Source: Raoultibacter massiliensis (GTDB taxonomy: Bacteria > Actinomycetota > Coriobacteriia > Coriobacteriales > Eggerthellaceae). Taken from it: a DNA stretch of 64,000 bases. The position numbers and the translations under genes are program-made. The notes below the pieces were generated by a model. That model searched no databases. It saw nothing but the letters and a program-made list of their open reading frames with translations, and was not told where the DNA came from. Numbering within the stretch: the stretch's first letter is position 1; each line of letters opens with the position of its first letter. Below, one piece after another: positions 1 through 64,000 of this stretch. The stretch spans positions 1,199,144 through 1,263,143 of the forward strand of contig NZ_LT962671.1 of NCBI RefSeq assembly GCF_900199545.1. The letters are read 5' to 3'.

Positions 1-195
1 GGCTCGGGCACGCTCAAAAAGTACGTCACCGAAAGCGTCAACGCCTACCTCGCCCCCATCCGCGAGCGCAGGACGGAGCTTGCAAGCGACATGGATTACA
101 TCGAGGACGTGCTGCACGAAGGCAACTGTCGCGCGAACGACATCGCCAACGCGACGCTCGACGAGGTGCGCGAAACGATGGGCATGGTGTATTAG
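1..195 (+). CDS. trpS: Tryptophanyl-tRNA synthetase, C-terminal fragment
   Basis: The window opens inside this gene; 64 codons and the TAG stop remain. The end has the form seen in class I tryptophanyl-tRNA synthetases: a helix with Ala-Pro-Ile-Arg-Glu-Arg-Arg, then a segment with the pattern HEGNCRANDIA, then TLDEVRETMGMVY. Family members end in almost the same way (a small residue, Ala-Arg, Ile-Ala, Thr-Leu, Val-Arg, Met-Gly). The enzyme charges tRNA-Trp in the cytoplasm. The catalytic HIGH and KMSKS regions lie outside the window, so the call rests on the tail alone. Tyrosyl-tRNA synthetase is less likely because it normally ends in an S4-like RNA-binding domain, absent here. Confidence 0.8.
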   Translation, partial: GSGTLKKYVTESVNAYLAPIRERRTELASDMDYIEDVLHEGNCRANDIANATLDEVRETMGMVY

Positions 196-263
196 GGGCT
201 TCCCCGAATTCAAGCCGCCGCACGCTTCAAGAGGCCAACCGCAGCCTTGCTTCGTTGGATACC

Positions 264-322
264 CATCGCCCGCAAGCAGTCCCGCGATAGACTGCTGTTT
301 TGCGGATCTTTTGCGGGCGATG
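264..322. repeat. Nested inverted repeat (hairpin)
   Basis: CATCGCCCGCAA at 264-275 is matched perfectly by its reverse complement at 311-322. Inside it, AGCAGTC (275-281) pairs with GACTGCT (290-296). The two stems could form one long branched hairpin in RNA. No run of T follows on either strand, so it does not look like an ordinary terminator of trpS. Confidence 0.6.
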
Positions 323-334
323 CAACGAATATGC

Positions 335-509
335 GCGATTCTGCCACTTTTACTCGACAGTCCTGCAAAATGCAAGATCATGCATGAATGTCGCGAAATC
401 GCCAGTGCGCTGAACAGGGCGTTTCGTATAGCCATGTGCGGCGATCTCTCAATTTGACATTTTCGTGCGCTGTTTTCGCAGGACTGTCGAGTTATTTTGG
501 CAAAATCGC
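335..509. repeat. Long inverted repeat, MITE-like or structured RNA
   Basis: The arm at 335-370 and the arm at 474-509 are imperfect reverse complements. The core ACTCGACAGTCCTGC (352-366) matches GCAGGACTGTCGAGT (478-492) exactly, and similarity extends outward to GCGATT/AATCGC ends. The arms enclose about 100 bp with no gene. Such a pair of ~36-nt terminal inverted repeats fits a small non-autonomous mobile element or a structured RNA. No clear target duplication was seen. Confidence 0.5.
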
Positions 510-689
510 TTGATTTCCGCGCACGGGCCTTCGCGCAAGCTTGACCGAGACTCATTTTGCTATGCAGCACCCCGAAGCGCCTCGAACCGAAAGCTGCCGA
601 ACGAGCCGTCCGCATCGCATCGAACGCACCGGCTCCCCCCTAGAGCGCAATCGATCTGCATTCCCGCAACCGCAACAACGCAGTCGCCG

Positions 690-723
690 AAAAAAACAAT
701 TCGAACCCCCGAAGGGGTTCGAA
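690..723 (-). terminator. Rho-independent terminator of tRNA-Asn
   Basis: Stem TTCGAACCCC (700-709) pairs with GGGGTTCGAA (714-723) around a CGAA loop. Read on the minus strand it is followed by a T-rich run (complement of 690-699). It lies just past the 3' end of tRNA-Asn. Confidence 0.85.
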
Positions 724-734
724 CAGATTCGTTA

Positions 735-809
735 TGGCTCCCCGGGTAGGATTCGAACCTACAACCCTCCGGTTAACAGCCGGATGCTCTGCCGTTGAGC
801 TACCGAGGA
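735..809 (-). tRNA. tRNA-Asn (GTT)
   Basis: Minus-strand cloverleaf with acceptor TCCTCGG pairing with CCGGGGA, discriminator G and an encoded CCA (735-737). The anticodon loop reads CTGTTAA, giving anticodon GTT for asparagine. The T arm has the standard GGTTCGAATCC. A terminator follows directly. Confidence 0.95.
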
Positions 810-975
810 ATGGCATGCGCTTCATGCGCAAGTGGAAATTATACCGTAACGCCGATGTTTGGCAATACCGAATTTCAAATCAAGCTGGAGTTTTCCGACA
901 CGTTACCGACGGGCCTCGGGCATAGAGCGAACATACGTATGGTATACTGGCAAAACCCCAGAAGAATGGACTCCC

Positions 976-1911
976 ATGATAGTCAGCGCATCGCGCCGAA
1001 CCGACATACCGCGTTTCTGCATGGAATGGCTCATCAACCGTCTGCAAGCCGGCTACGCCCTCGTGCGCAATCCCATGAACCGATCGAGCGTATCCCGCGT
1101 ACCGCTCGACCGGGAAAGCGTCGAGTGCATTGCATTCTGGACGAAAAACCCCGAGCCGATGCTCGACTGCCTCGGAGAGCTCGAACCCTATCCGTACTAC
1201 GTCCAATTCACGCTCAACGCCTACGGAACCGATGTCGAATCGGCGCTTCCCCCGAAAGCTGCGCTTGTCGAAACGTTCAGGCGGCTTTCATCCGCCATCG
1301 GCTCGCATCGCATGGTTTGGCGATACAGCCCCATCCTCGTAAGCGACCGCTACACCGTCGAGCACCATCTTCGCTATTTCGAGGTATTCGCGAAGAAACT
1401 CGAAGGATTCACCTCGCAATGCCGGATCAGTTTTCTGGATATGTATCCGAAAATCGAACAGCTCATGCATGCGAAGAACCTCCGATGCGTTCCCGTTGAG
1501 CAGGAAACCGACCTTGCACGGGCGCTTTGCGCCATCGGAGCAAGACACGGCATGGAGGTCGGCGGTTGCGGGACGATGGATCTCGATGCCGCGGGCATGG
1601 CGCGCAAAGGATGCATCGACCCGGCTTTCGTCGAGCATGCGATCGGGTTCGGCGCGGTTGACGCCGCAGCGACGGCTGGCCGGAACGGATGCTACTGTAT
1701 GACCAGCGTTGACATCGGCGCTTACGATACCTGCGCGAACGGCTGCGTGTATTGCTACGCCAACGCGGGGGGCCTCGCAAACACGCCGAGCAATCTCTGC
1801 AAATACGATCCGGATTCCGAGCTGCTCTGCGATCGCCTCAACCCAGGCGATACGATTACCGAAAGAAAGGCGCTCCGTCTAATCACCCCCCAAACGCGGC
1901 TTGACATCTAG
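976..1911 (+). CDS. DUF1848 family protein
   Basis: 311 residues. The start was set at 976 because the protein then begins MIVSASRRTDIP, the usual DUF1848 opening; an in-frame extension upstream has no family features. Near the C terminus is DIGAYDTCANGCVYCYAN, with cysteines spaced C-x3-C-x2-C as in radical-SAM-type iron-sulfur sites, so a [4Fe-4S] cluster is likely. The family is widespread in anaerobes and has no firmly established reaction. The Shine-Dalgarno is weak, and a TATACT box lies 25-30 bp upstream. It stands alone between two minus-strand tRNA genes. Confidence 0.85.
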   Translation: MIVSASRRTDIPRFCMEWLINRLQAGYALVRNPMNRSSVSRVPLDRESVECIAFWTKNPEPMLDCLGELEPYPYYVQFTLNAYGTDVESALPPKAALVETFRRLSSAIGSHRMVWRYSPILVSDRYTVEHHLRYFEVFAKKLEGFTSQCRISFLDMYPKIEQLMHAKNLRCVPVEQETDLARALCAIGARHGMEVGGCGTMDLDAAGMARKGCIDPAFVEHAIGFGAVDAAATAGRNGCYCMTSVDIGAYDTCANGCVYCYANAGGLANTPSNLCKYDPDSELLCDRLNPGDTITERKALRLITPQTRLDI

Positions 1912-2008
1912 CTTGCAGCACACTTCCCATGCGCTTTGCATGCTTCATGAAAAGATAATTCAAATCAGAGTTCGCTAAAACAGGACATAGGGAGATCCCG
2001 AGATACAG

Positions 2009-2039
2009 AAAAAGGACCTTTGAATATCAAAGGTCCTTT
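2009..2039 (-). terminator. Terminator of tRNA-Val
   Basis: Thirteen-bp stem: AAAGGACCTTTGA (2011-2023) pairs with TCAAAGGTCCTTT (2027-2039) around a 3-nt loop. On the minus strand it ends in a T run just past tRNA-Val. It could also act for the DUF1848 gene coming from the other side. Confidence 0.8.
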
Positions 2040-2048
2040 CGAGTTTCA

Positions 2049-2123
2049 TGGTGGTCGCTACAGGATTTGAACCTGTGACCCCCGCCGTGTGAAGGCGATG
2101 CTCTCCCGCTGAGCCAAGCGACC
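2049..2123 (-). tRNA. tRNA-Val (CAC)
   Basis: Minus-strand cloverleaf with acceptor GGTCGCT/AGCGACC, discriminator A and encoded CCA (2049-2051). The anticodon loop reads TTCACAC, so the anticodon is CAC, decoding GUG valine codons. The T arm is CAGGTTCAAATCCTG. Confidence 0.95.
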
Positions 2124-2282
2124 GAATGCACATTTCGAAAAGCTTTCCGTGTGCTCGAAGTATTTTAGCGGTCCTACCGCCCGAGCGCAAGGGAGAATCT
2201 GGTTTTATAGGTTTTCGGGGCTTACGGTATGCGCTCACTTGCGTTAGAATACTATCTCGCGCCAGAAGCGCACGCTAACCCC

Positions 2283-2357
2283 GGGCCTATAGCTCAACGG
2301 TGGAGCAGAGGACTCATAATCCTTTGGTTGCAGGTTCGAATCCTGCTGGGCCCACCA
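2283..2357 (+). tRNA. tRNA with CAT anticodon, probably tRNA-Ile2
   Basis: Acceptor GGGCCTA pairs with TGGGCCC; discriminator A and CCA are encoded. The anticodon loop reads CTCATAA, so the anticodon is CAT. It lacks the acceptor mismatch and the three G-C anticodon-stem pairs of initiator tRNA. Its anticodon region (GGACTCATAATCC followed by TTTGGTTG) resembles bacterial tRNA-Ile2, whose C34 is changed to lysidine so that it reads AUA. Elongator tRNA-Met is the alternative. A terminator follows at 2370. Confidence 0.9.
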
Positions 2358-2369
2358 TAAAACCGTTTT

Positions 2370-2400
2370 CGAACCCCGGCTTGTCGGGGTTCGCTGTTTT
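2370..2400 (+). terminator. Terminator of the CAT-anticodon tRNA
   Basis: CGAACCCCG (2370-2378) pairs with CGGGGTTCG (2385-2393), followed by CTGTTTT. Confidence 0.8.
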
Positions 2401-2473
2401 CCAGGCACTCGGACACCCGACCCCCTCGCGGCTGCCGCAACAAAAGGCAGGCGGGACGCACGACGCATATCGC

Positions 2474-2749
2474 TCACTTCTTCATTTCGAGCCGTTTTAT
2501 CTCCAATAGGCGCTCGGCCTCGTCGCTCAGTGCATTGGCGCTGCCGTGCACGTGCTTTGCGGCCAGCAAAAGAACGCCGATGACGCCGGCGATGTACACC
2601 TCGGGATCGCATCGATCCGACTCGATGGCGATACGCACGCATTCGAGAGCCTGCACGACATCGCCCGAAATACTTGCAGCCTCCGCCAAGTCGTCAACGA
2701 AAGCCATCGGTACCAATACCCCATGTTCGTCTCCGCGATCATCCACCAC
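2474..2749 (-). CDS. Small hypothetical protein
   Basis: 91 residues, no family recognised. The GTG start at 2749 was chosen because GGAAGGGAG sits seven bases upstream on the minus strand; longer versions have no ribosome-binding site. The product is helical, with a hydrophobic stretch around VYIAGVIGVLLLAAK and a charged end (EAERLLEIKRLEMKK). It is divergent from the small HTH protein at 2955, with an AT-rich shared promoter region between them. The pairing suggests a regulator and target but gives no function. Confidence 0.5.
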   Translation of the reverse strand: MVDDRGDEHGVLVPMAFVDDLAEAASISGDVVQALECVRIAIESDRCDPEVYIAGVIGVLLLAAKHVHGSANALSDEAERLLEIKRLEMKK

Positions 2750-2954
2750 GCAACCACTCCCTTCCGAAGCCGAAACTCCGGCTTCTTCTTGCGGAGAGCA
2801 TCCCTTGAACGAACAAGGCTGCGTGGACGCTCCTGACTTCCCTTCCTGCGCACTTCGCAGTTTACGCCTAGTAGAAAATAGGCACAAGATGTGGTAGAGT
2901 TATACATTAGATATACACAATACGTATTATGCATATAGGAAATTCGGAGGAACG

Positions 2955-3203
2955 ATGAAGGCACAAGACGCCCTACGGGAAGCAATCTCCTCTTCGGGCA
3001 AAAGCCAAGCGGGCATCAGCAAGAGCATCGGAAAGACGCGCAATTACGTCAACGCGCTCGTCACCCAAGCCGATGCCACAGGCGGCACGCTCGAGTGCGG
3101 AACCGTCGCGGGAATCGCGGATGCGTGCGACTATGCACTCGTGCTGATTCCCCGAGGAACCGAACCTCCCGGATCGCTCGTAATCGATCCACCGGCAAAA
3201 TAG
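2955..3203 (+). CDS. Small XRE-like helix-turn-helix protein
   Basis: 82 residues, preceded by an excellent Shine-Dalgarno (TTCGGAGGAACG). The N-terminal half has the spacing of a lambda-repressor-type HTH: ALREAISSSGKSQAGISKSI, then a recognition-helix-like KTRNYVNALV, then TVAGIADACDYALVLIP. This is the order seen in small XRE DNA-binding proteins. The AT-rich upstream region holds the palindrome AATACGTATT, a possible operator. The divergent neighbour at 2474-2749 may be under the same control. The target is unknown. Confidence 0.7.
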   Translation: MKAQDALREAISSSGKSQAGISKSIGKTRNYVNALVTQADATGGTLECGTVAGIADACDYALVLIPRGTEPPGSLVIDPPAK

Positions 3204-3322
3204 CGGCACCATCGGAACCGTACGGAAGGCGATGCTTCAGTGCGCAGCAGCACGACGGGCTTACCGTATGCACGCTCGGCTCGGCGTCGAAGCACTGCAC
3301 CGAGCCGAGCCGAAAGCAAGCA

Positions 3323-4498
3323 CTACCGCGCGAACATGAGCCTTTCGCTCTTGAACATCTTCTGCAACACGTACACGCCGATGCCGGTATACACCAGGTT
3401 GCTCGCCACGCACGCTACAACGGCTGCAGGCTGGAAATCGAAGGTGAATATTCCGATCATGCACTGCACGCTGTTGTAGAGCGGGACGAAGTAGTAGCCG
3501 AGCTCGGGCTTGGCGCCATCGCCGAACATGCCGAGCAAACCGATCACCATGACCACGATCATAAGCGGCGTCAGGTAAAGCTGCGCTTCTTTCGTCGTCT
3601 TCGCAAGCGCCGACACCACGGTGATCAGCATGACGATGAGCAGGGTGGTCGAGAAGATCACAAGCGCCAGCAGCAGATACTCGGGTGCTCCGTATACGTT
3701 TATATCGAACTCGCCCTGCATCAGGTTCGGCAAACTGGCGAAGATGCCGATAGCGCTCGAAGCTGCGATCGCAAGTCCGATGAGCGCGAGCGCCAAAATC
3801 TTACCGAGCGCTATATCGCTGCGCTTGATCGGCGTCGCAAGCATGGTCGCCATCGTTCCACGCTCCTTTTCGCCTGCAACCGCTTCGGATGCAACCGACA
3901 TGCATCCGCTGAACAGCAAAATGAGCAGCAACATAGGCACAATGGATACGATGATCGTTGCCGCAAGATCCTTGTCTTCGGCCACATCGTAGATCGCCTC
4001 GCCGGCATTCACGTCGAACTTGTTCGAAAGAGACGATTCGTATGCGTCGAGCACCGCAACGAACGCAGCGTAAGCCCTGGCCGACGAGGTATCCGCCGAA
4101 TTGTAATACACCTCGACCCGTGGAGCGATCTGCCCCGACGAGGTCTCGTAGGCAGCCACCGCCTCATCAAACCCCTTGGGGAACACCGCGAATGCCTGAA
4201 CATCGGCGCCATCGATCTGCTCCCGCATTTCCTCAGGACTCGGCAAGCTCGCCGTTTCCACCAGATCGATACCCGAAGCCGCCGCCAGCTGCTCCACGCT
4301 CGCGGGACAATCGACCACGGCGATCGTCGGCCGTTCGGAATCGCCGCCGCCCATCATGCCCGACATCGCATTGCCCATGATCGACCACATGCCGAAGATG
4401 AGCAAACCCGGCAATACGATGGCGATCAGAGCCGACGCCTTATTGCTGAAGAAGCGTGCAAGCTCCTTTTTCGCTATGGTAAGCACACTGCTTTTCAC
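3323..4498 (-). CDS. ABC-2 type exporter permease, NatB-like
   Basis: 391 residues. One helix near the N terminus (ALIAIVLPGLLIFGMWS) is followed by a large extracytoplasmic domain (about residues 45-190). A C-terminal bundle of about five helices then follows, with the conserved EAVAGEKERGTMATMLATP segment between the first two. This is the topology of ABC-2 permeases of the NatB/YhaP kind. Its start overlaps the end of the ATPase gene by 4 bp, so the two are translationally coupled. NatAB pumps export sodium in Bacillus; the substrate here cannot be read from sequence. Confidence 0.85.
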   Translation of the reverse strand: MKSSVLTIAKKELARFFSNKASALIAIVLPGLLIFGMWSIMGNAMSGMMGGGDSERPTIAVVDCPASVEQLAAASGIDLVETASLPSPEEMREQIDGADVQAFAVFPKGFDEAVAAYETSSGQIAPRVEVYYNSADTSSARAYAAFVAVLDAYESSLSNKFDVNAGEAIYDVAEDKDLAATIIVSIVPMLLLILLFSGCMSVASEAVAGEKERGTMATMLATPIKRSDIALGKILALALIGLAIAASSAIGIFASLPNLMQGEFDINVYGAPEYLLLALVIFSTTLLIVMLITVVSALAKTTKEAQLYLTPLMIVVMVIGLLGMFGDGAKPELGYYFVPLYNSVQCMIGIFTFDFQPAAVVACVASNLVYTGIGVYVLQKMFKSERLMFAR

Positions 4499-5271
4499 GA
4501 GGCATCACCCACCGTCATGCGATACATGTCGAAAAACGCATCCTCGAGCGACCGATCTCCCGTGAGCTCTTCCAGGGTGCCGCTTGCAACCATGCGCCCC
4601 CCGATGATGACGCCCGCGCGGTCGCACACCTTCTCGACCAGGCTGAAGATATGGGTGGAAAGCAGAATGGTCTTGCCCTCCCCCTTAAGCTCAAGCAGAA
4701 AATCGGTGACCGTTTTCGCCGTAAGGACATCGAGGCCGTTGGTCGGCTCGTCGAAGATGATGACGCTCGGATCGTGCGCCACCGAAACCGCAAGGGAAAC
4801 CTTCTGCTTCATACCCGTGGACAGATCGGCAACCTTGGTTTCGGCGAACGATTCGATGCCGAAACGCGAGAACAGACTCCGCTTGCGCGCTTCGCGCACC
4901 CCATGATCGACATGGTGCAGTTCCGAGAAGAAATCGAACAGGTAATCCGGCGAGAACACCTCTTCGAGCTTCAGTTCGCTCGTCAGAAACCCGATCGTCT
5001 CGCGCACGCCCATCGGATCGCTCACGATGCTCGATCCGTTGATCCACGCATCGCCTTCGTCGGGCTTTATGAGCGCCGCAAGCATTCTGAGCGTCGTCGT
5101 CTTGCCTGCTCCGTTCGGACCGAGCAGCCCGTAGATCTCCCCTCTCACCACCTCGAACGAAAGGTTGTCCACGGCTGTTTTTCGCCGCTCTTCAGTGTGC
5201 TCGAGTTTGCGCTGCTTTGCGGAAAGCGGGTAGGTCTTCCGCAATCCCTGCGCTCGGATAGCTGATTCCAT
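4495..5271 (-). CDS. ABC exporter ATP-binding subunit, NatA-like
   Basis: 258 residues with a full ABC ATPase set: Walker A GPNGAGKT near residue 52, signature LSTGMKQK, Walker B VIIFDEPT, D-loop NGLD and switch histidine STH. An insertion of charged residues (KQRKLEHTEERRK) between the first strand and Walker A is a NatA-type feature. It is the first gene of a two-gene operon with the permease at 3323-4498. No regulator is adjacent. Confidence 0.9.
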   Translation of the reverse strand: MESAIRAQGLRKTYPLSAKQRKLEHTEERRKTAVDNLSFEVVRGEIYGLLGPNGAGKTTTLRMLAALIKPDEGDAWINGSSIVSDPMGVRETIGFLTSELKLEEVFSPDYLFDFFSELHHVDHGVREARKRSLFSRFGIESFAETKVADLSTGMKQKVSLAVSVAHDPSVIIFDEPTNGLDVLTAKTVTDFLLELKGEGKTILLSTHIFSLVEKVCDRAGVIIGGRMVASGTLEELTGDRSLEDAFFDMYRMTVGDAS

Positions 5272-5361
5272 GTGCCTCGTTTCTTCGTTTCGTTTACGGG
5301 ACAGGGCTTGTCAAGCCGCTTTGAAAAGTATACCGATTCGCATGCGCCATTCGGTAACAAC

Positions 5362-5676
5362 GTGCAAAAAAACTTTACCTGTCAAAGCAAACGCACCGAG
5401 ATCTCCCGTGCCATCCAGTATCTGACGTTTTTCATACTTGCCCAAGGGCTTGTCTGGTGCTGTTACTACCTCGCCCTCGCAGCGTTCGATCCGAATCAAG
5501 TCGATTACGCGACGGGGATGTCCCAACTCATCGTTTCGGTACTCACGATCGTATCGATCGGATTCGCGTTCTTCGAGTTTCTGCGCAAAAAAATAGCCGG
5601 AAACGATGCTGTGCGAGCGGCTAGCCTTCTTCACCCAAACGTATCTCCCCCGTTTCCTTCCCGACAACGAATATAG
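5362..5676 (+). CDS. Putative small two-helix membrane protein
   Basis: The frame is open from 5272, but no start has a good ribosome-binding site; the GTG at 5362 is a guess. The product has two clear hydrophobic helices (FFILAQGLVWCCYYLALAAF and a second around LIVSVLTIVSIGFAFFEF) joined by a polar loop. It has a basic end after the second helix. The helix pattern argues for a real protein. The missing start signal and the overlap with the leader of the divergent ABC operon argue against it. Confidence 0.4.
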   Translation: MQKNFTCQSKRTEISRAIQYLTFFILAQGLVWCCYYLALAAFDPNQVDYATGMSQLIVSVLTIVSIGFAFFEFLRKKIAGNDAVRAASLLHPNVSPPFPSRQRI

Positions 5677-5719
5677 CTTCTGTACTGCTATGATGTACTT
5701 GAAAACGAGGTGATACATC

Positions 5720-5914
5720 ATGAAGGATTTCAACGGTTTCTTAAGGGTTCTCGCCAGCGACGAAAGCAAGGCCGAAGTCGAGCGCATCATTCTCGACAAC
5801 GCCATGGAAGAAGAGCGCGAAGGCAACGACATCCACACGTACCTCTATACCGTCATCGATGCCGTAACCGACTACAAGCTGCGCAAGTACCACGAATGGG
5901 TTTCGCAGGACTGA
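5720..5914 (+). CDS. Small hypothetical acidic protein
   Basis: 64 residues with a good Shine-Dalgarno (GAGGTGATACATC). The product is acidic and helical: MKDFNGFLRVLASDESKAE opens it and YKLRKYHEWVSQD closes it. No domain is recognised. It is 12 bp upstream of the zinc-ribbon gene at 5927, and one terminator follows both, so they form a two-gene unit. Confidence 0.7.
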   Translation: MKDFNGFLRVLASDESKAEVERIILDNAMEEEREGNDIHTYLYTVIDAVTDYKLRKYHEWVSQD

Positions 5915-5926
5915 ACGGAGGATGTC

Positions 5927-6070
5927 ATGATCTACAAAACCGGCGACAAACCCGGAAAGGGCACGTACCGCTGCACAAAGTGCGGGTTCCTCGTGCACCT
6001 TTACGATAACGACGGAAAACTGCCCGCATGCCCCGCTTGCATGCATAGCGAATACACCAAGGTCGACTGA
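5927..6070 (+). CDS. Short zinc-ribbon (rubredoxin-like) protein
   Basis: 47 residues. Two Cys-x2-Cys knuckles (CTKCGF and CPACMH) about 18 residues apart form a complete zinc or iron ribbon and nothing else. The start follows GGAGGATGTC. The knuckle pattern resembles the short zinc-ribbon domains of the rubrerythrin and FYDLN families, but the gene is too small to assign a role. It is probably co-transcribed with 5720-5914 and ends before a strong terminator. Confidence 0.75.
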   Translation: MIYKTGDKPGKGTYRCTKCGFLVHLYDNDGKLPACPACMHSEYTKVD

Positions 6071-6114
6071 CCTCATACCCACCCGGCCGCGTCAACCCCA
6101 CGCGGCATACTCCA

Positions 6115-6163
6115 AAAGGGCGCTTCCATACCACCCCCCCCCAAGCAGGAAGCGCCCTTTCTC
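6115..6163 (+). terminator. Strong rho-independent terminator
   Basis: Thirteen-bp stem AAAGGGCGCTTCC (6115-6127) with GGAAGCGCCCTTT (6148-6160), then TCT. A C8 run lies in the loop. Confidence 0.85.
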
Positions 6164-6310
6164 ATGCCACGAAACAGCGACTAGCGCGGCGACGCCCAAA
6201 CGCTGGTGACTGGGCTTTCGACGGTTGGGCGCAAGGGCCTTCGAACCCCAAAGGAAAGCGCTCGGCATTGCGAAGGTCAACAGAAGCGAAGATCATGGTA
6301 TGATCGGTTT

Positions 6311-7309
6311 ATGCAGCAGATGCTTCCCGACATACCGCTTAAGAACTCCGTTGACGTATCGGGCCCCGATGCAAAAGGCGCCTGGTCATGCAAGTTCTTC
6401 GCTTTCAATACCGAAATCCTGCTTCAGACGTACCGAAACGATCTTCCCGAAAAAACCGTTCGTGAAGGATTCTCGGCTGCCGTCGAACGGTGCAGAACCT
6501 TCGAGTACCTCCTGTCCCGCCATCTGGAGAGCAGCGATGTCTCCCGCATCAACGCCGCTTCGGGAGAAAAGGTTCCCATTGCAGCAGAGACGTATCGCGT
6601 GCTTGAAGCGAGCCTACGCTACTGCGAAGCAAGCGGAGGCGTCTTCGACATCACGATGGGCGCGGTATGCAGGCTTTGGGATTTCATGGAAAAAACCGTG
6701 CCCGACCAGGCAAGTCTCATACAAGCGCTCGCCCATGTCAACTGGCGCGCGCTGAAGCTCGCCTCTACCGAGAACGGGTTCTGGGCGCAGCTGGACGACC
6801 CTGCCGCCTCCATCGATGTCGGAGGCACGGCAAAGGGCTTCATAGCCGACGATCTGCGCGCACTGCTTGCAGGCCAGGGGTTCTCGAACGCCATCATCAA
6901 TTTGGGCGGAAACGTCGTGACCTTCGGCTCGAAGCCCGATGGAAAGCCCTGGACGATCGGCATACGCAATCCTGCAGATCCCTCGACGCTCATCGGCGCA
7001 GTACCGATCAGGCAGGGATCGGTGGTTACGAGCGGCCTTTACGAGCGTTGCTTCGAAAAGGACGGCATCCACTATCACCATATCCTCGACCCCGCTACGG
7101 GCTATCCCGTAGCCACCGATATCGCCAGCGCAACCATCGTCTCGGCGAACTCGATCGACGGGGACGGTTATTCCACAACCGTATTCGCCCTCGGGTCGCA
7201 AGGGGCGATCGATTTCGCCGAACGCACACCAGGCATCGAAGCGCTGCTTATCCTTGATGATGGAACCATCGTCCAATCAAGCGGGATCTCCGGGTTCATC
7301 AAGTTGTAA
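6311..7309 (+). CDS. apbE: FAD:protein FMN transferase (ApbE family)
   Basis: 332 residues. ApbE moves FMN from FAD onto a serine or threonine of flavoproteins. Diagnostic pieces are present: SIDVGGTAKGFIADDL near residue 170 (flavin and Mg binding), NLGGNVVTFGSKPDGKPW, HHILDPATGYPV near residue 256, and the late metal-binding segment SIDGDGYSTTVFALG. The ATG at 6311 is preferred over an upstream in-frame start because family homology begins there; the Shine-Dalgarno is weak, and a TATGAT box just upstream suggests a very short leader. No signal peptide or lipobox is seen, so it should act inside the cell. The flavoprotein at 12582-14363 carries a matching acceptor motif. It ends 4 bp from the convergent acetyltransferase gene. 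Confidence 0.92.
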   Translation: MQQMLPDIPLKNSVDVSGPDAKGAWSCKFFAFNTEILLQTYRNDLPEKTVREGFSAAVERCRTFEYLLSRHLESSDVSRINAASGEKVPIAAETYRVLEASLRYCEASGGVFDITMGAVCRLWDFMEKTVPDQASLIQALAHVNWRALKLASTENGFWAQLDDPAASIDVGGTAKGFIADDLRALLAGQGFSNAIINLGGNVVTFGSKPDGKPWTIGIRNPADPSTLIGAVPIRQGSVVTSGLYERCFEKDGIHYHHILDPATGYPVATDIASATIVSANSIDGDGYSTTVFALGSQGAIDFAERTPGIEALLILDDGTIVQSSGISGFIKL

Positions 7310-7313
7310 ACGA

Positions 7314-7781
7314 TCACGAGTCCAAGCGCTTCGCGAAACAGATGATCCTATTGGCTTCAGCGAAGCCGCAAGCCAGGTGGAATGCGAGGCTCTCCCCGTT
7401 GTCGAGTTCGCAATCGCTCGCGAACTCCGAACACCCCTTCGATACCGCCCACGCTTCGCACGCCCCGACGAGCATGCGCGCATGACCCCTCCCGCGAAAC
7501 CGCTCGTCCACGAATATCCCTTCGAGATACCCGACGGGGCTGCTTTCGGTACCCTCGACGTAATCACGGCGCAAGCGGCACCAAGCGAAACCGACAGCCT
7601 CTTCCCCCGAACCGGGGTCGTTCGGATCGGCATCGCGCAGCGACAGGAAACAAGCCGCATCCGCATCGCGAAGATCGCACAGCAATTCTTCTTCGAGCAC
7701 GCCCGCATCGTGCCCGGGCCACAAGAGCTCGGATAATCGAACCAAATCGCCGATATCCCCAACAGTCGCCTCACGTATCAA
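7314..7781 (-). CDS. GNAT acetyltransferase, AAC(6')-like
   Basis: 155 residues, started at a TTG because AAAGGAGGAG lies six bases upstream. The acetyl-CoA loop is in GIFVDERFRGRGHARMLV (R-x-x-G-x-G/A type). The layout matches aminoglycoside 6'-N-acetyltransferases closely: YLEGIFVDERFRGRG, then AWAVSKGCSEFASDCELDN, then SLAFHLACGF and a final RIICFAKRL. That family acetylates the 6'-amino group of kanamycin-type drugs, but close chromosomal relatives can have other amine substrates. It lies downstream of proB on the same strand with a 171-bp gap. Confidence 0.8.
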   Translation of the reverse strand: MIREATVGDIGDLVRLSELLWPGHDAGVLEEELLCDLRDADAACFLSLRDADPNDPGSGEEAVGFAWCRLRRDYVEGTESSPVGYLEGIFVDERFRGRGHARMLVGACEAWAVSKGCSEFASDCELDNGESLAFHLACGFAEANRIICFAKRLDS

Positions 7782-7952
7782 CGCACTCCTCCTTTCGCTG
7801 TCGCAGAGACAGCGACGCCCTCCGATCTTTGCACCGCCTGGTCGCAGCTTCGGCGCTTCGGCGCAAACCTTCGGGGCGGCCCCGCCCAAACGAACGGCCG
7901 CCTCATTCGCTTGCCCAATTGTAGTCTATCGACGGCTTGCGCCCCGCCATAT

Positions 7953-8801
7953 TCAAGCTCGAAGCGAAAATCTTGGAGTGCCGTCATTTTGATCTCGCAC
8001 AACCTTTGGCCGGGCTGCGAACACAGTGCCCGCCCTGCCTCCGTCGAGCACTGTGTAAAGGCGGTCGAGGCGTCTTCCGTTCAAGATCACGGCATCGATG
8101 CCGTTGCGCGTAGCTAAATCGGCTGCCTGGAGTTTTGTCTTCATGCCGCCAGTCCCCCGCAAAGATCCCGCTCCCCCGGCGCAGCGCTCCACGTCGGCTA
8201 CGTCTTCAACGACGTCGATAAGCTTCGCTTTCGGATTCGAGCGCGGATCCCTCTCGTACAGGCCGTCGATATCCGACAAGATGACAAGCTTATGCGCGCG
8301 GCAGAGAACCGCCACGATCGCCGACAGCACATCGTTATCTCCGAATAAGCGCTCATCCGATTCGATCTCGCCGAAGCTCACCGAATCGTTCTCGTTCACG
8401 ACTGGGATGATTCCCATATCCAGCAGCGTATCGAACGTATTTACGAGGTTCGCCCGCTTCTCCTCCCGCTCGACATCGTCGGCGTTCAGAAGGATCTGCG
8501 CTGTGGTTTTACCGTATTCCCCGAAAAACTTGTCGTAGAGAAACAATATGCGACACTGCCCAACCGCGGCAGCTGCCTGTTTCGCCCGCAAACTCTTCGG
8601 TCTCGGTTCCATGCCAAGCCTGTCCGACCCAATGGCTATCGCGCCCGATGACACAAGTATCACCTGATAGCCCCTGCCGTGAATATCGGATAGAACACGT
8701 GCGAGCCTCTCGAAAGATCGCAAGTCGACGCCACCCGCTTCGTTGGTAAGCGTGGACGTGCCCACCTTGACGACGATCCTCTCTCTATAAAGATGCGACA
8801 T
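7953..8801 (-). CDS. proB: Glutamate 5-kinase
   Basis: 282 residues. ProB phosphorylates L-glutamate to start proline synthesis. It has the amino-acid-kinase fold signatures: IVVKVGTSTLT at the start, ILVSSGAIAIG, VVNENDSVSFGE, FGDNDVLSAIVA, LSDIDGLYERDPR and GTGGMKTKLQAA. It is the short form without a C-terminal PUA domain. The ATG at 8801 was chosen because the kinase domain begins at once; GGGGCCGGG is the only upstream purine-rich element. Its first 17 bp overlap a small upstream open frame (8785-8961). No proA is in view. Confidence 0.93.
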   Translation of the reverse strand: MSHLYRERIVVKVGTSTLTNEAGGVDLRSFERLARVLSDIHGRGYQVILVSSGAIAIGSDRLGMEPRPKSLRAKQAAAAVGQCRILFLYDKFFGEYGKTTAQILLNADDVEREEKRANLVNTFDTLLDMGIIPVVNENDSVSFGEIESDERLFGDNDVLSAIVAVLCRAHKLVILSDIDGLYERDPRSNPKAKLIDVVEDVADVERCAGGAGSLRGTGGMKTKLQAADLATRNGIDAVILNGRRLDRLYTVLDGGRAGTVFAARPKVVRDQNDGTPRFSLRA

Positions 8802-8961
8802 ACCCGGCCCCGTCCGCAAAAGCCGCAACCGTAAGATCGCGACCGGTTTCTGACAAAAGCCGATTCAGGGGATGACCGGTTCTCGTTTTAAGAAACCTCG
8901 CAGCAGGCCCATCGCCACTCTGCAGCAAACCCATCGCCGCAACAATGCCATACACGCGCAT
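8785..8961 (-). CDS. Possible 58-residue upstream ORF overlapping proB
   Basis: Begins with ATG after a strong Shine-Dalgarno (GACAGGGAGGAGCT) and ends 17 bp inside proB, in another frame. proB itself has a poor ribosome-binding site, so the small frame may exist to couple translation into proB. The product (MRVYGIVAAMGLLQSGDG at its start) matches nothing recognised. If proB truly begins further downstream, the case weakens. Confidence 0.4.
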   Translation of the reverse strand: MRVYGIVAAMGLLQSGDGPAARFLKTRTGHPLNRLLSETGRDLTVAAFADGAGYVASL

Positions 8962-9014
8962 AGCTCCTCCCTGTCTTTGTTCCCCATCGTTCTTGACACT
9001 GGATCGAGTATTCC

Positions 9015-9047
9015 ATAAAGTGGCATATAACAAAAACGGAACTTTAT
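9015..9047. promoter_or_regulatory. Inverted repeat between LysR gene and proB unit
   Basis: ATAAAGT (9015-9021) and ACTTTAT (9041-9047) are reverse complements, in the AT-rich gap between divergent transcription units. The spacing fits a LysR-type binding region. It would let the regulator at 9093 control itself and possibly the 8785/proB unit. Confidence 0.35.
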
Positions 9048-9092
9048 CATTGATCATATGAGTTTTTCTCATACATCCTCATGAAAGGCTTG

Positions 9093-9974
9093 ATGTCGAG
9101 CATTACGAAATATCATGCATTGCTCAAAGCGGTAGAATGCGGCAGCTTCACTAAAGCAGCCGCAGCACTCGATTACTCCCAATCGGGAATCAGCCGCATG
9201 ATAGCCGACCTCGAAAGCGAGTGGAACATCTCACTGCTCGAACGAAGCAGTGCACGCTTGAGCTTGACGGCCGAAGGGCTTTCCGTCCTCCCGCTCGTGC
9301 AGGAAATCTGCAATGCGGAAACGCGGCTGCAAGACAGGATCGCCGAACTCAACGGACTGGAAAAAGGATTCATCCGAATCGGCACCTTCTCAAGCGTGGC
9401 AACGCATTGGCTTCCCAACATCATTGCCCGATTCCAGAACGATTACCCCGGCATCGAATACGAATTGCTCCTCGGGGATTACGAGGAAATAGAGCGCTGG
9501 ATTCTCGACGGGCGCGTTGACTGCGGTTTTTTACGGCTGCCAGTGCAATCCGATCTCGAAACCGAATTCCTCGAGCAAGACAGGCTGCTTGCCGTCCTAC
9601 CCGAAAACCATCCCCTTGCCGAATATGCGAAACTGCCGATCAAGGCGCTACGCGATTACCCGTTCATGATGCTTGAACGCGAAAACTCGTCCGATGTCGC
9701 CGAGCTCATGGAAAGACGGGGCGTCGAACCCGACACGCAGTTCATCACCTGGGATGACTACGCCATACTCGCCATGGTGGAGAAGGGCCTCGGCATCAGC
9801 ATCCTTCCCGAGCTCATATTGAAAAGAATTCCTTATCGCTTAACGCTCAGAGAACTCGACGTACCGGCGTACCGCAGCATATGCTTCGCCGTTCGCACGA
9901 TGAAAAACGCTTCGCCAGCTGTTCGAAAGTTTAAGGATTACCTGGTTTTTCGCTCCGACTCCTCCGCAGGCTGA
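9093..9974 (+). CDS. LysR family transcriptional regulator
   Basis: 293 residues. An N-terminal winged HTH (ALLKAVECGSFTKAAAALDY, then SQSGISRMIADLE) is followed by a LysR substrate-binding domain from about residue 90 (KGFIRIGTFSSVATHWLP). The ATG at 9093 has AAAGG upstream at good spacing; an ATG at 9081 is the alternative. The effector is unknown. It is divergent from the proB side and about 260 bp upstream of a nitroreductase gene on its own strand. Confidence 0.88.
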   Translation: MSSITKYHALLKAVECGSFTKAAAALDYSQSGISRMIADLESEWNISLLERSSARLSLTAEGLSVLPLVQEICNAETRLQDRIAELNGLEKGFIRIGTFSSVATHWLPNIIARFQNDYPGIEYELLLGDYEEIERWILDGRVDCGFLRLPVQSDLETEFLEQDRLLAVLPENHPLAEYAKLPIKALRDYPFMMLERENSSDVAELMERRGVEPDTQFITWDDYAILAMVEKGLGISILPELILKRIPYRLTLRELDVPAYRSICFAVRTMKNASPAVRKFKDYLVFRSDSSAG

Positions 9975-10071
9975 TACGGGTCGAAACGACCCGACGGTCT
10001 CGCCTTCTCGCACGCAACGGCGCGCCCGCAGGCTCTGCAAGCGGAGCTTTTTGGGGCGTAGCGCATGCGAC

Positions 10072-10104
10072 GTTGCCCGTCGCCATCGACGGGCAACCCG
10101 TCTT
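10072..10104. terminator. Hairpin terminator after the LysR gene
   Basis: Perfect 11-bp stem GTTGCCCGTCG / CGACGGGCAAC with a CCAT loop. A weak T-rich tail (GTCTTGATT) follows on the plus strand. It separates the LysR gene from the nitroreductase gene. Confidence 0.55.
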
Positions 10105-10231
10105 GATTGGCCGCTTCGATGCAGGTTACAACCTCGTATCATACAGCGCACCTTCACCGGCACGTACATCGCCTGCTATACAATAGTGCCGCCGAAACGC
10201 TATTGCAGCACACCTCGAGGAAGGCGATCTT

Positions 10232-10954
10232 ATGGAGCTCCCCACGAATCTCTACCCTTCGATTTCGCAGCGCAAATCATGCCGAAAATACGACATGCGA
10301 CCCTTGGGGCAAGAGGTTCTAAGCGAAATATCGAACGCGATCGAAGGATTCGAATCGCTCTACCCCGGCGTATCGCTCGAACACCGGTTCACCAGCAAGG
10401 TCAAGGGACGCTTTCATGTCGATGCCCCGCATTACCTGATCGTAAGCGGGCAGGGCGCGCCGGGCGAAATGGAAGCAGCCGGTTTTCTCTTCGAGCAGCT
10501 TGTTTTATGGCTCGATGCCTTGGACATCGGCAGCGTGTGGCTCGGCTCGTCGAAAGACGCCGAAGCCGCCGGCACCGATCAGGATCTCGTCGTCATCGCC
10601 TTCGGCAATTCGCCTGAATCGATCCATCGGAGCATCGATCAGTTCAAACGCAAGGAGATCGAGGAGATAACGAACGTTACCGACGACCCCTGCATCCAAG
10701 CGGCTCGCCTCGCCCCCTCGGGAATGAACACGCAGCCCTGGTATTTCGAGAAACAGGACGAGAAGGTTCTCGTATACGAGAAGAAACTCAAAGCACCCCT
10801 GTCGCTTGCGTATAAGCTCTCAGACATCGACATGGGAATCGGCCTGAGCCACTATTTCCTCGCCTGCAAGGAATTCGGAAAGCCGTTCCGTTTCGCCCGC
10901 GACGCTTCGCTTCCGAGCAAAGCGGGGTATCTGCCGTTCGGGGTTATCGGGTAG
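10232..10954 (+). CDS. Nitroreductase family protein (TM1586-like)
   Basis: 240 residues, start supported by GAGGAAGG. It begins with SISQRKSCRKYDMRPL, the Arg-Arg/Lys-Ser-x-Arg opening of nitroreductase-fold FMN proteins. It has two half-domains, the second starting AARLAPSGMNTQPWYF, the FMN-binding Ser-x-x-N-x-Gln-Pro-Trp motif. This duplicated arrangement is that of the putative TM1586-type nitroreductases. It should bind FMN and reduce an unknown small substrate in the cytoplasm. It has no obvious operon partners. Confidence 0.8.
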   Translation: MELPTNLYPSISQRKSCRKYDMRPLGQEVLSEISNAIEGFESLYPGVSLEHRFTSKVKGRFHVDAPHYLIVSGQGAPGEMEAAGFLFEQLVLWLDALDIGSVWLGSSKDAEAAGTDQDLVVIAFGNSPESIHRSIDQFKRKEIEEITNVTDDPCIQAARLAPSGMNTQPWYFEKQDEKVLVYEKKLKAPLSLAYKLSDIDMGIGLSHYFLACKEFGKPFRFARDASLPSKAGYLPFGVIG

Positions 10955-11016
10955 AAGGCCCGCGACTGAATAGCCGAAGATAGAACGGCGACGCCAAGCC
11001 GCAATTGATATTCCGC

Positions 11017-11022
11017 TATAAT
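11017..11022 (+). promoter_or_regulatory. -10 box of the LuxR gene
   Basis: A perfect TATAAT, 35 bp upstream of the ATG at 11057. Its position makes an ATG at 11021 unusable and so decides the start. Confidence 0.55.
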
Positions 11023-11056
11023 GGAGCCCTTAGTATGCGAGCAAGGGTCGGCATTC

Positions 11057-12445
11057 ATGTTCTGGGATACAATCAAACACTTCTACGCCCGTCTCGGCGC
11101 CATCCCGAAAGTATCTTTCGCATTTTTGGGATGCGGGCTTGCACGTGCTTGGCTCTGGTGGATCCTGTCGCTCGTCAGCTACTCGGAAGCATTCCCTTCC
11201 TACACGGGAAGCCAAGGGCATCTCTTGTTTGATCTCGGTGAAGTAATAGGCTTTTTCCTTTTATCCTTCCTTGCGTATCGGTTTAGCCCCTTCTTCAAAC
11301 GCTCGCCAGCCGCCGTTCTCGCGCTTGCCCTTACCCTGTTCGGGGGGTTCGGCACCGTCTTCGCAGTGGGAAGCCCAGTCGTCGGCGTTTATGCAGCGTT
11401 TCTCATCATTGGAGGAGGCGTCGGCTATGCGCTTCTGTTTCTCCTTTGGCTCGAACTATATGGCTGCCTTACCGCCCGAAACATGCTCATCGCGTGGACA
11501 GGTTCGTATTTCATCGCTCTTGCGATATGGGGCCTGCATCAAGTAACCGAAGCAGGAGCGATCGAAGCGATCATGTGCCTGCTTCCATTAATGAGCATGT
11601 TCATGCTGTTCAAGGGATTCTATTCCCTCCCCGCGGCAAGCCTTCCGGCAAAGATGAGCCACAAGCCCTCGATCCCCTGGAAACTCATCATCGTGCTTTC
11701 GGCGTTCGCCCTGGCCTTTGGCATTGGCGATGCAGCCACCGGGCAAAACATGTTCACCTGGATAAGCAAGGTCGGTATGGGCATCCCGGAGTTGCTTGTG
11801 CTGCTTTGCGTTTTGTTCTTCTCGAAGCGATTCAGTTTCAGATATCTCGTTACCGTAGCCTCGCTTTTCATCGTCGCGGGACTCATCGGGGCCTTTTTCG
11901 TCGAAGGACAGGCCGTGCCCTCGTTCGTGCTCATGAACGCAAGCAGCGAGATATACCTTATCATGGTGTATGCCATCGCCTGCATAATGGGGCATCAACT
12001 TGGATCATCGGCCGTGTATCTGGCAGGACTCTTCGCCGGGCTCTACAAAGTTTTCCTGCAAATCGGCAAGACGCTGGGGCTCGTTGTCGTCGAGCAAGTG
12101 CACAACACGGCAATTTCCGTTCCTGTACTTGCGCTCATCATGGTTCTGGTAACCATCGCGGCCACGATCATCCTCGTTCAAGACAGAAGCATCGTCGATA
12201 AGTTCAGCTGGAAGGAACAAAGCGTTGATCCGAAAAACGCCTCATGCGCGAAGATTACCGAAGAGCATCGCCTTACGCCGAAAGAGGCTTCCGTTCTCCT
12301 GCTTCTAGCAAAGGGGCAAGACACGGCGCAAATAGCCGAAGAGCTCTTCCTTGCGCAAAGCACCGTGCGGGTTCACACCAGCAGCATTTACAAGAAACTC
12401 GATATCCATTCCAGGAAGGAACTCGACAAACTGTTGAACGGCTAG
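11057..12445 (+). CDS. Membrane-bound LuxR-type regulator
   Basis: 462 residues: about ten to twelve hydrophobic helices (residues ~10-370), a short charged linker, then a C-terminal LuxR/GerE HTH (LTPKEASVLLLLAKGQ, then STVRVHTSSIYKKLDIHSR). This architecture of a transporter-like sensor joined to a LuxR DNA-binding domain is expanded in Eggerthellaceae, usually beside oxidoreductase genes. There is no receiver domain, so it is a one-component system. It is convergent with the flavoprotein gene at 12582, its likely target. The start is fixed by the -10 box at 11017. Confidence 0.9.
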   Translation: MFWDTIKHFYARLGAIPKVSFAFLGCGLARAWLWWILSLVSYSEAFPSYTGSQGHLLFDLGEVIGFFLLSFLAYRFSPFFKRSPAAVLALALTLFGGFGTVFAVGSPVVGVYAAFLIIGGGVGYALLFLLWLELYGCLTARNMLIAWTGSYFIALAIWGLHQVTEAGAIEAIMCLLPLMSMFMLFKGFYSLPAASLPAKMSHKPSIPWKLIIVLSAFALAFGIGDAATGQNMFTWISKVGMGIPELLVLLCVLFFSKRFSFRYLVTVASLFIVAGLIGAFFVEGQAVPSFVLMNASSEIYLIMVYAIACIMGHQLGSSAVYLAGLFAGLYKVFLQIGKTLGLVVVEQVHNTAISVPVLALIMVLVTIAATIILVQDRSIVDKFSWKEQSVDPKNASCAKITEEHRLTPKEASVLLLLAKGQDTAQIAEELFLAQSTVRVHTSSIYKKLDIHSRKELDKLLNG

Positions 12446-12518
12446 CGCTTTACCGTCAACAAGAATCCTTCTCCTCGCCCGATCATTGCGCAGCAGCCCG
12501 AGAGCGGCATCTTCTAAC

Positions 12519-12558
12519 GCAGCGAGGTCGAACGCTTGAACGCGCTCGACCTCGCTGC
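12519..12558. terminator. Convergent hairpin between LuxR and flavoprotein genes
   Basis: GCAGCGAGGTCGA (12519-12531) pairs perfectly with TCGACCTCGCTGC (12546-12558). It lies between the two converging stops. T runs are poor, so it may act as an RNA 3'-end structure rather than a classical terminator. Confidence 0.55.
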
Positions 12559-12581
12559 AACAGCTCTCGTTATCCCAATCG

Positions 12582-14363
12582 CTACAGAGCCCGATCCGAT
12601 GCAATCGTTTCGGCGGCGATGATCCCGAATGCCGATGCAATAGCCAATCCGTTCCCAACCTCGTTCCCGAAACAGCCGTGTCCCGATACCGCACCAGCGG
12701 CGTAGAGTCCGGAAATGACGCCTCCGCTCGAATCGACCACACGCGCAGAGGGGTCGGTGCGAATGCCGCCATAGGTGCTCTGCATCGCAGGCTTCACCAG
12801 CGCCGCATAGTAAGGAGGATTGTCGAACACGCTGGCGACCTTAGCGCCGAACTCCTCTTCGACATTCCCAACGCCCGTCGACTGCCATCTTTCCATAGTC
12901 TCGACGAAATTATGCTTCGCCGCATCATCGAACCCCATCGCTTCGGCCAGCTTTTCCCACGAATCCCCTGTTTCAAAGTAGCCCAGATCGTTGTAATCGC
13001 TTATGAGCTTCTTCTCGTCGATAGTCGTCTGATCGAATATCGCCCACGCTTCCTGATTGGGCAGACCCAACTCCGCATCCGACTTCTCATGAACGGTCGA
13101 GCCCGTTTCGCTGATAAAGCGCTTGCCCGTATCGTCAACGAGCACAGCAACGCTCTGTATGGCGGCAAGGGAGATAACCGCCCCGGTATCGGTTATGTGG
13201 CATATGTTGTTGGCTTTGATGGCGGTCATATTGCATATATCGGCACCGATCGCCTCGGCGGCAAGAATTCCCTCACCCATGGCCGACGCCGAACCCGAAT
13301 GCGGAAGCCCGCAGTATTCGGCAGCATCAGCGTACTCTGCGAGCATGTCTTCGTTGTTTCCGAATCCGCCGCAAGCAAGCAAGACGGCCCCGGCCGATAT
13401 CGTATACTCGCCCGCATCGTTTGCCACCACAACTCCCGTTACCGTATCGCCTTCTTTGACGATCGAAACAAGCGCGGTGTTCAAACGGTAATCAACGCCC
13501 TTCGCATCCATCTGCTCAGATAAGCGTTTGATGATATGGGTTCCGGGAGAAGAGCCGTCGATGATCGTATTCGAGAAGTTCGCATACCTGCCAAACGGAA
13601 CGCCGATGGCAATGTACGCATCGACGGCATCACCGCTTCTCAGTGAATATGCGGTCAGGCAATCGATGTCGACGGGAAGGCCGCTTTTCTCCGCCGTTTT
13701 CTTCTTGGCATCAAGATAATCTTGCTCAGACGAATCGGCTATTCCCTTCTTGTACACAGTGTAGCCACCCCCACCGGCAAGCCCACTTGATGCAAACATA
13801 GTGTCTCCCCCGCCCAAAAATCCTTGCTTTTCGACGAGTATCACATTTGCTCCGGCATCGATGAGCTTGGCGGCGGCGTTCATCCCCGCAGAACCGGCAC
13901 CTACAATCACGACATCCGCAGAACAGTCTTCGCATGAAGGGGCGGGATAATCAGGCCCCGCCTTGAATGCAGCGATGTCGCCCGCCTGCTTCAGAGCCAG
14001 TTCCGCAGCGCTTATCACAGCCATGCTCGTAAGCGTCGCGCCCGCTACGGTATCCACGGCGACCGTCTGGTACTCCACTATGTCCCGAAGTACTCTTTCT
14101 GCGGCGTTATCGGAAATGACCGCAGTTTCCGAGCTGTCGATCATCGCCGCTTTCACAATGCAGCCGTTGTTTACGGTTAACTCGACGGTAACGTTTCCGG
14201 CACGCCCCATTGCGGTGCCTGCATACGTGCCAGAAGCAAGCGCCTGCTCTTGCTTCTCCGCATTGGGCGAACACCCTGCCAAGGCAAAACCGGCTCCACC
14301 CAAGGCAACCGCTGCAGTACCCCTCAAAAACCCTCTCCGCGAAATACTATTTCTCTCTTCCAT
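12582..14363 (-). CDS. Tat-exported FMN/FAD reductase (fumarate/urocanate reductase-like)
   Basis: 593 residues. It starts with a twin-arginine signal (SISRRGFLRGTAAVALGG) that ends in a lipobox (LAGC), so it is a surface lipoprotein. Residues ~40-130 form an FMN-binding domain with the flavin acceptor motif DTVAGATLTS. Then follows the FAD_binding_2 domain: VVIVGAGSAGMNAAAKL, EKQGFLGGGDTMFASSG, and a C-terminal GLYAAGAVSGHGCFGNEVGN. This is the flavocytochrome-c-type reductase family, which reduces fumarate, urocanate or other enoates at the expense of extracytoplasmic electrons. No cytochrome domain is present. The start follows AAGGGGATCTGC. FMN attachment requires ApbE (see 6311). Confidence 0.9.
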   Translation of the reverse strand: MEERNSISRRGFLRGTAAVALGGAGFALAGCSPNAEKQEQALASGTYAGTAMGRAGNVTVELTVNNGCIVKAAMIDSSETAVISDNAAERVLRDIVEYQTVAVDTVAGATLTSMAVISAAELALKQAGDIAAFKAGPDYPAPSCEDCSADVVIVGAGSAGMNAAAKLIDAGANVILVEKQGFLGGGDTMFASSGLAGGGGYTVYKKGIADSSEQDYLDAKKKTAEKSGLPVDIDCLTAYSLRSGDAVDAYIAIGVPFGRYANFSNTIIDGSSPGTHIIKRLSEQMDAKGVDYRLNTALVSIVKEGDTVTGVVVANDAGEYTISAGAVLLACGGFGNNEDMLAEYADAAEYCGLPHSGSASAMGEGILAAEAIGADICNMTAIKANNICHITDTGAVISLAAIQSVAVLVDDTGKRFISETGSTVHEKSDAELGLPNQEAWAIFDQTTIDEKKLISDYNDLGYFETGDSWEKLAEAMGFDDAAKHNFVETMERWQSTGVGNVEEEFGAKVASVFDNPPYYAALVKPAMQSTYGGIRTDPSARVVDSSGGVISGLYAAGAVSGHGCFGNEVGNGLAIASAFGIIAAETIASDRAL

Positions 14364-14473
14364 GCAGATCCCCTTCCGTTCGGATAACGCTGCTTTCCGC
14401 TTGATGCGAAAAGGAGTCTAGAGCCAACATCGAAGCTTGGGTATTATCAATGACGCTCATTTTTCGGTAAATG

Positions 14474-14493
14474 CCTAAGCGCAAGCGCTTAGG
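14474..14493. promoter_or_regulatory. Palindrome upstream of the flavoprotein gene
   Basis: CCTAAGCGC, two bases, GCGCTTAGG: a perfect 9-bp inverted repeat 111 bp upstream of the flavoprotein start. There is no T run, so an operator (for example of the nearby LuxR protein) is more likely than a terminator. The rest of the 388-bp gap (14364-14751) holds the MerR promoter and nothing else recognised. Confidence 0.45.
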
Positions 14494-14676
14494 TGCCGTT
14501 CATCAGCGAAAAGAGAGCGAGCGGCGATGCGCCTGACGCCGCCAAGCACCCCTTCCACTCATAGCCTGTCACGGTGATCGCCATGCAGTTGAGCTCCCCT
14601 GCGCGAATCCCCATCGTCGCGCGCCCGCCCGCCAGACGGTCTTTTTGCAGCGCATCGAACTTTTTTCAAACAACCG

Positions 14677-14707
14677 TTGACCTTCCCGTTACGGCATACC
14701 CCATACT
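14677..14707 (+). promoter_or_regulatory. MerR-type promoter with 19-bp spacer
   Basis: -35 TTGACC (14677-14682) and -10 CATACT (14702-14707) are separated by exactly 19 bp. This overlong spacing is characteristic of promoters that MerR proteins activate by twisting the DNA. It drives the MerR gene at 14752, so autoregulation is expected. Confidence 0.65.
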
Positions 14708-14751
14708 GGGTCTCGAACGTTCAGGGAACCAAAGGGAAAGACGGCTAGCCT

Positions 14752-15546
14752 ATGTTGACGATCGGAGAATTCTCCCGCACCTGCTTTGTAAGCAAGAAGA
14801 CGCTTCGCCATTACGACGAGATCGGGCTTCTGCGTCCAGCTCATGTCGCCGAAAACGGATACCGCTATTACACGGCGGACCAGATTCGCACCATGCGCCT
14901 GATCTTAAGGCTCAAATCGTACGGGTTTTCGCTGCCCGAGATAGCGGCACATCTGGCCTACCCCGATGATGAACTCCTCTCCCAGGCGCTTTTTGAAAAG
15001 CATCGGTTGCTGGAAGCGGAAATCGGCAAAGCACAGCGGGTGCTTAACCGCATGGAACAAGATATCGAAAAACTGAAAAGGAGCATCGACATCATGAAGC
15101 AAGACATTGCTGTTGAGGTGGTAGAACGCATGCCGCAAACCGTCTTCGGCGTGCGCCGGGCGATAAACGTACAGGATTTCCAGGAGCTATTCGCCGAGCT
15201 CGACGCCTCTCTTACCAAAAACGGTATCACCGCGCTCGGAGCACCGATGGCGTTTTACCATGACGAGGACTTCAGCGCCGACGATTCCGACATCGAGGTA
15301 GCCGTACCCGTTGCAGAAGGAACCGCCGGCTCGCACCCGATCGAAGGAGGCCCTCATGCGTGCTCGACGCTTTCAGGGCCCTACGACCCCGAGGCGTTCA
15401 CCGCGCTATATGCGGGGATCATGCAGTGGATCGACGAGAACGGCTACCATGTTGCAGGTTCGCCCTTCGATGTGTACGAGAAGGGCGGCCCCGACGTCGA
15501 CCCGAAAGACTACGTTACCGAAATATGCTTCCCCATTGCTAAGTAG
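14752..15546 (+). CDS. MerR-family regulator with GyrI-like effector domain
   Basis: 264 residues: MerR winged HTH (LTIGEFSRTCFVSKKTLRHY and NGYRYYTADQ), a coiled-coil dimerisation helix (residues ~80-117), then a GyrI-like effector-binding domain (~120-264). This BmrR-like layout belongs to regulators that sense drugs or other hydrophobic cations. The effector domain keeps an acidic and aromatic content (VAVPVAEG, FDVYEKGGPDVDPKDYV). It is monocistronic and ends at a strong bidirectional terminator. Confidence 0.88.
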   Translation: MLTIGEFSRTCFVSKKTLRHYDEIGLLRPAHVAENGYRYYTADQIRTMRLILRLKSYGFSLPEIAAHLAYPDDELLSQALFEKHRLLEAEIGKAQRVLNRMEQDIEKLKRSIDIMKQDIAVEVVERMPQTVFGVRRAINVQDFQELFAELDASLTKNGITALGAPMAFYHDEDFSADDSDIEVAVPVAEGTAGSHPIEGGPHACSTLSGPYDPEAFTALYAGIMQWIDENGYHVAGSPFDVYEKGGPDVDPKDYVTEICFPIAK

Positions 15547-15559
15547 CGGATAGGAACCA

Positions 15560-15602
15560 CTGCTAAAAGGCTGGCCGATATCCCCGGCCAGCCTTTTAGC
15601 AG
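15560..15602. terminator. Strong bidirectional terminator
   Basis: Seventeen-bp perfect stem: CTGCTAAAAGGCTGGCC (15560-15576) with GGCCAGCCTTTTAGCAG (15586-15602) and a 9-nt loop. It separates the MerR gene from the convergent DUF1048-PadR unit. Confidence 0.85.
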
Positions 15603-15609
15603 ATCGGAC

Positions 15610-15957
15610 TTACGCTTCTCCCCCGCCCAGTTTCTCTGCGATCTCGCGATTCAGCTTCTCGCGCAGCTTCCCAGCCTGCGTTTTCGCATCGCGTATGAGT
15701 TCGTCGCAAAACGAGGCGACGTCTTTGCCGGTGATGTCGAGCACAGGGCGACCCTCCGCCGCACCCGCTTCGAAGAGATCGATAAGATCGTACTGGACCT
15801 TCAGCATGTCCATTCCGTCCCCTGCCGTGAAGTTCCACATGTACTTCTGGGCCTTCTCGTACACGAACCGATAATCGTCGGGCAACGCCTTCACCCGCGC
15901 CATCATCTCGCGGTATTCCTTCTTGTCGCCGATAAGCTTCTCGAATATATCAAGCAT
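15610..15957 (-). CDS. DUF1048 family protein
   Basis: 115 residues, soluble and helical: MLDIFEKLIGDKKEYREMM opens it, and the YEKAQKYMW segment and a charged end follow. This matches DUF1048 proteins, which are nearly always encoded right after a PadR-type regulator. Its start overlaps the padR-like gene by 8 bp, so translation is coupled. The biochemical role of the family is not established. Confidence 0.8.
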   Translation of the reverse strand: MLDIFEKLIGDKKEYREMMARVKALPDDYRFVYEKAQKYMWNFTAGDGMDMLKVQYDLIDLFEAGAAEGRPVLDITGKDVASFCDELIRDAKTQAGKLREKLNREIAEKLGGGEA

Positions 15958-16306
15958 GGCTCTTGCTTCCTTTCAACTCGTTGATCTTCGCCGAGACGAA
16001 CTCCCACTTGGACCAGAAAGCTTCCAACTGCGTCCGACCCCTCTCGTTAAGGGAGTAGAACTTCCTCGGAGGCCCCATCTCGGATGGTTTCTTCTGTGTG
16101 TCCACCAGGCCGTTTTTCTCGAGGCGTACAAGGATCGTGTAGACCGTTCCCTCAACCACGTCCTCGAATCCGAGGGCGTTCAGCCGCCGGGTGATCTCGT
16201 AGCCGTAGGTTTCCTCGCGGCTGATGATCTCCAGCACGCAACCCTCCAGCACGCCTTTCAGCATTTCGGTTAGGTTCTCCAGCTCGATCAACTCCCATTT
16301 TGTCAT
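15950..16306 (-). CDS. PadR family transcriptional regulator
   Basis: 118 residues. Winged HTH of PadR type: LKGVLEGCVLEIISREETYG, then EITRRLNALGF, then GTVYTILVRLEKNGLV and the wing with GPPRKFYSLNERG. PadR proteins repress, and lose DNA on binding small (often phenolic) molecules. There is no Shine-Dalgarno before the ATG; a short or absent leader is likely. An inverted repeat covers its promoter (16312-16355), suggesting self-repression. Confidence 0.88.
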   Translation of the reverse strand: MTKWELIELENLTEMLKGVLEGCVLEIISREETYGYEITRRLNALGFEDVVEGTVYTILVRLEKNGLVDTQKKPSEMGPPRKFYSLNERGRTQLEAFWSKWEFVSAKINELKGSKSHA

Positions 16307-16311
16307 GGTTA

Positions 16312-16355
16312 CTATTCTGTAGCACTTATTACTAGTACATAGTATCACAGAATAG
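16312..16355. promoter_or_regulatory. Probable PadR operator
   Basis: CTATTCTGT (16312-16320) and ACAGAATAG (16347-16355) are exact reverse complements. They flank an AT-rich core that contains the palindrome ACTAGT. The site lies directly in front of the padR-like start. Confidence 0.6.
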
Positions 16356-16745
16356 TTTGCATGAATAGAAGCAGGAACGCCCGTCACAAAGCCGGCATTT
16401 CGCCGTATGGAACAAGCCAACCCAGAATCGCATCTCCGCGATCGGCGCCGAGACCGCCGCAATAGCGAAAGCGGCCCGAAGTGCACAGAAATCATCAGAT
16501 TGTTGCAAGTTGAAGGCCTGGAAACCACCCTCGGATGCGTTGCCTTGCGCATCGCGACACGTTTGCCCAGCTCGGGAAAAGCAGTACGCCGTTGCAGGAT
16601 GCCGATAGGTTGCTTTTGATTGACTTCGAGCAGATACAAGGCACCGGCCTGCAACAATCTGAGGTAAAGCGTGTATCTGGAACGTCCTCATCTACGATGG
16701 AAGCTGATTTCGGTTTTCAGCAGCGGCATACCCTGAAACAGCAGC
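16356..16745. other. Gene-free stretch
   Basis: About 390 bp between the PadR promoter and the terminator of the VOC/transhydroxylase operon. Open frames are present on both strands but lack ribosome-binding sites and protein-like composition. No repeats or promoters were recognised. Confidence 0.5.
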
Positions 16746-16780
16746 GAAGCGGGGCGGAGCCCTATGCCCCACCCCGCTTC
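16746..16780 (-). terminator. Hairpin after the transhydroxylase-like operon
   Basis: GAAGCGGGG (16746-16754) pairs with CCCCGCTTC (16772-16780), just past the 3' end of the VOC gene on the minus strand. The T tail is weak. Confidence 0.55.
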
Positions 16781-16801
16781 ATCGCCGCCGAAGGTTCTAA
16801 C

Positions 16802-17263
16802 CTACAGGCCGGAAATGTTGTCCTGCACGAGTTCGAAACGCTCGCTTCCCGGGCCCCTGAAAAACGCGATGCGCATGTTCAAGCCCTTCTCGTTGCACAC
16901 GGCGAACACCGTGCCGTCCAAATCGCATGCACGATCGAAGTCGAGCGGAGGATCGAACGGCCCCGCCTCCATTTCGACGCCGTGCTCCTTCAGATGAGCC
17001 ACAGCCGCATCCATATCGGGAACGCGAAATGCCAAGTGGTTGAGCGAAACCGCGGCCGTCTCGAGCGGCGTCTTATCCTCTTGCTCCAGAAGCTCCACCA
17101 CCGTGCCGCCGGGGTGGCGCATCCACGCCATCTTCAGCGGCTTGTCGCCTTCCATGGCAAGCGACTCGAACAACAGCTCGAATCCCAGAACGTCGGCGTA
17201 AAACGCAAGGGACTCTTCTATGTCCCGGCAGTAAATGCCCGAATGCTGGCTGCTCAGCTCCAT
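16802..17263 (-). CDS. VOC (glyoxalase-fold) metalloprotein
   Basis: 153 residues; the ATG at 17263 follows AAGGAGGCTTTC. Two beta-alpha-beta-beta-beta modules are visible (SGIYCRDIEESLAFYADVLG and LNHLAFRVPDMDAAVAHLKE). The four usual VOC metal ligands are present: His in QHSGIY, Glu in VVELLE, His in LNHLAF and Glu in RFELVQ. VOC proteins include glyoxalases, epimerases, extradiol dioxygenases and binding proteins. The gene begins 10 bp after the small subunit of the transhydroxylase-like enzyme, and its Shine-Dalgarno overlaps that gene's end. It is therefore part of the same operon and may handle the same substrate or product. Confidence 0.82.
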   Translation of the reverse strand: MELSSQHSGIYCRDIEESLAFYADVLGFELLFESLAMEGDKPLKMAWMRHPGGTVVELLEQEDKTPLETAAVSLNHLAFRVPDMDAAVAHLKEHGVEMEAGPFDPPLDFDRACDLDGTVFAVCNEKGLNMRIAFFRGPGSERFELVQDNISGL

Positions 17264-17273
17264 GAAAGCCTCC

Positions 17274-18095
17274 TTACGCACGGTACAGGGCGATCGTCCC
17301 GACGTTCAGATCCTTCTCGATCGTCGAGATGAAATCGGAAACGGTGCGTGGCATATACCCTTCGGCCTCGACCGTGATGCTGTAGTCTGACGGCTCGATC
17401 TGACGGAACCAGAAATCCCCGAAGTCGTCGGATTCGGTCTCCCTCGTCTCCCCCGTAGCGAGATCGGTAAGAACGACTTTGGCTCCGATGAGCACTTCCT
17501 CTTCTTCGAGATCGGCGATCTCACCGCCGATGAAGCGCTTCGGAAGATTCAGATAGTACACGCTGGGGCCGGTACCGTATTCGGGATGAAGCTTTTCCGC
17601 GTCACCAAGCTCGCCGGCGAAATCCTCGATATCGCCGAATCGCAGCGCGTCGTGGGCGCAAGCCTCGACACAGCGCGGTACAGACCAGCCGTCGTCGAGC
17701 AAATGAGCGCACCCGGTGCACTTCTGCGGAATGTCGAGCTCCTCGTTCCAAAACACCTTGTGGTACGGACACGCCTCCATGATAGCCTTCTGGCCCTTCG
17801 CCTTCACCGGATCGATGACGATCAGGCCGTCGTCACGCCGATACACGGCACCGTCCTTTGCTGCAGCCATGCATGGCGCACTTTCGCAATGCTGGCACAT
17901 GATAGGCGTATAGGAGACGGTGACTTTCGGAACCTGACCGCGCTCCTTCTCTTCGACGTTGAGCCACTGCTGGCCAACATCGGGCTGGGGAGCCGCGTAG
18001 GGCATCCAATCGTTATCGCAATGCTCGTCTTTGCAAACCAACTGGCAGCTGCGGCAACCAACGCACTTGGCTACATCGATGACAAAGGTCTTCAT
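17274..18095 (-). CDS. Transhydroxylase-like iron-sulfur subunit, copy 1
   Basis: 273 residues. The N-terminal two thirds are a ferredoxin-like electron module with Cys motifs CVGCRSCQLVC, CQHCESAPC, ACPYHKVFW and CTGCAHLLDD. Residues ~190-273 form a separate beta domain (GAKVVLTDLATGETRE to GTIALYRA). The order and wording agree with the small subunit (BthL) of pyrogallol-phloroglucinol transhydroxylase, which holds three [4Fe-4S] clusters and a transthyretin-like beta-barrel. GAVYRRDDGLIVIDPVKAKG and FWNEELDIPQKCTGCAHLL are especially close. There is no signal peptide or membrane anchor, so the enzyme is cytoplasmic. The start follows AAGGAAGGGGAG, 4 bp after the large-subunit stop. Confidence 0.88.
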   Translation of the reverse strand: MKTFVIDVAKCVGCRSCQLVCKDEHCDNDWMPYAAPQPDVGQQWLNVEEKERGQVPKVTVSYTPIMCQHCESAPCMAAAKDGAVYRRDDGLIVIDPVKAKGQKAIMEACPYHKVFWNEELDIPQKCTGCAHLLDDGWSVPRCVEACAHDALRFGDIEDFAGELGDAEKLHPEYGTGPSVYYLNLPKRFIGGEIADLEEEEVLIGAKVVLTDLATGETRETESDDFGDFWFRQIEPSDYSITVEAEGYMPRTVSDFISTIEKDLNVGTIALYRA

Positions 18096-18099
18096 AGGG

Positions 18100-20679
18100 C
18101 TACTCCCCTTCCTTGATGATGCAGGATTCGGCTACATGACCCGTGTCCTTGTCGTAGAATTTTGCAAACTCGACAGGATATTGCCTGGCAAGTTCGAACA
18201 CATCGACCTTGGCGATGTTGATCAAGAAACTGTTCGTTACCTCACCGGGGCAGTTCTTCGATGTGGTGTTGGACGGACAGATGAGGTTGTTCGCGCCTCC
18301 GCGGTCGAACTCGCCGATAACGATGCTGTCGACGCGCGCACCGTGATCTTGATACAGCGCACCCGGAATCACGCGCTCGCTCAGACGAACGCCGCCCAGA
18401 ACCGCGCCGCGTTCGTTGAAAATCTTGCAGATGTCGCCGTCGTGCAGGTTCAAGCGTCCGGCATCGAGCGGATTGACCCAAATAGGCTCGTACAGATAGC
18501 CGTCAGGGCCTTCGACCTTGCAGGTCTCGAACTCGCGCATCCAGGTGTTGTCGTCGTTGTTCGCATGCACGCGCCATCGAGGATGGTTCGTGATGAGCAA
18601 GAACGGGTATTCCTTCGCACGCGGATGCAGCAAGCTCTCGGAATGCGATTCCCCATACGGTACGAAGTGCGGAACGGGCGGACGCTCGACGTCGTCAGGA
18701 TAATGCTCGGCAAGCGCAGTGGAGTAGAACTCGATTTTGCCAGTCGGCGTCGACAGCGGTTCGCTTTCCGGATCCTCATACCACGGACGCATGTGCAGAC
18801 GATCGTTTTCCCAGTTCTCAGCGGTAGGAACGACGAAATAACCCTTCTCCATCCACTCTTCGTAGCTGATGTACTTCTCGCACCCGGAATTCTCGAAACC
18901 CTTCTTGATAAGCTCGTCCTCGGTGCCTTCGGCATACTGCTCGTACAGACCGAGCTTCTTGGCGACCTCGCCCACGGCCTCCCAATCGGAAAGGGATTCG
19001 CCGACATGCGGCACGGCTTGCTCTTCGTGAAGGATCATGTTGTACTGACCAGAGAACAAATCGGAGGAAATGTCGTTTACTTCGAGCTTCGTGGTGGTGG
19101 GAAGAATGATGTCCGCGAACAGGGCGTCGTTTTCAAGCCACGGGTGCTGGGCGACGATGAACTGCAGATTCGGATGGCGCAGTGCGCGCTGCATTTCGTT
19201 GCCGCCGTTCCAGCAGGTCTGCCAACAGGGGCTGTCAGTCCATATCATATGAATCTCGCCAGCGCCGGGCTGCGGGAAGTCCCATTCGATGAACTGGTCT
19301 TGAGCGGGCATGCCCGCGATAACGTGGCCGCCTGACCAATGAACCGGCGGGTTCATGATAGCCTGGGGAATCAGCGTTTTCGGAATGAAGTTCACCGGTT
19401 CGGTGAGCATGGCCCAACCATGGTAAACGGAGTTCATATCGGGCTGGAGCTCACAGCGCGGGAAGGGATAGATATCGTCGATTCCGAACAGACCGACATC
19501 CATGAAGTTGATCTGCCCGGCGCCGGGCTTTCCAAGCTGCTGCATGGTGAGCAGGCATACCTCCAAGCGAGCAGGTTCGCTTGAATAGGCTGCGCGGATG
19601 AGCCCGCCGCCTGCGCAATGGCCGATCGACACGGCGTGCTTGGCCCAGTAACGGGCGAGCGCCTTGATCTGACGCGCAGAAACGCCGGTGATGGGAGCGG
19701 CCCATGCCGGAGTCTTCGCGACGCCGTCTTCCCCACCCAGAATATAGCGCTCGAACCAATCGAAGCCGACGGAATGGGACTCGACCCACTCGCGATCGTA
19801 CAGACCCTCTTTCATCCACACGTACGCGATGGCGCATTGCAGCGCAGCATCGGTATTGGGAAGCACGGGGATCCACTTGTCGGCATGGGCTGCAGCGGCG
19901 TAGTTCAGGTCGGGCGTGATGAATATCTGTTTGATGCCGGCCTCGGTGAAGAAGCTCTCGACGCGCCCGGGCATCATGCCGCCCCATCCCCACGGCGTGG
20001 TCTCGGGGTCGCCCGACCACATGATCACGCAATCGCCGTTCTCGGCGATATCCTTGAACAGATTTTCGGTATGAGCCTGCTTGCCGACGGGATCCATGCC
20101 CCAGATGTGCTTGGCGCCCCAGGTCCAGCCTTCCCACGAATCGGGCTGGCGGGCTTGCAGGGTATAGCCGCCCAGAAGGTCGAGAAGCTTGCCAGGACAG
20201 CCGTGCGCGGCGTGGATAATCTTCGACTCGCCATGGCCGTCGATCTGGGCCAAGACGGCAAAGGGGCCGTACTCGGCGTAGATGCGCTTTAGCTCGGCGG
20301 CGATGATATCGGTGGCCTCATCCCAGCTGATGCGCTCGTATTTTGCTTCGCCGCGAGTTTCGGGATGACGCTCGCCATCCGGATCCCAATCCACGCGCTT
20401 GAGCGGATAGGGTACGCGATTTTTCGAGTAAACGCGTTTCTTGTACGCGTACTGCAAGGGCGTCGGAAGCGTATGGGTCTTCGGTTCGAGCACAGCTCCG
20501 TTTCGAGCCGTGATCTTCCATGGACGCATGCTTTCATAATCGTATTTCTCGTCATAGTGCATAGGACGTATTCGCAGGATCTTTCCGTCTTTAACATCGA
20601 CGGCTGCGGAGTTGGAGCCCAACCCGAAGCCGCAGAGACCCAAAGATTTGTATACCGTCTTGCCACCGGTTTCTGGCAT
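18100..20679 (-). CDS. Transhydroxylase-like molybdopterin subunit, copy 1
   Basis: 859 residues; ATG at 20679 after AGGAAGGAGAAGC. It is a DMSO-reductase-family bis-MGD enzyme without the N-terminal Cys cluster motif, as in the transhydroxylase large subunit (AthL). Family marks: YERISWDEATDIIAAEL, GHGESKIIHAAHG (His149), QARQPDSWEGW (Asp180-Ser181-Trp182; the Ser ligates Mo in AthL), WSGDPETTPWGWGG and DRGGANN near the end. Length matches AthL. At residues 485-490 it has CWQTCW followed by NGGN, which I believe differs from AthL and is shared with copy 2. The substrate is probably a polyhydroxylated aromatic, but catechol dehydroxylation or another hydroxyl transfer is equally possible. No Tat signal. 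It heads an operon of three and is divergent from a LuxR regulator. Confidence 0.88.
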   Translation of the reverse strand: MPETGGKTVYKSLGLCGFGLGSNSAAVDVKDGKILRIRPMHYDEKYDYESMRPWKITARNGAVLEPKTHTLPTPLQYAYKKRVYSKNRVPYPLKRVDWDPDGERHPETRGEAKYERISWDEATDIIAAELKRIYAEYGPFAVLAQIDGHGESKIIHAAHGCPGKLLDLLGGYTLQARQPDSWEGWTWGAKHIWGMDPVGKQAHTENLFKDIAENGDCVIMWSGDPETTPWGWGGMMPGRVESFFTEAGIKQIFITPDLNYAAAAHADKWIPVLPNTDAALQCAIAYVWMKEGLYDREWVESHSVGFDWFERYILGGEDGVAKTPAWAAPITGVSARQIKALARYWAKHAVSIGHCAGGGLIRAAYSSEPARLEVCLLTMQQLGKPGAGQINFMDVGLFGIDDIYPFPRCELQPDMNSVYHGWAMLTEPVNFIPKTLIPQAIMNPPVHWSGGHVIAGMPAQDQFIEWDFPQPGAGEIHMIWTDSPCWQTCWNGGNEMQRALRHPNLQFIVAQHPWLENDALFADIILPTTTKLEVNDISSDLFSGQYNMILHEEQAVPHVGESLSDWEAVGEVAKKLGLYEQYAEGTEDELIKKGFENSGCEKYISYEEWMEKGYFVVPTAENWENDRLHMRPWYEDPESEPLSTPTGKIEFYSTALAEHYPDDVERPPVPHFVPYGESHSESLLHPRAKEYPFLLITNHPRWRVHANNDDNTWMREFETCKVEGPDGYLYEPIWVNPLDAGRLNLHDGDICKIFNERGAVLGGVRLSERVIPGALYQDHGARVDSIVIGEFDRGGANNLICPSNTTSKNCPGEVTNSFLINIAKVDVFELARQYPVEFAKFYDKDTGHVAESCIIKEGE

Positions 20680-20785
20680 TGCTTCTCCTTCCTCAAGGCA
20701 TTTGTTTGCAGGATGCATTTCTCTTGCTTTCCGCGCCCAGTGGAAAGCAAGCTATACCCGTCGAGCATCCTGCCACCGTTCGATC

Positions 20786-20821
20786 GCTTGGTTTTCGCAC
20801 GTTTTCTCGCGGAAACCAAGC
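20786..20821. promoter_or_regulatory. Inverted repeat upstream of transhydroxylase copy 1
   Basis: A 13-bp inverted repeat with one mismatch: GCTTGGTTTTCGC and GCGGAAACCAAGC, 10 bp apart, about 110 bp upstream of the large-subunit start. It could be an operator or a leader hairpin. Confidence 0.45.
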
Positions 20822-20959
20822 AAAAGCGTCGTCCGCGTTGCCGTTGAACGAAAACGCGTCCTTCCCCCCTTTCGCCGCCATGTAGTATGATGATTGTCGG
20901 TGCTTTCGCTGAAGCCCGGAGCCATAGGCACGTCTGCCAGGACGGAACCTCGTTCGAGT

Positions 20960-20988
20960 GTATAACCCGAAATACAAACGGGCTATAC
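20960..20988. promoter_or_regulatory. Inverted repeat in the LuxR/transhydroxylase divergent region
   Basis: GTATAACCCG (20960-20969) and CGGGCTATAC (20979-20988) match with one mismatch, spaced 9 bp. The site lies about 70 bp upstream of the LuxR gene and is a good candidate binding site for it. Between this site and the repeat at 20786 nothing else is recognised. Confidence 0.5.
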
Positions 20989-21057
20989 CTCGATCCGATT
21001 GAAAGACCTCAGACGCATACAGCATGCTGAGGTAGTCGCCGAGTTGGAGGACGGACT

Positions 21058-22728
21058 ATGGAAGCTATAAAGCCAAATGACACCGCAGCAAACAAGACCA
21101 CCTCGTCCCGGAACAGCGCAACGAAGAAACCTGCCTCAGAAGCCCTCCTTTCTACGGCAAGCCACCCGGACTCCGGCTCTCCCGTAGCCGAACCGGGACG
21201 CAAAGGCGACCCGCCCGCGTGGACTCGCTACACCAACATTCCGTTTAGGCTTTTAGGCTACGGCATCTTGATGGGATGGCATTTTCTGCTCATTTACTTT
21301 TCAACCATGCCAGAGGCAGCCGAGCCCGATGCGCACGTACTCCTTTTGCGGCAGCTTACCTTGAACGTCGCTCTGGCGATAACGTTTTTCGGCCTCTCGC
21401 TGATAGGCCGCAAGACAGACGTGCTAAAGCCGCTTCTCTCTCCGCTTGCAATATCGGGGGTTGCGGCAACGGGCGTTATCGCGACGATCGGAATCATATA
21501 CACGCAGTTCTTCGGAGTGTCCGTCGCCACCGCCGTATTCGTTGCCATCGCAGGCGCATCCGAGGCATTGCTGCTGTTCGCATGGCTGCACTTCTACTCG
21601 GAAACGGAAACGAACTACGCGACGAAATACATTTCGGTTTCCCTCGTCATCGGCGCGTTGGCAGCGTTTTTCATACGGCACCTCACCGTCGAAATCGCCT
21701 TTATCTGCTTCGTCACGCTGCCGGCGCTATCAGCCGCCATGCTCGCCATCAGCATTCGCCAAACGCCCGTCCGCAGCGCCGATCGAGGAGGACGCGGCCT
21801 GAGCGACCATAAGGGCGCCATGCGCCCGCTTGCCGCTTGCACGGCGAACCTTGCCGTATTCAGCGCGGCATTCGGCTTTCTGCAGGGAAGCATACTGCCC
21901 AACGGCAATCCTGTTTTGGCCGCCTTCACCCCCAATGCAGCCATCGGCGCCGCCATCGCGGGAACGATCACCATGCTGGCGTACAGCAAGCTGACGGGCA
22001 GGCAAGCGCCCGAATTGCTCCGTCGGATATCGATTGCGGTATTCATCGTCGGCATCATGGGCGCGATGTATCCTTGGCCCGCCGCAAAAGAAATCGCGGG
22101 AATATCCATCATGGCCGGTTTCATGATCGTCGATATAACGAGCCTCGTGTACGTCGTGATGGTCATTCGCGCCTACGACATAGCCTCGGCGTTCGCCATC
22201 GGGTTCAACCGTGCGGTCGAGTACGCGACGTTCGGCGTATCCATCGCAGCCGGGGCACTGCTCGCCAGCGCTGCGGGAACCGATCCTCTGTATCCTCTTT
22301 ACGTGAGCAGCCTGGTAACGATAATCGCGCTGATCTACGCCATGACCTGCATGGAACGAAGCCCGCTCGATTGGATAGCCCTTCTGTTTCCGGAAAAAAC
22401 GCTTGCCGAAGAAGGCGCAGAAGCAACCCCAGCCCAAGAAACGCCCGCTTCGCGCATGCCCCCCGATGCCAAATCGGGGCAGTTGACGCTCGGATATTTC
22501 AGAATGAAATGCCAGGCCGTGTGCGAACAGTCGAATCTGTCACCGCGCGAATCAGAGGTGCTCGTGCTCATGGCGAAGGGACGCAATGCGGAATACATAC
22601 AAAACGCCTTGATGGTATCCAACTATACCGCAAGGACGCATATCGCCAACATCTACCGTAAATGCGGCGTCCATTCGCTGCAGGAGCTCATCGATAAAGT
22701 CGAACAAACAGAAATTGAAAACGCCTGA
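21058..22728 (+). CDS. Membrane-bound LuxR-type regulator
   Basis: 556 residues, start supported by GGAGGACGGACT. A polar N-terminal tail of about 55 residues is followed by about twelve hydrophobic helices (~60-440), a linker rich in Ala, Pro and Glu, and a LuxR HTH (LSPRESEVLVLMAKGR, then NYTARTHIANIYRKCGVHS). It is a one-component sensor in which the membrane part presumably binds the signal. It stands between transhydroxylase copy 1 (divergent) and the MFS/DmsA-like cluster (same strand), so it may control both. Confidence 0.9.
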   Translation: MEAIKPNDTAANKTTSSRNSATKKPASEALLSTASHPDSGSPVAEPGRKGDPPAWTRYTNIPFRLLGYGILMGWHFLLIYFSTMPEAAEPDAHVLLLRQLTLNVALAITFFGLSLIGRKTDVLKPLLSPLAISGVAATGVIATIGIIYTQFFGVSVATAVFVAIAGASEALLLFAWLHFYSETETNYATKYISVSLVIGALAAFFIRHLTVEIAFICFVTLPALSAAMLAISIRQTPVRSADRGGRGLSDHKGAMRPLAACTANLAVFSAAFGFLQGSILPNGNPVLAAFTPNAAIGAAIAGTITMLAYSKLTGRQAPELLRRISIAVFIVGIMGAMYPWPAAKEIAGISIMAGFMIVDITSLVYVVMVIRAYDIASAFAIGFNRAVEYATFGVSIAAGALLASAAGTDPLYPLYVSSLVTIIALIYAMTCMERSPLDWIALLFPEKTLAEEGAEATPAQETPASRMPPDAKSGQLTLGYFRMKCQAVCEQSNLSPRESEVLVLMAKGRNAEYIQNALMVSNYTARTHIANIYRKCGVHSLQELIDKVEQTEIENA

Positions 22729-22906
22729 TCAACAAGCACGCCTCCTTTCACCTACTGCATCTCGCTTGAGGCAGAACCACGTTTAACGCAAATCGTTCGA
22801 TGTCCTTTCGGCGCAGGGCGGCTATAGTCCCTCCCATAGACCGCTCCGCCAGGACAGCGCCGCAAGTTGCACTCACGACAACGTCATTCGAAAGCTGGGA
22901 GGTACC

Positions 22907-24112
22907 ATGAGCGAGAAAGATCAATCGTTTTCCATGGGTCGTCGGTGGCTGGTTTTCTCTATCGTTTTCATCATCGGGATTTTATCGGCGTACAGTATGT
23001 TCAAAGCACCGCCGCTGTTTTCGATAATCATCCCCGAACTCGGATTTACCGACGAGAACATCGGTTGGGTTATGTCGATGTTCTCGATAATCGGCGTCGT
23101 GCTGGCGTTTCCAGCGGGCGCTATCCTTGCGAAACTGGGTATCAAAAAGAGCCTCATCATCACAGCCGCGAGCCTGGCCATCGGCAGCGCGATCGGAGCC
23201 GTAGCCAGCAACGTGGCGATTCTTTTGGCTTCGCGCTTCATCGAAGGAATCGGGATGGGCTTGATTTCGGTTGTGGGGCCGGCCGCCATCGCAACCATCA
23301 TTCCACGCGCGAAACAGGGCTTGGCAATGGGCATTTGGTCGGTATGGTTCCCCGCCGGTACCGTGCTCGCGTTCAACACCGCCCCCGCATTGGCCGCAGG
23401 CCTTGGGTGGCGATCGGTTTGGTGGGTTTCTGCAGCGCTTTGCCTGGCAACCCTCGTGTTCGCGTTGCTATGCTATTCGCAGCCACCTGCTGAAAAAACC
23501 GAAGACGGGCAAACCGCAACCGGCGTCACGCGCAAGCCCGACATGTTCAGCATCATCATGGTTGCCGTGGCGTTTATGACATGGAACGCATTCAACGCAG
23601 GCGCCATCAGCAGCTTCTACCCGACATTCTTGGCAGACGTCCATTCGATGGATCCGCAGGCCTCGGGCTTCGTCGCAAGCATCACCAACCTGTGCGTGCT
23701 GGCGCTCGGGCCCATATCGGGCATCGTATCGGACAAGATTGGAACACGCAAAGGTCTGCTGGTATTCGCATTCGTAGGCGCGATCATATTCCTGACGTTC
23801 GGCTTCTCCGACAACATCACGCTCATCTACGTATTCGTAATCGGATTCGCGTTCTTCTCGGCATCGTGCGCAACAGGCACATTCTCCATCATCCCCGAGC
23901 TCACGCATCAGCCTGAGAAGATCGGCTTCAGCATGGCGATCGTCGCCTTCCTTCAGAACCTCGGCATCGTCATCGGTTCGGCCGTTTTCCCCGTAGTCGC
24001 CGCCGGCCTTGCTTGGAACTGGAATACCGCATCGCTCGCGTTTTGCGTACCGCTGGCCGTCGTCGGTTTGGTCTGCGTCGTCCTCGTACGCGAAAAGGCG
24101 AATCGCAGCTGA
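22907..24112 (+). CDS. MFS transporter
   Basis: 401 residues, twelve predicted helices, start after GGGAGGTACC. The loop between helices 2 and 3 has the MFS signature as GAILAKLGIKKSLII; the equivalent in the second half is GIVSDKIGTRKGLLV. The first helix carries YSMFKAPPLFSIIIP, a pattern also seen in the transporter at 47331. Position between a LuxR regulator and a molybdoenzyme pair suggests that it imports the substrate or exports the product. Substrate unknown. Confidence 0.88.
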   Translation: MSEKDQSFSMGRRWLVFSIVFIIGILSAYSMFKAPPLFSIIIPELGFTDENIGWVMSMFSIIGVVLAFPAGAILAKLGIKKSLIITAASLAIGSAIGAVASNVAILLASRFIEGIGMGLISVVGPAAIATIIPRAKQGLAMGIWSVWFPAGTVLAFNTAPALAAGLGWRSVWWVSAALCLATLVFALLCYSQPPAEKTEDGQTATGVTRKPDMFSIIMVAVAFMTWNAFNAGAISSFYPTFLADVHSMDPQASGFVASITNLCVLALGPISGIVSDKIGTRKGLLVFAFVGAIIFLTFGFSDNITLIYVFVIGFAFFSASCATGTFSIIPELTHQPEKIGFSMAIVAFLQNLGIVIGSAVFPVVAAGLAWNWNTASLAFCVPLAVVGLVCVVLVREKANRS

Positions 24113-24213
24113 TCCCTGCGACTTCGAGCCTCTTGGGTGCTTCGGCTGTAACGCGCACCCGCATGCCGTGCAGTCTATCGAATTGTATTGGTCTCGACAG
24201 AAGGAGGTATTCC

Positions 24214-24447
24214 ATGGATCGGACGGAATTCATGGCGTTGGATCCGCAGGATAAGGCCGATAAGCTGAACATGCTTATCGGCGAAGGCAAAACCCAAAAG
24301 GAGGCGATGGGTGCATTCGGCATCACCATCAAAGACCTTATGGCAACGCAGGTGCTTTTTTCCAAAGCGGAAGGCGTATTCATCTCCAAAGCGGTAGGCG
24401 GTTTTTCGAATTTCCACAGCGACACGACTGCCGACGCCGCAAAGTAA
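24214..24447 (+). CDS. Small protein of the DmsA-like cluster
   Basis: 77 residues with a near-ideal Shine-Dalgarno (AGAAGGAGGTATTCC). The middle has an HTH-like helix pair (LNMLIGEGKTQKEAMGAFGI, then TIKDLMATQVLF) and the tail is polar. No family recognised. It sits 101 bp after the MFS gene and 134 bp before the DmsA-like gene, on the same strand. It could be a small regulator or an assembly factor for the molybdoenzyme. Confidence 0.7.
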   Translation: MDRTEFMALDPQDKADKLNMLIGEGKTQKEAMGAFGITIKDLMATQVLFSKAEGVFISKAVGGFSNFHSDTTADAAK

Positions 24448-24581
24448 CGGTTTTTCGCGATCTGGGTTAGTTTGAAACCCGCCTGGAAGGACCGCTTTTC
24501 GCAGCCGCCCGTCCGAGCACACCGCTTGCCCGCATCGCATAGGTATCTTTTCATCGCATTGCTGATAAGAGAGGAGGCACA

Positions 24582-27083
24582 ATGTCAAGAGAATCGATTG
24601 TAGAGAAACTCAGCGAGCGCCATGAGGGGGTGGAGCATTTTTACACCACGTGCCACAACAACGGCTGCTGGGATGCTACTTGCCTCATAAAGTGCGGCGT
24701 GAAGGACGGCAAGATCGTTTCCATCGAACCGGACGATTCCGTGAACGCGGGCATTGCACGCGAAGACGACAACGAAGAGGCCGTGCAAACCGGCATGCTT
24801 CAGGCTCGCGCATGCCCCATGGGACACGCGTGGCGCCAGGAACTGTATTCCGAAGACCGTCTGTTGTACCCCATGAAGCGCATCGGCGAAAAAGGGGCCG
24901 GCAAAGGGCACTTCGAACGCATTTCCTGGGAAGAGGCACTCGACACCATCGCCAGCAAAATGAAGCAGATGGCCGATGAAAACCCCGATAACCCCTGGCT
25001 CTACTACTGCTACTACGTCGCATTCGAAAGCTCCGACTTCCCGTTTGCATCCTACATGCCCGGCACCATCACCGGCTGGGGCGACCACTCCACTTCGGGC
25101 GGCGCAGCGGCAGAGGACTTCCATCTGGGCGTTCGCCTGACCGACATCCTGATCAAAGGCACAAGCGACGCCTATCCCGGCTTCGAAGCCCCTGACCTGC
25201 TTAACTCCAAACTGGTAGTGCTGTGGGGCTTCGACCCCATGGTCGCCTGGTTCGGCCATGTTCCCTACTACATGAAGCTCGCCCAGGAACGAGGCTGCAA
25301 GTTCATCCTGATCGATCCGGTGTACAACGTCAGCGCCGAGTGCCTGGGCGCCCAGTGGATCCCCATCCGCCCCGGCACCGACACCGCGTTCGGCCTCGCA
25401 GTCGCCCACGTCCTCTACACCGAAGATCTCTACGACCATGAATACGTGGCGCAGTGGGTCGAGCCCGAAGGATTCGAGGAATGGCGCAAGTACATCGTCG
25501 GCGAAGTCGACGGCGTGGAGCACACCCCTGAATGGGCCGAACCCATCTGCGGCATTCCCGCCGAAACCATCCGCGAATTCGCCCGTTACTACGCATCCAT
25601 GAAGCCTGTTCACCTACAGCAGATGTACGGCGTCTCAAAGCGCAACTTAGGCGATTACGCAGCTGCGGTGGCCATGCTCCTTCAGGCCATGACCGGAAAC
25701 CTCTCCATTCCCGGCGGGTGCGAAGGCGGCGGCGCATCTCTTGTGACCCAGCCCCGCGTGTTCCCCCCGGTTCCCGACACCGGCCAGATCAAGGGCGATG
25801 TGGTGAACCCCATCACGAACAACAACAACAAAGTCACCGAGATCATGCACTGCCAGAAGCTCTACGCCGCCGGTGAGATAACCGAAGAGGAGTTTCGCCG
25901 GCGCATCGGCTGCCCGAAGGGAAGTCCGCTGCCCAACCTGAAGATGGCCATCATCCCCAATAACTATATCAACAACCAACACGACGTTTCAAAACGTATG
26001 GCCGGCTTCGCCGACATGGAATTCTCCTGGGGCTGGCAATACTATCCCGATCAGCCGTCGATCGAGTTTTTAGACATCGTGCTTCCCTCCCCGATCATCC
26101 AGTTCGAATCTACCGACATGCACTTCTTCGGCATCAACCGCTACTGGGGTGCACCCGCCGGCATGCAGAACTACTTCTTGTTCGCAGGCAAGGGCGTCAA
26201 TCCTCCCGGGGAGATCCGTTCAAAAGACTGGGTATGGATGGAACTGGCGCGTCGCCTCGGTTTCGCAGACAAGTACTGCCCGAAGATGCTCGACGTGACC
26301 GACTGGCGCGACTGGGACGACCAGGTTATCGAACGCATCTACAAGCCCGCTTACGAGGAATGGGCCAAAGACGAAACCGGCATGCTGGAGTACAGCGGGG
26401 TCACGCCGCCCTCGTGGGAGGAATTCCAGAAGATGCCCATCATCCGTGTTCCCGGCGAGCCGGGAGAATGGTTCCACCCCTTCAAGAACACCATACCGTG
26501 GGGCAGGTCTCCCTTCAAAACACCGTCGGGCAAGATCGAGTTCGAGAGCTCGTATGTGAAGAACACCGATCTGACCCAAACCCGCTATGGCGGGAAGATG
26601 GACGCCTATCCCCGTTGGCAACCCACCTACCAAGATCTTCCTGCAAACGATAGCTACTACCATCCGTGGACGAAGAATTACCCGCTGTCGATGGTCACCC
26701 CGGTTTCCACATACCGCCAGCACTCATCCAACGACCGCAATCCCTGGCTTAAGGGCGATTGCTACGATCATATGGTCCGCATGTCGCCGGCAGACGCAGC
26801 AGACCGCGGTATCAAGACGGGCGACCGCGTCTTAGTGTACAACCAATACGGCGAAGTGGAGATCACCGCATACGTATCTTCCAAACTGCTTCCCGGCACG
26901 GTATCCATCGGCCATGGCGAGTGGTCCAGGTTCGATAACGTTCGCAAATCCAAACTCATGCCCTACGGCATCGATACAGCCGGCAACTGCAACCTCCTCA
27001 TAGGAGACACGCATCTGCCCCACGTCGTGGGCGCGCTGCTAACGGCTGGCCTTGTGGAAATCAGGAAGGTAGGCGATGAATAA
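24582..27083 (+). CDS. DMSO-reductase-family molybdopterin subunit
   Basis: 833 residues; start follows GAGAGGAGGCACA. The N terminus has a Cys motif C24-x4-C29-x4-C34 with a fourth ligand C78 (ACPMG) and an extra Cys38, so one [4Fe-4S] cluster is likely. Then come FERISWEEALDTIASKM, LVVLWGFDPMVAWFGH, QMYGVSKRNLGDYA (MGD binding), and a C-terminal dinucleotide-binding domain with TGDRVLVYNQYGEVEITAYV. The CX4CX4C spacing is wider than the common CX2-3CX3C. There is no Tat signal, unlike respiratory DMSO reductases, so it works in the cytoplasm. Eggerthellaceae catechol dehydroxylases belong to this broad family, but subgroup and substrate cannot be read directly. Confidence 0.88.
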   Translation: MSRESIVEKLSERHEGVEHFYTTCHNNGCWDATCLIKCGVKDGKIVSIEPDDSVNAGIAREDDNEEAVQTGMLQARACPMGHAWRQELYSEDRLLYPMKRIGEKGAGKGHFERISWEEALDTIASKMKQMADENPDNPWLYYCYYVAFESSDFPFASYMPGTITGWGDHSTSGGAAAEDFHLGVRLTDILIKGTSDAYPGFEAPDLLNSKLVVLWGFDPMVAWFGHVPYYMKLAQERGCKFILIDPVYNVSAECLGAQWIPIRPGTDTAFGLAVAHVLYTEDLYDHEYVAQWVEPEGFEEWRKYIVGEVDGVEHTPEWAEPICGIPAETIREFARYYASMKPVHLQQMYGVSKRNLGDYAAAVAMLLQAMTGNLSIPGGCEGGGASLVTQPRVFPPVPDTGQIKGDVVNPITNNNNKVTEIMHCQKLYAAGEITEEEFRRRIGCPKGSPLPNLKMAIIPNNYINNQHDVSKRMAGFADMEFSWGWQYYPDQPSIEFLDIVLPSPIIQFESTDMHFFGINRYWGAPAGMQNYFLFAGKGVNPPGEIRSKDWVWMELARRLGFADKYCPKMLDVTDWRDWDDQVIERIYKPAYEEWAKDETGMLEYSGVTPPSWEEFQKMPIIRVPGEPGEWFHPFKNTIPWGRSPFKTPSGKIEFESSYVKNTDLTQTRYGGKMDAYPRWQPTYQDLPANDSYYHPWTKNYPLSMVTPVSTYRQHSSNDRNPWLKGDCYDHMVRMSPADAADRGIKTGDRVLVYNQYGEVEITAYVSSKLLPGTVSIGHGEWSRFDNVRKSKLMPYGIDTAGNCNLLIGDTHLPHVVGALLTAGLVEIRKVGDE

Positions 27084-27826
27084 TGACGCAGTACGGTTTT
27101 TACTTCGACCAAGGCAGATGCTACGGCTGCAAAGCCTGCTCGGTTGCATGCAAGGACTGGAACGACATCGGACCCGGGCCGGAAAAATGGATGAGCGTGT
27201 ACATGTGGGAGAAGGGAAAATTCCCGAACACCTCCATCGGCATCCTGGCGTTTAGCTGCGGCCACTGCGATAACGCGGTATGCGTCTCAGCCTGCAATCA
27301 CGGCGCCGTCTTCAAAGAAGAAAAATACGGCGCCGTACTGGTGGATCAGGATCTCTGCGTTGGCGACCGCAACTGCTTCGAAGCGTGCCCCTACGGCGCT
27401 CCGAAGTTCGCCAGCGATGAACCCGGCACCAAAATGAGCAAGTGCACCATGTGCATCGATCGCCTGGAAAAAGGGCAACTGCCCGCCTGCGTGGCGGCCT
27501 GCCCCATGCGCGCCCTGGACTTCGGCCCCATCGACGAGCTGGTTGAAAAGTACGGAGATGTCCGCCAAATCGAAACGATGCCGTCTCCCGACATCACAAC
27601 GCCCAACTGGGTGGCGAAACCGAACCCGCCCAAGGAGCAGCTGATTCCCTACGATGTAGAAAAAGCCATCAAGCTCACCAAGCCGCGCACGAAGACCGAC
27701 GACGTATATTCCGACATCAAAAACCTCACGGAATTCGATAGCGACGTTATCTGCACGACCGAACTGCGCATGAAGAACGCCACCGTCGCCGAGGTGATGG
27801 CCGCCACGTCAAGCGACCAAGGCTAG
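27083..27826 (+). CDS. DmsB-like four-cluster iron-sulfur subunit
   Basis: 247 residues; its ATG shares one base with the TAA of the catalytic subunit. Motifs: CYGCKACSVACKDWN, CGHCDNAVCVSACNHGAV, CVGDRNCFEACPYGAPKF and CTMCIDRLEKGQLPACVAACP. The third motif has Asp95 where the second cysteine normally stands (C92-V-G-D95-R-N-C98). In nitrate reductase NarH the same position is Trp and the site holds a [3Fe-4S] cluster, so an altered cluster is expected here. No membrane anchor gene follows; a terminator does. Electrons must come from a soluble donor. Confidence 0.9.
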   Translation: MTQYGFYFDQGRCYGCKACSVACKDWNDIGPGPEKWMSVYMWEKGKFPNTSIGILAFSCGHCDNAVCVSACNHGAVFKEEKYGAVLVDQDLCVGDRNCFEACPYGAPKFASDEPGTKMSKCTMCIDRLEKGQLPACVAACPMRALDFGPIDELVEKYGDVRQIETMPSPDITTPNWVAKPNPPKEQLIPYDVEKAIKLTKPRTKTDDVYSDIKNLTEFDSDVICTTELRMKNATVAEVMAATSSDQG

Positions 27827-27890
27827 AAGCGAGAGCCTCGCATATGCAAAAAAAAGGGGGGGTGCGACCTCACCTGAGCTGAACCCCGAT

Positions 27891-27929
27891 AGCGGGACTG
27901 GAAACAAAAGTTTTCAGTCCCGCTTAGTT
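27891..27929 (+). terminator. Terminator of the DmsAB-like operon
   Basis: AGCGGGACTG (27891-27900) pairs with CAGTCCCGCT (27915-27924), extended by GAAAC/GTTTTC, then TAGTTT. An A8G7 tract lies upstream at 27848-27862. Confidence 0.75.
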
Positions 27930-28110
27930 TACAGGGGTGATGGGAGTGCGCTACCGCCTGCACCGTGCTTCATCGGCCCCCATCCCCTGTCTTCGTACCG
28001 CATTGCCCACAAACGATTCGATTTCGCATTCCGCATAAGGACGAGAACCTCTTCAGAGACGATTGCGACCATCCGATGTTCGAGGGCGGCATACAGCTGC
28101 AAGATATGGC

Positions 28111-29619
28111 TTACCTTCGCAAGGATGCCTGATCGCCGAATATGGGAATGCGCAAGACGACTCGTGCGCCGAGAATACGGCCCGACTCCTCGACTCTGTT
28201 GGAAAGCTCGATCATGCCGCCATGCGCGATAACCGCATCGGATGCCGCAGATAAACCGATGCCGTAGTGCTCGCCCATCAGCGCGCCGGTGCGGGACGAA
28301 TCTCCGCAAAAGAACCGCTCGCAGCCGTGCTCGAGCGCATCAGGAGAAAACCCGGGTCCGTCGTCGTCGACCCTCACCGTAAAAAATCCTCCTTCGGCAT
28401 CGTACCCGAAAACAAGACCGATCCGCCCGCGCGCATGATCGACGGCATTCGCCACAACGTTCGCGACAGCCCGGCCAAGCGCATCCCGATCAGCCTGCAA
28501 CCGCATTCCCGCAAGCGACGATCCGCGATCGACTTCAAGCGCAACGCCCGCCGCGCGGGCAAGGGCGCGCACCTCCCGCTCGAGTTCGCCGGCGAACTCG
28601 TCGAGCCGAACGAACGCACAGGCCCTGATTGCCGCTTCGCCGTGCGACGCTTCGATGAGCAGGCGCACGTAGTCGTCAAGCCGCTTCGCGGCCGCTGCGG
28701 CATCGCGCGCAGCGGCTGAGATGTCTTCGGATCCACCCGCATCAGCTGCGCGTTTCAAGGCAGACATGCCTTCTATTTCCTCTGCAACGTAGTCGGCATT
28801 GGCCCGCACCACGGTAAGGGGCGTTTTGAGGTCGTGGGCAAGCGCAGCCACCTGGTTGCGCTGAGCCTGTTCTGCGCGCCAATGCGCCTCAAGCGACTCT
28901 TCGAGCGAAGAACGCATGCGCTCCATCGCCTCGAGCACATCGTTTATCTGACGCACGTTGCTCGAACCCACCGTAAACGCAAGGTCTTCTTGCGCAATCC
29001 TGTCGGCAGCATCCGTGAGCGGCGCCATTTTGCGTGCGATAGTGCGGCTTGCGCGATGCGAGATGAGCAGGACAGAAGCGATGCTTCCTGCGCACGCGGC
29101 GACCAGCATAAGGTTTTGGGGATTAGGCAGGGTATCGCGAAACGTGCGGGAGACGAACTGGGGCATGAACTCGCTTGCAAGCAGGCAAACCGTGGAATCG
29201 GAAAGTTCGAATACCGTATAGGTGACTCCGTTTTGGCCGATCACCGCGGCAGACCCCCTCTCGATTTCGCCGCGATCGCCCTCAAGGCTGCTGCGCGCGA
29301 CGTCCAGAGCGGATTCCAGTTCGTCGGCAGGCAAATCGCTCTCGAGCACCGCGCCAGCATCGTCCAGACGCACGTAGCGGTAGGCGGTGGGGATCGATTC
29401 GGGATCGAAATCCCGCTCGGAACGGAGCGCCTCGACCGTCTCGTCGACATGCCCCGCTCCGTAACTGGCAGGATACACAGCACCTGCGTTCATCGCTGCG
29501 GATAGCGCAAGAAACGACAGGACCCATACGATGCCGACGGCCACGATGACGTAGGCGAAGTAGCGCACGATGACGAGAGAAAGGGGGATGCCCCGCCGAA
29601 AAGGCCTTAAAGCTGCCAT
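28111..29619 (-). CDS. Sensor histidine kinase
   Basis: 502 residues: N-terminal helix, an extracytoplasmic sensor domain (~45-165), a second helix (LMLVAACAGSIASVLLI), HAMP-like region, HisKA with ALAHDLKTPLTVVRANAD, and a HATPase domain (ANVVANAVDHA, VRVDDDGPGFSPDA, GEHYGIGLSAA). Its ATG at 29619 overlaps the response regulator stop by 13 bp, so the two are coupled. It should phosphorylate the regulator at 29607. The genetic context points to sensing of membrane-active peptides. Confidence 0.9.
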   Translation of the reverse strand: MAALRPFRRGIPLSLVIVRYFAYVIVAVGIVWVLSFLALSAAMNAGAVYPASYGAGHVDETVEALRSERDFDPESIPTAYRYVRLDDAGAVLESDLPADELESALDVARSSLEGDRGEIERGSAAVIGQNGVTYTVFELSDSTVCLLASEFMPQFVSRTFRDTLPNPQNLMLVAACAGSIASVLLISHRASRTIARKMAPLTDAADRIAQEDLAFTVGSSNVRQINDVLEAMERMRSSLEESLEAHWRAEQAQRNQVAALAHDLKTPLTVVRANADYVAEEIEGMSALKRAADAGGSEDISAAARDAAAAAKRLDDYVRLLIEASHGEAAIRACAFVRLDEFAGELEREVRALARAAGVALEVDRGSSLAGMRLQADRDALGRAVANVVANAVDHARGRIGLVFGYDAEGGFFTVRVDDDGPGFSPDALEHGCERFFCGDSSRTGALMGEHYGIGLSAASDAVIAHGGMIELSNRVEESGRILGARVVLRIPIFGDQASLRR

Positions 29620-30269
29620 TTGTACCCCATTCCCCAAACGGTTGCGATGGGATCGGCACCCGCATGACCGAGCTTCTTGCGCGCGCGACTCACATGCATG
29701 GATATAGCGGCGGCATCCGCATCGCTATCCCAGCCAAGGGCGGCTTCCCGAATCTGCTCTCGGGAAAGCACCTGCCCACGTCGGCGAGCGAGGACTTCGC
29801 AGATCTCGTATTCGGTGGGCGTGAGCGGCACGGGCGTATCGCCCACCGCGATCTCCTTGGTACCGAGATTCACTCGCACGGACCCGAGAAGCAGGGTATG
29901 CGTGCGCTCGCGCTGTTCTCGTCTGAGGTGCGCGTCCACCTTCGCCCGCAATTCGGCAGCACCGAACGGCTTGCGCACGTAATCATCGGCGCCCAGCCCA
30001 TAGCCTACAACGGCATCTTCCTCCGCCACCTTGGCAGTCAGAAAAATGATCGGTCCGTCGAAGCATGGTCGGATCCGCCTCACAAGATCGAACCCGTCGA
30101 GCTCGGGCATCATCACGTCGCACAGGATAAGATCGAATCGCGCAAGATCCATATCGGGCACGCGCGCCGATTCGACGGCGCATACGACATCGTGCCCATC
30201 GCGCTTGAGCACGCGCGCAAGCGCAGAAAGGATCGCCTGCTCATCGTCAATCGCCAATATGCACGCCAT
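29607..30269 (-). CDS. OmpR-family response regulator
   Basis: 220 residues; ATG at 30269 after GGGAGGCGCG. Receiver domain with the acidic pair in LAIDDEQ, phosphorylation site in LILCDVMMPELDG and the conserved Lys in YVRKPFG. The C-terminal winged HTH has LTPTEYEICEVLARRRGQVL and a final TVWGMGYKW. It likely controls the ABC exporter operon upstream. It starts 115 bp after the YxeA-like gene. Confidence 0.92.
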   Translation of the reverse strand: MACILAIDDEQAILSALARVLKRDGHDVVCAVESARVPDMDLARFDLILCDVMMPELDGFDLVRRIRPCFDGPIIFLTAKVAEEDAVVGYGLGADDYVRKPFGAAELRAKVDAHLRREQRERTHTLLLGSVRVNLGTKEIAVGDTPVPLTPTEYEICEVLARRRGQVLSREQIREAALGWDSDADAAAISMHVSRARKKLGHAGADPIATVWGMGYKWQL

Positions 30270-30384
30270 CGCGCCTCCCGTCTTTCCTCGTTCCGCTTTC
30301 GCCATGATACCCGATGTTTCTAACGATTCGATAACGGCTGGCTGCGGCTTTTCCGCCCGGCATCGTCCAGACGGCACCGCGGTC

Positions 30385-30816
30385 TCAGTCGGCATCCCCC
30401 CGCAACGCCGTCAAGGCTCCTTCGGGCACATCCGCTTCGGTTACCTCGCGGTAGTGAACGCCTGTTCCTCCCTTGGCATCGATCTCGAGAAACCCTTCTC
30501 CTTTCGCCTTGCGGCCGAAGGAGATGATCGTAATCTCGCGATGGTCGCCTCCCCCGGTTGCAGCATCCACCTTGTAAACGTAATTGGTACCCGCACCCGT
30601 CGCATCGCCGTAACTGTCCACATAGGAATCGGGATGCGGCACCGGTGCCCACATCGTAACCACAGGACCGGGCACAAGCCGATCGAGAACCGACTGGGCA
30701 ACCGCGCCCCAGCCGCCCGAGCAGCTTGGAAGCAGCGCAACCGCCGCAACGATCGCCGCCGCAAGGACAAGAAGCAGAACCGACGCCCGATGCGAACGTT
30801 TTTCAGAACTGCGCAT
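30385..30816 (-). CDS. YxeA-like (DUF1093) exported protein
   Basis: 143 residues; start after GGAGGGAAAAAGCC. An N-terminal hydrophobic segment (ASVLLLVLAAAIVAAVALL) runs into LPSC, a possible lipobox. The rest fits YxeA: NYVYKVDAATGGGDHREITI, then a strand with GEGFLEIDAK and GVHYREVTEADVPEGAL. YxeA-type proteins are small beta-barrel lipoproteins often encoded next to peptide-resistance ABC exporters. Its start overlaps the upstream permease by 14 bp. Confidence 0.75.
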   Translation of the reverse strand: MRSSEKRSHRASVLLLVLAAAIVAAVALLPSCSGGWGAVAQSVLDRLVPGPVVTMWAPVPHPDSYVDSYGDATGAGTNYVYKVDAATGGGDHREITIISFGRKAKGEGFLEIDAKGGTGVHYREVTEADVPEGALTALRGDAD

Positions 30817-31624
30817 GGCTTTTTCCCTCCTCGAATCGTCCGAACCACGCAAGAAGCGCCGTCAAAGCCGCCAGCGTCGCAGCTGCGCACAGGATTCCCG
30901 TCGTCGCTGCGGCATCGGCCACTTGCAGGAAAATCGCCGCCGATCCCTGCGCTTCGGCTATTGCAGCCTCCACTGCAAGAGACCCCAAACGCGCCGGCCA
31001 GGCAAACGGCTCAAGGCCGAGCAGACCCGAACCCACCGCCGTAAGCTCGCCGGTCATGAGGCCATGCGCAAGGCCCCCCACCGAAAAGAACGCGAGGAGG
31101 AGTCCCGCCGCCCCCGTGCCGATGGCGGCATTGCGCCCGAAGCGAAGCGAGAGCGCTATCATAAGCGCGTAAAGAGGCGCGCTTCCGAAAGAGAGGCCCG
31201 CAACCGAAAGGGCAAGCGTTCCTCCATCCAACGCAAGCCGACCCGCCGCAGCCAGAAGCGCAGCGAAAACCCCGACAGCGAGAGCGAGGGCGGCAAGTCC
31301 CATAAGCCAAAGCGCCGTGCACTGCGCGGCAAGAGCGATGCGGCGAGACGGCACCGCCGCAAGATTGGCAAGACCGCCCGCACGCCGTTCCTCATCCACC
31401 GCGAGCCCGCAGACGACGCCCGCCATAAGGGGCATCATCGCGCCAAGGAATTGCACGTAGGCATCCGCCCCCGCAGAGGCGTCCCATGGCGCTACGGCGA
31501 AGTACAGCCCGCAGGCAAAGCCCCCCGCAAGCGCGCAGACAAGATGCGCGGGCGCAAGCGGCGAGCGCACAAGACGCGTAAACTCGGAACGGATGGCGCC
31601 GGAAAAAGTCATGCGCCGCCTCAT
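30803..31624 (-). CDS. LanG-like ABC exporter permease
   Basis: 273 residues, six hydrophobic helices, ATG at 31624 after GGAGGAGCT. It begins MRRRMTFSGAIRSEFTRLVR, the short basic N terminus typical of lantibiotic-immunity permeases, and has DEERRAGGLANLAAVPSRR between helices 2 and 3. It overlaps the preceding permease by 4 bp (ATGA). It should pair with 31621-32412 to form the membrane channel of one exporter. Confidence 0.82.
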   Translation of the reverse strand: MRRRMTFSGAIRSEFTRLVRSPLAPAHLVCALAGGFACGLYFAVAPWDASAGADAYVQFLGAMMPLMAGVVCGLAVDEERRAGGLANLAAVPSRRIALAAQCTALWLMGLAALALAVGVFAALLAAAGRLALDGGTLALSVAGLSFGSAPLYALMIALSLRFGRNAAIGTGAAGLLLAFFSVGGLAHGLMTGELTAVGSGLLGLEPFAWPARLGSLAVEAAIAEAQGSAAIFLQVADAAATTGILCAAATLAALTALLAWFGRFEEGKSHAQF

Positions 31625-32412
31625 AGCTCCTCCGATCGCTTGAGCCATGCCGCCCCCGCAGCGCAAAGGACGGCGAACACCGCAGCGGCAACCGCAAGTC
31701 CGATCCATGTGAGCGCGCCAGACGACGCAAGCGCACCGCCGAGCACCGTATCGGCCGAGAGGGGTTCGCCGCTCGGCAGCACCGGCAGAAACGCCGTGGG
31801 TATCACCATAGTCGCAGACGGCGGAAAGAGCTGCGGGACCGGCATCGCGGACCAGGCGAACCCGCCGACAAGCTGTACCGCCAACGGAGCAAAGATGCCT
31901 GCGAGCATGCCGAATCGAGCCGTGAGGAAAAGCGCCGCAGGGATCATCCATGCACTCGTTACCGTTACCGCGAGAGCCGCCGCAAGCATCGTGAGCGCTG
32001 CCGCGAACAACATGTCCGCATCAGGGCCTCCCCCGCCGAAGACCGATGCGAAAAGATAGATCGCGAAAACGACGAGGTTGGAGAGAAGCGAAAGACCGAA
32101 GCAGTAGAGGATTTTAGCCCACCACGAAATTCCGAGCGGCGTGCCCAGACCCAGGATCGGCCGATTCTTAAGACGCGCATCGGCATTCGCCACGCACCCC
32201 GCGACAAGGGCGATCGTTACGGGCATAAGCAGAGCGTACCAGTAATTCCAGGGCGAAAACGAAAGAGCGCCGCCGAAACCCGTCATAGCCCCCAAAAGCG
32301 CAAACGGCAGAGCCATTACGATGGCCAAGCGAACGGGCGCCGCGTGGCGGAACTTGAGCGCCTCGGCACGCAATGCCGAGAAAAGCGTGGTGCGAGCCTG
32401 CATTTCCATCAT
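31621..32412 (-). CDS. LanE-like ABC exporter permease
   Basis: 263 residues, about six helices, ATG at 32412 after AAAGGGGGCGGC. Family marks are TLFSALRAEALKFRHAAPVR at the start and a central region with FSPWNYWYALLMPVTIALVA, as in EpiE/MutE permeases. It overlaps the ATPase gene by 4 bp. Confidence 0.83.
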   Translation of the reverse strand: MMEMQARTTLFSALRAEALKFRHAAPVRLAIVMALPFALLGAMTGFGGALSFSPWNYWYALLMPVTIALVAGCVANADARLKNRPILGLGTPLGISWWAKILYCFGLSLLSNLVVFAIYLFASVFGGGGPDADMLFAAALTMLAAALAVTVTSAWMIPAALFLTARFGMLAGIFAPLAVQLVGGFAWSAMPVPQLFPPSATMVIPTAFLPVLPSGEPLSADTVLGGALASSGALTWIGLAVAAAVFAVLCAAGAAWLKRSEEL

Positions 32413-33110
32413 GCCGCCCCCTTTGTCCGGCACACGTCCATGAAGAGCTTCTCGAGATCCTCGGCAGGATGAAGCACATCTTCGTATGCAAGGCGACCGT
32501 GCACGATGATGCCGATGCGATCGGCCATCTGCTGCACCTCGGAAAGGATATGGCTCGAGACGAGCACCGTTATGCCCTGCCCGGGAAATGCGCGGATCAT
32601 GTCGCGCAGCTCTTCGATGCCGATAGGATCAAGGCCGTTGGTGGGCTCGTCCAAGATGAGAAGGCTCGGATGAGCGAGTAGCGCAAGCGCGATGCCCAGC
32701 CGCTGCTTCATGCCCATGGAAAAGCGTCCCGCGCGTTTCTTTCCGGTACCTTCGAGGTCTACCGTCCGCAGCACCTCATCGATGCGCTCGTCCGGAAGTC
32801 CAAGCAGCGTGGTGCGAACCCGAAGGTTCTCGCGTGCGGTGAGGTTGGGGTAAATCGGCGCTTCCTCGATAAGCGAGCCGATGGCGTAAAGATCATCGCG
32901 GCGCCACGGATGCCCATCGAAGGCGATTGCGCCTTCCGTGGGGCGGAGCATTCCGCAGATCATCTTGAGCGTAGTGGACTTGCCCGCCCCGTTGGGGCCC
33001 AAAAGCCCGTACACTTCGCCCTTTCCTATGTGTAGGCTCACGTTCTCCACGGCCGTCTGGGCGGCGTCGCCGCGGCCGAAGCGCTTGGTGAGCCCGTGCG
33101 TCTCGAGCAT
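32409..33110 (-). CDS. LanF-like ABC exporter ATPase
   Basis: 233 residues. Walker A GPNGAGKS, signature FSMGMKQRLGIALALLA, Walker B LLILDEPTNGLD and switch SSHILSEV are all intact. The sequence (ALVEEAPIYPNLTARENLR-like segment reading LIEEAPIYPNLTARENL) is that of lantibiotic-protection ATPases. The ATG at 33110 is the natural domain start; its ribosome-binding site is weak. It is the first gene of a chain running ATPase, permease, permease, YxeA, response regulator, kinase. Confidence 0.88.
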   Translation of the reverse strand: MLETHGLTKRFGRGDAAQTAVENVSLHIGKGEVYGLLGPNGAGKSTTLKMICGMLRPTEGAIAFDGHPWRRDDLYAIGSLIEEAPIYPNLTARENLRVRTTLLGLPDERIDEVLRTVDLEGTGKKRAGRFSMGMKQRLGIALALLAHPSLLILDEPTNGLDPIGIEELRDMIRAFPGQGITVLVSSHILSEVQQMADRIGIIVHGRLAYEDVLHPAEDLEKLFMDVCRTKGAA

Positions 33111-33530
33111 GCAATCCAATGCTGACTCCCTTCGTTCGCATCCGCCGAAAATCGGATGTCTTCCAGTTGCGAATATCAGCATGAACGGCAAGTTTAACGA
33201 AGCCGTAACGACCGAAAGGTTTTTTGCGCAGGGGCGCGCAGACGCAACGAGATCGCAAGGCGCAGGGGTTGCAAAGTGCAGGGGCAGCAAGGCTGGGCGG
33301 CGGTGACGGGATGCAAAGCGGAGAACGCAAGGATGGCGAAGCCGAAACGCTTTCGCGTTGCAAGAGAGCGAAAAACGACCGTTGCGAGGGGCGTCGAAAC
33401 CCAACCCGCTGCGCACTCCGAGAGCCGCCGCGCACGCTGCGGCATCGCCCCCAGCCAATAGATCTTCGAAGCGATCCGCCGCATCTGCTCGAATAAGCAG
33501 AACCCTTTCCGCTATGATGAAGGCAAACCG
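33111..33530. other. Long leader/promoter region of the ABC-TCS operon
   Basis: 420 bp without a gene, purine-rich on the plus strand. Three copies of G(C/T)GCAGGGG occur at 33226, 33260 and 33276, possibly binding sites for the response regulator. A TATGAT box near 33513 is a likely -10 for the serine hydrolase gene at 33531. Nothing else is recognised. Confidence 0.4.
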
Positions 33531-34538
33531 ATGAATAGGTGCTTTCTTATGCAATTTAACGAAAACAAGATCCGAAAATACTGCAAAAACAAACCGGGCA
33601 TGATGCTCACCCTTGCAATGCACGAAAAGGGCACTGACACCATCAAGAGCTTTGGGAACAACGGCATCCCCGTTGCACCCGAATACCGCGCTTACGAAAT
33701 CGGTTCCGTTTCGAAAGTTGTTCTTTCGACCCTGCTTGCTAAATGCGTTGAGGAAAACATGCTGAGCCTCAGCGACACCATCGACCAATACATAGATCTG
33801 CCCCCTGGGATTGTCTACCCGAGCCTTCTCCAGCTTGCGACGCATACCTCGGGCTACAGCGACCCCGCGCTTTTCGATTCTTTCTTCGAGGCGGTTTCCT
33901 GGTCGCTCTCGTCGAGTAAAAGGCAGTTCAACCCCTTCGATGACTTTAAATCCGACTGGATCGTCAGTGCGATCATCGATGCCTCTCGCAAACCAAAAAA
34001 GGGAAAGGGACGGTTCCGATATTCGAACTTCGGATATTCGGTATTAGGCCATACACTCGGCAAGGCGTTGGGCGGTTCCTACCGCGATTGCATCACCTCT
34101 TTTATCGAAAACGATCTAGGGCTTTCGGTGACTTCTTGTAACTCGGGAAAAATGGACATGGTCCATGGTTTCAAGAAAGGCAACGACTACGGAAACTGGG
34201 AGTGGTCTGAAGACTCGGCATACGCCCCTGCGGGCTGCATCTGTTCAAATGCAGCCGACATGATTGCTTTTGCGAAAATGAACCTTTACGACGAAAGAAG
34301 CTATCTGACCTTTAGCCACCGGAAGCAACACTCCGATAGGCTCCTCGATATCGGTCTTGGTTGGGTAATCGAAAAGGACGATGACATCGTTTGGCACAAC
34401 GGCAGGACAGGCCTGTTCCATACCTTTCTCGCATTCAGCAAAAGCAAGAAACGGGCGATTGCCCTGCTCTCTAATTGCGTCAATGGCTTGAGCATGCCCG
34501 AGGACAAGCTCGCCCTTTCGATCCTGAAGAGCGATTAA
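33531..34538 (+). CDS. Beta-lactamase-fold serine hydrolase
   Basis: 335 residues, class C/PBP-like. It has the catalytic Ser-x-x-Lys (GSVSKV), Tyr-Ser-Asn (RYSNFGYSVLG) and a third-motif equivalent HNG (WHNGRTGLFH). There is no signal peptide, so it is cytoplasmic or unusually exported. Such proteins are esterases, peptidases or D-amino-acid peptidases more often than beta-lactamases. The start may instead be the ATG at 33549, which has AGGTG upstream. It is monocistronic, and its base composition is lower in GC than its neighbours, which suggests acquisition. Confidence 0.8.
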   Translation: MNRCFLMQFNENKIRKYCKNKPGMMLTLAMHEKGTDTIKSFGNNGIPVAPEYRAYEIGSVSKVVLSTLLAKCVEENMLSLSDTIDQYIDLPPGIVYPSLLQLATHTSGYSDPALFDSFFEAVSWSLSSSKRQFNPFDDFKSDWIVSAIIDASRKPKKGKGRFRYSNFGYSVLGHTLGKALGGSYRDCITSFIENDLGLSVTSCNSGKMDMVHGFKKGNDYGNWEWSEDSAYAPAGCICSNAADMIAFAKMNLYDERSYLTFSHRKQHSDRLLDIGLGWVIEKDDDIVWHNGRTGLFHTFLAFSKSKKRAIALLSNCVNGLSMPEDKLALSILKSD

Positions 34539-34633
34539 CTCAGGTACGCCAACAGGGCACGATACGCCTCCGCATGTTTCGATTCGCACGATCATCTTCC
34601 CCGCATCGCTGTTCCATTCTTCCCCAATAGTGC

Positions 34634-34665
34634 TATAATTGCCACATTATGATACATATATATCA
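34634..34665 (+). promoter_or_regulatory. Promoter and palindrome before the DUF3796-XRE unit
   Basis: TATAAT at 34634-34639 is followed at 34650-34665 by an inverted repeat TGATA/TATCA, 6 bp apart, just before the Shine-Dalgarno. The small XRE protein encoded by the same unit is the likely binder. Confidence 0.5.
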
Positions 34666-34679
34666 CTAAGGAGAATCGG

Positions 34680-35039
34680 ATGGAATGGAAGAAGCTGTAT
34701 TGGCTTATGGGGTTTCTCGGATTCCTCGGGTTTTTGGGCATTACAGGGGAGCCTGTCTTCTTTCTTTCGTTCGCCTTCTTCGGAAACTTCGCATACTACT
34801 GGTGGAACAAACTCGGCGATGCCGACGAAAGGCTCTACCGCAATAAGTACTTCGCAGCCCAAACGGTCTTTCAGTGGACTTTGACGGGCATTTTCACTCT
34901 GAGCCTCTTCTTCGGCTTCGTATCCACCGACGTTGCGTTTCTGTATCGCGCGGAGCTGCTGATCATCGCCTTCGGGTTTGCGGGCGCGATGAACGCATGG
35001 GCTTTCTACACCTATCGCTTGGATCGAATCGGTGGGTGA
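34680..35039 (+). CDS. DUF3796-like small membrane protein
   Basis: 119 residues, three to four hydrophobic helices: KLYWLMGFLGFLGFLGI, FFLSFAFFGNFAYYWW, then a pair near the C terminus. The start follows AAGGAGAATCGG. The YYWWNKLGDADERLYRNKYFA segment between the helix pairs matches the pattern of DUF3796 proteins. These are usually encoded next to a small XRE regulator, as here (next gene begins 1 bp after the stop). Function unknown. Confidence 0.72.
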   Translation: MEWKKLYWLMGFLGFLGFLGITGEPVFFLSFAFFGNFAYYWWNKLGDADERLYRNKYFAAQTVFQWTLTGIFTLSLFFGFVSTDVAFLYRAELLIIAFGFAGAMNAWAFYTYRLDRIGG

Positions 35040-35040
35040 A

Positions 35041-35247
35041 ATGACACGGTTCAAAAGCCACGTACGCCAGTATCGGCAATTCAAGGGGTTGACCCAAGAA
35101 AACCTGGCGAAAAAAGTAGGCGTCAGAAGAGAAACCATCATCCGCCTCGAAAACGCGAAATACAACCCTTCTCTCGAGCTTGCAGCTCGCATATCGTTTG
35201 TGCTGGAAGAGCCGTTGGATGTCCTCTTCGAATTCGATTTCGAATAA
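35041..35247 (+). CDS. Small XRE-family regulator
   Basis: 68 residues, a bare HTH: VRQYRQFKGLTQENLAKKVG, then VRRETIIRLENAKYNPSLEL, ending PLDVLFEFDFE. This is the short Cro/CI-like type that acts with a small membrane protein in the same operon. It is translated from an ATG at 35041, one base after the upstream stop, with GGTGGGTGAA as ribosome-binding site. Confidence 0.88.
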   Translation: MTRFKSHVRQYRQFKGLTQENLAKKVGVRRETIIRLENAKYNPSLELAARISFVLEEPLDVLFEFDFE

Positions 35248-35274
35248 CCGAAGGCGGCCGGATGAAAAAGATGG

Positions 35275-35613
35275 CTACCCGCAATTTCGCCTGTAGCCAT
35301 CGCCCCATTCCCGCATGCTGTCGAGAATGGGTTTGAGGCTGTAGCCCAAATCGGTCAGTTCGTATTCAACGCGAGGCGGCACTTCGGGAAACACGGTGCG
35401 CGTGAGGAGCCCGCTCTCCTCCATAGCGCGCAGATTCGCCGTAAGCACCTTCTGCGTGATGGCGCCGACGCTCTTTTTAAGCTCGCTGAACCTGCGAGGT
35501 CCCCCCATGAGGTCGCGCAGGATGAGAACCCGCCATCGATTGCTGATGAGCGCCAGCGTGGTTTCGACCGGACAAGCGGGAAGGGACGGCTTCGTTGCAT
35601 ACTCGTCGAGCAT
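35275..35613 (-). CDS. HxlR-type MarR-fold regulator
   Basis: 112 residues; ATG at 35613 after GAAAGGCG. HxlR hallmarks are CPVETTLALISNRWRVLIL near the start (with the conserved redox-capable Cys), GPRRFSELKKSVGAITQKVL as the recognition region, and PRVEYELTDLG in the wing. Such regulators often answer to thiol stress or aldehydes. Convergent with the XRE gene; the 260 bp upstream (35614-35873) hold no gene. Confidence 0.88.
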   Translation of the reverse strand: MLDEYATKPSLPACPVETTLALISNRWRVLILRDLMGGPRRFSELKKSVGAITQKVLTANLRAMEESGLLTRTVFPEVPPRVEYELTDLGYSLKPILDSMREWGDGYRRNCG

Positions 35614-35873
35614 CGAACGCCTTTCGTGGTTGGTTTCAAAATGAAGGCTAGTATTCATATGATACCAATGAAGGGGAAAAGGAGGCAAGATCGCATGTAC
35701 GAGAGATTTCCCAGAATGCCTCCACGAAAGTATCGGGATCGCACATTCGCGGCCATTCGCAAGAGCGGGGGCTCGTGATCCGCGAAAGCTCGCGCCTGTA
35801 AAGCCCGCTCGGTTTGCGCTATCATCATTTTACCGGGTACAGGCGCGCAATTCGCAGCAAAGGACGCGACAGC

Positions 35874-36593
35874 ATGTGCAAGCACTTCATCATGGTTCCA
35901 CGCAACGAAGTCGAACTGATCATTCGCGATATCGAGATCGACAACCATGTCAACATCATGCCGGATTGGCCCGCACGCGGCGCCGATGCCTATCCGCAAT
36001 CGATCGTGCCGCTCATCGTCTCCGAAAGCAGCGGCCTTGCCGTTGCGGAAAAGACATGGGGTTATGCCGTCCCCTGGAAAAAGGGCGTCGTGTTCAACAC
36101 CCGTTCGGAAACCGCGCTCGGCGAAAAAGGCGCCTTGTGGCGCGATTCCCTCCTGAACCGCCGCTGCGTCATACCAGCCTTCGGTTTCTTCGAATCGCAT
36201 AGAACCGAAATGTCTTTCAGCGAACGCACAGGCAAGCCGATCAAGCGGCAGTATCGTTTCGACGGACCGCGCAGCCTGCTGTTTATGGCAGGCATCTACC
36301 AAAACGACCGCTTTTCGCTCATGACTACCGCGCCGAACGCTGCAGTCGAGCCAGTGCACGATCGCATGCCGGTTGTCTTGCTCGAACACGAATTGGGCTT
36401 GTGGTTCTCACCCGATTTCCAGGTTTTATTCGATCGCACGGGAATAGAGCTCATCGCCACCTCCCGGGGAATCGAAGCAAGCGGCGCAACCGATGCGAAA
36501 GCCGAGCAATCCGCCCGCAGCGCTTCTCAAAACACCATCCTCGGCCAAAGCCCGCTTTGGGAGGACGGAGAATGCTCTTCCGACACAGCCTGA
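35874..36593 (+). CDS. SRAP domain protein (HMCES/YedK-like)
   Basis: 239 residues. The ATG at 35874 is chosen because it gives Met-Cys, and the Cys2 exposed after Met removal is the catalytic residue of SRAP proteins. It attaches to abasic sites in single-stranded DNA as a stable shield. The other active-site marks are present: Asn in FNTRSETA, Glu in IPAFGFFE and His in PVHDRMPV. A long polar C-terminal tail (after ~210) is not part of the domain. No SOS box was recognised. Confidence 0.88.
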   Translation: MCKHFIMVPRNEVELIIRDIEIDNHVNIMPDWPARGADAYPQSIVPLIVSESSGLAVAEKTWGYAVPWKKGVVFNTRSETALGEKGALWRDSLLNRRCVIPAFGFFESHRTEMSFSERTGKPIKRQYRFDGPRSLLFMAGIYQNDRFSLMTTAPNAAVEPVHDRMPVVLLEHELGLWFSPDFQVLFDRTGIELIATSRGIEASGATDAKAEQSARSASQNTILGQSPLWEDGECSSDTA

Positions 36594-36627
36594 AAAACCT
36601 CTTGCATTCCTCCTTGCTCATCTATAG

Positions 36628-36650
36628 TATACATACCATTGGTATGTATA
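36628..36650. promoter_or_regulatory. TetR operator 1
   Basis: TATACATACC and GGTATGTATA, 3 bp apart: a perfect palindrome in the promoter of the TetR gene. Confidence 0.85.
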
Positions 36651-36675
36651 TGGATCGAGCGAGAGGAGAATGCGC

Positions 36676-37362
36676 ATGGCCCGCAACAAGCACCCCGAAG
36701 AGACCGTAGCGAAAATCCTCGACGTCGCACTCGAGCTGTTCTTCACCAAGGGTTACGACAACACGAGCATCCAAGATATCATCGACAATCTTGGCGGCCT
36801 GACGAAAGGCGCGGTTTACCACCACTTTCGCTCGAAGGATGAAATTCTCTCGGCAGCCCTCGATCGTGAAAACCAGAACCTCTACCGCGAACTCAAGCTC
36901 ATACGCGACGATGGTCGCATGACGGGCGCCGAAAAGCTGCAAGCGCTCTTCCAGGCATCGGTCAACGGACCCCAACTTGAAATCTGGTCGCACATCGCGC
37001 CTTCAACCGATCCGGTGAAGAATTCGCGCCTGCTCGGCCTGCAATACCGATCGGTTTTCGAGGAGACCGCCCCTTGCTACGTTCGCCCCATCGTCGAACA
37101 GGGCGTTCGCGACGGCTCCATCAAAACCGATCATCCGAAGGAATTCTCCGAAGTGCTCGTGCTGCTGGCCAACCTTTGGGCAAGCCCGATGTTTCGCATG
37201 GCAACGCCCGAGGAACTGCAAACCCGCATCTCCTACTACCTCGAAATAGCCCGAGTGCTCGGAGTCGAGCTGGCCACCGATGGCATCGAAGAGCCCCTTG
37301 AGCGATATCGCAACACGTTCAACGAGAATACGGAGATCTTCGAATCAGAGGATGCCTCATGA
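36676..37362 (+). CDS. TetR family regulator
   Basis: 228 residues; the ATG at 36676 is preferred to 36670 because GAGAGGAGA then has proper spacing. HTH: KILDVALELFFTKGYDNTSI, then IIDNLGGLTKGAVYHHFRSK. The C-terminal ligand domain is unremarkable. Palindromes of the same sequence precede this gene and the MFS gene that follows, so it almost certainly represses both. The ligand is presumably something the MFS pump exports. Confidence 0.92.
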   Translation: MARNKHPEETVAKILDVALELFFTKGYDNTSIQDIIDNLGGLTKGAVYHHFRSKDEILSAALDRENQNLYRELKLIRDDGRMTGAEKLQALFQASVNGPQLEIWSHIAPSTDPVKNSRLLGLQYRSVFEETAPCYVRPIVEQGVRDGSIKTDHPKEFSEVLVLLANLWASPMFRMATPEELQTRISYYLEIARVLGVELATDGIEEPLERYRNTFNENTEIFESEDAS

Positions 37363-37487
37363 TCGCCCGAAAGCCCGCCCCGCCTCGGCAGGCTGCCTGG
37401 GCAACAGGCGACCCGCCGCCATAGCCCGCGCCCCGCCGCCAAACCTCGACTTGCCGCCCGCTGCTCCGCAGCATTCTTTTTACCTAC

Positions 37488-37510
37488 TATACATACCAAC
37501 CGTATGTATG
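37488..37510. promoter_or_regulatory. TetR operator 2
   Basis: ATACATAC and GTATGTAT half-sites, as in operator 1 but with a 5-bp centre. It lies just upstream of the MFS gene's Shine-Dalgarno. Confidence 0.8.
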
Positions 37511-37529
37511 TTTAACAGGAAAGGACATC

Positions 37530-38858
37530 ATGAACGAAAAACCCTGCATCCCATCTCGCCTGTTCACCCCTCCCTTCGCCGCAGTCGCTTCGGCACAGCT
37601 CTTCTCGTTGCTCGGCGAAGCGATACTCAAGTTCGTGCTCCCCCTCTACCTGCTGAACCTTTCGGGTTCGGCAACCTTGTACGGAATCGTGGTGGCCTGC
37701 GCATTCGTTCCTTACATCTTCCTCACGCCCATCGGGGGCGTACTCGCCGATCGCGTGAACAAGAAACTCGTCATGGCGGTCCTCGACCTCGTCATGGCGG
37801 CCGCTTCGATCGCCTACCTCGCGTTGGCGCAAACAGCCGACCTCGTCGTTCTGACCATCGTCATACTCATGGTCCTCTATGCCGCCCAAAGCATCTACCA
37901 GCCAACGGTCCAATCGTCGGTCCCCTCCGTCGTATCCCACGACCGAATCACATCCGCCACCGCGATCGTCACGCAGATCAGCGCGCTCACCGGTCTTGTA
38001 GGCCCTGTATTCGGCGGTTTGGTGTTCGGGTTTTTCGGCGTTGCGCCCATCGTTGCCGTATCAGCAGGGGCCTTTCTCGCCTCTTCTCTCCTCATCATCG
38101 TCTTCGTCAAGATTCCCTCCGCTAGGCATGAATCGAGCGGCAGTCCGCTAACCATCCTCAAAGGCGACATCAAAGAAGCGGTTTCCTTCCTCAAGCTAAA
38201 CCCCCTTATGTGGAAGACGATTCTGCTCGCCACCGTCATCAATCTGGTAGCGTCGGCATTCATCATCGTGGGCACCCCTTACATAGTCACCGAGGTGCTG
38301 GGGCTCCCCAACCAGCTGATGGGGTTCGCCGAGGCGGCGCTCGCGCTCGGCGGTCTTGCGGGCGGCGTCGTCATATCGCTCAAGCCCGCTCTCTTCCCCA
38401 TTCGGAAAGCTCCTCGATTCCTGTTCGGAGCAGCCCTCGGCTTCATCCCCATTGCCGTCGTTACGGCATCCGCCCTCGCACCGGTGGCGGTTTACGGAAT
38501 CCTGCTCGTCAGCCTTTCATGGACCATGGCGATGTGCTCGATGTTCTCGATCATCGGCATATCGTTTTTGCAGATGGAGACGCCGTCAGACCTTGTCGGC
38601 AAGGTGATCGCCCTCACCATGTCGGCAGCGAACTGCGCTATGCCCGCAGGGCAGCTGATATTCGGAATAGGATTCGACTCGGTTCCCGCCCCGGCGCTTG
38701 CGCTCGGAGTTGCACTCGTCATGCTCGGCGTTGCCGCCTTTGCCGCGAAGACCTTCAAAAACGAACTCGGAAATCTGCCTGCCGCATTGTGCGAGAAGGC
38801 TGCAAGCGAACAAGACGAACCCGCACATCACAGCACCCTCCCGAATCCGCTCGCATGA
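37530..38858 (+). CDS. MFS efflux transporter
   Basis: 442 residues, twelve helices, start after ACAGGAAAGGACATC. The MFS loop motif reads PIGGVLADRVNKKLVM. The first helix region (SAQLFSLLGEAILKFVLPLY) is typical of the macrolide-efflux/enterobactin-exporter type group. Its promoter carries a TetR operator. A role in export of a toxic or drug-like compound is inferred from the regulator. Confidence 0.87.
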   Translation: MNEKPCIPSRLFTPPFAAVASAQLFSLLGEAILKFVLPLYLLNLSGSATLYGIVVACAFVPYIFLTPIGGVLADRVNKKLVMAVLDLVMAAASIAYLALAQTADLVVLTIVILMVLYAAQSIYQPTVQSSVPSVVSHDRITSATAIVTQISALTGLVGPVFGGLVFGFFGVAPIVAVSAGAFLASSLLIIVFVKIPSARHESSGSPLTILKGDIKEAVSFLKLNPLMWKTILLATVINLVASAFIIVGTPYIVTEVLGLPNQLMGFAEAALALGGLAGGVVISLKPALFPIRKAPRFLFGAALGFIPIAVVTASALAPVAVYGILLVSLSWTMAMCSMFSIIGISFLQMETPSDLVGKVIALTMSAANCAMPAGQLIFGIGFDSVPAPALALGVALVMLGVAAFAAKTFKNELGNLPAALCEKAASEQDEPAHHSTLPNPLA

Positions 38859-38906
38859 GGTCGCGTTCGCTGCGGCGACGCAGTCGCCCGACAGCGCGTC
38901 GCAGCC

Positions 38907-39776
38907 CTATACGTTCCCTAAATAAACGTGCGCAAGATAGCGCTTGGCGATCGACTGGAAAAGACCGAGAACAGCAGGCGGGGTCGGCTGCGCACCAATC
39001 ATTCTATAAGCTGGAAAGAACCTCGAAATATGCAGGGGCGTCGACGGATCGAGAGAGGCGATCCATGCGCATTCCCGTTCGAAAAGCTCCTCGTCGTCAG
39101 AAAAGCCGGGAACCACCAGCGTCGTCACCTCCACATGCACGCCCGCCTCCAGCGCCGTTTCGATCGAGCGCTTGACAACGGCCAAACCGCCAGGCGCTCC
39201 AAGCAAACGGTATCCCTCTTCGGAAAAGCACTTGAGATCGATGTTGAGGGCATCGAGATGAGAGAGCGCCTCATCCCAGACGGGTTTCGCAACATAGCCG
39301 TTGGTGACCGCCGCCGATGCAAGCCCTTCGCCGCGCGCACGCCGTGCCGCATCCATCAGGTATTCGGGAGCAATGAACGGCTCGTTGTAGGTAAACGCAA
39401 CGCCAATGTTTCCCTGTGCGCGCAATTCAATCGCCCGCTCGATCAGGTTTTCGGGTGACATGAAATAAGTCGGAAGAGAACCCGCTGCGTCCACCATGGA
39501 TATATCGCTGTTCTGGCAGAACGAACAACGGAGGTTGCACCCGTAGCTTCCGTACGACAGGATCATCGAACCGGGATGAAACCGTGCAAACGGCTTTTTC
39601 TCAACGGGATCGAGCGCAAGCGAAGTCGCCTGCCCGTAGCTCAAACTCGCAACCTTTCCGCTGCGAACGGTTCGTGCGCCGCATATGCCGAAAGACCCTT
39701 CGTGCAATCGGCACCCATGCGGACAAACCCCGCACGCAAGCATGCTGCCACCCGCTGCGCCCGATGAGCTACCCAT
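38907..39776 (-). CDS. amrS: AmmeMemoRadiSam system radical SAM enzyme
   Basis: 289 residues. The radical-SAM cluster motif is YGSYGCNLRCSFCQN (C-x3-C-x2-C). A separate N-terminal Cys set (CGVCPHGCRLHEGSFGICGAR) matches this family. SAM-binding segments GNIGVAFTYNEPFIAPEY and NIDLKCFSEEGY are present. The start overlaps the upstream AMMECR1/MEMO gene by 8 bp. The family is recognised by genome context; its reaction is not settled. Confidence 0.92.
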   Translation of the reverse strand: MGSSSGAAGGSMLACGVCPHGCRLHEGSFGICGARTVRSGKVASLSYGQATSLALDPVEKKPFARFHPGSMILSYGSYGCNLRCSFCQNSDISMVDAAGSLPTYFMSPENLIERAIELRAQGNIGVAFTYNEPFIAPEYLMDAARRARGEGLASAAVTNGYVAKPVWDEALSHLDALNIDLKCFSEEGYRLLGAPGGLAVVKRSIETALEAGVHVEVTTLVVPGFSDDEELFERECAWIASLDPSTPLHISRFFPAYRMIGAQPTPPAVLGLFQSIAKRYLAHVYLGNV

Positions 39777-41259
39777 GGCGAGCGACCTCGAAGCGCTCTA
39801 TTCCGATGCCGTCGAAACCTCCGCGCCAATCGATCCCCGCCTTCATGCAAGCTATTCGCAGCTGCTCCTCAACCGTATCGACTCCCTCGAGATCGGGAAG
39901 CAGAAGACCCCGCTTGAAGCCCTGGGTCACGATGACGCCGAATCGCTTCGCATCAAGATCCGCGATCCGAGCGGGTTCGGGAGGGAATAAAACGTCCACG
40001 CTCACATCCAAATCGGCAAGCTCTGCAGGGGTTATCGCCGGAAACCGCGGGTCCTGCGTTGAAGCCGCCACCGCATTTGCGATCACCTCCTGAGCCAATG
40101 CAGCCCGCACGGGCTCGATCGTTCCAATGCAGCCGCGCAACTCTTTGGTACTCGCCACGTGAATCGAAACGAAGCACCCCGCGCGTCGGGGCAAGTCGTC
40201 GGGCAAGGCAGGGGCTTCGGGAGTCGCTCCCTCGCGCACGTATCGCTCGATCGTCAGGCGAGCGAGCGCTGCAAGGGGGTCGTCGCCACAGGATCCATCG
40301 ATCGATTCGCCAGACGAAACGCCGCCGACGCCGCCTTCACATGCCGGCGAATCGGCAGCCTGGGCATCCTCATCGGCGCCGTCCCCATCCGCCATCGCCT
40401 TGGCAGCCGAAGCTTCTTCGCGCGAGCGATCAGCCTCCTCGCGCTCGAACGCCGCCACTCCGTACCCAACGCCGAACGGGCCCTCGTACGAGAGAAGCTC
40501 CGAAGACCAAGGCTCGCCGCTCTCCCGCTCCGCTTCGGCAAGGGCTCCCGCAAGCATGATGAAACCCGAAAGCCCGCACTCGGCGGCATCTTCGCACATG
40601 ACGGGATCGAGCTCGGCGAACGCAAGGGGATCGCCCGATTCGACCACCCGCGCAAAACCCTCGTCGAAAAGAGGGCCCGCCGGTTCGAAACCGTAGGGAC
40701 CGTCGGCTTTGAGCTTATGGGATAGATCGCCGCTGACGAGAAGCACGGTCTTACGCTCGATCCTGGCTGCAGCCTCGGCCAAGCACGCACCGAACGCGAG
40801 CAGCTTTTCACGGTGGACGCCCGACCCGCCGATCGACACCGTCCGATACTTATCGGAAGGATAGCGCTGTTCGATGTAGTACAGGGGCACGAGCATCCCG
40901 TGGTCGAGCTCGCGTGCCGCAGCGGACACGCATCCAACCGGTAATCCCCTTTCGGCTGCCAGATCCTCTATCGCGCAGCGAAGCTCCTCGTCGAACGAAA
41001 GATCTGCCGCTACCTGCGGCGCGCCGAACTGCGCAAGCGATCCCGAAGCCGCGCTTCCAGCCCCGAGATATATCCAATCCCCGTAGTAGGCGCTGTGAGG
41101 ACTCACGATCAGGATGGTTTCCGGCGCATGGGCCGCGATCCGGCGGGCGACCTCGCAATACCCCGAAAGCGTATCGGCGATTCGGGTCTCCTCCCCCCTT
41201 CCCACCTCGGGAACGGCAAGCGGCGGATGCGGAACGATGTATGCGGCAACAAGCGACAT
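39769..41259 (-). CDS. MEMO-AMMECR1 fusion protein
   Basis: 496 residues; ATG at 41259 after GACAGGAGGCCGCT. Residues ~1-265 are a MEMO/extradiol-dioxygenase-III domain (VAAYIVPHPPLAVPEVGRG, LIVSPHSAYYGDW, ARELDHGMLVPLYYI, LLVSGDLSHKL, with metal-type histidines). A linker of about 55 residues rich in Ala, Asp, Glu and Gly follows. Residues ~325-496 are AMMECR1 (GCFVSIHVASTKELRGCIGT, STQDPRFPAITPAEL). Together with the radical SAM gene this is the complete AmmeMemoRadiSam module. The role is unknown. Confidence 0.9.
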   Translation of the reverse strand: MSLVAAYIVPHPPLAVPEVGRGEETRIADTLSGYCEVARRIAAHAPETILIVSPHSAYYGDWIYLGAGSAASGSLAQFGAPQVAADLSFDEELRCAIEDLAAERGLPVGCVSAAARELDHGMLVPLYYIEQRYPSDKYRTVSIGGSGVHREKLLAFGACLAEAAARIERKTVLLVSGDLSHKLKADGPYGFEPAGPLFDEGFARVVESGDPLAFAELDPVMCEDAAECGLSGFIMLAGALAEAERESGEPWSSELLSYEGPFGVGYGVAAFEREEADRSREEASAAKAMADGDGADEDAQAADSPACEGGVGGVSSGESIDGSCGDDPLAALARLTIERYVREGATPEAPALPDDLPRRAGCFVSIHVASTKELRGCIGTIEPVRAALAQEVIANAVAASTQDPRFPAITPAELADLDVSVDVLFPPEPARIADLDAKRFGVIVTQGFKRGLLLPDLEGVDTVEEQLRIACMKAGIDWRGGFDGIGIERFEVARHG

Positions 41260-41437
41260 AGCGGCCTCCTGTCTTAATCGATGCCGCGATTGTACCGCGG
41301 TTCGACAGACGGCAGAAACCCCTAAGAAGGAATTGAAAACGATTTGGCAGGAAGCAGTGCAAAAGCGACTGTGCGCTGTCGGCCGCCGTGCGGAAGCAGT
41401 AACCGACAGGAAGCCCATCGCGCGCCTCTCGGCGCTG

Positions 41438-43723
41438 CTATGCAGTTTCGATCCGCTCCGCGATGTAGCACTTGTGAATTCTGGGATTGCGGACGAAGTC
41501 CTCGGGAATCGTCTCGGTCGTGATATCGGCAAGCCGCACGCCGTAACGTTCGAGCGCCTCCGTATCGGGCTTGAACGAGCGCAGGTTGCACGAGAATATC
41601 GCGCGACCGCCCCTTGCAAGCAACCGCGAAACCCCGATCAGCAGCTCAACATGATCGCGCTGCACCGACCAGGTGTCCTTCCCCATGGCTTTCGAATTCG
41701 AGAACGTCGGCGGATCGACGAAAACAAGGTCGTATCGCCGCTTGCTCGCACGCTCCTCCGATATCCAACGCACCACATCCGAACGGACGAAAACATGGTT
41801 GCGACCGGAAAAACCGTTGAGCTTCATGTTTCGCTCAGCCCAGGAAAGATAGGTTTGGGACAGATCGACCGTTACCGTGCTTGCCGCGCGGCCGCCCGCC
41901 GCATGGACCGTCGCGGTGCCCGTATAGGCGAACAGGTTGAGAAAACGAGTCCCTTCGGCCATCGATCCCACGAGCTCGCGCGTCTTTCGGTGGTCGAGGA
42001 ATATGCCGGTATCGAGATAGCCTCCCAGATCGATCTCGAACGTATACCCTGATTCTCCAGTCCATGCAACATGCGATCGACCGCGGGCATCCCGGTATTG
42101 GCCGCCGCCCTTATCGCGTCTGCGCGTCTTGGAAAACACATGAGACGCTTCGACATCCAGTACTGAAGGAACGAGGGCGAGCACGTCGCGATAGCGCCGC
42201 TGGGCGCGCTCGGCATCTACGGAAGACGGCGCCTCGTACTCTGAAATGTGCACGAACCGCTCGCCCGCCGAACGGCCTGCTCCCTCGTACAAGTCGATCG
42301 CCATCGCATAGTCGGGTAGATCGGCGTCGTAGAGCCGATAACAGGAAACGCCGTTTTTTCGAGCCCATTTCATCCGCTCTTTCGCCACCTTGCGGAATCG
42401 GGAAACGAACTGATCGCTGTTCTTCTCCGCAACCGCAACCGAGCGCTCGGCACCCGAAAGCGATATCAGGGAAAGCTCGATGCGATCGGGGGAAGCCACA
42501 TCGTAAAGGCGAAGGTCGGCCTCGATGGGGCCGTTGTAAAGGGAGAGCGTTTCAAAGGGTACGAGTCCCAGAGCCGCGTCGATTGCGGCATCGGGCGTAA
42601 TGACGGCAAGCTTCCATCCCTCAGGCAAAAGGCCGATCCCCTCTGCGAGCGCGGCGTAAACGGCAGGAAGCTGCGCCTCCGAGGAAAGCCTCTCGCCGTA
42701 GGGCGGGTTCACAGCTACGAGACCAAGACCGCTTTCAGATGAGCCGCCGCCTCCGGGGGTTTTGTCCTGGGCGCTTCGAATCCCCAAGCGAGACCCTGCA
42801 GGGGCGTTCAGCGCATCACCCAGCCGCGCAGCGTCCGCAACCTCGAATACGATCTCATCGGCAAACCCCGCGCGCTTCGCGTTTTCCCGGGCGATCGCAA
42901 TGACGGATTCATCGAGATCAGTACCCACAATGCGCGGCATGCCGTCAAGCCCGATCGCCAGCCGCTCATCGGCTTCGTCAACCAGATCGCCCCACACCGC
43001 CTCATCATGCTGCGCCCAACCCCTAAAACCCCAGTAGTCGCGCATGATGCCCGGTGCCCTGTCGGCGGCGATCATCGCCGCCTCGATGACGAGCGTACCA
43101 GAACCGCACATGGGATCGACGAACGAAGCACCCTGTCGGGCCATGCGGCGCCAGCCAGCCGCAAGCACGATGCCCGCCGCCAGCGTCTCCTTGAGCGGAG
43201 CATCGGTTTGAACGCCTTCTTTTCGGTATCCGCGACGATGCAGCGGCTCTCCCGAAAGATCGAGCGAGATGGTCGCCTTGGCGTTTCGCACGGCAACGTC
43301 GATCGCCACATCGGGGCGCTTCGGCTGCACATCGGGGCGCGTTCCTCGCGCCTCGCGAAGGCGATCGCATATGGCGTCTTTCACCTTCACTGCGGTGAAC
43401 TGCGTATTGCGCAAAGCATCGTTCATGCCGTGCGCGTATACGGCGATCGATGCGCCCTCGCCGATATGCTCCTGCCAGTCGATGCGCTTCACGCCCGCAT
43501 AAAGCGCATCGGCGTCGTGCGCTTCGATACGGGCGAGCACCAGCAGAATGCGCGATGCGACGCGCGACCACAGGCATGCGCGATACGCATCGGCAATCGA
43601 GCCGAAAAACGCAACGCCCCCTTTGAGGGGACGTACGCGCTGAGCTTTGAGACTCTTCAATTCGGTTGCAAGCAGCTGTTCGAGGCCGCTCGCGCACCGT
43701 GTGTAAAACTCGTAGGTTTCCAC
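41438..43723 (-). CDS. rlmL: Bifunctional 23S rRNA methyltransferase RlmKL
   Basis: 761 residues. A THUMP domain (FYTRCASGLEQLLATELKSL) is followed by an N2-guanine methyltransferase half (FVDPMCGSGTLVIEAAMIA, VAVNPPYGERL) and then a second Rossmann methyltransferase (FLNLFAYTGTATVHAAGGRA, DLVFVDPPTFSNSKAMGK). In E. coli the fused enzyme makes m2G2445 and m7G2069. Full length and both catalytic motifs are intact. It starts 9 bp after rpoD ends, on the same strand. Confidence 0.93.
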   Translation of the reverse strand: METYEFYTRCASGLEQLLATELKSLKAQRVRPLKGGVAFFGSIADAYRACLWSRVASRILLVLARIEAHDADALYAGVKRIDWQEHIGEGASIAVYAHGMNDALRNTQFTAVKVKDAICDRLREARGTRPDVQPKRPDVAIDVAVRNAKATISLDLSGEPLHRRGYRKEGVQTDAPLKETLAAGIVLAAGWRRMARQGASFVDPMCGSGTLVIEAAMIAADRAPGIMRDYWGFRGWAQHDEAVWGDLVDEADERLAIGLDGMPRIVGTDLDESVIAIARENAKRAGFADEIVFEVADAARLGDALNAPAGSRLGIRSAQDKTPGGGGSSESGLGLVAVNPPYGERLSSEAQLPAVYAALAEGIGLLPEGWKLAVITPDAAIDAALGLVPFETLSLYNGPIEADLRLYDVASPDRIELSLISLSGAERSVAVAEKNSDQFVSRFRKVAKERMKWARKNGVSCYRLYDADLPDYAMAIDLYEGAGRSAGERFVHISEYEAPSSVDAERAQRRYRDVLALVPSVLDVEASHVFSKTRRRDKGGGQYRDARGRSHVAWTGESGYTFEIDLGGYLDTGIFLDHRKTRELVGSMAEGTRFLNLFAYTGTATVHAAGGRAASTVTVDLSQTYLSWAERNMKLNGFSGRNHVFVRSDVVRWISEERASKRRYDLVFVDPPTFSNSKAMGKDTWSVQRDHVELLIGVSRLLARGGRAIFSCNLRSFKPDTEALERYGVRLADITTETIPEDFVRNPRIHKCYIAERIETA

Positions 43724-43732
43724 GTATCCGCG

Positions 43733-44965
43733 CTAGTCTTCCAGATAGTCTTTCAATTTGGAAGAGCGAGAGGGATGGCGCAGCTTTGCCAGCGTCTTGC
43801 TCTCGATCTGGCGGATGCGTTCGCGGGTAACGCCGAATTCGCGGCCCACTTCCTCGAGCGTGCGCGGATGGCCGTCTTCCAGGCCGAAACGAAGGCTGAT
43901 GACCTTGCGCTCGCGCTCCGCCAACCCGTCAAGCACTTTCGAGAGCTGCTCCTGCAGCATCGAGAAGCTGGCGGCATCGGGAGGCACCACCGCAGCGTCG
44001 TCTTCAATGAAATCGCCGAGCTGGCTATCCTCTTCTTCACCGATGGGCGTCTCGAGGGATACGGGCTCCTGCGATATCTTTTGGATTTCGCGAACGCGCT
44101 CGGCGGGAAGACCCATCTCCTTGCCGATTTCCTCGGGGGTAGGCTCGCGTCCGAGTTCCTGAAGGAGCTGGCGCTGGATGCGCACGAGCTTGTTGATGGT
44201 TTCCACCATATGCACAGGGATGCGGATCGTGCGAGCTTGATCGGCGATCGCACGCGTAATGGCCTGGCGAATCCACCAGGTCGCATACGTGGAGAATTTG
44301 AAGCCCTTCGTATAGTCGAACTTCTCGACTGCACGAATAAGGCCGAGGTTGCCTTCCTGGATGAGATCGAGGAACAGCATGCCGCGACCGACGTAGCGCT
44401 TCGCGATGGAAACGACGAGGCGAAGGTTCGCTTCAACGATCTGCTGCTTGGCATCGAGACCAACCTGCTCGATGCGGGTCAGGCGGCGGCGTTCGCGGCG
44501 TTCGAGCTCGATGCCTTCCTCTTCGGCTCGCTCGAGCTGTTCGGTCGCCTCGATGCCGGCTTCCATCTTCATGGCAAGATCGATTTCCTCGGCGGCGGTC
44601 AGAAGCGGCACTTTGCCGATCTCCTTGAGGTACATGCGCACCGGGTCGCCCGTAAGCATGGTGACCGACGTATCGGTTGAGCGCTTGCGCGATTTGACCT
44701 TGCTCTTCGAGCCGACTTTGGGAAGCTGCACTTCCACCGTCGCCTTGAGTTCTTCCTCGGGAATATCCTCAAGAAGCTCTTCGTCGTTGAAATTCGTATC
44801 GATCTTATCGTCATCGAGGGAATCGGTGACAGCGGAATCGTCGATGACCGGATCGCTATCCGGTTCGACGTCCATATCGTCGTCTTCGATCATGTCTTCT
44901 TCGATTTCGTTGTTCTCGCTGATGGAGTCATTTGCAGAGGAGATGTTCTTAGAGGCTGGAGCCAC
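43733..44965 (-). CDS. rpoD: Primary sigma factor (sigma-70)
   Basis: 410 residues. The GTG at 44965 is used because GGAAAGGAAG is well spaced in front of it. The N-terminal ~90 residues are very acidic (region 1.1-like), followed by [16 protein letters not shown] (region 1.2), [41 protein letters not shown] and [17 protein letters not shown] (regions 2.2-2.4). Region 4.2 is [20 protein letters not shown]. The full set of promoter-recognition residues marks the housekeeping sigma. A TATATT box about 80 bp upstream is a possible -10; a MITE-like element lies further up (45141-45292). Confidence 0.95.
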
Positions 44966-45140
44966 GTAGTCTTCCTTTCCGATCAACGTGTTGCCCAGGC
45001 TGGAAAGCCTGTTTTTGGGCGCAAAGATTCAGCGAATTAATATACCATAAAATTCGTCCGAGCAGAAGAGCGATTCTTGTTTGTCAAGAAGCTTGCTTGA
45101 AGGCTTTTGCACCCATCCACGTTCCCGATTTCTTGAATCC
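44966..45140. promoter_or_regulatory. Leader and promoter region of rpoD
   Basis: AT-rich for this genome. On the minus strand it contains TTGACA and, further down, TATATTAA preceded by TATGG, as candidate promoter parts. No gene is present in the whole 44966-45485 gap; the stretch 45293-45485 shows nothing recognisable. Confidence 0.4.
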
Positions 45141-45292
45141 TGTCACAAAATTGGACCTGTGGCAATTATGCAATTTATTACTTTATTGTTTTTGGAATAA
45201 TTATCATGAAAATGCCTGGTGGCGAAAATATCATACAGCTCATTATCGTTAGTCAGTATATTACATTTTGCCACAGGTCCATTTTTGAGTCA
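45141..45292. repeat. MITE-like element with 25-bp terminal inverted repeats
   Basis: The ends 45141-45165 and 45268-45292 are reverse complements over 25 positions with four mismatches. The 14-bp block TGGACCTGTGGCAA at 45152-45165 matches its counterpart exactly. The 102-bp interior is strikingly AT-rich against a GC-rich background. A 5-bp direct repeat GAATC flanks the element (45135-45139, with one extra base, and 45293-45297), like a target-site duplication. No protein is encoded. Confidence 0.6.
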
Positions 45293-45485
45293 GAATCGGC
45301 AGAATTCGGAACACAGCAAGCGCAAACGCGGCCAAGGCCAAAAGACAAGCGGCCGACCGCATGAAGTCTGACAGCCCCGCAAGCGGCGCAGAATAAACAA
45401 AGCGCAATCCTCCCCGCCGCCATTCAGCTGCGGAGAGAATTGGGCCTTCTACGTTCGGTATCGGTGATCGGATGAAGAAGCCGGG

Positions 45486-45839
45486 CTATTTCCCGGGTAC
45501 CGGAGGAACGAATGGCTTCTTTTTCGGTTCGCTCGATTGCACCTTCAAAGTCGGCACGCATGACTGGACTTTGGCTCCAGGGGCATCGCCCATGAAATCC
45601 GCGCTGCTTCCTGCGCTGGGTTCCGATCCAACAGAGCCTGGCGCAGAAGATCCCCTTGCGGCGGCGGGAGCACTCGGAACGACAACGGATCCCGGAACGC
45701 TAGCTGCTCCAGGCGCACCTGGGGCGGCGGGAATCCCGGGTGCTCCCGGCGCACTGGGCGCTCCCGGGGCGGCGGGTGCACCCGGAGCTCCTACCGGCGA
45801 ATTCTCATCCATTTGAGCGGTGGGCGGTCTAAAACACAT
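45486..45839 (-). CDS. Collagen-like Gly-Ala-Pro protein with MCFRPP start
   Basis: 117 residues. The minus strand is chosen because AAAAGGAGTAGACC stands in front of the ATG. The protein starts MCFRPP; as I recall, small gut-anaerobe proteins with an MCFRP start usually carry a zinc ribbon, which is missing here. It is followed by about 35 residues of Gly-Ala-Pro-type triplets (GAPGAPAAPGAPSAPGAPG) and a tail ending KKKPFVPPVPGK. The repeat DNA is so palindromic in coding terms that the plus strand also encodes clean Gly-X-Y triplets. No signal peptide is seen. Function unknown. Confidence 0.65.
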   Translation of the reverse strand: MCFRPPTAQMDENSPVGAPGAPAAPGAPSAPGAPGIPAAPGAPGAASVPGSVVVPSAPAAARGSSAPGSVGSEPSAGSSADFMGDAPGAKVQSCVPTLKVQSSEPKKKPFVPPVPGK

Positions 45840-45976
45840 GGTCTACTCCTTTTTTCCGATAATGTCACTTCATGCGCAGTGACGGCGCATTGTCGATTTC
45901 CAGAACCCGCAATCCAGGCAAAACGAACAGCCCGAATCGGCGGAATCGTAACCACACGAACCGAAACGCATCTTCC

Positions 45977-47176
45977 TCACTCGCCGAGACGGGCACGTTT
46001 TCTCGAAACAACCGACGCAACAAGCACCATTGCGCATATCGCAGTCAACGCTCCCGACGACACGGCAATCAGATCGGCACCGTAGCCAATGCCGAGCAGG
46101 GCAACGCACCACGCGCCGATAACAGGATTGAAGAAATTACCGAACCCCTGCAGCGCCCCGGCGATAGCGATGGCCATCGCCTGCGACGCGGGCTTGCATA
46201 GCTCCGTAATGCGTATGCAGTAGGCAGGCCATACGATGCCGACGCCCACGCCTGCAACCACCATGCCCGCATAGACGCCCGTCAAGGAGTCGCCATTCGA
46301 CACGACGAAGAAACCCAACGCCATGAGGCCCCACGAAAAGGGAATCACGAAGTAGCCGAGCCGATGCTTGAGCCAGCCGTAGAAAAACGCTCCGAACGCG
46401 GCGCCGATCATTTGGATCGACAAGGCGAACCCCGTATCGGCAGCTGTTCCGATACCTGCCCCCTCCACGAACAAAGACAGATTGGAGGTGACGAGAGTGG
46501 CGAGCATATTGCCGACGAAGTATACGGCGATCTCGATCCACGCAAGCCACTTGACACCCGTCATGACTGCCGACATGGTCGGTTTTTCGCCCTTGTCGTC
46601 TTTCACCATGGGGATGCGGGGAAGCAACGCAAGCACCAAAACCAGCGAGATCAGACCAACGCCGTAACCGAGAAAGCTTAGATGCCAGTCCTTGACGGCG
46701 AACTGTCCTCCGACAAAGATCATGATCGTGCAGCCAACCGCGCCTACGGTCATGTTCCATCCCATCATATTTTCCCGCAAGCGGCCTTTGTACAATCGCG
46801 GGATGATCGAGTCGCATGCGGGAAGCGTCAAACCCGCTCCCATTCCGAGAACGATTCGACAGGCGAGAATACCGTAAAACGACGTGAGCAGCATCGGAAG
46901 CATTCCCCCGACGACGAACAGCACAAGGCCCGCGATAACCAACGTGCGCGGATTGATCCTTACCGAAAGCCACCCGTAGAAGATGGCCACCACGCAACAC
47001 GCAATGCTCGGCAGAGTCACCAACAACTGCACCGTCGAAACGGGTATCTCGGGATACGTTGCGCAAATCGAGGCTATCGCTGGAGAAATGCATGCGGAGG
47101 CAGAGTCCTGCAACCCGATAGCCAAAACGGGAATCGCGAGTACGTACGGATTCATTTCTGAGAAGTCTTTTTTCAC
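45977..47176 (-). CDS. MFS transporter
   Basis: 399 residues, twelve helices. The GTG at 47176 has GGGGGAATA upstream and gives MKKDFSEMNPYVLAIPVLAIG. Helix-2/3 loop: YGWLSVRINPRTLVI. The second half contains GAGIGTAADTGFALSIQMIG. It lies 154 bp downstream of another MFS gene on the same strand and may be the last transporter of the transhydroxylase copy 2 region. Substrate unknown. Confidence 0.85.
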   Translation of the reverse strand: MKKDFSEMNPYVLAIPVLAIGLQDSASACISPAIASICATYPEIPVSTVQLLVTLPSIACCVVAIFYGWLSVRINPRTLVIAGLVLFVVGGMLPMLLTSFYGILACRIVLGMGAGLTLPACDSIIPRLYKGRLRENMMGWNMTVGAVGCTIMIFVGGQFAVKDWHLSFLGYGVGLISLVLVLALLPRIPMVKDDKGEKPTMSAVMTGVKWLAWIEIAVYFVGNMLATLVTSNLSLFVEGAGIGTAADTGFALSIQMIGAAFGAFFYGWLKHRLGYFVIPFSWGLMALGFFVVSNGDSLTGVYAGMVVAGVGVGIVWPAYCIRITELCKPASQAMAIAIAGALQGFGNFFNPVIGAWCVALLGIGYGADLIAVSSGALTAICAMVLVASVVSRKRARLGE

Positions 47177-47330
47177 TATTCCCCCAATAGATTTATGCGT
47201 GCGAGCAGAGCGGTGAAACCCGTCGAAGCCAAATCTCGTCGCCCGCATTCGCATCGCCGATCCCAAGTCGGAACCAAGATCGACGATGCGCAATAAAATA
47301 TCCTACTTTAGTAAGTTCCAGCCGACTGCG

Positions 47331-48581
47331 CTAAGCCGCAGGAGAATCGTCCCTGTTCTTCAGAACGTACTTGCGCTGGTACAGAGCCGCGCCGAGCGCA
47401 CATAGAGCCGCCAGCACCGCAAATCCGACGACGAGAAAATCGCAGGCCGTCCATACGCCGCCGGCATCCTCGACGAGCTTTGCCGGAAGGAACGTGGAGA
47501 GGGCGCCGCCCACGTTCGCACCGATCATAACCAAGCCCAAACCCATCGACAGAAACTCAGGGCGCTTCATGGCGTCGGGCGCCATCGCAAACCCGATAGG
47601 CATGTTGAATTGAGTGACGGCCGAAAGGACAACCGCAAACGCCGTCACGATCATAAAGGAAGAAGGTATCCTGAACTGCAGGGCGAACGCAACGGCGCTG
47701 ATAACGGCTACAACGACAAGCAGGATACCCCTGTTGCGAATGGCCGTCTTGTTGATAACCCAGCCCACAAGCAGAGATCCGACCATGCCACCGAACGTCG
47801 AGATGGAGATGATGTTGTTAGCAGTAGCGGGATCGAAACCGAGACCAGTCTGCAGGAAGGTGGGATACAGGCCCGTATAGCAACCGCAACCAACAGCCAG
47901 CAGGCCAAGCGCAAGGGACATGAGGGCGACGGCGGGCTCCTTCAAGCCTTCGAGAACAGACGGCTTCTTGCCGCTGGAAGCAGGCTCAGGCTCGGCCACC
48001 TTGGGTTCTTGCACGAACAGGATGAATAAAACCAACATGACGGCCTGCATGACGGCAGCAGCAATCCACTCTCCCTGCCAGCCGAACGACGGAACGAGCA
48101 TGTTCGCCAATTGAGCAACGAGCAGGTTAGCGAGCGAAACCCAGATAACCCAGATCCCGTTTGGCAAACCGCGCTTGTCGGCAGTGAAGTTCGCTGTGAT
48201 GATGGCAACGCTGACCATGGTCATGCAGCCGTAGGAAATGCCTTCGAGGAAACGCGTGGCGAGAAGGATCTCGAACGTCGGCGCGAAAGCCCCGATCACA
48301 TTTTCCACGATGCCGGCGGCGACAACGATGATGCCGAATTTTTTCGCGCCGATCTTCTGCATGATGGCGCCGGCGGGAATTGCGGTGAAAATGCACGTGA
48401 GGCCGACAACGGACATAAGCAATCCTACTTGGCTCATCTCCACACCGTAGAAATTCATGATGTTGGGCATGTTGACCGGCACCTTGAACATGCCAAAGGC
48501 AATAGTAACGCCCGTCAGAAACACGATAAAGAACTGCAACCAGCTTTTCCCGCTGTTAAGCGTAATGGATTTTGTGCTCAT
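47331..48581 (-). CDS. MFS transporter of the transhydroxylase copy 2 operon
   Basis: 416 residues, twelve helices, start after GAAAGGGGAG. Helix 1 has TIAFGMFKVPVNMPNIM, and the helix-2/3 loop is GAIMQKIGAKKFGII. Both parallel the MFS at 22907 (SMFKAPPLFSIIIP and GAILAKLGIKKSLII), suggesting related substrates. It starts 33 bp after the iron-sulfur subunit gene and is most likely co-transcribed with it. Confidence 0.88.
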   Translation of the reverse strand: MSTKSITLNSGKSWLQFFIVFLTGVTIAFGMFKVPVNMPNIMNFYGVEMSQVGLLMSVVGLTCIFTAIPAGAIMQKIGAKKFGIIVVAAGIVENVIGAFAPTFEILLATRFLEGISYGCMTMVSVAIITANFTADKRGLPNGIWVIWVSLANLLVAQLANMLVPSFGWQGEWIAAAVMQAVMLVLFILFVQEPKVAEPEPASSGKKPSVLEGLKEPAVALMSLALGLLAVGCGCYTGLYPTFLQTGLGFDPATANNIISISTFGGMVGSLLVGWVINKTAIRNRGILLVVVAVISAVAFALQFRIPSSFMIVTAFAVVLSAVTQFNMPIGFAMAPDAMKRPEFLSMGLGLVMIGANVGGALSTFLPAKLVEDAGGVWTACDFLVVGFAVLAALCALGAALYQRKYVLKNRDDSPAA

Positions 48582-48614
48582 TTCTCCCCTTTCGAGAGCA
48601 TAGTCAAATTCCCG

Positions 48615-49421
48615 TTATTCCTTTTCAAGTGGAAAATCCCCAATGTTGAGACTCTCGACGAGTTCGACGGTTCTCCCCTTCACGCCCGCAAAACCAGGCG
48701 CCTCGATGTCGAGCGTATAAACACCTGGCGTCAGATGCTTGAACCAAAAATCGCCGAAGCCGTCTGTCGCGGTCTCACGAACGCCGCCCCGCGCATCGGT
48801 CAGTTTGACGGAAGCGCCCTCGATAACGAGATCGGCTTGCACATCCCACACCTCGCCGGAAACGAACAGGCCGAACGGGTTTACGTAATAAACGCGGGGC
48901 TTAGTGCCTTCGACATCCCACTGGTCCGTGGATTGCGCGATGAGATCTGCGAGCTCCTCTTCTTCGCCGAACAGCAGGGCTCCCGTTGCGCAGGCATCGA
49001 CGCAATGAGGAAGCTTGCCTTCGTCGACCAAGTGCGCGCAACCTGTGCATTTCTGCGGCACGGACAGCTCTTCGTTCCAATAGATGGCACCGTAAGGGCA
49101 TGCGTCGACAAGCTCTTTTTTATCCTGCGCCTTTTCCGGATCGATGATCACCAAACCGTCTTCGCGCTTGTACACCGCCTCGGGAGCCGCTTTCATGCAG
49201 GGAGCATCATCGCAGTGACGGCACAGGGTGGGTCGGTATTCGGCAAGAACCTTCGGCACCTGCCCATGGATCTTCTCGGTCATCTTGAGCCAGAAGTGGC
49301 CCGTATTCGGCTGCGGCTTCGAATAAGGCATCCATTCGTTTTCAACCGTCTCGTCTTTGCAGGCAATCTGACAGCCGTAGCAGCCGTTGCATTTAGCCAA
49401 ATCAACAACAAACGTCTTCAT
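48615..49421 (-). CDS. Transhydroxylase-like iron-sulfur subunit, copy 2
   Basis: 268 residues, organised as copy 1. Cys motifs are CNGCYGCQIAC, CRHCDDAPC, ACPYGAIYW and CTGCAHLVDEG, then a beta domain from ~190 (GASVKLTDARGGVRETATDG). The segments YKREDGLVIIDPEKAQDKKE and YWNEELSVPQKCTGCAHLV agree closely with both copy 1 and the transhydroxylase small subunit. The start follows GAGGAGGCGTAAGC, 2 bp after the large-subunit stop. No anchor or signal. Confidence 0.88.
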   Translation of the reverse strand: MKTFVVDLAKCNGCYGCQIACKDETVENEWMPYSKPQPNTGHFWLKMTEKIHGQVPKVLAEYRPTLCRHCDDAPCMKAAPEAVYKREDGLVIIDPEKAQDKKELVDACPYGAIYWNEELSVPQKCTGCAHLVDEGKLPHCVDACATGALLFGEEEELADLIAQSTDQWDVEGTKPRVYYVNPFGLFVSGEVWDVQADLVIEGASVKLTDARGGVRETATDGFGDFWFKHLTPGVYTLDIEAPGFAGVKGRTVELVESLNIGDFPLEKE

Positions 49422-49423
49422 GC

Positions 49424-51997
49424 TTACGCCTCCTCAATCCAGCTTGCAATCGCTACGCCCTCATCCGGGTCATACGGACGGTTAAACGTTTCCGGATACT
49501 GTCGAGCCAGGTCGAACACGTCAACCTTCTCTATGTCGACGAGAAATCCGCTCGTCACTTCGCCGGGAGCGTTTTGCGACGTGGTTTTGGTCGGTGCGAT
49601 AAGGTTGTTCGCTCCGCCGCGGTCGGAAACCCCCGACTCGATCGGATCGAGGCGAGCCCCGTGATCCTGGTATACAACCGATTCCCGAATGCGCTCGGTA
49701 ACGTAAGCCCCGCCGAGAACCCAGCCGCGATCATTCAAAATTTTGACGATGTCGCCGCTCTTGATACCGCGCTTTTCGGCATCTCGCGGATTGATCCATA
49801 CCGGTTCGTACTTGTAGCCGTCGGGTCCCGTCACCTTGCACGTGGGTATTTCGCGGAACCACGGAATATCGTCCATGTTCGCGTGAATGCGCCAGCGAGG
49901 GTGGTTCGAAACGATCAAAAACGGATACGTATCGGAACGAGAATGCAGTAAACTCTCCTGATGACGCTTGCCGTACGGGATGAAATGGGGTACCGGCGGG
50001 CGCTCGTCGTCATCGGGAAAGTGCTCGGCTAACGCGGTTGCGTAGAACTCGACCTTACCGGTTGGCGTAGAAAGAGGATGCGCCTCGGGGTCTTCGCAGA
50101 ACGGGCCGAAGCCGCGTGGCAGGTCCTCCCAATCGTCGAGCGTCGGCGCAATGAAGTATCCCTTGTCCTTGAACTCTTCGAACGATATGTCGCCTGGCTT
50201 CTCGGCGCCATCGAAGCCGACCCTGATCCAGTCCTCGACGCTTTTTCCTTCTACGAACTCATCGTAGACGCCCAGCTTCTTGGCAACCTCTCCAACGGCC
50301 TCCCAGTCGCTCTTCGATTCGCCAAGCGGTTCGACCGCCCTCTCCTCGTAATAGATGAGACCGAACGGCGCAGCGCCGTTATCCTGTCCGATGTCTTCCT
50401 CTTCGTATTTGGTGTTGATCGGAAGCAGGATATCGGCGAACAGACAGTCGTTCTCCATCCAGATATGCTGAGCGACGACACATTCTATTTTCGGGCTGCG
50501 AATCGCCTCGATCATGGAGTTTCCACCGTTCCAGCACGTGGTCCAACACGGCGTATCCGTCCAGATCATATGGATGCCCTGAGCGCCGGGGATAGGATAC
50601 TGGTATGTGGTGTACTGATCTTCCCGAGGCCATCCGGCAACCGTATAGCCCTGCCACGTCAACGGATTGTCGGGAGTGTAGTCGCCCATGATCGCCTTCG
50701 GAACGAGCGTCTTGGGAATAAACGACTTGGTTTGCACGAAATCCCATCCGCGATAAGCGGCCCCGACGGTCATGTTGCTCGAATAGCAGGGAGCAGGTTG
50801 CTGGGATGGAAGACCGTACATATACCATTCGATGAACTTGACCACGTTGCGGCCCGGCTTTCCAAGACCCTGCATGGTCATGAGGGCAACCTCGAAGCGC
50901 GCCGGTTCATGAGAATAGCAGGAGCGGATGAACGAACCGCCGTTGCCGTGCGCCATGCTTGTGCGCTTCTTGGCCCATTCATGGGCGAGAGCCTTGATCT
51001 GGCGCGACGGCACGCCGCAGATGGGTGCCGCCCACTCCGGCGTTTTAGGCTGCCCGTCTTCGTTGCCGAGGATGTAGTACTCGAACCAATCGTAGCCGAC
51101 GGAATGGGTGTCGACGTAGTCCTTGTCGAACAGCCCTTCGGTCATCCACACGTAGGCGATTGCGGCCATAAGGGCAGCATCGGTGTTGGGCAGCACGGGA
51201 ATCCATTTGTCCGCGTGCACCGCCGCACCGTAATTCAAGTCGGGACACACGTATACCTGCTTGACGCCGATTTCGGTCAGCCAGAAGCAATATTGGCTCG
51301 GAAGCTGGCCTTGCCAACCCCATGTCGTGGTTTCCATATCGCATCCGCAGAAAATGAGCATATCGGTGTTTTCGGCAATGTCGAGCAACAGGTTGCCCAT
51401 ATCGAACTGCCCGAGCGGATCCTGGCCCCACATGTGCTTGGCGCCCCAGTACCAGCCTTCCCAGCTATCGGGCTGGCGGGCCTGATAGGTCCAATCGTCG
51501 CCCAAAACGTTCATGAGACGCGTGGCGCACCCGTGGGATGCGTGAACGACCTTCGTTTCTCCATGACCGTCTCCTTGGATGAAGATCGACGGAAGCCCGT
51601 ACTCGTCGATTATACGGTTGATCTCGCCGGCGATGAGATCGGTGGCCTCGTCCCACGTAATCTGAACGAACTTGCTCTTTCCCCGATTTTCGGTATTGCG
51701 CTCGCCCCGAGGGTCCCAATCCGCACGTTTATACGGATGGAGAATCCTGTTCTTCGAGTACACGCGCTTCTTGTAAGCATATGCGTACGGCGGTAGAAGC
51801 GCTTTCATCGTCGAATGGAACTCGCTGCCCCGCGCCTTGATGGTCCAAGGCTTCAGGTACTCTTCGGAATACTCTTTGTCGTATCGCATGGGACGAACGC
51901 GGATGATCTTGTCGTCTTTGACATCGACTTCAGCAACGTTTGCACCGATGCCGAATGAATTCATACCAGTCGATTTGTAGACCGTTTTCTCTGGCAT
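49424..51997 (-). CDS. Transhydroxylase-like molybdopterin subunit, copy 2
   Basis: 857 residues; ATG after AAAAGGGGGTTTGGCGC. It has the same architecture as copy 1: FVQITWDEATDLIAGEI, GDGHGETKVVHASHG (His145), QARQPDSWEGW (Asp177-Ser178-Trp179), the CWTTCW segment at 484-489 followed by NGGN, and DRGGANN near the end. No N-terminal Cys cluster and no Tat signal. Middle parts differ from copy 1 (for example the region after LGKPGRNVVKFIEW), so the two enzymes probably act on different but related compounds. Controlled most likely by the LysR protein encoded just upstream. Confidence 0.88.
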   Translation of the reverse strand: MPEKTVYKSTGMNSFGIGANVAEVDVKDDKIIRVRPMRYDKEYSEEYLKPWTIKARGSEFHSTMKALLPPYAYAYKKRVYSKNRILHPYKRADWDPRGERNTENRGKSKFVQITWDEATDLIAGEINRIIDEYGLPSIFIQGDGHGETKVVHASHGCATRLMNVLGDDWTYQARQPDSWEGWYWGAKHMWGQDPLGQFDMGNLLLDIAENTDMLIFCGCDMETTTWGWQGQLPSQYCFWLTEIGVKQVYVCPDLNYGAAVHADKWIPVLPNTDAALMAAIAYVWMTEGLFDKDYVDTHSVGYDWFEYYILGNEDGQPKTPEWAAPICGVPSRQIKALAHEWAKKRTSMAHGNGGSFIRSCYSHEPARFEVALMTMQGLGKPGRNVVKFIEWYMYGLPSQQPAPCYSSNMTVGAAYRGWDFVQTKSFIPKTLVPKAIMGDYTPDNPLTWQGYTVAGWPREDQYTTYQYPIPGAQGIHMIWTDTPCWTTCWNGGNSMIEAIRSPKIECVVAQHIWMENDCLFADILLPINTKYEEEDIGQDNGAAPFGLIYYEERAVEPLGESKSDWEAVGEVAKKLGVYDEFVEGKSVEDWIRVGFDGAEKPGDISFEEFKDKGYFIAPTLDDWEDLPRGFGPFCEDPEAHPLSTPTGKVEFYATALAEHFPDDDERPPVPHFIPYGKRHQESLLHSRSDTYPFLIVSNHPRWRIHANMDDIPWFREIPTCKVTGPDGYKYEPVWINPRDAEKRGIKSGDIVKILNDRGWVLGGAYVTERIRESVVYQDHGARLDPIESGVSDRGGANNLIAPTKTTSQNAPGEVTSGFLVDIEKVDVFDLARQYPETFNRPYDPDEGVAIASWIEEA

Positions 51998-52167
51998 GCG
52001 CCAAACCCCCTTTTCTCTACCTACTCAACTGTTCAGCAATCATCGGGGCCGGCCGCCTTCTCCTTACCTCGAGACCCCTCTGCTAACGGATAGGTTCTTC
52101 ATTGAACTCGTCCAAACACAATTGCATGGTAAGAGCGGTGCGCGAACTTGGGTAGACGACTTGTCTT

Positions 52168-52180
52168 CATACGTCGTATG
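52168..52180. promoter_or_regulatory. Palindrome upstream of transhydroxylase copy 2
   Basis: CATACG, one base, CGTATG: a perfect palindrome 171 bp upstream of the large-subunit start. It is a candidate site for the LysR protein. The rest of the 313-bp gap shows only the terminator at 52226-52261. Confidence 0.4.
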
Positions 52181-52225
52181 CCAAAAACGCATAGATAATC
52201 CGGGCTGGTGAAAAGCCATTTGCAG

Positions 52226-52261
52226 ACAAAAACACCACGACCTCGCATTAATGCGAGGTCG
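52226..52261 (-). terminator. Terminator of the LysR gene
   Basis: CGACCTCGCATT followed at once by AATGCGAGGTCG (52238-52261) gives a near-perfect stem, and GTGGTGTTTTTG follows on the minus strand. It separates LysR transcription from the operon it probably controls. Confidence 0.75.
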
Positions 52262-52310
52262 ATTGAATCCCTGCGAGCGCCACAGCGGCGAGCACGTGCG
52301 CCGGTAGACC

Positions 52311-53195
52311 CTAGCGTGCCTCGTCGGACGGCAGAGCGTCAAGGAACAACGAAACGAACTGATTTTTCAGCGTCTTTTTATGGGCGAAGAAAACCGGGAG
52401 GTAGAGAGGCGATTCGAAGTCGACTATCTCTACGGTTCTCGATGCCTCGAAAACATCGCACATGAAATCGGGAATAACGAAAAACCCGTTTAGGGAAACA
52501 ACGAACGAGGCGGCCACTTCGACTTCGTCAACTTCGAATATGCTCTTCGGCTTATAGCCGGCAGTCGCCACAAGCTCGTTGAGCACATCGGTCGTTTCCT
52601 TTATCTTCAAGCATACGAGAACCGCATCTGTCACATCGGCGGGAACGATATATCCCCTCTGTGCCACCGGCCCGCCCTTGGGCACGATTGCATGAAGGAC
52701 GTCCTTGCCGATACAGCGATACGATATCTGCCCCTTGTCGTCAAAGCGAGCCTGTCCAAGAAATCCGATATCGAGGTCTCCGTCGATAATGCCATCGACG
52801 ATGTCAAGGGGGTTTTCGGTAGCATAGGAAATCGCAATGTTCGGATACTGCCGGTTGAATCGCTCGACGACAGGTGCGATATAGCGGTCGAACCCCATCG
52901 AGAGGATCCCCATGCGCAGCTGGCCGCACACCACGTTGTTTTCCGGCTGGAACAAACAGACGATATCATCGTATCGGCTGACTATGTCTTTGAACGTATG
53001 ATATGCCTGTTTTCCGCGGGGCGTGAGGGTAAGCCCTTTGGGCGATCGTAAAAACAACTGCACGTTCAATGTGTCTTCCATAGCGCGAATGTGCTTGCTC
53101 AAGACCGGCTGGGTGATATGAAGCTTGGATGCGGCAACCGACACGCTTCCCTCATCGGCAACGACCAGAAATTCTCTCATGTATTCAACATGCAC
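52311..53195 (-). CDS. LysR family regulator of transhydroxylase copy 2
   Basis: 294 residues. GTG at 53195 with GCGAGGGGGCGCATC in front. HTH: MREFLVVADEGSVSVAASKL, then HITQPVLSKHIRAMED. The effector domain begins CGQLRMGILSMGF. It is encoded on the same strand immediately upstream of the copy 2 operon, with its own terminator, so it has separate transcription. An aromatic or related inducer is plausible but unproven. Confidence 0.88.
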   Translation of the reverse strand: MHVEYMREFLVVADEGSVSVAASKLHITQPVLSKHIRAMEDTLNVQLFLRSPKGLTLTPRGKQAYHTFKDIVSRYDDIVCLFQPENNVVCGQLRMGILSMGFDRYIAPVVERFNRQYPNIAISYATENPLDIVDGIIDGDLDIGFLGQARFDDKGQISYRCIGKDVLHAIVPKGGPVAQRGYIVPADVTDAVLVCLKIKETTDVLNELVATAGYKPKSIFEVDEVEVAASFVVSLNGFFVIPDFMCDVFEASRTVEIVDFESPLYLPVFFAHKKTLKNQFVSLFLDALPSDEAR

Positions 53196-53347
53196 GATGC
53201 GCCCCCTCGCATATCCGACACGACATGTCTCGACTGCGTTGCATTCGGCGTGCACCGCGCACACCCGTCCAGCATCGCAGACGCCATCATTATAGTACGA
53301 TCGCAAGTGGCAAATCACGCAGATCCGCCCTCTCGCAAAGCCGCCGC

Positions 53348-56230
53348 TTACTCGTCTTCGCCGCGCACCTTGAACTCACGCAGGATGTCGTAGAGCTGCT
53401 CGGCATCGAAAGGCTTGGGAACGAAGCCGTCCATGCCGGCCTCCTTTGTGCTGTCACGATCCTCTTGGAAGGTATTGGCGGTGATCGCGATGATGGGGAC
53501 CGTCTTCGCATCGGGACGATCGAGCTCGCGTATCGCCCGCGCGGCCGCAAGACCGTCCATCACGGGCATCTTCACATCCATGAGCACGAAGTCGAACCCG
53601 CCGGGCTCGCTTGCCGAAAACAGGTCGACGGCCTGCTTGCCATCGGCCGCCCGACTGACGACGACTCCCTCCATCTCAAGCAGCGCGATCGCTATTTCCG
53701 CATTGAGGTCGTTGTCTTCGGCCAGCAGCAGCGTCGACGCCGCAAGCGACACATCGGCATGGCCTCCGTCCTCCTGGACGCACGTGGCGCACTCCTGCGA
53801 GATAGGCAGATCGATGGAGAAGTAGAATTCCGATCCTTTGCCCACTTCGCTGCTCACCTTCAGCGCACCGCCCATCATGCGAACGAGGTTGCTGCTGATC
53901 GCAAGACCCAATCCCGTCCCCTGCACATTGGTGCGGTTCTCGGCCGCCTGCTCGAACGACTCGAACACGCGCTCGATATCGTCGGGCGCAATGCCGATCC
54001 CCGTATCGCGCACGCCGAAGCGGATGCGGGCCGCTTCTCTGTCGCGCGCGACCTCCTTGATCGTCAACGTCACGGTGCCGCCCGGATCGGTGAACTTGAA
54101 CGCGTTGGATAGAAGGTTCGCAAGCACTTGTTGCAGGCGGATGTGATCGCCCACCACGCACCCGTCCTCCACATTGCACTCCGTCACCATGACAAGGCCT
54201 TTTTCCTCGGCCTGAATGCCCACCATGCTCTGCATCTGATCAGCGAGCGCCCGAACCGCGAAAGGAGAGCACTCGAGCTGCATCTTGTTGTTGTCGATCT
54301 TGGACATATCGAGGATGTCGTTTACGAGGGCAAGCAGAAACTGAGCCGACGTGTTGATCTTCTCAAGGCTCGTCCTGATTGCCGGGGTGGCCTCGCCCGA
54401 CTGCGAGGCGATGGTCGAAAGCCCGATGATCGCATTCATGGGCGTCCGTATCTCATGCGACATGCGCGAGAGGAAATCCGATTTCGCCCGACCCGTCTCC
54501 ACAGCCTTTTCGAGCTTGAGGGCAAGGATGCGGTTCCTGATCTTCGAGCGCGCGATGAGCAGGATGATGCCCACGATGAGCAAGAGGAAGATAAGGCCCA
54601 CCGCCAGGGTGGCAACGGGGTTGTCGTAGAGCAGCGACTGGATGGATATCTGGCGATTGGTGAGCGAGATGACGTTCTTGGAAAGCACCGTTTCCATCTC
54701 CTCGGCGCTAAACCCGTTGACCGCCTTGCTGACCACGGAATACAGTTCCGAATCGACCGGCTGAGGGAACGCGATAGAGTAGCTCGCATCGGTGTGATCG
54801 ACTGCAACCGGAGTGATGTTGGCGTAGTAGTGGTTGATGTAGAGGCCCTCGGCATACGATGCAGGCAAGCAGGTCAGATCGACGTTGCCCTTATTGAGCG
54901 CGTCGAGGCACAGTTCGTAGGACGGATAGTATTCGACGCGCGAGGCCTTGAGGCCCACAGGCACATCCCTTCCCTGCGGCAACGCGAGAACAAGGCCGTC
55001 CGAGGGGTATTCGGAGGATTTGTTGCGCAGCACGACGGCATCGAGCGTGGTGTAGCTCTTGGTGAGGGAAAGCCCCATATCGTTGGCGTAATACTCGTCG
55101 TCCATGAAGCCGCCCACCACATCGGCTTCTCCGGAAAGCACCAAATCGAGTGCCGCCTGGTAGTTTTCGGCGGGAACGTATTCAAAGGTAAGCCCCGTGC
55201 GCTCCGCGATCAGGTCGAACACGCCCTTGACGATGCCGCGATACGACCCCCCGCTTTCGTAATAGACCGGATAGAGGTCTTTCACCACGGCGACCCGAAC
55301 GGGGTCCGCCCGGTCCACGAACGCCCGATCCTTGTCGGTGAGGCCGATCGTGTTTATATGCACATCGGCGAAATATTTCTCGTAGAGCTCGTCAGCGAAC
55401 GTCGGATCGGCCGTATAGATGCTGATCATAGCCTGATTGAGTTCCGAAGCGATCTCGGGTTCGTCGGCCGCCGCAGTGATGTAATACGGTTCCGATTTGA
55501 AACGCGCCGCCACATCGCAATCGTCGCGCATGTCGATATCGCTGCTCAGGAGTATATCGACCTCCCCATTGTCAAGGCAGGCCAAATACGACTGCACGTC
55601 ATCGTAGTAGCGTATCGCGCAATCGAGCTTGTTGAAATCGAGGAAATTGGAAAGACGGGCGATCTTGTCGGTTGCATTCGCGTTGACCCCGATCGTTTTG
55701 CCGTTCAACGTAGTCAAATCGAAGCTCTTGATATCGGGGTCGGTCTTTTTGTAAAGCAGCACCGAATAGTTCGAACCCATGATGTAATCGGGATAGATGA
55801 CGGCTTCCTTGTATTCTTCACGGTAGAACATCCCGCCGACAAGATCGTATTCCCCCGCGAGCACGCCGGGAAGAAGATCGTCGACATCGCCCGATACGAA
55901 CTCGTAGCTCCATCCGGTGTACTTCGAAATCTCGACGAGCCAATCGTAGAAAATGCCCGCATGAATGCCGTTCCGATCGGTTTCGCTGACGCCCTTCGCC
56001 TGAGGAAAGGCGACCTTGAGCACCCGGCCCGAATCGGCGTGCATGTCAACATCGGGGAGATCGGCAGAAGCGCGTGAGGTATCGGCACCAGAAGAAGCAT
56101 CCGAGCTCGAAGAGCCCATGCTGTACGCCCCTGCCCCGGACGCCGGCTCGCCATCCGCAGCATGCACCGCAGGGGGAAACGCCGAAACAGCCAGGATCGT
56201 CGCCAAGACGACGGCTGCAAGCCTTCTCAT
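53348..56230 (-). CDS. BvgS-like hybrid sensor kinase
   Basis: 960 residues. Signal peptide MRRLAAVVLATILAVSAFPP, then two periplasmic-binding-protein type 3 domains (~68-300 and ~305-545), one transmembrane helix (~560-580), HisKA (SHEIRTPMNAIIGL, His592), HATPase (GTGLGLAISSNLVRMMGG) and a C-terminal receiver with VLMDVKMPVMDG (Asp885). There is no Hpt domain and no output regulator nearby, so its phosphate must go to another protein. The tandem binding domains suggest direct sensing of amino acids or similar small molecules. The start is the best ATG although GAGGAAGG is 18 bp away. Confidence 0.9.
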   Translation of the reverse strand: MRRLAAVVLATILAVSAFPPAVHAADGEPASGAGAYSMGSSSSDASSGADTSRASADLPDVDMHADSGRVLKVAFPQAKGVSETDRNGIHAGIFYDWLVEISKYTGWSYEFVSGDVDDLLPGVLAGEYDLVGGMFYREEYKEAVIYPDYIMGSNYSVLLYKKTDPDIKSFDLTTLNGKTIGVNANATDKIARLSNFLDFNKLDCAIRYYDDVQSYLACLDNGEVDILLSSDIDMRDDCDVAARFKSEPYYITAAADEPEIASELNQAMISIYTADPTFADELYEKYFADVHINTIGLTDKDRAFVDRADPVRVAVVKDLYPVYYESGGSYRGIVKGVFDLIAERTGLTFEYVPAENYQAALDLVLSGEADVVGGFMDDEYYANDMGLSLTKSYTTLDAVVLRNKSSEYPSDGLVLALPQGRDVPVGLKASRVEYYPSYELCLDALNKGNVDLTCLPASYAEGLYINHYYANITPVAVDHTDASYSIAFPQPVDSELYSVVSKAVNGFSAEEMETVLSKNVISLTNRQISIQSLLYDNPVATLAVGLIFLLLIVGIILLIARSKIRNRILALKLEKAVETGRAKSDFLSRMSHEIRTPMNAIIGLSTIASQSGEATPAIRTSLEKINTSAQFLLALVNDILDMSKIDNNKMQLECSPFAVRALADQMQSMVGIQAEEKGLVMVTECNVEDGCVVGDHIRLQQVLANLLSNAFKFTDPGGTVTLTIKEVARDREAARIRFGVRDTGIGIAPDDIERVFESFEQAAENRTNVQGTGLGLAISSNLVRMMGGALKVSSEVGKGSEFYFSIDLPISQECATCVQEDGGHADVSLAASTLLLAEDNDLNAEIAIALLEMEGVVVSRAADGKQAVDLFSASEPGGFDFVLMDVKMPVMDGLAAARAIRELDRPDAKTVPIIAITANTFQEDRDSTKEAGMDGFVPKPFDAEQLYDILREFKVRGEDE

Positions 56231-56348
56231 CGATGCATACCATCCTTCCTCAAACCCGTTGTTCGTCAGCTTCGGCAGAATCGAGCAAAGCCACCCGATA
56301 ATTTATGTTAGAACCTACTGAACAAATAGGAGGCGACTGACAATCAAC

Positions 56349-56392
56349 CGTTACCGTAAGGATAACCGTTCCAGTCGTAAAACGCGGTAACG
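56349..56392. repeat. Inverted repeat after priA
   Basis: CGTTACCG (56349-56356) and CGGTAACG (56385-56392) are reverse complements immediately past the priA stop. They may form its 3' RNA end. Confidence 0.35.
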
Positions 56393-56398
56393 ATAGGG

Positions 56399-58711
56399 CT
56401 ACAGCATGTCGTGGGGGTCGACGTCGATAGCAACGTTGACGGTCTTGCTCGCCTTGCGCTTCCGAAACAGCGGCAGGAGAACGGCCGACACGTCGTCTCC
56501 AGCGGGAGCCTTCACCACGATGTGCCAGCGATACGTTCCCCTCAAACGGGTGAGCGTGCAGGGATTGGCGGGAAGCACCGACCAGCCATCCCCTGCTTGC
56601 TCCCTCACCGTGCGCTCGATTTCCCGGGAAAGCTCGCGGGCGGCCTCCTCGACCGCGCGCTCGTCTTTTCCCCATACGAGAACGTTGGCCATGCGAACGT
56701 AGGGAGGGTACTTCAGAAGGCGGCGTTTTGGCAGCTCATCGCGCAAGAACAGCGACCGATCGTAGGTTGCAGCCGCGCGAATCGCGCACGAATCGGCCCA
56801 GTAGGTCTGCACCATCACGCGACCCGGCAGCTCGGCGCGGCCCGCACGTCCCGCAACCTGTTCGATCAGCGCAAACGTTCGCTCTGCGCTGCGGAAATCG
56901 GGAAGCTTCAGCATGGTATCGGCGTTGATCACGCCAACAAGCGTCACATCGTCGAAATCGAGTCCCTTCGCGATCATCTGAGTGCCGAGCAGCACCGCCG
57001 CACCCGAAGATGCGAATTCCTCAAGCAGGCGCTGATGCGCCCCCTTCGCCGACGTCGTATCGGCATCCATGCGCACGATATGGGCGCCCGTCCCCTCGAG
57101 CACGCCTGCAAGTTCGGCCTCGACGCGCTGCGTGCCGGCACCGAACTTCTTGAGGTAGGGGCTTCCGCATTCGGGGCACACCGGCGGCACGGCTTCGCGA
57201 TGCCCGCAATGATGGCATACGAGCGTGCTGCCCTTCTCGTGATAGGTAAGAGACGTCGAACACGACGGGCATTCGGGCACAAACCCGCATTCGCGGCACA
57301 GCAGAAAGCTCGCGAACCCGCGCTGGTTGAGCATGAGGACGGCCTTCTGGCCCGCTTCGATGGTTTCGAGAAGGGCCTTCGTCAGCTTGCGCGAGAACAT
57401 GGAGCGATGTCCGCTGCCGAACTCGCGCGCCATATCGATCACCGTCACCTCGGGCATCGGCTTGCCATTGGCTCGTTCGGCCAACACCACCCGATGCCAA
57501 TCGTCGCGCTTGTCGCAGTTGAACAAAGTTTCGATCGAAGGCGTAGCCGAACCGAGCACGAGCGTCGCGCCGCGCTCGCGCACCATCCACGCCGCCACAT
57601 CGCGCGCATTGTAGCGCGGCGAGGAATCCTGCTTGTAGGAACCCTCATGCTCCTCGTCGATGATAACGAGACCCAGCCGGGGCATCGGCGTGAAAAGAGC
57701 GCTGCGCGCGCCCACCACTACGCGGGCCGCACCCGAGCGGATGAGATCCCATTGGTCATAGCGCTCGCCCTGGCTCATGCGCGAATGCATGACTGCGACC
57801 GTATCGCCGAAACGCCCGCGAAAACGCGCAACCGTCTGAGGAGTCAGGGATATCTCGGGGACGAGCACGATGGCGCCCTCGTCGCGGGCGAGGGCATCCT
57901 CGATCGCCTGCAAATACACCTCGGTCTTGCCCGAACCGGTAACGCCGTCGACGAGCACGACTTCCCCGCTAGCCCGCCTCTGGGCGTCCCCGATAACCTT
58001 GAGCGCCTCCGCTTGCCCTGAAGTCAACTCGGGTTTGGCGCTCGCGACGAAACTCGTCGAGCCGGCCGCCCCCGCTTCGCCCTCGCAAAGGCCGCGCATC
58101 CTACGACGCGATTCGATTTCGATCACGCCCTTATCGGAGAGCGTCTTGAGCACAGACGAGATGGAGCCGAGCTCCATAGTCAGCTCGGCCACCCGCAGCT
58201 CACCCGCTGCGAGCGCGTCGACGATTGCCTTCTGCTTTACGGCCGTCTTCTTCGGAGCGAAGCCGGATGCGGCGGGCCCAAGGCGCACCCACCGATCGTC
58301 GACCGGCCCGATCGAAGGCTCCTCGAGGCGCCAATACGTACCGGTATGCACCATGCGCGGCACGCCGCCGGGAGGCGTGAACAGGCGAATGCACGAACAG
58401 AGCGGTGCGATGTACTCCTCGCTCAAGTACTGCGCGCACCGGGCGCCCAGCTCGTCGAAATACGAATGGGACAGCACCCGCCCGATCGAGCGCAGCTTCG
58501 ACGGATCGAGGCCGAGCGCCGAAAACGCGAACGGATCGCCCTCGTCGATTTGGCTCAACTCGACGATGTAGCCGATCGCCTGGCGATTCCCAAACGGCAC
58601 GAGCACGGCGCAGCCAACCTCGGCGTCGACGAATTCATCGGGCACAACGTAGGTGTAGGCCGAATCGAGCGATTGGGTCGGAATGTCGAGTATGACCGAG
58701 GCGAGTCTCAC
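56399..58711 (-). CDS. priA: Primosomal protein N' (replication restart helicase)
   Basis: 770 residues. Walker [15 protein letters not shown], Walker [14 protein letters not shown], motif [11 protein letters not shown], the zinc-binding Cys series ([32 protein letters not shown]) and motif [13 protein letters not shown] and EQVAGRAGR. All parts of a functional PriA are present. The GTG start overlaps the metK stop by 4 bp. Confidence 0.93.
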
Positions 58712-59970
58712 GAAACCCCGCAGGCAGCCTTAAGCTCTTCGACGCGGTCGGCGCGCTCCCATGTGAACTCGGGAAGCTCGCGGCCGAAATGGCCGTAAGC
58801 GGCCGTTTTGCGGTAGATGGGCCTGCGCAGGTCGAGCGCATCGACGATGGCACCGGGGCGCAGGTCGAACACCTGCTGCACCGCTTCGGCTATCGTCTCT
58901 TCGGCAACATGGTTCGTTCCGAACGTATCGACCATGACCGATACGGGCTTCGCCATGCCGATCGCATAGGCGATCTGGATCTCGCAGCGATCGGCCAGAC
59001 CCGCCGCAACCACGTTTTTCGCAACCCAGCGCGCCGCGTAGGCCGCCGAACGATCGACCTTCGTGCAATCCTTGCCCGAAAACGCACCGCCGCCGTGACG
59101 GCCCATGCCGCCGTAGGTATCCACGATGATCTTGCGGCCCGTCAGGCCGGCGTCGCCCATGGGACCGCCGATGACGAAACGCCCGGTGGGGTTCACGTGT
59201 ATCTCCACGTCGTCGGCAAGCGTGACGCCCTCGGCCTCGACAACCGGCATGATCACGTTGGCGATGAGCTCCTCGCGCAGCGCCGCATGCTCGATATCTT
59301 CGGCATGCTGGGTGGACACGACGATCTTCTCCACCTGCGTCGGCTTGCCCTCTACGTAGCGAACGCTCACCTGGGTCTTGCCGTCGGGCCGCAAGTACGG
59401 CATCGTCTCGTTCTTGCGCACCTCCGAAAGCCTTTCGGCCAAACGGTGGGCAAGATAGATGGGCATCGGCATGAGCGTTTTGGTGTCGTTGCACGCGTAC
59501 CCGAACACCATGCCCTGATCGCCCGCGCCCACCTTGTCGTACTGGTCGCCGTCTTCGCCGTGCTGGGCCTCCCATGAAAGGTCCACGCCGAGCGCGATGT
59601 CGGGCGACTGCTCGTGAATGGCGTTCATGACGCCGCACGTTTCGCTGTCGAACCCGAACTTCGCACGGTTGTATCCGATGTCGGCGATGACGGCGCGCAC
59701 GATGCTCGGAATGTCGATGTAGGCCTGCGTGCGGATCTCCCCGGTCACGATCACAAGGCCCGTGGTGGCAAGCGTCTCGCATGCGCAGCGTACAGCCGCC
59801 GGATCGGCGGGCATCCCGCCGGGAGCAACGTAACCCGCCTCGGCGAGTTCGATTTCCTTTTCGAGGATCGCATCTAAAATGGCGTCGGATATCTGATCGC
59901 ACACTTTATCGGGATGACCTTCGGTCACGGATTCCGAGGTGAACAGATACGACGCGTGCTGGTTTGCCAT
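58708..59970 (-). CDS. metK: S-adenosylmethionine synthetase
   Basis: 420 residues, slightly longer than the ~385-400 usual because of a loop near residue 50 ([20 protein letters not shown]). The ATG at 59970 follows GAAGGAGG. Motifs: [52 protein letters not shown] and [19 protein letters not shown]. It makes SAM from methionine and ATP. The leader carries a SAM riboswitch. It is followed, coupled, by priA. Confidence 0.95.
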
Positions 59971-59978
59971 GAATTCCT

Positions 59979-60072
59979 CCTTCATCGGTGTCGGCAGGAC
60001 CACCTTGGCTCTTGCGCCAGGTTGGTGCCGGGATCTTCGAGCCAACTCTCTTCCCCGGCTCTTGATAAAACG
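59979..60072 (-). ncRNA. SAM-I-type riboswitch in the metK leader
   Basis: Read on the minus strand, the conserved core appears in order: TTATCAAGAG (complement of 60057-60067), a GGCTC-type loop, CCCGGCACC (60024-60032) and AAGGTGGTCCTGC (59994-60006). Stem P1 would pair GTTTTATC (60064-60071) with GATGAAGG (59979-59986). The latter overlaps the Shine-Dalgarno AGGAGG (59976-59981), so SAM binding should block translation of metK. One core position departs from consensus (CACC for CAACC). Confidence 0.75.
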
Positions 60073-60154
60073 GGTGCTTCCGCGTGCGGTCTCAGCCGCA
60101 AGCCCAACGATGGTATCGCAAAAGGGTATGCGGCGCAAGGCTCGGAAGAGCCGA

Positions 60155-61507
60155 TTAGGCTATCGGCTCTTCGCGATCGACCTTGAACGTCGGAGCGCAC
60201 AGGCCGCCGTGATCGAGCGCAATGATCCCTCTTTTTCCGTATCGGCAGTACATTCCCTCAAGCTCGCCGTTGTAGACGTACAGACCGGGCATCGATTCCC
60301 ATGCCTCTACCTTGCAGCGGTCTCCATCTTCGGGCAGCTCGGGAACCACGAGATCCACCTTATGGGGCGGGTAGTATTCCTGGGCAACGTATCCGGCGTC
60401 GATGTTATTTTCGACGATCTCGGCCCAGTCCCCCTCGGCGAATTCGACGCCGGGATATACGCCATGGGCGCCGTAATCGTCTTCGGGCTTGATGATCCAC
60501 GCATCCTTATCGGCCTTGACCGCTTCGATGTCGAGATCCGAATCGCGCCTCAGACGATAGGTTCGAGGCACGTGCTCGTCGATGAACGCGCACTCCTCTT
60601 CGGTGAGAAACGACCTTGTCTCCTCGTCGAACAAGACCACCGAAACAACCTTGGAATGAACGACCGTCGTTCGAAAATGCCCGATGAGGCACACCTTCTG
60701 CGCTGCTACGGCATCGATGAGAGCCTCGCATTCGCCGGAATGCCGAATCATCTCGCTCGTCACGGCTCGGCGGTACACCGCATCGACGACGGTTCCGTCG
60801 GCCGGATCGACAAGATGCTCCCCGTCGAATTCGAACGCCCGGACATCGACGAAACGCGCAGGGTAGCCCGCCCGCTCGAACGCCTCGATGAAACGGTTGA
60901 AATCGCTGAACACGCCGCTTTCGCGGAAATCCGTCACCGCGACGGTCGGCCGCTCCTTCGCATTCGGGCATGCGCGATAATCGGCCATGAACGCCTCCAC
61001 CCACGAATCGAACAGCTCGAACCGCCCGACCGCATAGCGCTCGGCGAACTCCCGATAGGTTGCGCCAAGCTGCAGGGCACGACCTATCTCGAGATCGCGC
61101 GACATCGCGCCGCTCCCGTCTGTATTGAACTCGCAGAACTTGAAAGCACGCGTTTCCTCGTCGAGGAACAGATCGAACCGCGCAAGGGGAAGCAGCTCGT
61201 CGTAGCAGCACGGAAGCAGGATGAGCCGTTCGACCTCGGCGGGAAAATGAAACAGCTTGCGATACGCCGGATCGTCGAGAAACCGATGTATCACCTTGGT
61301 CAGGATCGCATGCGTCGTCTTGCACACCGAACGGAGAAACGATACGTCATCGGCCCCCACAAGGTTGGGAACGTACGAGAAGGGAACGGGAGCGCCATGC
61401 GCCCAGATATCGGAATCCTCCACGTAGTCGAGTGCAGCCTTTCTGCCGGGAACATCCCCATCCAGGCTTTCCAGTATCTCGATGTACTCGCGACGGTTCT
61501 GTCTCAT
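60155..61507 (-). CDS. Circularly permuted ATP-grasp protein (glutathionylspermidine synthase-like)
   Basis: 450 residues. The permuted ATP-grasp marks are [20 protein letters not shown] in the first half and [17 protein letters not shown], then [12 protein letters not shown], in the second. The family includes the synthetase half of glutathionylspermidine synthase and many uncharacterised ligases. It lacks the amidase domain, and no polyamine genes are nearby. The start follows TTGAGGGAGCGAGATACGTT. It ends just upstream of the metK riboswitch. Confidence 0.75.
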
Positions 61508-61863
61508 AACGTATCTCGCTCCCTCAACAATACCGATTCCAATTCTGCTTCCTGCATTGTCATCGCATCACGAAACCATGCGCACGTCCCCATCATAATC
61601 AACACGAGAAATTCGCGGGAACCGAGAACCGTTTCGTCATCGAGCAGTATAGAGCCGAAACGAGCGACGCTCTTCGGCGGCTCGTCGCCGATGACGGATT
61701 GGTGGAAGCGCCGGTTCGTGCCGAATCGTCTCTCTTCCAGGGGTACAATGGCACCCGAAGCGCTGCCCGACCAGATAAGCGCCTGCGCCATCGAACGCAC
61801 GTTCATACGCAAGCGATGCCGCACGCGGCGCGCACGACGACCTCCGGAAAGGAGCCGCCCATC
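61508..61863. other. Intergenic region with a possible upstream ORF
   Basis: 356 bp between divergent genes. On the minus strand a frame from 61824 ends at 61504 with ATGA overlap to the ATP-grasp start, but no start in it has a ribosome-binding site. On the plus strand TACAAT at 61744 is a possible -10 for the DUF1461 gene. Otherwise nothing is recognised. Confidence 0.4.
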
Positions 61864-62637
61864 ATGCCAGGTTCAACCAACGAGGCCGCCCGCAAAGGCG
61901 GCGCCCTCGCCGTTGCGCTCTCCGTCATCGCAGCGGTCGCGCTTGCCATCGCGCTTGTCGCAGCGGGTCTTGCGGCATGCTGCGCCCGGCCGACGACCGC
62001 AGTGCTCTCGCAGGCGACGAGCGCCGACTACGCTTCCCCGTACTCGAAGGGAACCCTGATCGATCTGGCCGTTGCCACACGCGACTACACGGTCGACGGC
62101 ATCCCGCGCGCCGACGTGCTCGAGCAGATCATGGCCGCCGCAAGCGCCGAAGCGCCCGAGGTGCTCGCCGATTCGGACGATCCCGCCATCGCGCTTGCGA
62201 ACGCGAACGAGCGCTACACGCTCACCGAAGACGCGCTTTCCCATCTCGACGACGTATACGCCGTGATATCGACTGCCGCACCCGCGCTCGCAGCCTGCGC
62301 GATCATCGCACTCGCAAGCCTGATCGCCCTCGGTTTCGCAGGCGGCAGGCGCCGCGTCGGCATGACGCTCATCGCCGCGCCGCTCGTCGTCATCGTCGCC
62401 TTCGCGCTTTTGGCCGCCTGGGTCGTCATCGACTTCAACGGGTTCTTCGCAGCGTTCCATTCGCTCTTCTTCGCAAACGGCACCTGGACGTTTTCCGCCG
62501 ATTCTCTGCTCATCTGCATGTACCCGCCCGATTTCTGGATCGGCATGGGGGCGGTCTGGCTCGCAGCCACGCTGCTCGCCAGCGCGCTTGCCATAGCGGC
62601 GGGCATCGCGATCAAGGGCAAGAAGAGCCGCAGCTAG
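61864..62637 (+). CDS. DUF1461 (Lit-like) integral membrane protein
   Basis: 257 residues, start after GAAAGGAGCCGCCCATC. Four helices: one at the N terminus (ALAVALSVIAAVALAIALVA), an extracytoplasmic loop (~45-130), then three more. The family signature is FAAFHSLFFANGTWTF followed by DSLLICMYPPDFW. Members of this family include Lit, which moves an acyl chain within lipoproteins; whether this one does so is unknown. It overlaps the convergent LuxR gene: the shared CTAG supplies both stops. Confidence 0.8.
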   Translation: MPGSTNEAARKGGALAVALSVIAAVALAIALVAAGLAACCARPTTAVLSQATSADYASPYSKGTLIDLAVATRDYTVDGIPRADVLEQIMAAASAEAPEVLADSDDPAIALANANERYTLTEDALSHLDDVYAVISTAAPALAACAIIALASLIALGFAGGRRRVGMTLIAAPLVVIVAFALLAAWVVIDFNGFFAAFHSLFFANGTWTFSADSLLICMYPPDFWIGMGAVWLAATLLASALAIAAGIAIKGKKSRS

Positions 62638-64000
62638 CCGTTCGAGCCGATTGCAGGCGAATCGCCATCGCGCTCGCGTCGGCGAGAATCCTCCCCCTCG
62701 AGCAGTTCGAACAGCTCTTCGCGGCTGTGAATGCCGAGCTTGCGGTATATGTGGCTGATGTGCGCCTTGAGGGTTCCATGGGCAACGTAGAGGTTCTTCT
62801 CGATCTGCGAAGGCGATTCGCGGCGCGCGAGCAGCTGCAGCACCTCTTCCTCGCGCGGGGTCAGATCGTGTTTCGCCGAAACGTCTGAGACGCGCATGGC
62901 AAGCCGGCTCGACGACATGGCGCCGTCGATGCCTCCCCCGTCGTGCAAGCTGACACCCCATTTGGCCGACAGTCCCCTTTCCGTGAAGAGCACGACTACG
63001 AACACCACGATCATCACAAGCGCTATAGCCGTGTAGATTCCCGAGATCACCGAGGAAGAAGCCACCAGGGGCAGCGTCGCCGACAGCGCCCAGCCGGCGA
63101 TTTCGACAAGGTAACGAATGCCCCGCTCGATGCCGTTTATCCAAACCGCGCTGATGCCGAAGCGGTACGTGATGTTGCTCAGCACGAGCATCATGAACAT
63201 CGAAAGCATCGTGTAGCCCGCATCGTAGCAGGCGGTCATCACCACGGCGTTCGCGCTCACCGAAGGGGCGACGAACAGAAACGCGATGATCGACAGCGGG
63301 AAGGCAAGCTGGTAGATCGTATCGAAGTTGAACCACCTCGATTCCGACAGAACGCCGAACAGCACAAGGGAAGTCACAAGCAAGACCCCTATCGTGTTTC
63401 CGAAGCCCAGCGGCTGCATGGGAAGGGCGCCGAAGCCGCAAGCGAATGTACACGCCGACATGAGCAGAACCGGCTTCCAGGGAAACGCGGCGCCTCCCTC
63501 GGCCTTGTCGTATTTGCGGGGCAGATCCCTCTCGGGCAGCCGCTTCATGCTCAAGCGCACCTGGACAAGCGAAACGAGCGGCAGCACGATGGCGAAAAAG
63601 GCAAGGTAAGGCGCCGACATCCCCATGAAAACCCATTTGATGACGCACCCCACCATGATGGCGAGCGCGTGGTAGAGAGCGACGCGCATGGGATTGAGCG
63701 ATCCGTAGAACTCCGCCCACATGAGTATGAGCGAGCCGAGTCCGCCGCCCGCAAACGCCAGGCCGACGAGCTTGACCGCGCCAGTCGACAGCACGAAGCA
63801 ATCGAGCACGATGAGGGCCGATCCGCCAACAAGCGAAACCGCCGTTGCCGCAGAAGCCGTCCGGTTGGACCACAGCGGAACGATGCGGCGGGCGCGGGAC
63901 GCCAAGGCGAACCAGACGGCCGCGAGCCCCCCCTCTAACCCGCGGGAATCGGCGAACCCCCTCGTGGGGAAAGCCTCGTACCCCGCAAAACACTGGCGGC
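62634..64000 (-). CDS. Membrane-bound LuxR-type regulator, 5' end beyond window
   Basis: The frame is open to the window edge, so the start is outside; at least 454 residues are in view. Multiple hydrophobic helices are followed by a LuxR HTH (LTPREEEVLQLLARRE, then GTLKAHISHIYRKLGIHSR). It is the third regulator of this architecture here (after 11057 and 21058). The residues before 63905 (VWFALASRARR and upstream) remain coding-like. Its target must lie outside the window or at 61864. Confidence 0.88.
   Translation of the reverse strand, partial: RQCFAGYEAFPTRGFADSRGLEGGLAAVWFALASRARRIVPLWSNRTASAATAVSLVGGSALIVLDCFVLSTGAVKLVGLAFAGGGLGSLILMWAEFYGSLNPMRVALYHALAIMVGCVIKWVFMGMSAPYLAFFAIVLPLVSLVQVRLSMKRLPERDLPRKYDKAEGGAAFPWKPVLLMSACTFACGFGALPMQPLGFGNTIGVLLVTSLVLFGVLSESRWFNFDTIYQLAFPLSIIAFLFVAPSVSANAVVMTACYDAGYTMLSMFMMLVLSNITYRFGISAVWINGIERGIRYLVEIAGWALSATLPLVASSSVISGIYTAIALVMIVVFVVVLFTERGLSAKWGVSLHDGGGIDGAMSSSRLAMRVSDVSAKHDLTPREEEVLQLLARRESPSQIEKNLYVAHGTLKAHISHIYRKLGIHSREELFELLEGEDSRRRERDGDSPAIGSNG

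Follow-up and report, generated by a model that had tools for sequence, protein, structure and literature searches.

A LysR-linked AthLS-type molybdoenzyme cassette in Raoultibacter massiliensis, a candidate reductive dehydroxylase of polyphenols

The window, a stretch of 64,000 nucleotides from Raoultibacter massiliensis (contig NZ_LT962671.1), contains two loci for molybdenum enzymes resembling the transhydroxylase AthLS, which raises the question of which reaction the second locus, copy 2, serves and why the two stand beside different regulators. Copy 2 comprises five genes on the minus strand, all of which lie where the first-pass annotation had placed them: a LysR-type regulator (52311..53195; 294 aa from a GTG start, with a longer 335-aa reading frame open) with the domains PF00126 (HTH_1, 68.4 bits) and PF03466 (substrate domain, 88.3 bits), an AthL-like bis-MGD molybdenum alpha subunit (49424..51997; 857 aa; PF00384, PF01568 and PF21423), an AthS-like Fe-S beta subunit (48615..49421; 268 aa) with 12 cysteines and a C-terminal CarboxypepD_reg-like domain, and the MFS transporters MFSa (47331..48581; 416 aa; PF07690, 149 bits) and MFSb (45977..47176; 399 aa; PF07690, 122 bits), the reading frame of the latter opening at a TTG at 47293. 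From lysR through alpha, beta and MFSa to MFSb, the genes are spaced by 313, 2, 33 and 154 nt. The annotation had counted one or two MFS genes; such genes are present, but their number is exactly two. No NCBIfam model reaches its cutoff for MFSa, and significant similarity between MFSb and MFSa was not found. The first 40 residues of the alpha subunit lack an RR pair, and no export signal is obvious. Copy 2 is very probably a LysR-controlled AthLS-type enzyme-transporter cassette. Many short matches appear in a repeat list of the locus and look chance-like.

Copy 1, 29 kb away, encodes the same two subunits in the same order, as had been claimed. Its alpha subunit (18100..20718, minus strand; 872 aa) has 4v4c_A as best PDB match (427 bits) and is 98% identical to the orthologues of R. 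timonensis and genome G088, and its beta subunit (17274..18095, minus strand; 273 aa) has 13 cysteines. The alphas of the two copies are 56% identical (486/861 columns) and the betas 49% (133/272), which is far above chance. A VOC/glyoxalase-fold protein (16802..17281, minus strand; PF13669/PF00903) is encoded downstream of copy 1, as also beside its orthologues at L077 and L104, and a membrane-bound TM-LuxR regulator (21058..22728, plus strand; PF00196; about 10 hydrophobic segments by hydropathy count) is divergently oriented. The annotation had set MFS and LysR at copy 2 against VOC and a membrane LuxR at copy 1; the regulator classes and the VOC gene bear this out, but an MFS gene also lies next to the TM-LuxR gene of copy 1 (22997..24112, plus strand; PF07690, 161 bits), so transporters do not tell the two loci apart.

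The gene anatomy supports separate regulation of the two loci, in line with the earlier proposal: copy 1 has the divergent TM-LuxR gene, and the spacer between lysR and the alpha gene of copy 2 holds two features on the minus strand. A terminator-like hairpin with a T-rich tail, a perfect 24-nt palindrome, lies 3' of lysR (52238..52261), which is weak by itself since a terminator consensus scan of the stretch gave 1 site when 1.3 are expected in shuffles. The second feature is a 34-mer (52149..52182) in which a perfect dyad, CATACGACGTATG, precedes an imperfect one, GACAAGTCGTC, and which ends 151 nt upstream of the alpha start. It is identical to R. timonensis at 32 of 34 positions inside an otherwise diverged spacer, against a mean of 20.1 and a maximum of 24 in 500 shuffles, and the exact dyad occurs once in the whole window. 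The block was looked for at two other loci with the same gene set, L002 and L024, and was not seen there. The usual LysR operator spacing is T-N11-A, which the dyad does not exactly match. Judged by its conservation and symmetry, the block is a probable LysR operator candidate.

The difference in regulator class is less telling once the size of the enzyme family is considered. Both alphas pass the domain test for AthL-like proteins (PF21423, PF00384 and PF01568), with PF21423 scores of 42.1 and 31.8 bits (cutoff 27), and 14 AthL-like places (E<=1e-100) were counted in the genome of a close relative, R. timonensis, two of them apparently being parts of a single split gene. The copy 2 enzyme is thus one among about a dozen uncharacterised AthL-like enzymes in R. 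timonensis, and the idea of a special two-copy pair was rejected. Regulators were surveyed by ORF scans, which can miss genes in GC-rich DNA, at the 56 AthL-like loci whose flanks are complete, the two of the window included and 25 of 81 rows with incomplete flanks omitted: 23 loci have a TM-LuxR gene, 15 a LysR gene (2 of these have both) and 20 neither. On the family tree, regulator class changes 7 times, compared with a mean of 12.7 in shuffles, none of 300 of which gave 7 or fewer; this scoring covered 40 rows, with omission of rows with neither regulator, of L092 (both regulators, not assignable) and of L019, L032 and L106 (LysR only downstream), and L002, where both occur, was counted under LysR. 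AthL-like lineages therefore tend to keep their regulator class, and two paralogues will often differ in regulator for this reason. In the tree, copies 1 and 2 belong to separate, non-sister branches of this large family, and the suggestion that they serve related substrates encountered under different conditions is not warranted. At 47 of the 56 loci, a gene for an MFS or another multi-TM protein is located within 5.5 kb.

The copy 2 genes fill a block of 8.3 kb (45091..53386) flanked by rpoD on one side and a hybrid histidine kinase gene on the other. In R. timonensis the corresponding gap measures 9.3 kb and contains the cluster (L001) with the same gene order and the same lysR orientation, the proteins being 96% (alpha), 83% (beta), 93% (MFSa), 86% (MFSb) and 77% (LysR) identical. 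The gap is 1.44 kb in G088 and 2.7 kb in Gordonibacter G005, and homologues of LysR, beta and MFS were found neither in the 16-kb stretch of the former (L141) nor in the stretch of the latter (L143). Copy 2 is a presence/absence cassette in Raoultibacter. In the window, GC content is 55.8% at this block, versus 59.7% and 61.3% in its flanks and 57.6% at copy 1. The gene set also occurs in two other genomes (L002 and L024), away from the rpoD-kinase site and with lysR divergently oriented in both; LysR identity is 44% to L002 and 37-38% to L024, MFSa identity 73% and 57%, and MFSb identity 72% to L002 and 26-27% to the MFS of L024, and the L002 beta gene, masked in the ORF scan by an overlapping ORF, shows 75% identity by tblastn. 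The gene set looks movable. Synteny in other Eggerthellaceae, which the annotation had named as a check, supports the recurrence of the copy 2 gene order but not the closeness of the two copies, which in R. timonensis are separated by 1.46 Mb, copy 2 being missing from the matching G088 site. Recent tandem duplication was rejected on the same distance and on the non-sister position of the copies.

By sequence, the closest solved relative of copy 2 is AthLS (PDB 4v4c), the pyrogallol-phloroglucinol transhydroxylase of Pelobacter acidigallici. The alpha subunit has 4v4c_A as best PDB sequence match (424 bits) and as first rank in Foldseek (TM 0.85), and in VIA-align AthL takes rank 2, with TorA (9h4t) first by Z; the beta subunit best matches 4v4c_B (192 bits) over residues 4-244, so that the match reaches into the C-terminal domain (PF13620). 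The two systems share the two-subunit architecture, the alpha length, a Ser-ligated bis-MGD core with His and Asp at molybdenum and a beta subunit with 12 cysteines and a C-terminal beta domain, at about 37-38% aligned identity. The cysteines of both betas are enough for three [4Fe-4S] sites, and the exactly 12 of copy 2 mean that electrons can flow in or out. Ser175 of AthL, which we take to be the molybdenum ligand, and His144, Asp174 and Trp176, presumably active-site residues, are kept in both copies, and in 90 AthL-like rows these columns hold the Ser in 89, the His in 90, the Asp in 87 and the Trp in 83.

The substrate pocket is unlike that of AthL. Tyr152, Trp354, Tyr404 and Tyr560, whose letters were confirmed in the AthL sequence and which we take to be its pocket residues, are kept in only 3, 0, 3 and 2 of the 90 rows, respectively. 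Tyr152, Trp354 and Tyr560 are missing from both copies in two alignments, and the Tyr404 column depends on the alignment, with Tyr in both copies (--auto), a gap in the second alignment and Leu in copy 2 in the PDB match. In the family tree, built by a quick method that warned of long branches meeting at the AthL branch, AthL groups with L031_3670 (support 100) and then with L083 and L084 (86), outside a clade of 87 rows (99), and copies 1 and 2 do not group with AthL. L031_3670 keeps Tyr152, Tyr404 and Tyr560 and adjoins two PF04199 cyclases. The PF04199 cyclase family was found in none of seven relatives; according to the available text of PMC10470551, the enzyme that opens the ring in the characterised phloroglucinol pathway belongs to this family, whose absence from these relatives argues against a role in supplying phloroglucinol catabolism. 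A true pyrogallol-phloroglucinol transhydroxylase, which would transfer a hydroxyl between phenols with a tetrahydroxybenzene cosubstrate and no net electrons, would account for the top sequence and Foldseek matches, the shared subunits, the retained core and Tyr404 in the --auto alignment, but given the lost pocket, the pairing of AthL with a pocket-retaining protein outside the 87-row clade and the lack of cyclases, it is rather improbable. The earlier term transhydroxylase-like thus holds for the architecture, whereas the reaction is doubtful.

It is even less probable that copy 2 is an S- or N-oxide reductase and no aromatic enzyme at all: the best NCBIfam match is TIGR00509 (bisC family), and TorA leads by VIA-align Z, but the 347 bits lie far below the TIGR00509 cutoff of 1018, so this label was rejected, and TMAO/DMSO reductases score at most 242 bits against the 424 of AthL, which is also first in Foldseek. 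An oxidative hydroxylase like RhLS or 3,5-dihydroxybenzoate hydroxylase, which would add a water-derived hydroxyl and pass electrons out via the Fe-S subunit, appears quite unlikely as well. The cassette is without ring-degradation genes, and the RhLS and 3,5-dihydroxybenzoate hydroxylase examples known to us come from nitrate-respiring degraders. Compared by description, as far as the sources report, RhL falls into the Ser-ligated MopB group with PgtL/AthL (PMC10100899) and the LysR regulator DbdR controls the Thauera 3,5-dihydroxybenzoate pathway, but RhLS-type enzymes are oxidative, while the Eggerthellaceae described in the available part of PMC11574389 use catechols as electron acceptors.

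The Gordonibacter-type catechol dehydroxylases of gut bacteria (Dodh, Gp Hcdh and Gs Vadh) resemble copy 2 in being two-subunit molybdenum enzymes with no TAT signal and with adjoining MFS genes, and Gs Vadh has a LysR regulator and two transporters as well, as described in the accessible text of PMC11887054 and PMC7028382. According to the latter, acetylene hydratase is their nearest characterised homologue, and it scores 57 bits with copy 2 and 68 bits with copy 1, compared with 424 and 427 bits for AthL. A second MopB-type gene lies near 15 of the 56 AthL-like loci, a few of these genes being AthL-like themselves; one such neighbour shows the reverse preference (282 bits for acetylene hydratase versus 38 for AthL), and further neighbours share its clade. 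Membership of copy 2 in the catechol dehydroxylase clade was rejected on these scores. The named enzymes were compared by description; Gp Hcdh has 770 aa (PMC11585353, as far as quoted) versus 857 aa for the copy 2 alpha, and the Fe-S protein of the catechol-dehydroxylase-like neighbours has about 110 aa versus 268 aa for the copy 2 beta. The AthL-like lineage might have independently reached the reaction of the gut enzymes, which remove the para hydroxyl of ordinary catechols. AthL-like genes do adjoin catechol-dehydroxylase-like MopB genes, which form one clade, at several Gordonibacter/Raoultibacter loci (for example L007, L074, L076, L085, L094, L095, L100 and L101). This reading is nevertheless unlikely: the aligned proteins of that clade share only some 23-27% identity with copy 2, and LysR plus two transporters was seen at none of six AthL-like loci of the 28C genome (L011, L085-L089) in an ORF scan that can miss genes, so Gs Vadh probably stands outside the AthL-like lineage. 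The guess that Gs Vadh (C1878_02750) lies at the end of G005 contig C1 was rejected, as L090 there is a DMSO-reductase-like locus. A search for the ellagic-acid cluster, anchored by its decarboxylase family, gave one MopB gene of the expected type each in L153 and L157, not both Eadh genes. The Eggerthella TM-LuxR loci (DadR, HcdR and CadR) resemble copy 1 in their divergent membrane LuxR gene beside the enzyme genes and differ from copy 2 with its LysR. In the available text of PMC11887054, dadS, the LysR gene of dadh, is dispensable for dopamine metabolism in a heterologous host, and LysR homologues are reported absent from other LuxR-containing E. lenta clusters in PMC9734109.

AthLS as best match of both subunits, the conserved core, the recurring gene set and the absence of PF04199 from all seven relatives lead us to favour, from sequence comparison, a cytoplasmic enzyme that reductively dehydroxylates phenols of the pyrogallol or catechol type; to reductive dehydroxylation of a pyrogallol-type ring in particular we assign a probability of roughly 0.45. 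LysR would bind the conserved dyad block in front of the alpha gene, sense substrate or product and activate the alpha-beta-MFS-MFS unit. One MFS transporter would take in the phenol, and the other would import the phenol or export the product. Via the [4Fe-4S] clusters in the beta subunit, electrons would reach the bis-MGD molybdenum, which would be held by Ser178 of the copy 2 alpha, flanked by His145 and Asp177, and there one ring hydroxyl would be taken off reductively. In its half-reaction, AthL removes the 2-OH from 1,2,3,5-tetrahydroxybenzene, and the copy 2 reaction would be the electron-fed counterpart of this step. The likeliest substrates would be dietary pyrogallol-type (3,4,5-trihydroxyphenyl) or catechol-type acids. 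Related gut bacteria respire by aromatic dehydroxylation, as far as described in PMC11887054 and PMC11574389.

For the family as a whole, we tentatively propose that gut Eggerthellaceae may possess a second class of enzymes, as yet unstudied, that dehydroxylate polyphenols reductively and descend from the AthLS transhydroxylase stem. They would have expanded to a dozen members per genome in certain species, would be spread as regulator-enzyme-transporter cassettes and could underlie orphan activities, among them 4'-dehydroxylation of 3,4,5-trihydroxyphenyl (gallocatechin-type) metabolites. Dehydroxylation of pyrogallol-type rings would account for gut bacterial reactions without a named enzyme; the enzyme acting on a trihydroxyphenyl-hydroxyvalerate, for instance, is called unclear in the available text of PMC11887054. 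The LysR and TM-LuxR partners provide a direct handle for finding substrates via reporter induction. If true, the proposal would mean that polyphenol respiration draws on a second enzyme lineage and would show a route from a transhydroxylase scaffold to a reductase.

The minus-strand cassette at 53195-45977 (copy 2), which encodes a LysR regulator, α and β subunits resembling AthL and AthS of the Pelobacter pyrogallol-phloroglucinol transhydroxylase, and two MFS transporters, is indeed a second transhydroxylase-like locus, as the first-pass annotation had observed. Its α and β subunits are 56% and 49% identical, respectively, to those of copy 1 (20718-17274), which is accompanied by a VOC protein, an MFS gene and a divergently encoded LuxR regulator with around ten hydrophobic segments. 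The two α genes lie 28.7 kb apart in the window; the orthologues in R. timonensis (G001, C1:1245579 and C1:2705965) are separated by 1.46 Mb. In the Raoultibacter-like genome G088, an orthologue of copy 1 with 98% identity is located 35 kb from rpoD, and the copy-2 site is empty. In a tree of 112 proteins, obtained by a quick search with SH-aLRT support only and with long-branch warnings elsewhere in the tree, copy 1 falls into a Coriobacteriia clade of 49 rows (support 99), whereas copy 2 belongs to a five-row clade (support 100) together with the R. timonensis orthologue L001, the protein P0006 and the orthologues in loci L002 and L024. The next neighbor of the latter clade is an R. timonensis paralogue (99), followed, weakly, by Bacillota sequences. 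The copies are therefore not sisters. In addition, a threshold of E<=1e-100 gives 14 AthL-like places in R. timonensis, including two that seem to be halves of one gene; a special pairing of the two copies is thus not borne out. These halves (L082, C1:1715979-1717010 and C1:1727137-1728711) match the N- and C-terminal parts of an AthL-like α subunit and lie on one strand with 10 kb between them, which would fit the splitting of a single gene.

The surroundings of copy 1 contain a PadR regulator-DUF1048 pair (15610-16306, minus strand) beside the VOC gene and a DmsA/DmsB-like pair (24582-27826, plus strand), which lies within the stretch aligning to G088 and also adjoins the R. timonensis copy-1 locus L077 (833 and 247 amino acids). 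Elsewhere in the window, an AMMECR1-LigB protein (39769-41259) is encoded within 38907-41259 on the minus strand next to an ORF that resembles, by eye, a radical-SAM protein; in a Bacillota MAG, the AthL-like gene L031_9935 is followed by ORFs of similar appearance, possibly by coincidence.

Copy 2 is a presence/absence cassette. It is flanked by rpoD on one side and a hybrid histidine kinase on the other, and the distance between these two genes is 1.44 kb in G088, as against 2.7 kb in Gordonibacter G005 and 9.3 kb in R. timonensis. Alignment of the window with G088 stops at 45090 and resumes at 53387, and no part of the intervening stretch aligns; tblastn found no LysR, β or MFS homologues in the corresponding stretches of G088 (L141) and G005 (L143), where rpoD and the kinase are present. 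The gene set is complete in L002 and L024/L144, with β subunits 75% and 73% identical to that of copy 2 and, in L024, a second MFS protein of only 26-27% identity; since neither rpoD nor the kinase was found by tblastn in these stretches, the set must be located elsewhere in those genomes. The GC content is 55.8% in the cassette block compared with 59.7% and 61.3% on its two sides, and copy 1 is also low (57.6%); site occupancy and GC alone do not separate gain of the cassette from loss. The conserved kinase on the far side of the site (53348-56023, minus strand) carries an SBP_bac_3 sensor domain. Between rpoD and the cassette lies a MITE-like stretch of about 160 bp (45137-45296). Its terminal inverted repeats are 29 nt long and imperfect (86% complementary), and its 14-nt core was found in 0 of the 146 loci examined. 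A small plus-strand ORF (45472-45816) encodes a Gly-rich, collagen-like protein with repeats, which scores 23.9 bits against PF01391, below the cutoff of 27.2.

The anatomy of the control region, a palindrome at the lysR end and a conserved dyad block, suggests that copy 2 may be regulated separately. The palindrome is perfect, spans 24 nt and is followed by T-rich sequence; terminator-like sites around the lysR end are no commoner than in shuffles. Beyond it lies a 34-bp block (52182-52149), of which 32/34 positions are the same as in R. timonensis (maximum of 500 shuffles, 24/34) and which ends 151 nt upstream of the α start. It contains the perfect dyad CATACGACGTATG, which is matched exactly at one place only in the window. 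The block was not seen in L002 or L024, where the LysR genes are divergently oriented and their products 44% and 37-38% identical to the copy-2 LysR.

Among 81 AthL-like loci, 56 had full flanks, both window copies included; a membrane LuxR regulator was present in 23 and LysR in 15, with both in 2 of these and neither in 20. An MFS or other multi-TM gene lies within 5.5 kb in 47/56. When regulator class was mapped onto the tree (24 LuxR and 16 LysR rows), seven changes were counted, compared with a mean of 12.7 in 300 label shuffles, none of which gave seven or fewer. Each enzyme lineage thus tends to inherit its regulator class, with occasional swaps, so that paralogues with different regulators are normal in this family. 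Of the earlier interpretation, separate regulation is supported by the anatomy; neither the special pairing nor the argument that differing regulators point to related substrates holds.

The core residues of AthL, namely His, Asp, Trp and the Ser that ligates Mo (letters verified in the AthL sequence), are present in both copies; among 90 AthL-like rows, His is kept in 90, Asp in 87, Ser in 89 and Trp in 83. Tyr152, Trp354 and Tyr560 of AthL are absent from both copies in two alignments; Tyr404 is missing in one alignment and present in 59/90 AthL-like rows, both copies included, in the other. L031_3670, which clusters with AthL, retains the three tyrosines (Tyr152, Tyr404 and Tyr560) and adjoins two PF04199 cyclases, with an SDR close by. 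According to PMC10470551, the ring-opening enzyme of the characterized phloroglucinol pathway belongs to the PF04199-type "cyclase" family. PF04199 was found in 0/7 AthL-like-bearing Eggerthellaceae genomes, some of them drafts, versus 8/14 control genomes, and the lineage is therefore unlikely to feed this route.

Several AthL-like genes adjoin catechol-dehydroxylase-like MopB genes, and the closest characterized homologue of the catechol-dehydroxylase clade is acetylene hydratase, as stated in PMC7028382. Membership of the copies in this clade was rejected, as copies 2 and 1 score only 57 and 68 bits against acetylene hydratase, compared with 282 bits (and 38 to AthL) for one MopB of the neighboring type. 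In L088 of Gordonibacter G005, an AthL-like gene is divergent from an amidohydrolase-type decarboxylase (C5:72522-73556), with a membrane LuxR gene nearby; in L004, from a Peptococcaceae MAG, an AthL-like pair adjoins a catechol-dehydroxylase-sized MopB with a small Fe-S protein, MFS and SDR. The Gs Vadh locus, as presented in PMC11887054, comprises two subunits, two transporters and LysR, the same layout as copy 2; AthL is the outgroup of the enzyme tree there. The 28C genome yielded six AthL-like loci, none of which has this layout. An electron-capable β subunit, the lack of a TAT motif, the MFS partners and phenol-respiring relatives make cytoplasmic, reductive removal of a hydroxyl group from a pyrogallol- or catechol-type ring our best guess for copy 2; a tested reaction for this clade was not found in the open-access literature.

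With up to six candidates scored per genome, 47/138 genomes of the family Eggerthellaceae had a match at E<=1e-150, but only 3/138 exceeded 80% identity to copy 2 (96, 83 and 82%). A protein search added relatives at 77-87%, one of them named Gordonibacter. Searches of the open-access literature yielded no work on the function of Eggerthellaceae AthL-like enzymes, and the family is apparently uncharacterized. The size of this AthL-like family in gut Eggerthellaceae is a more interesting fact than the pairing of two of its members.
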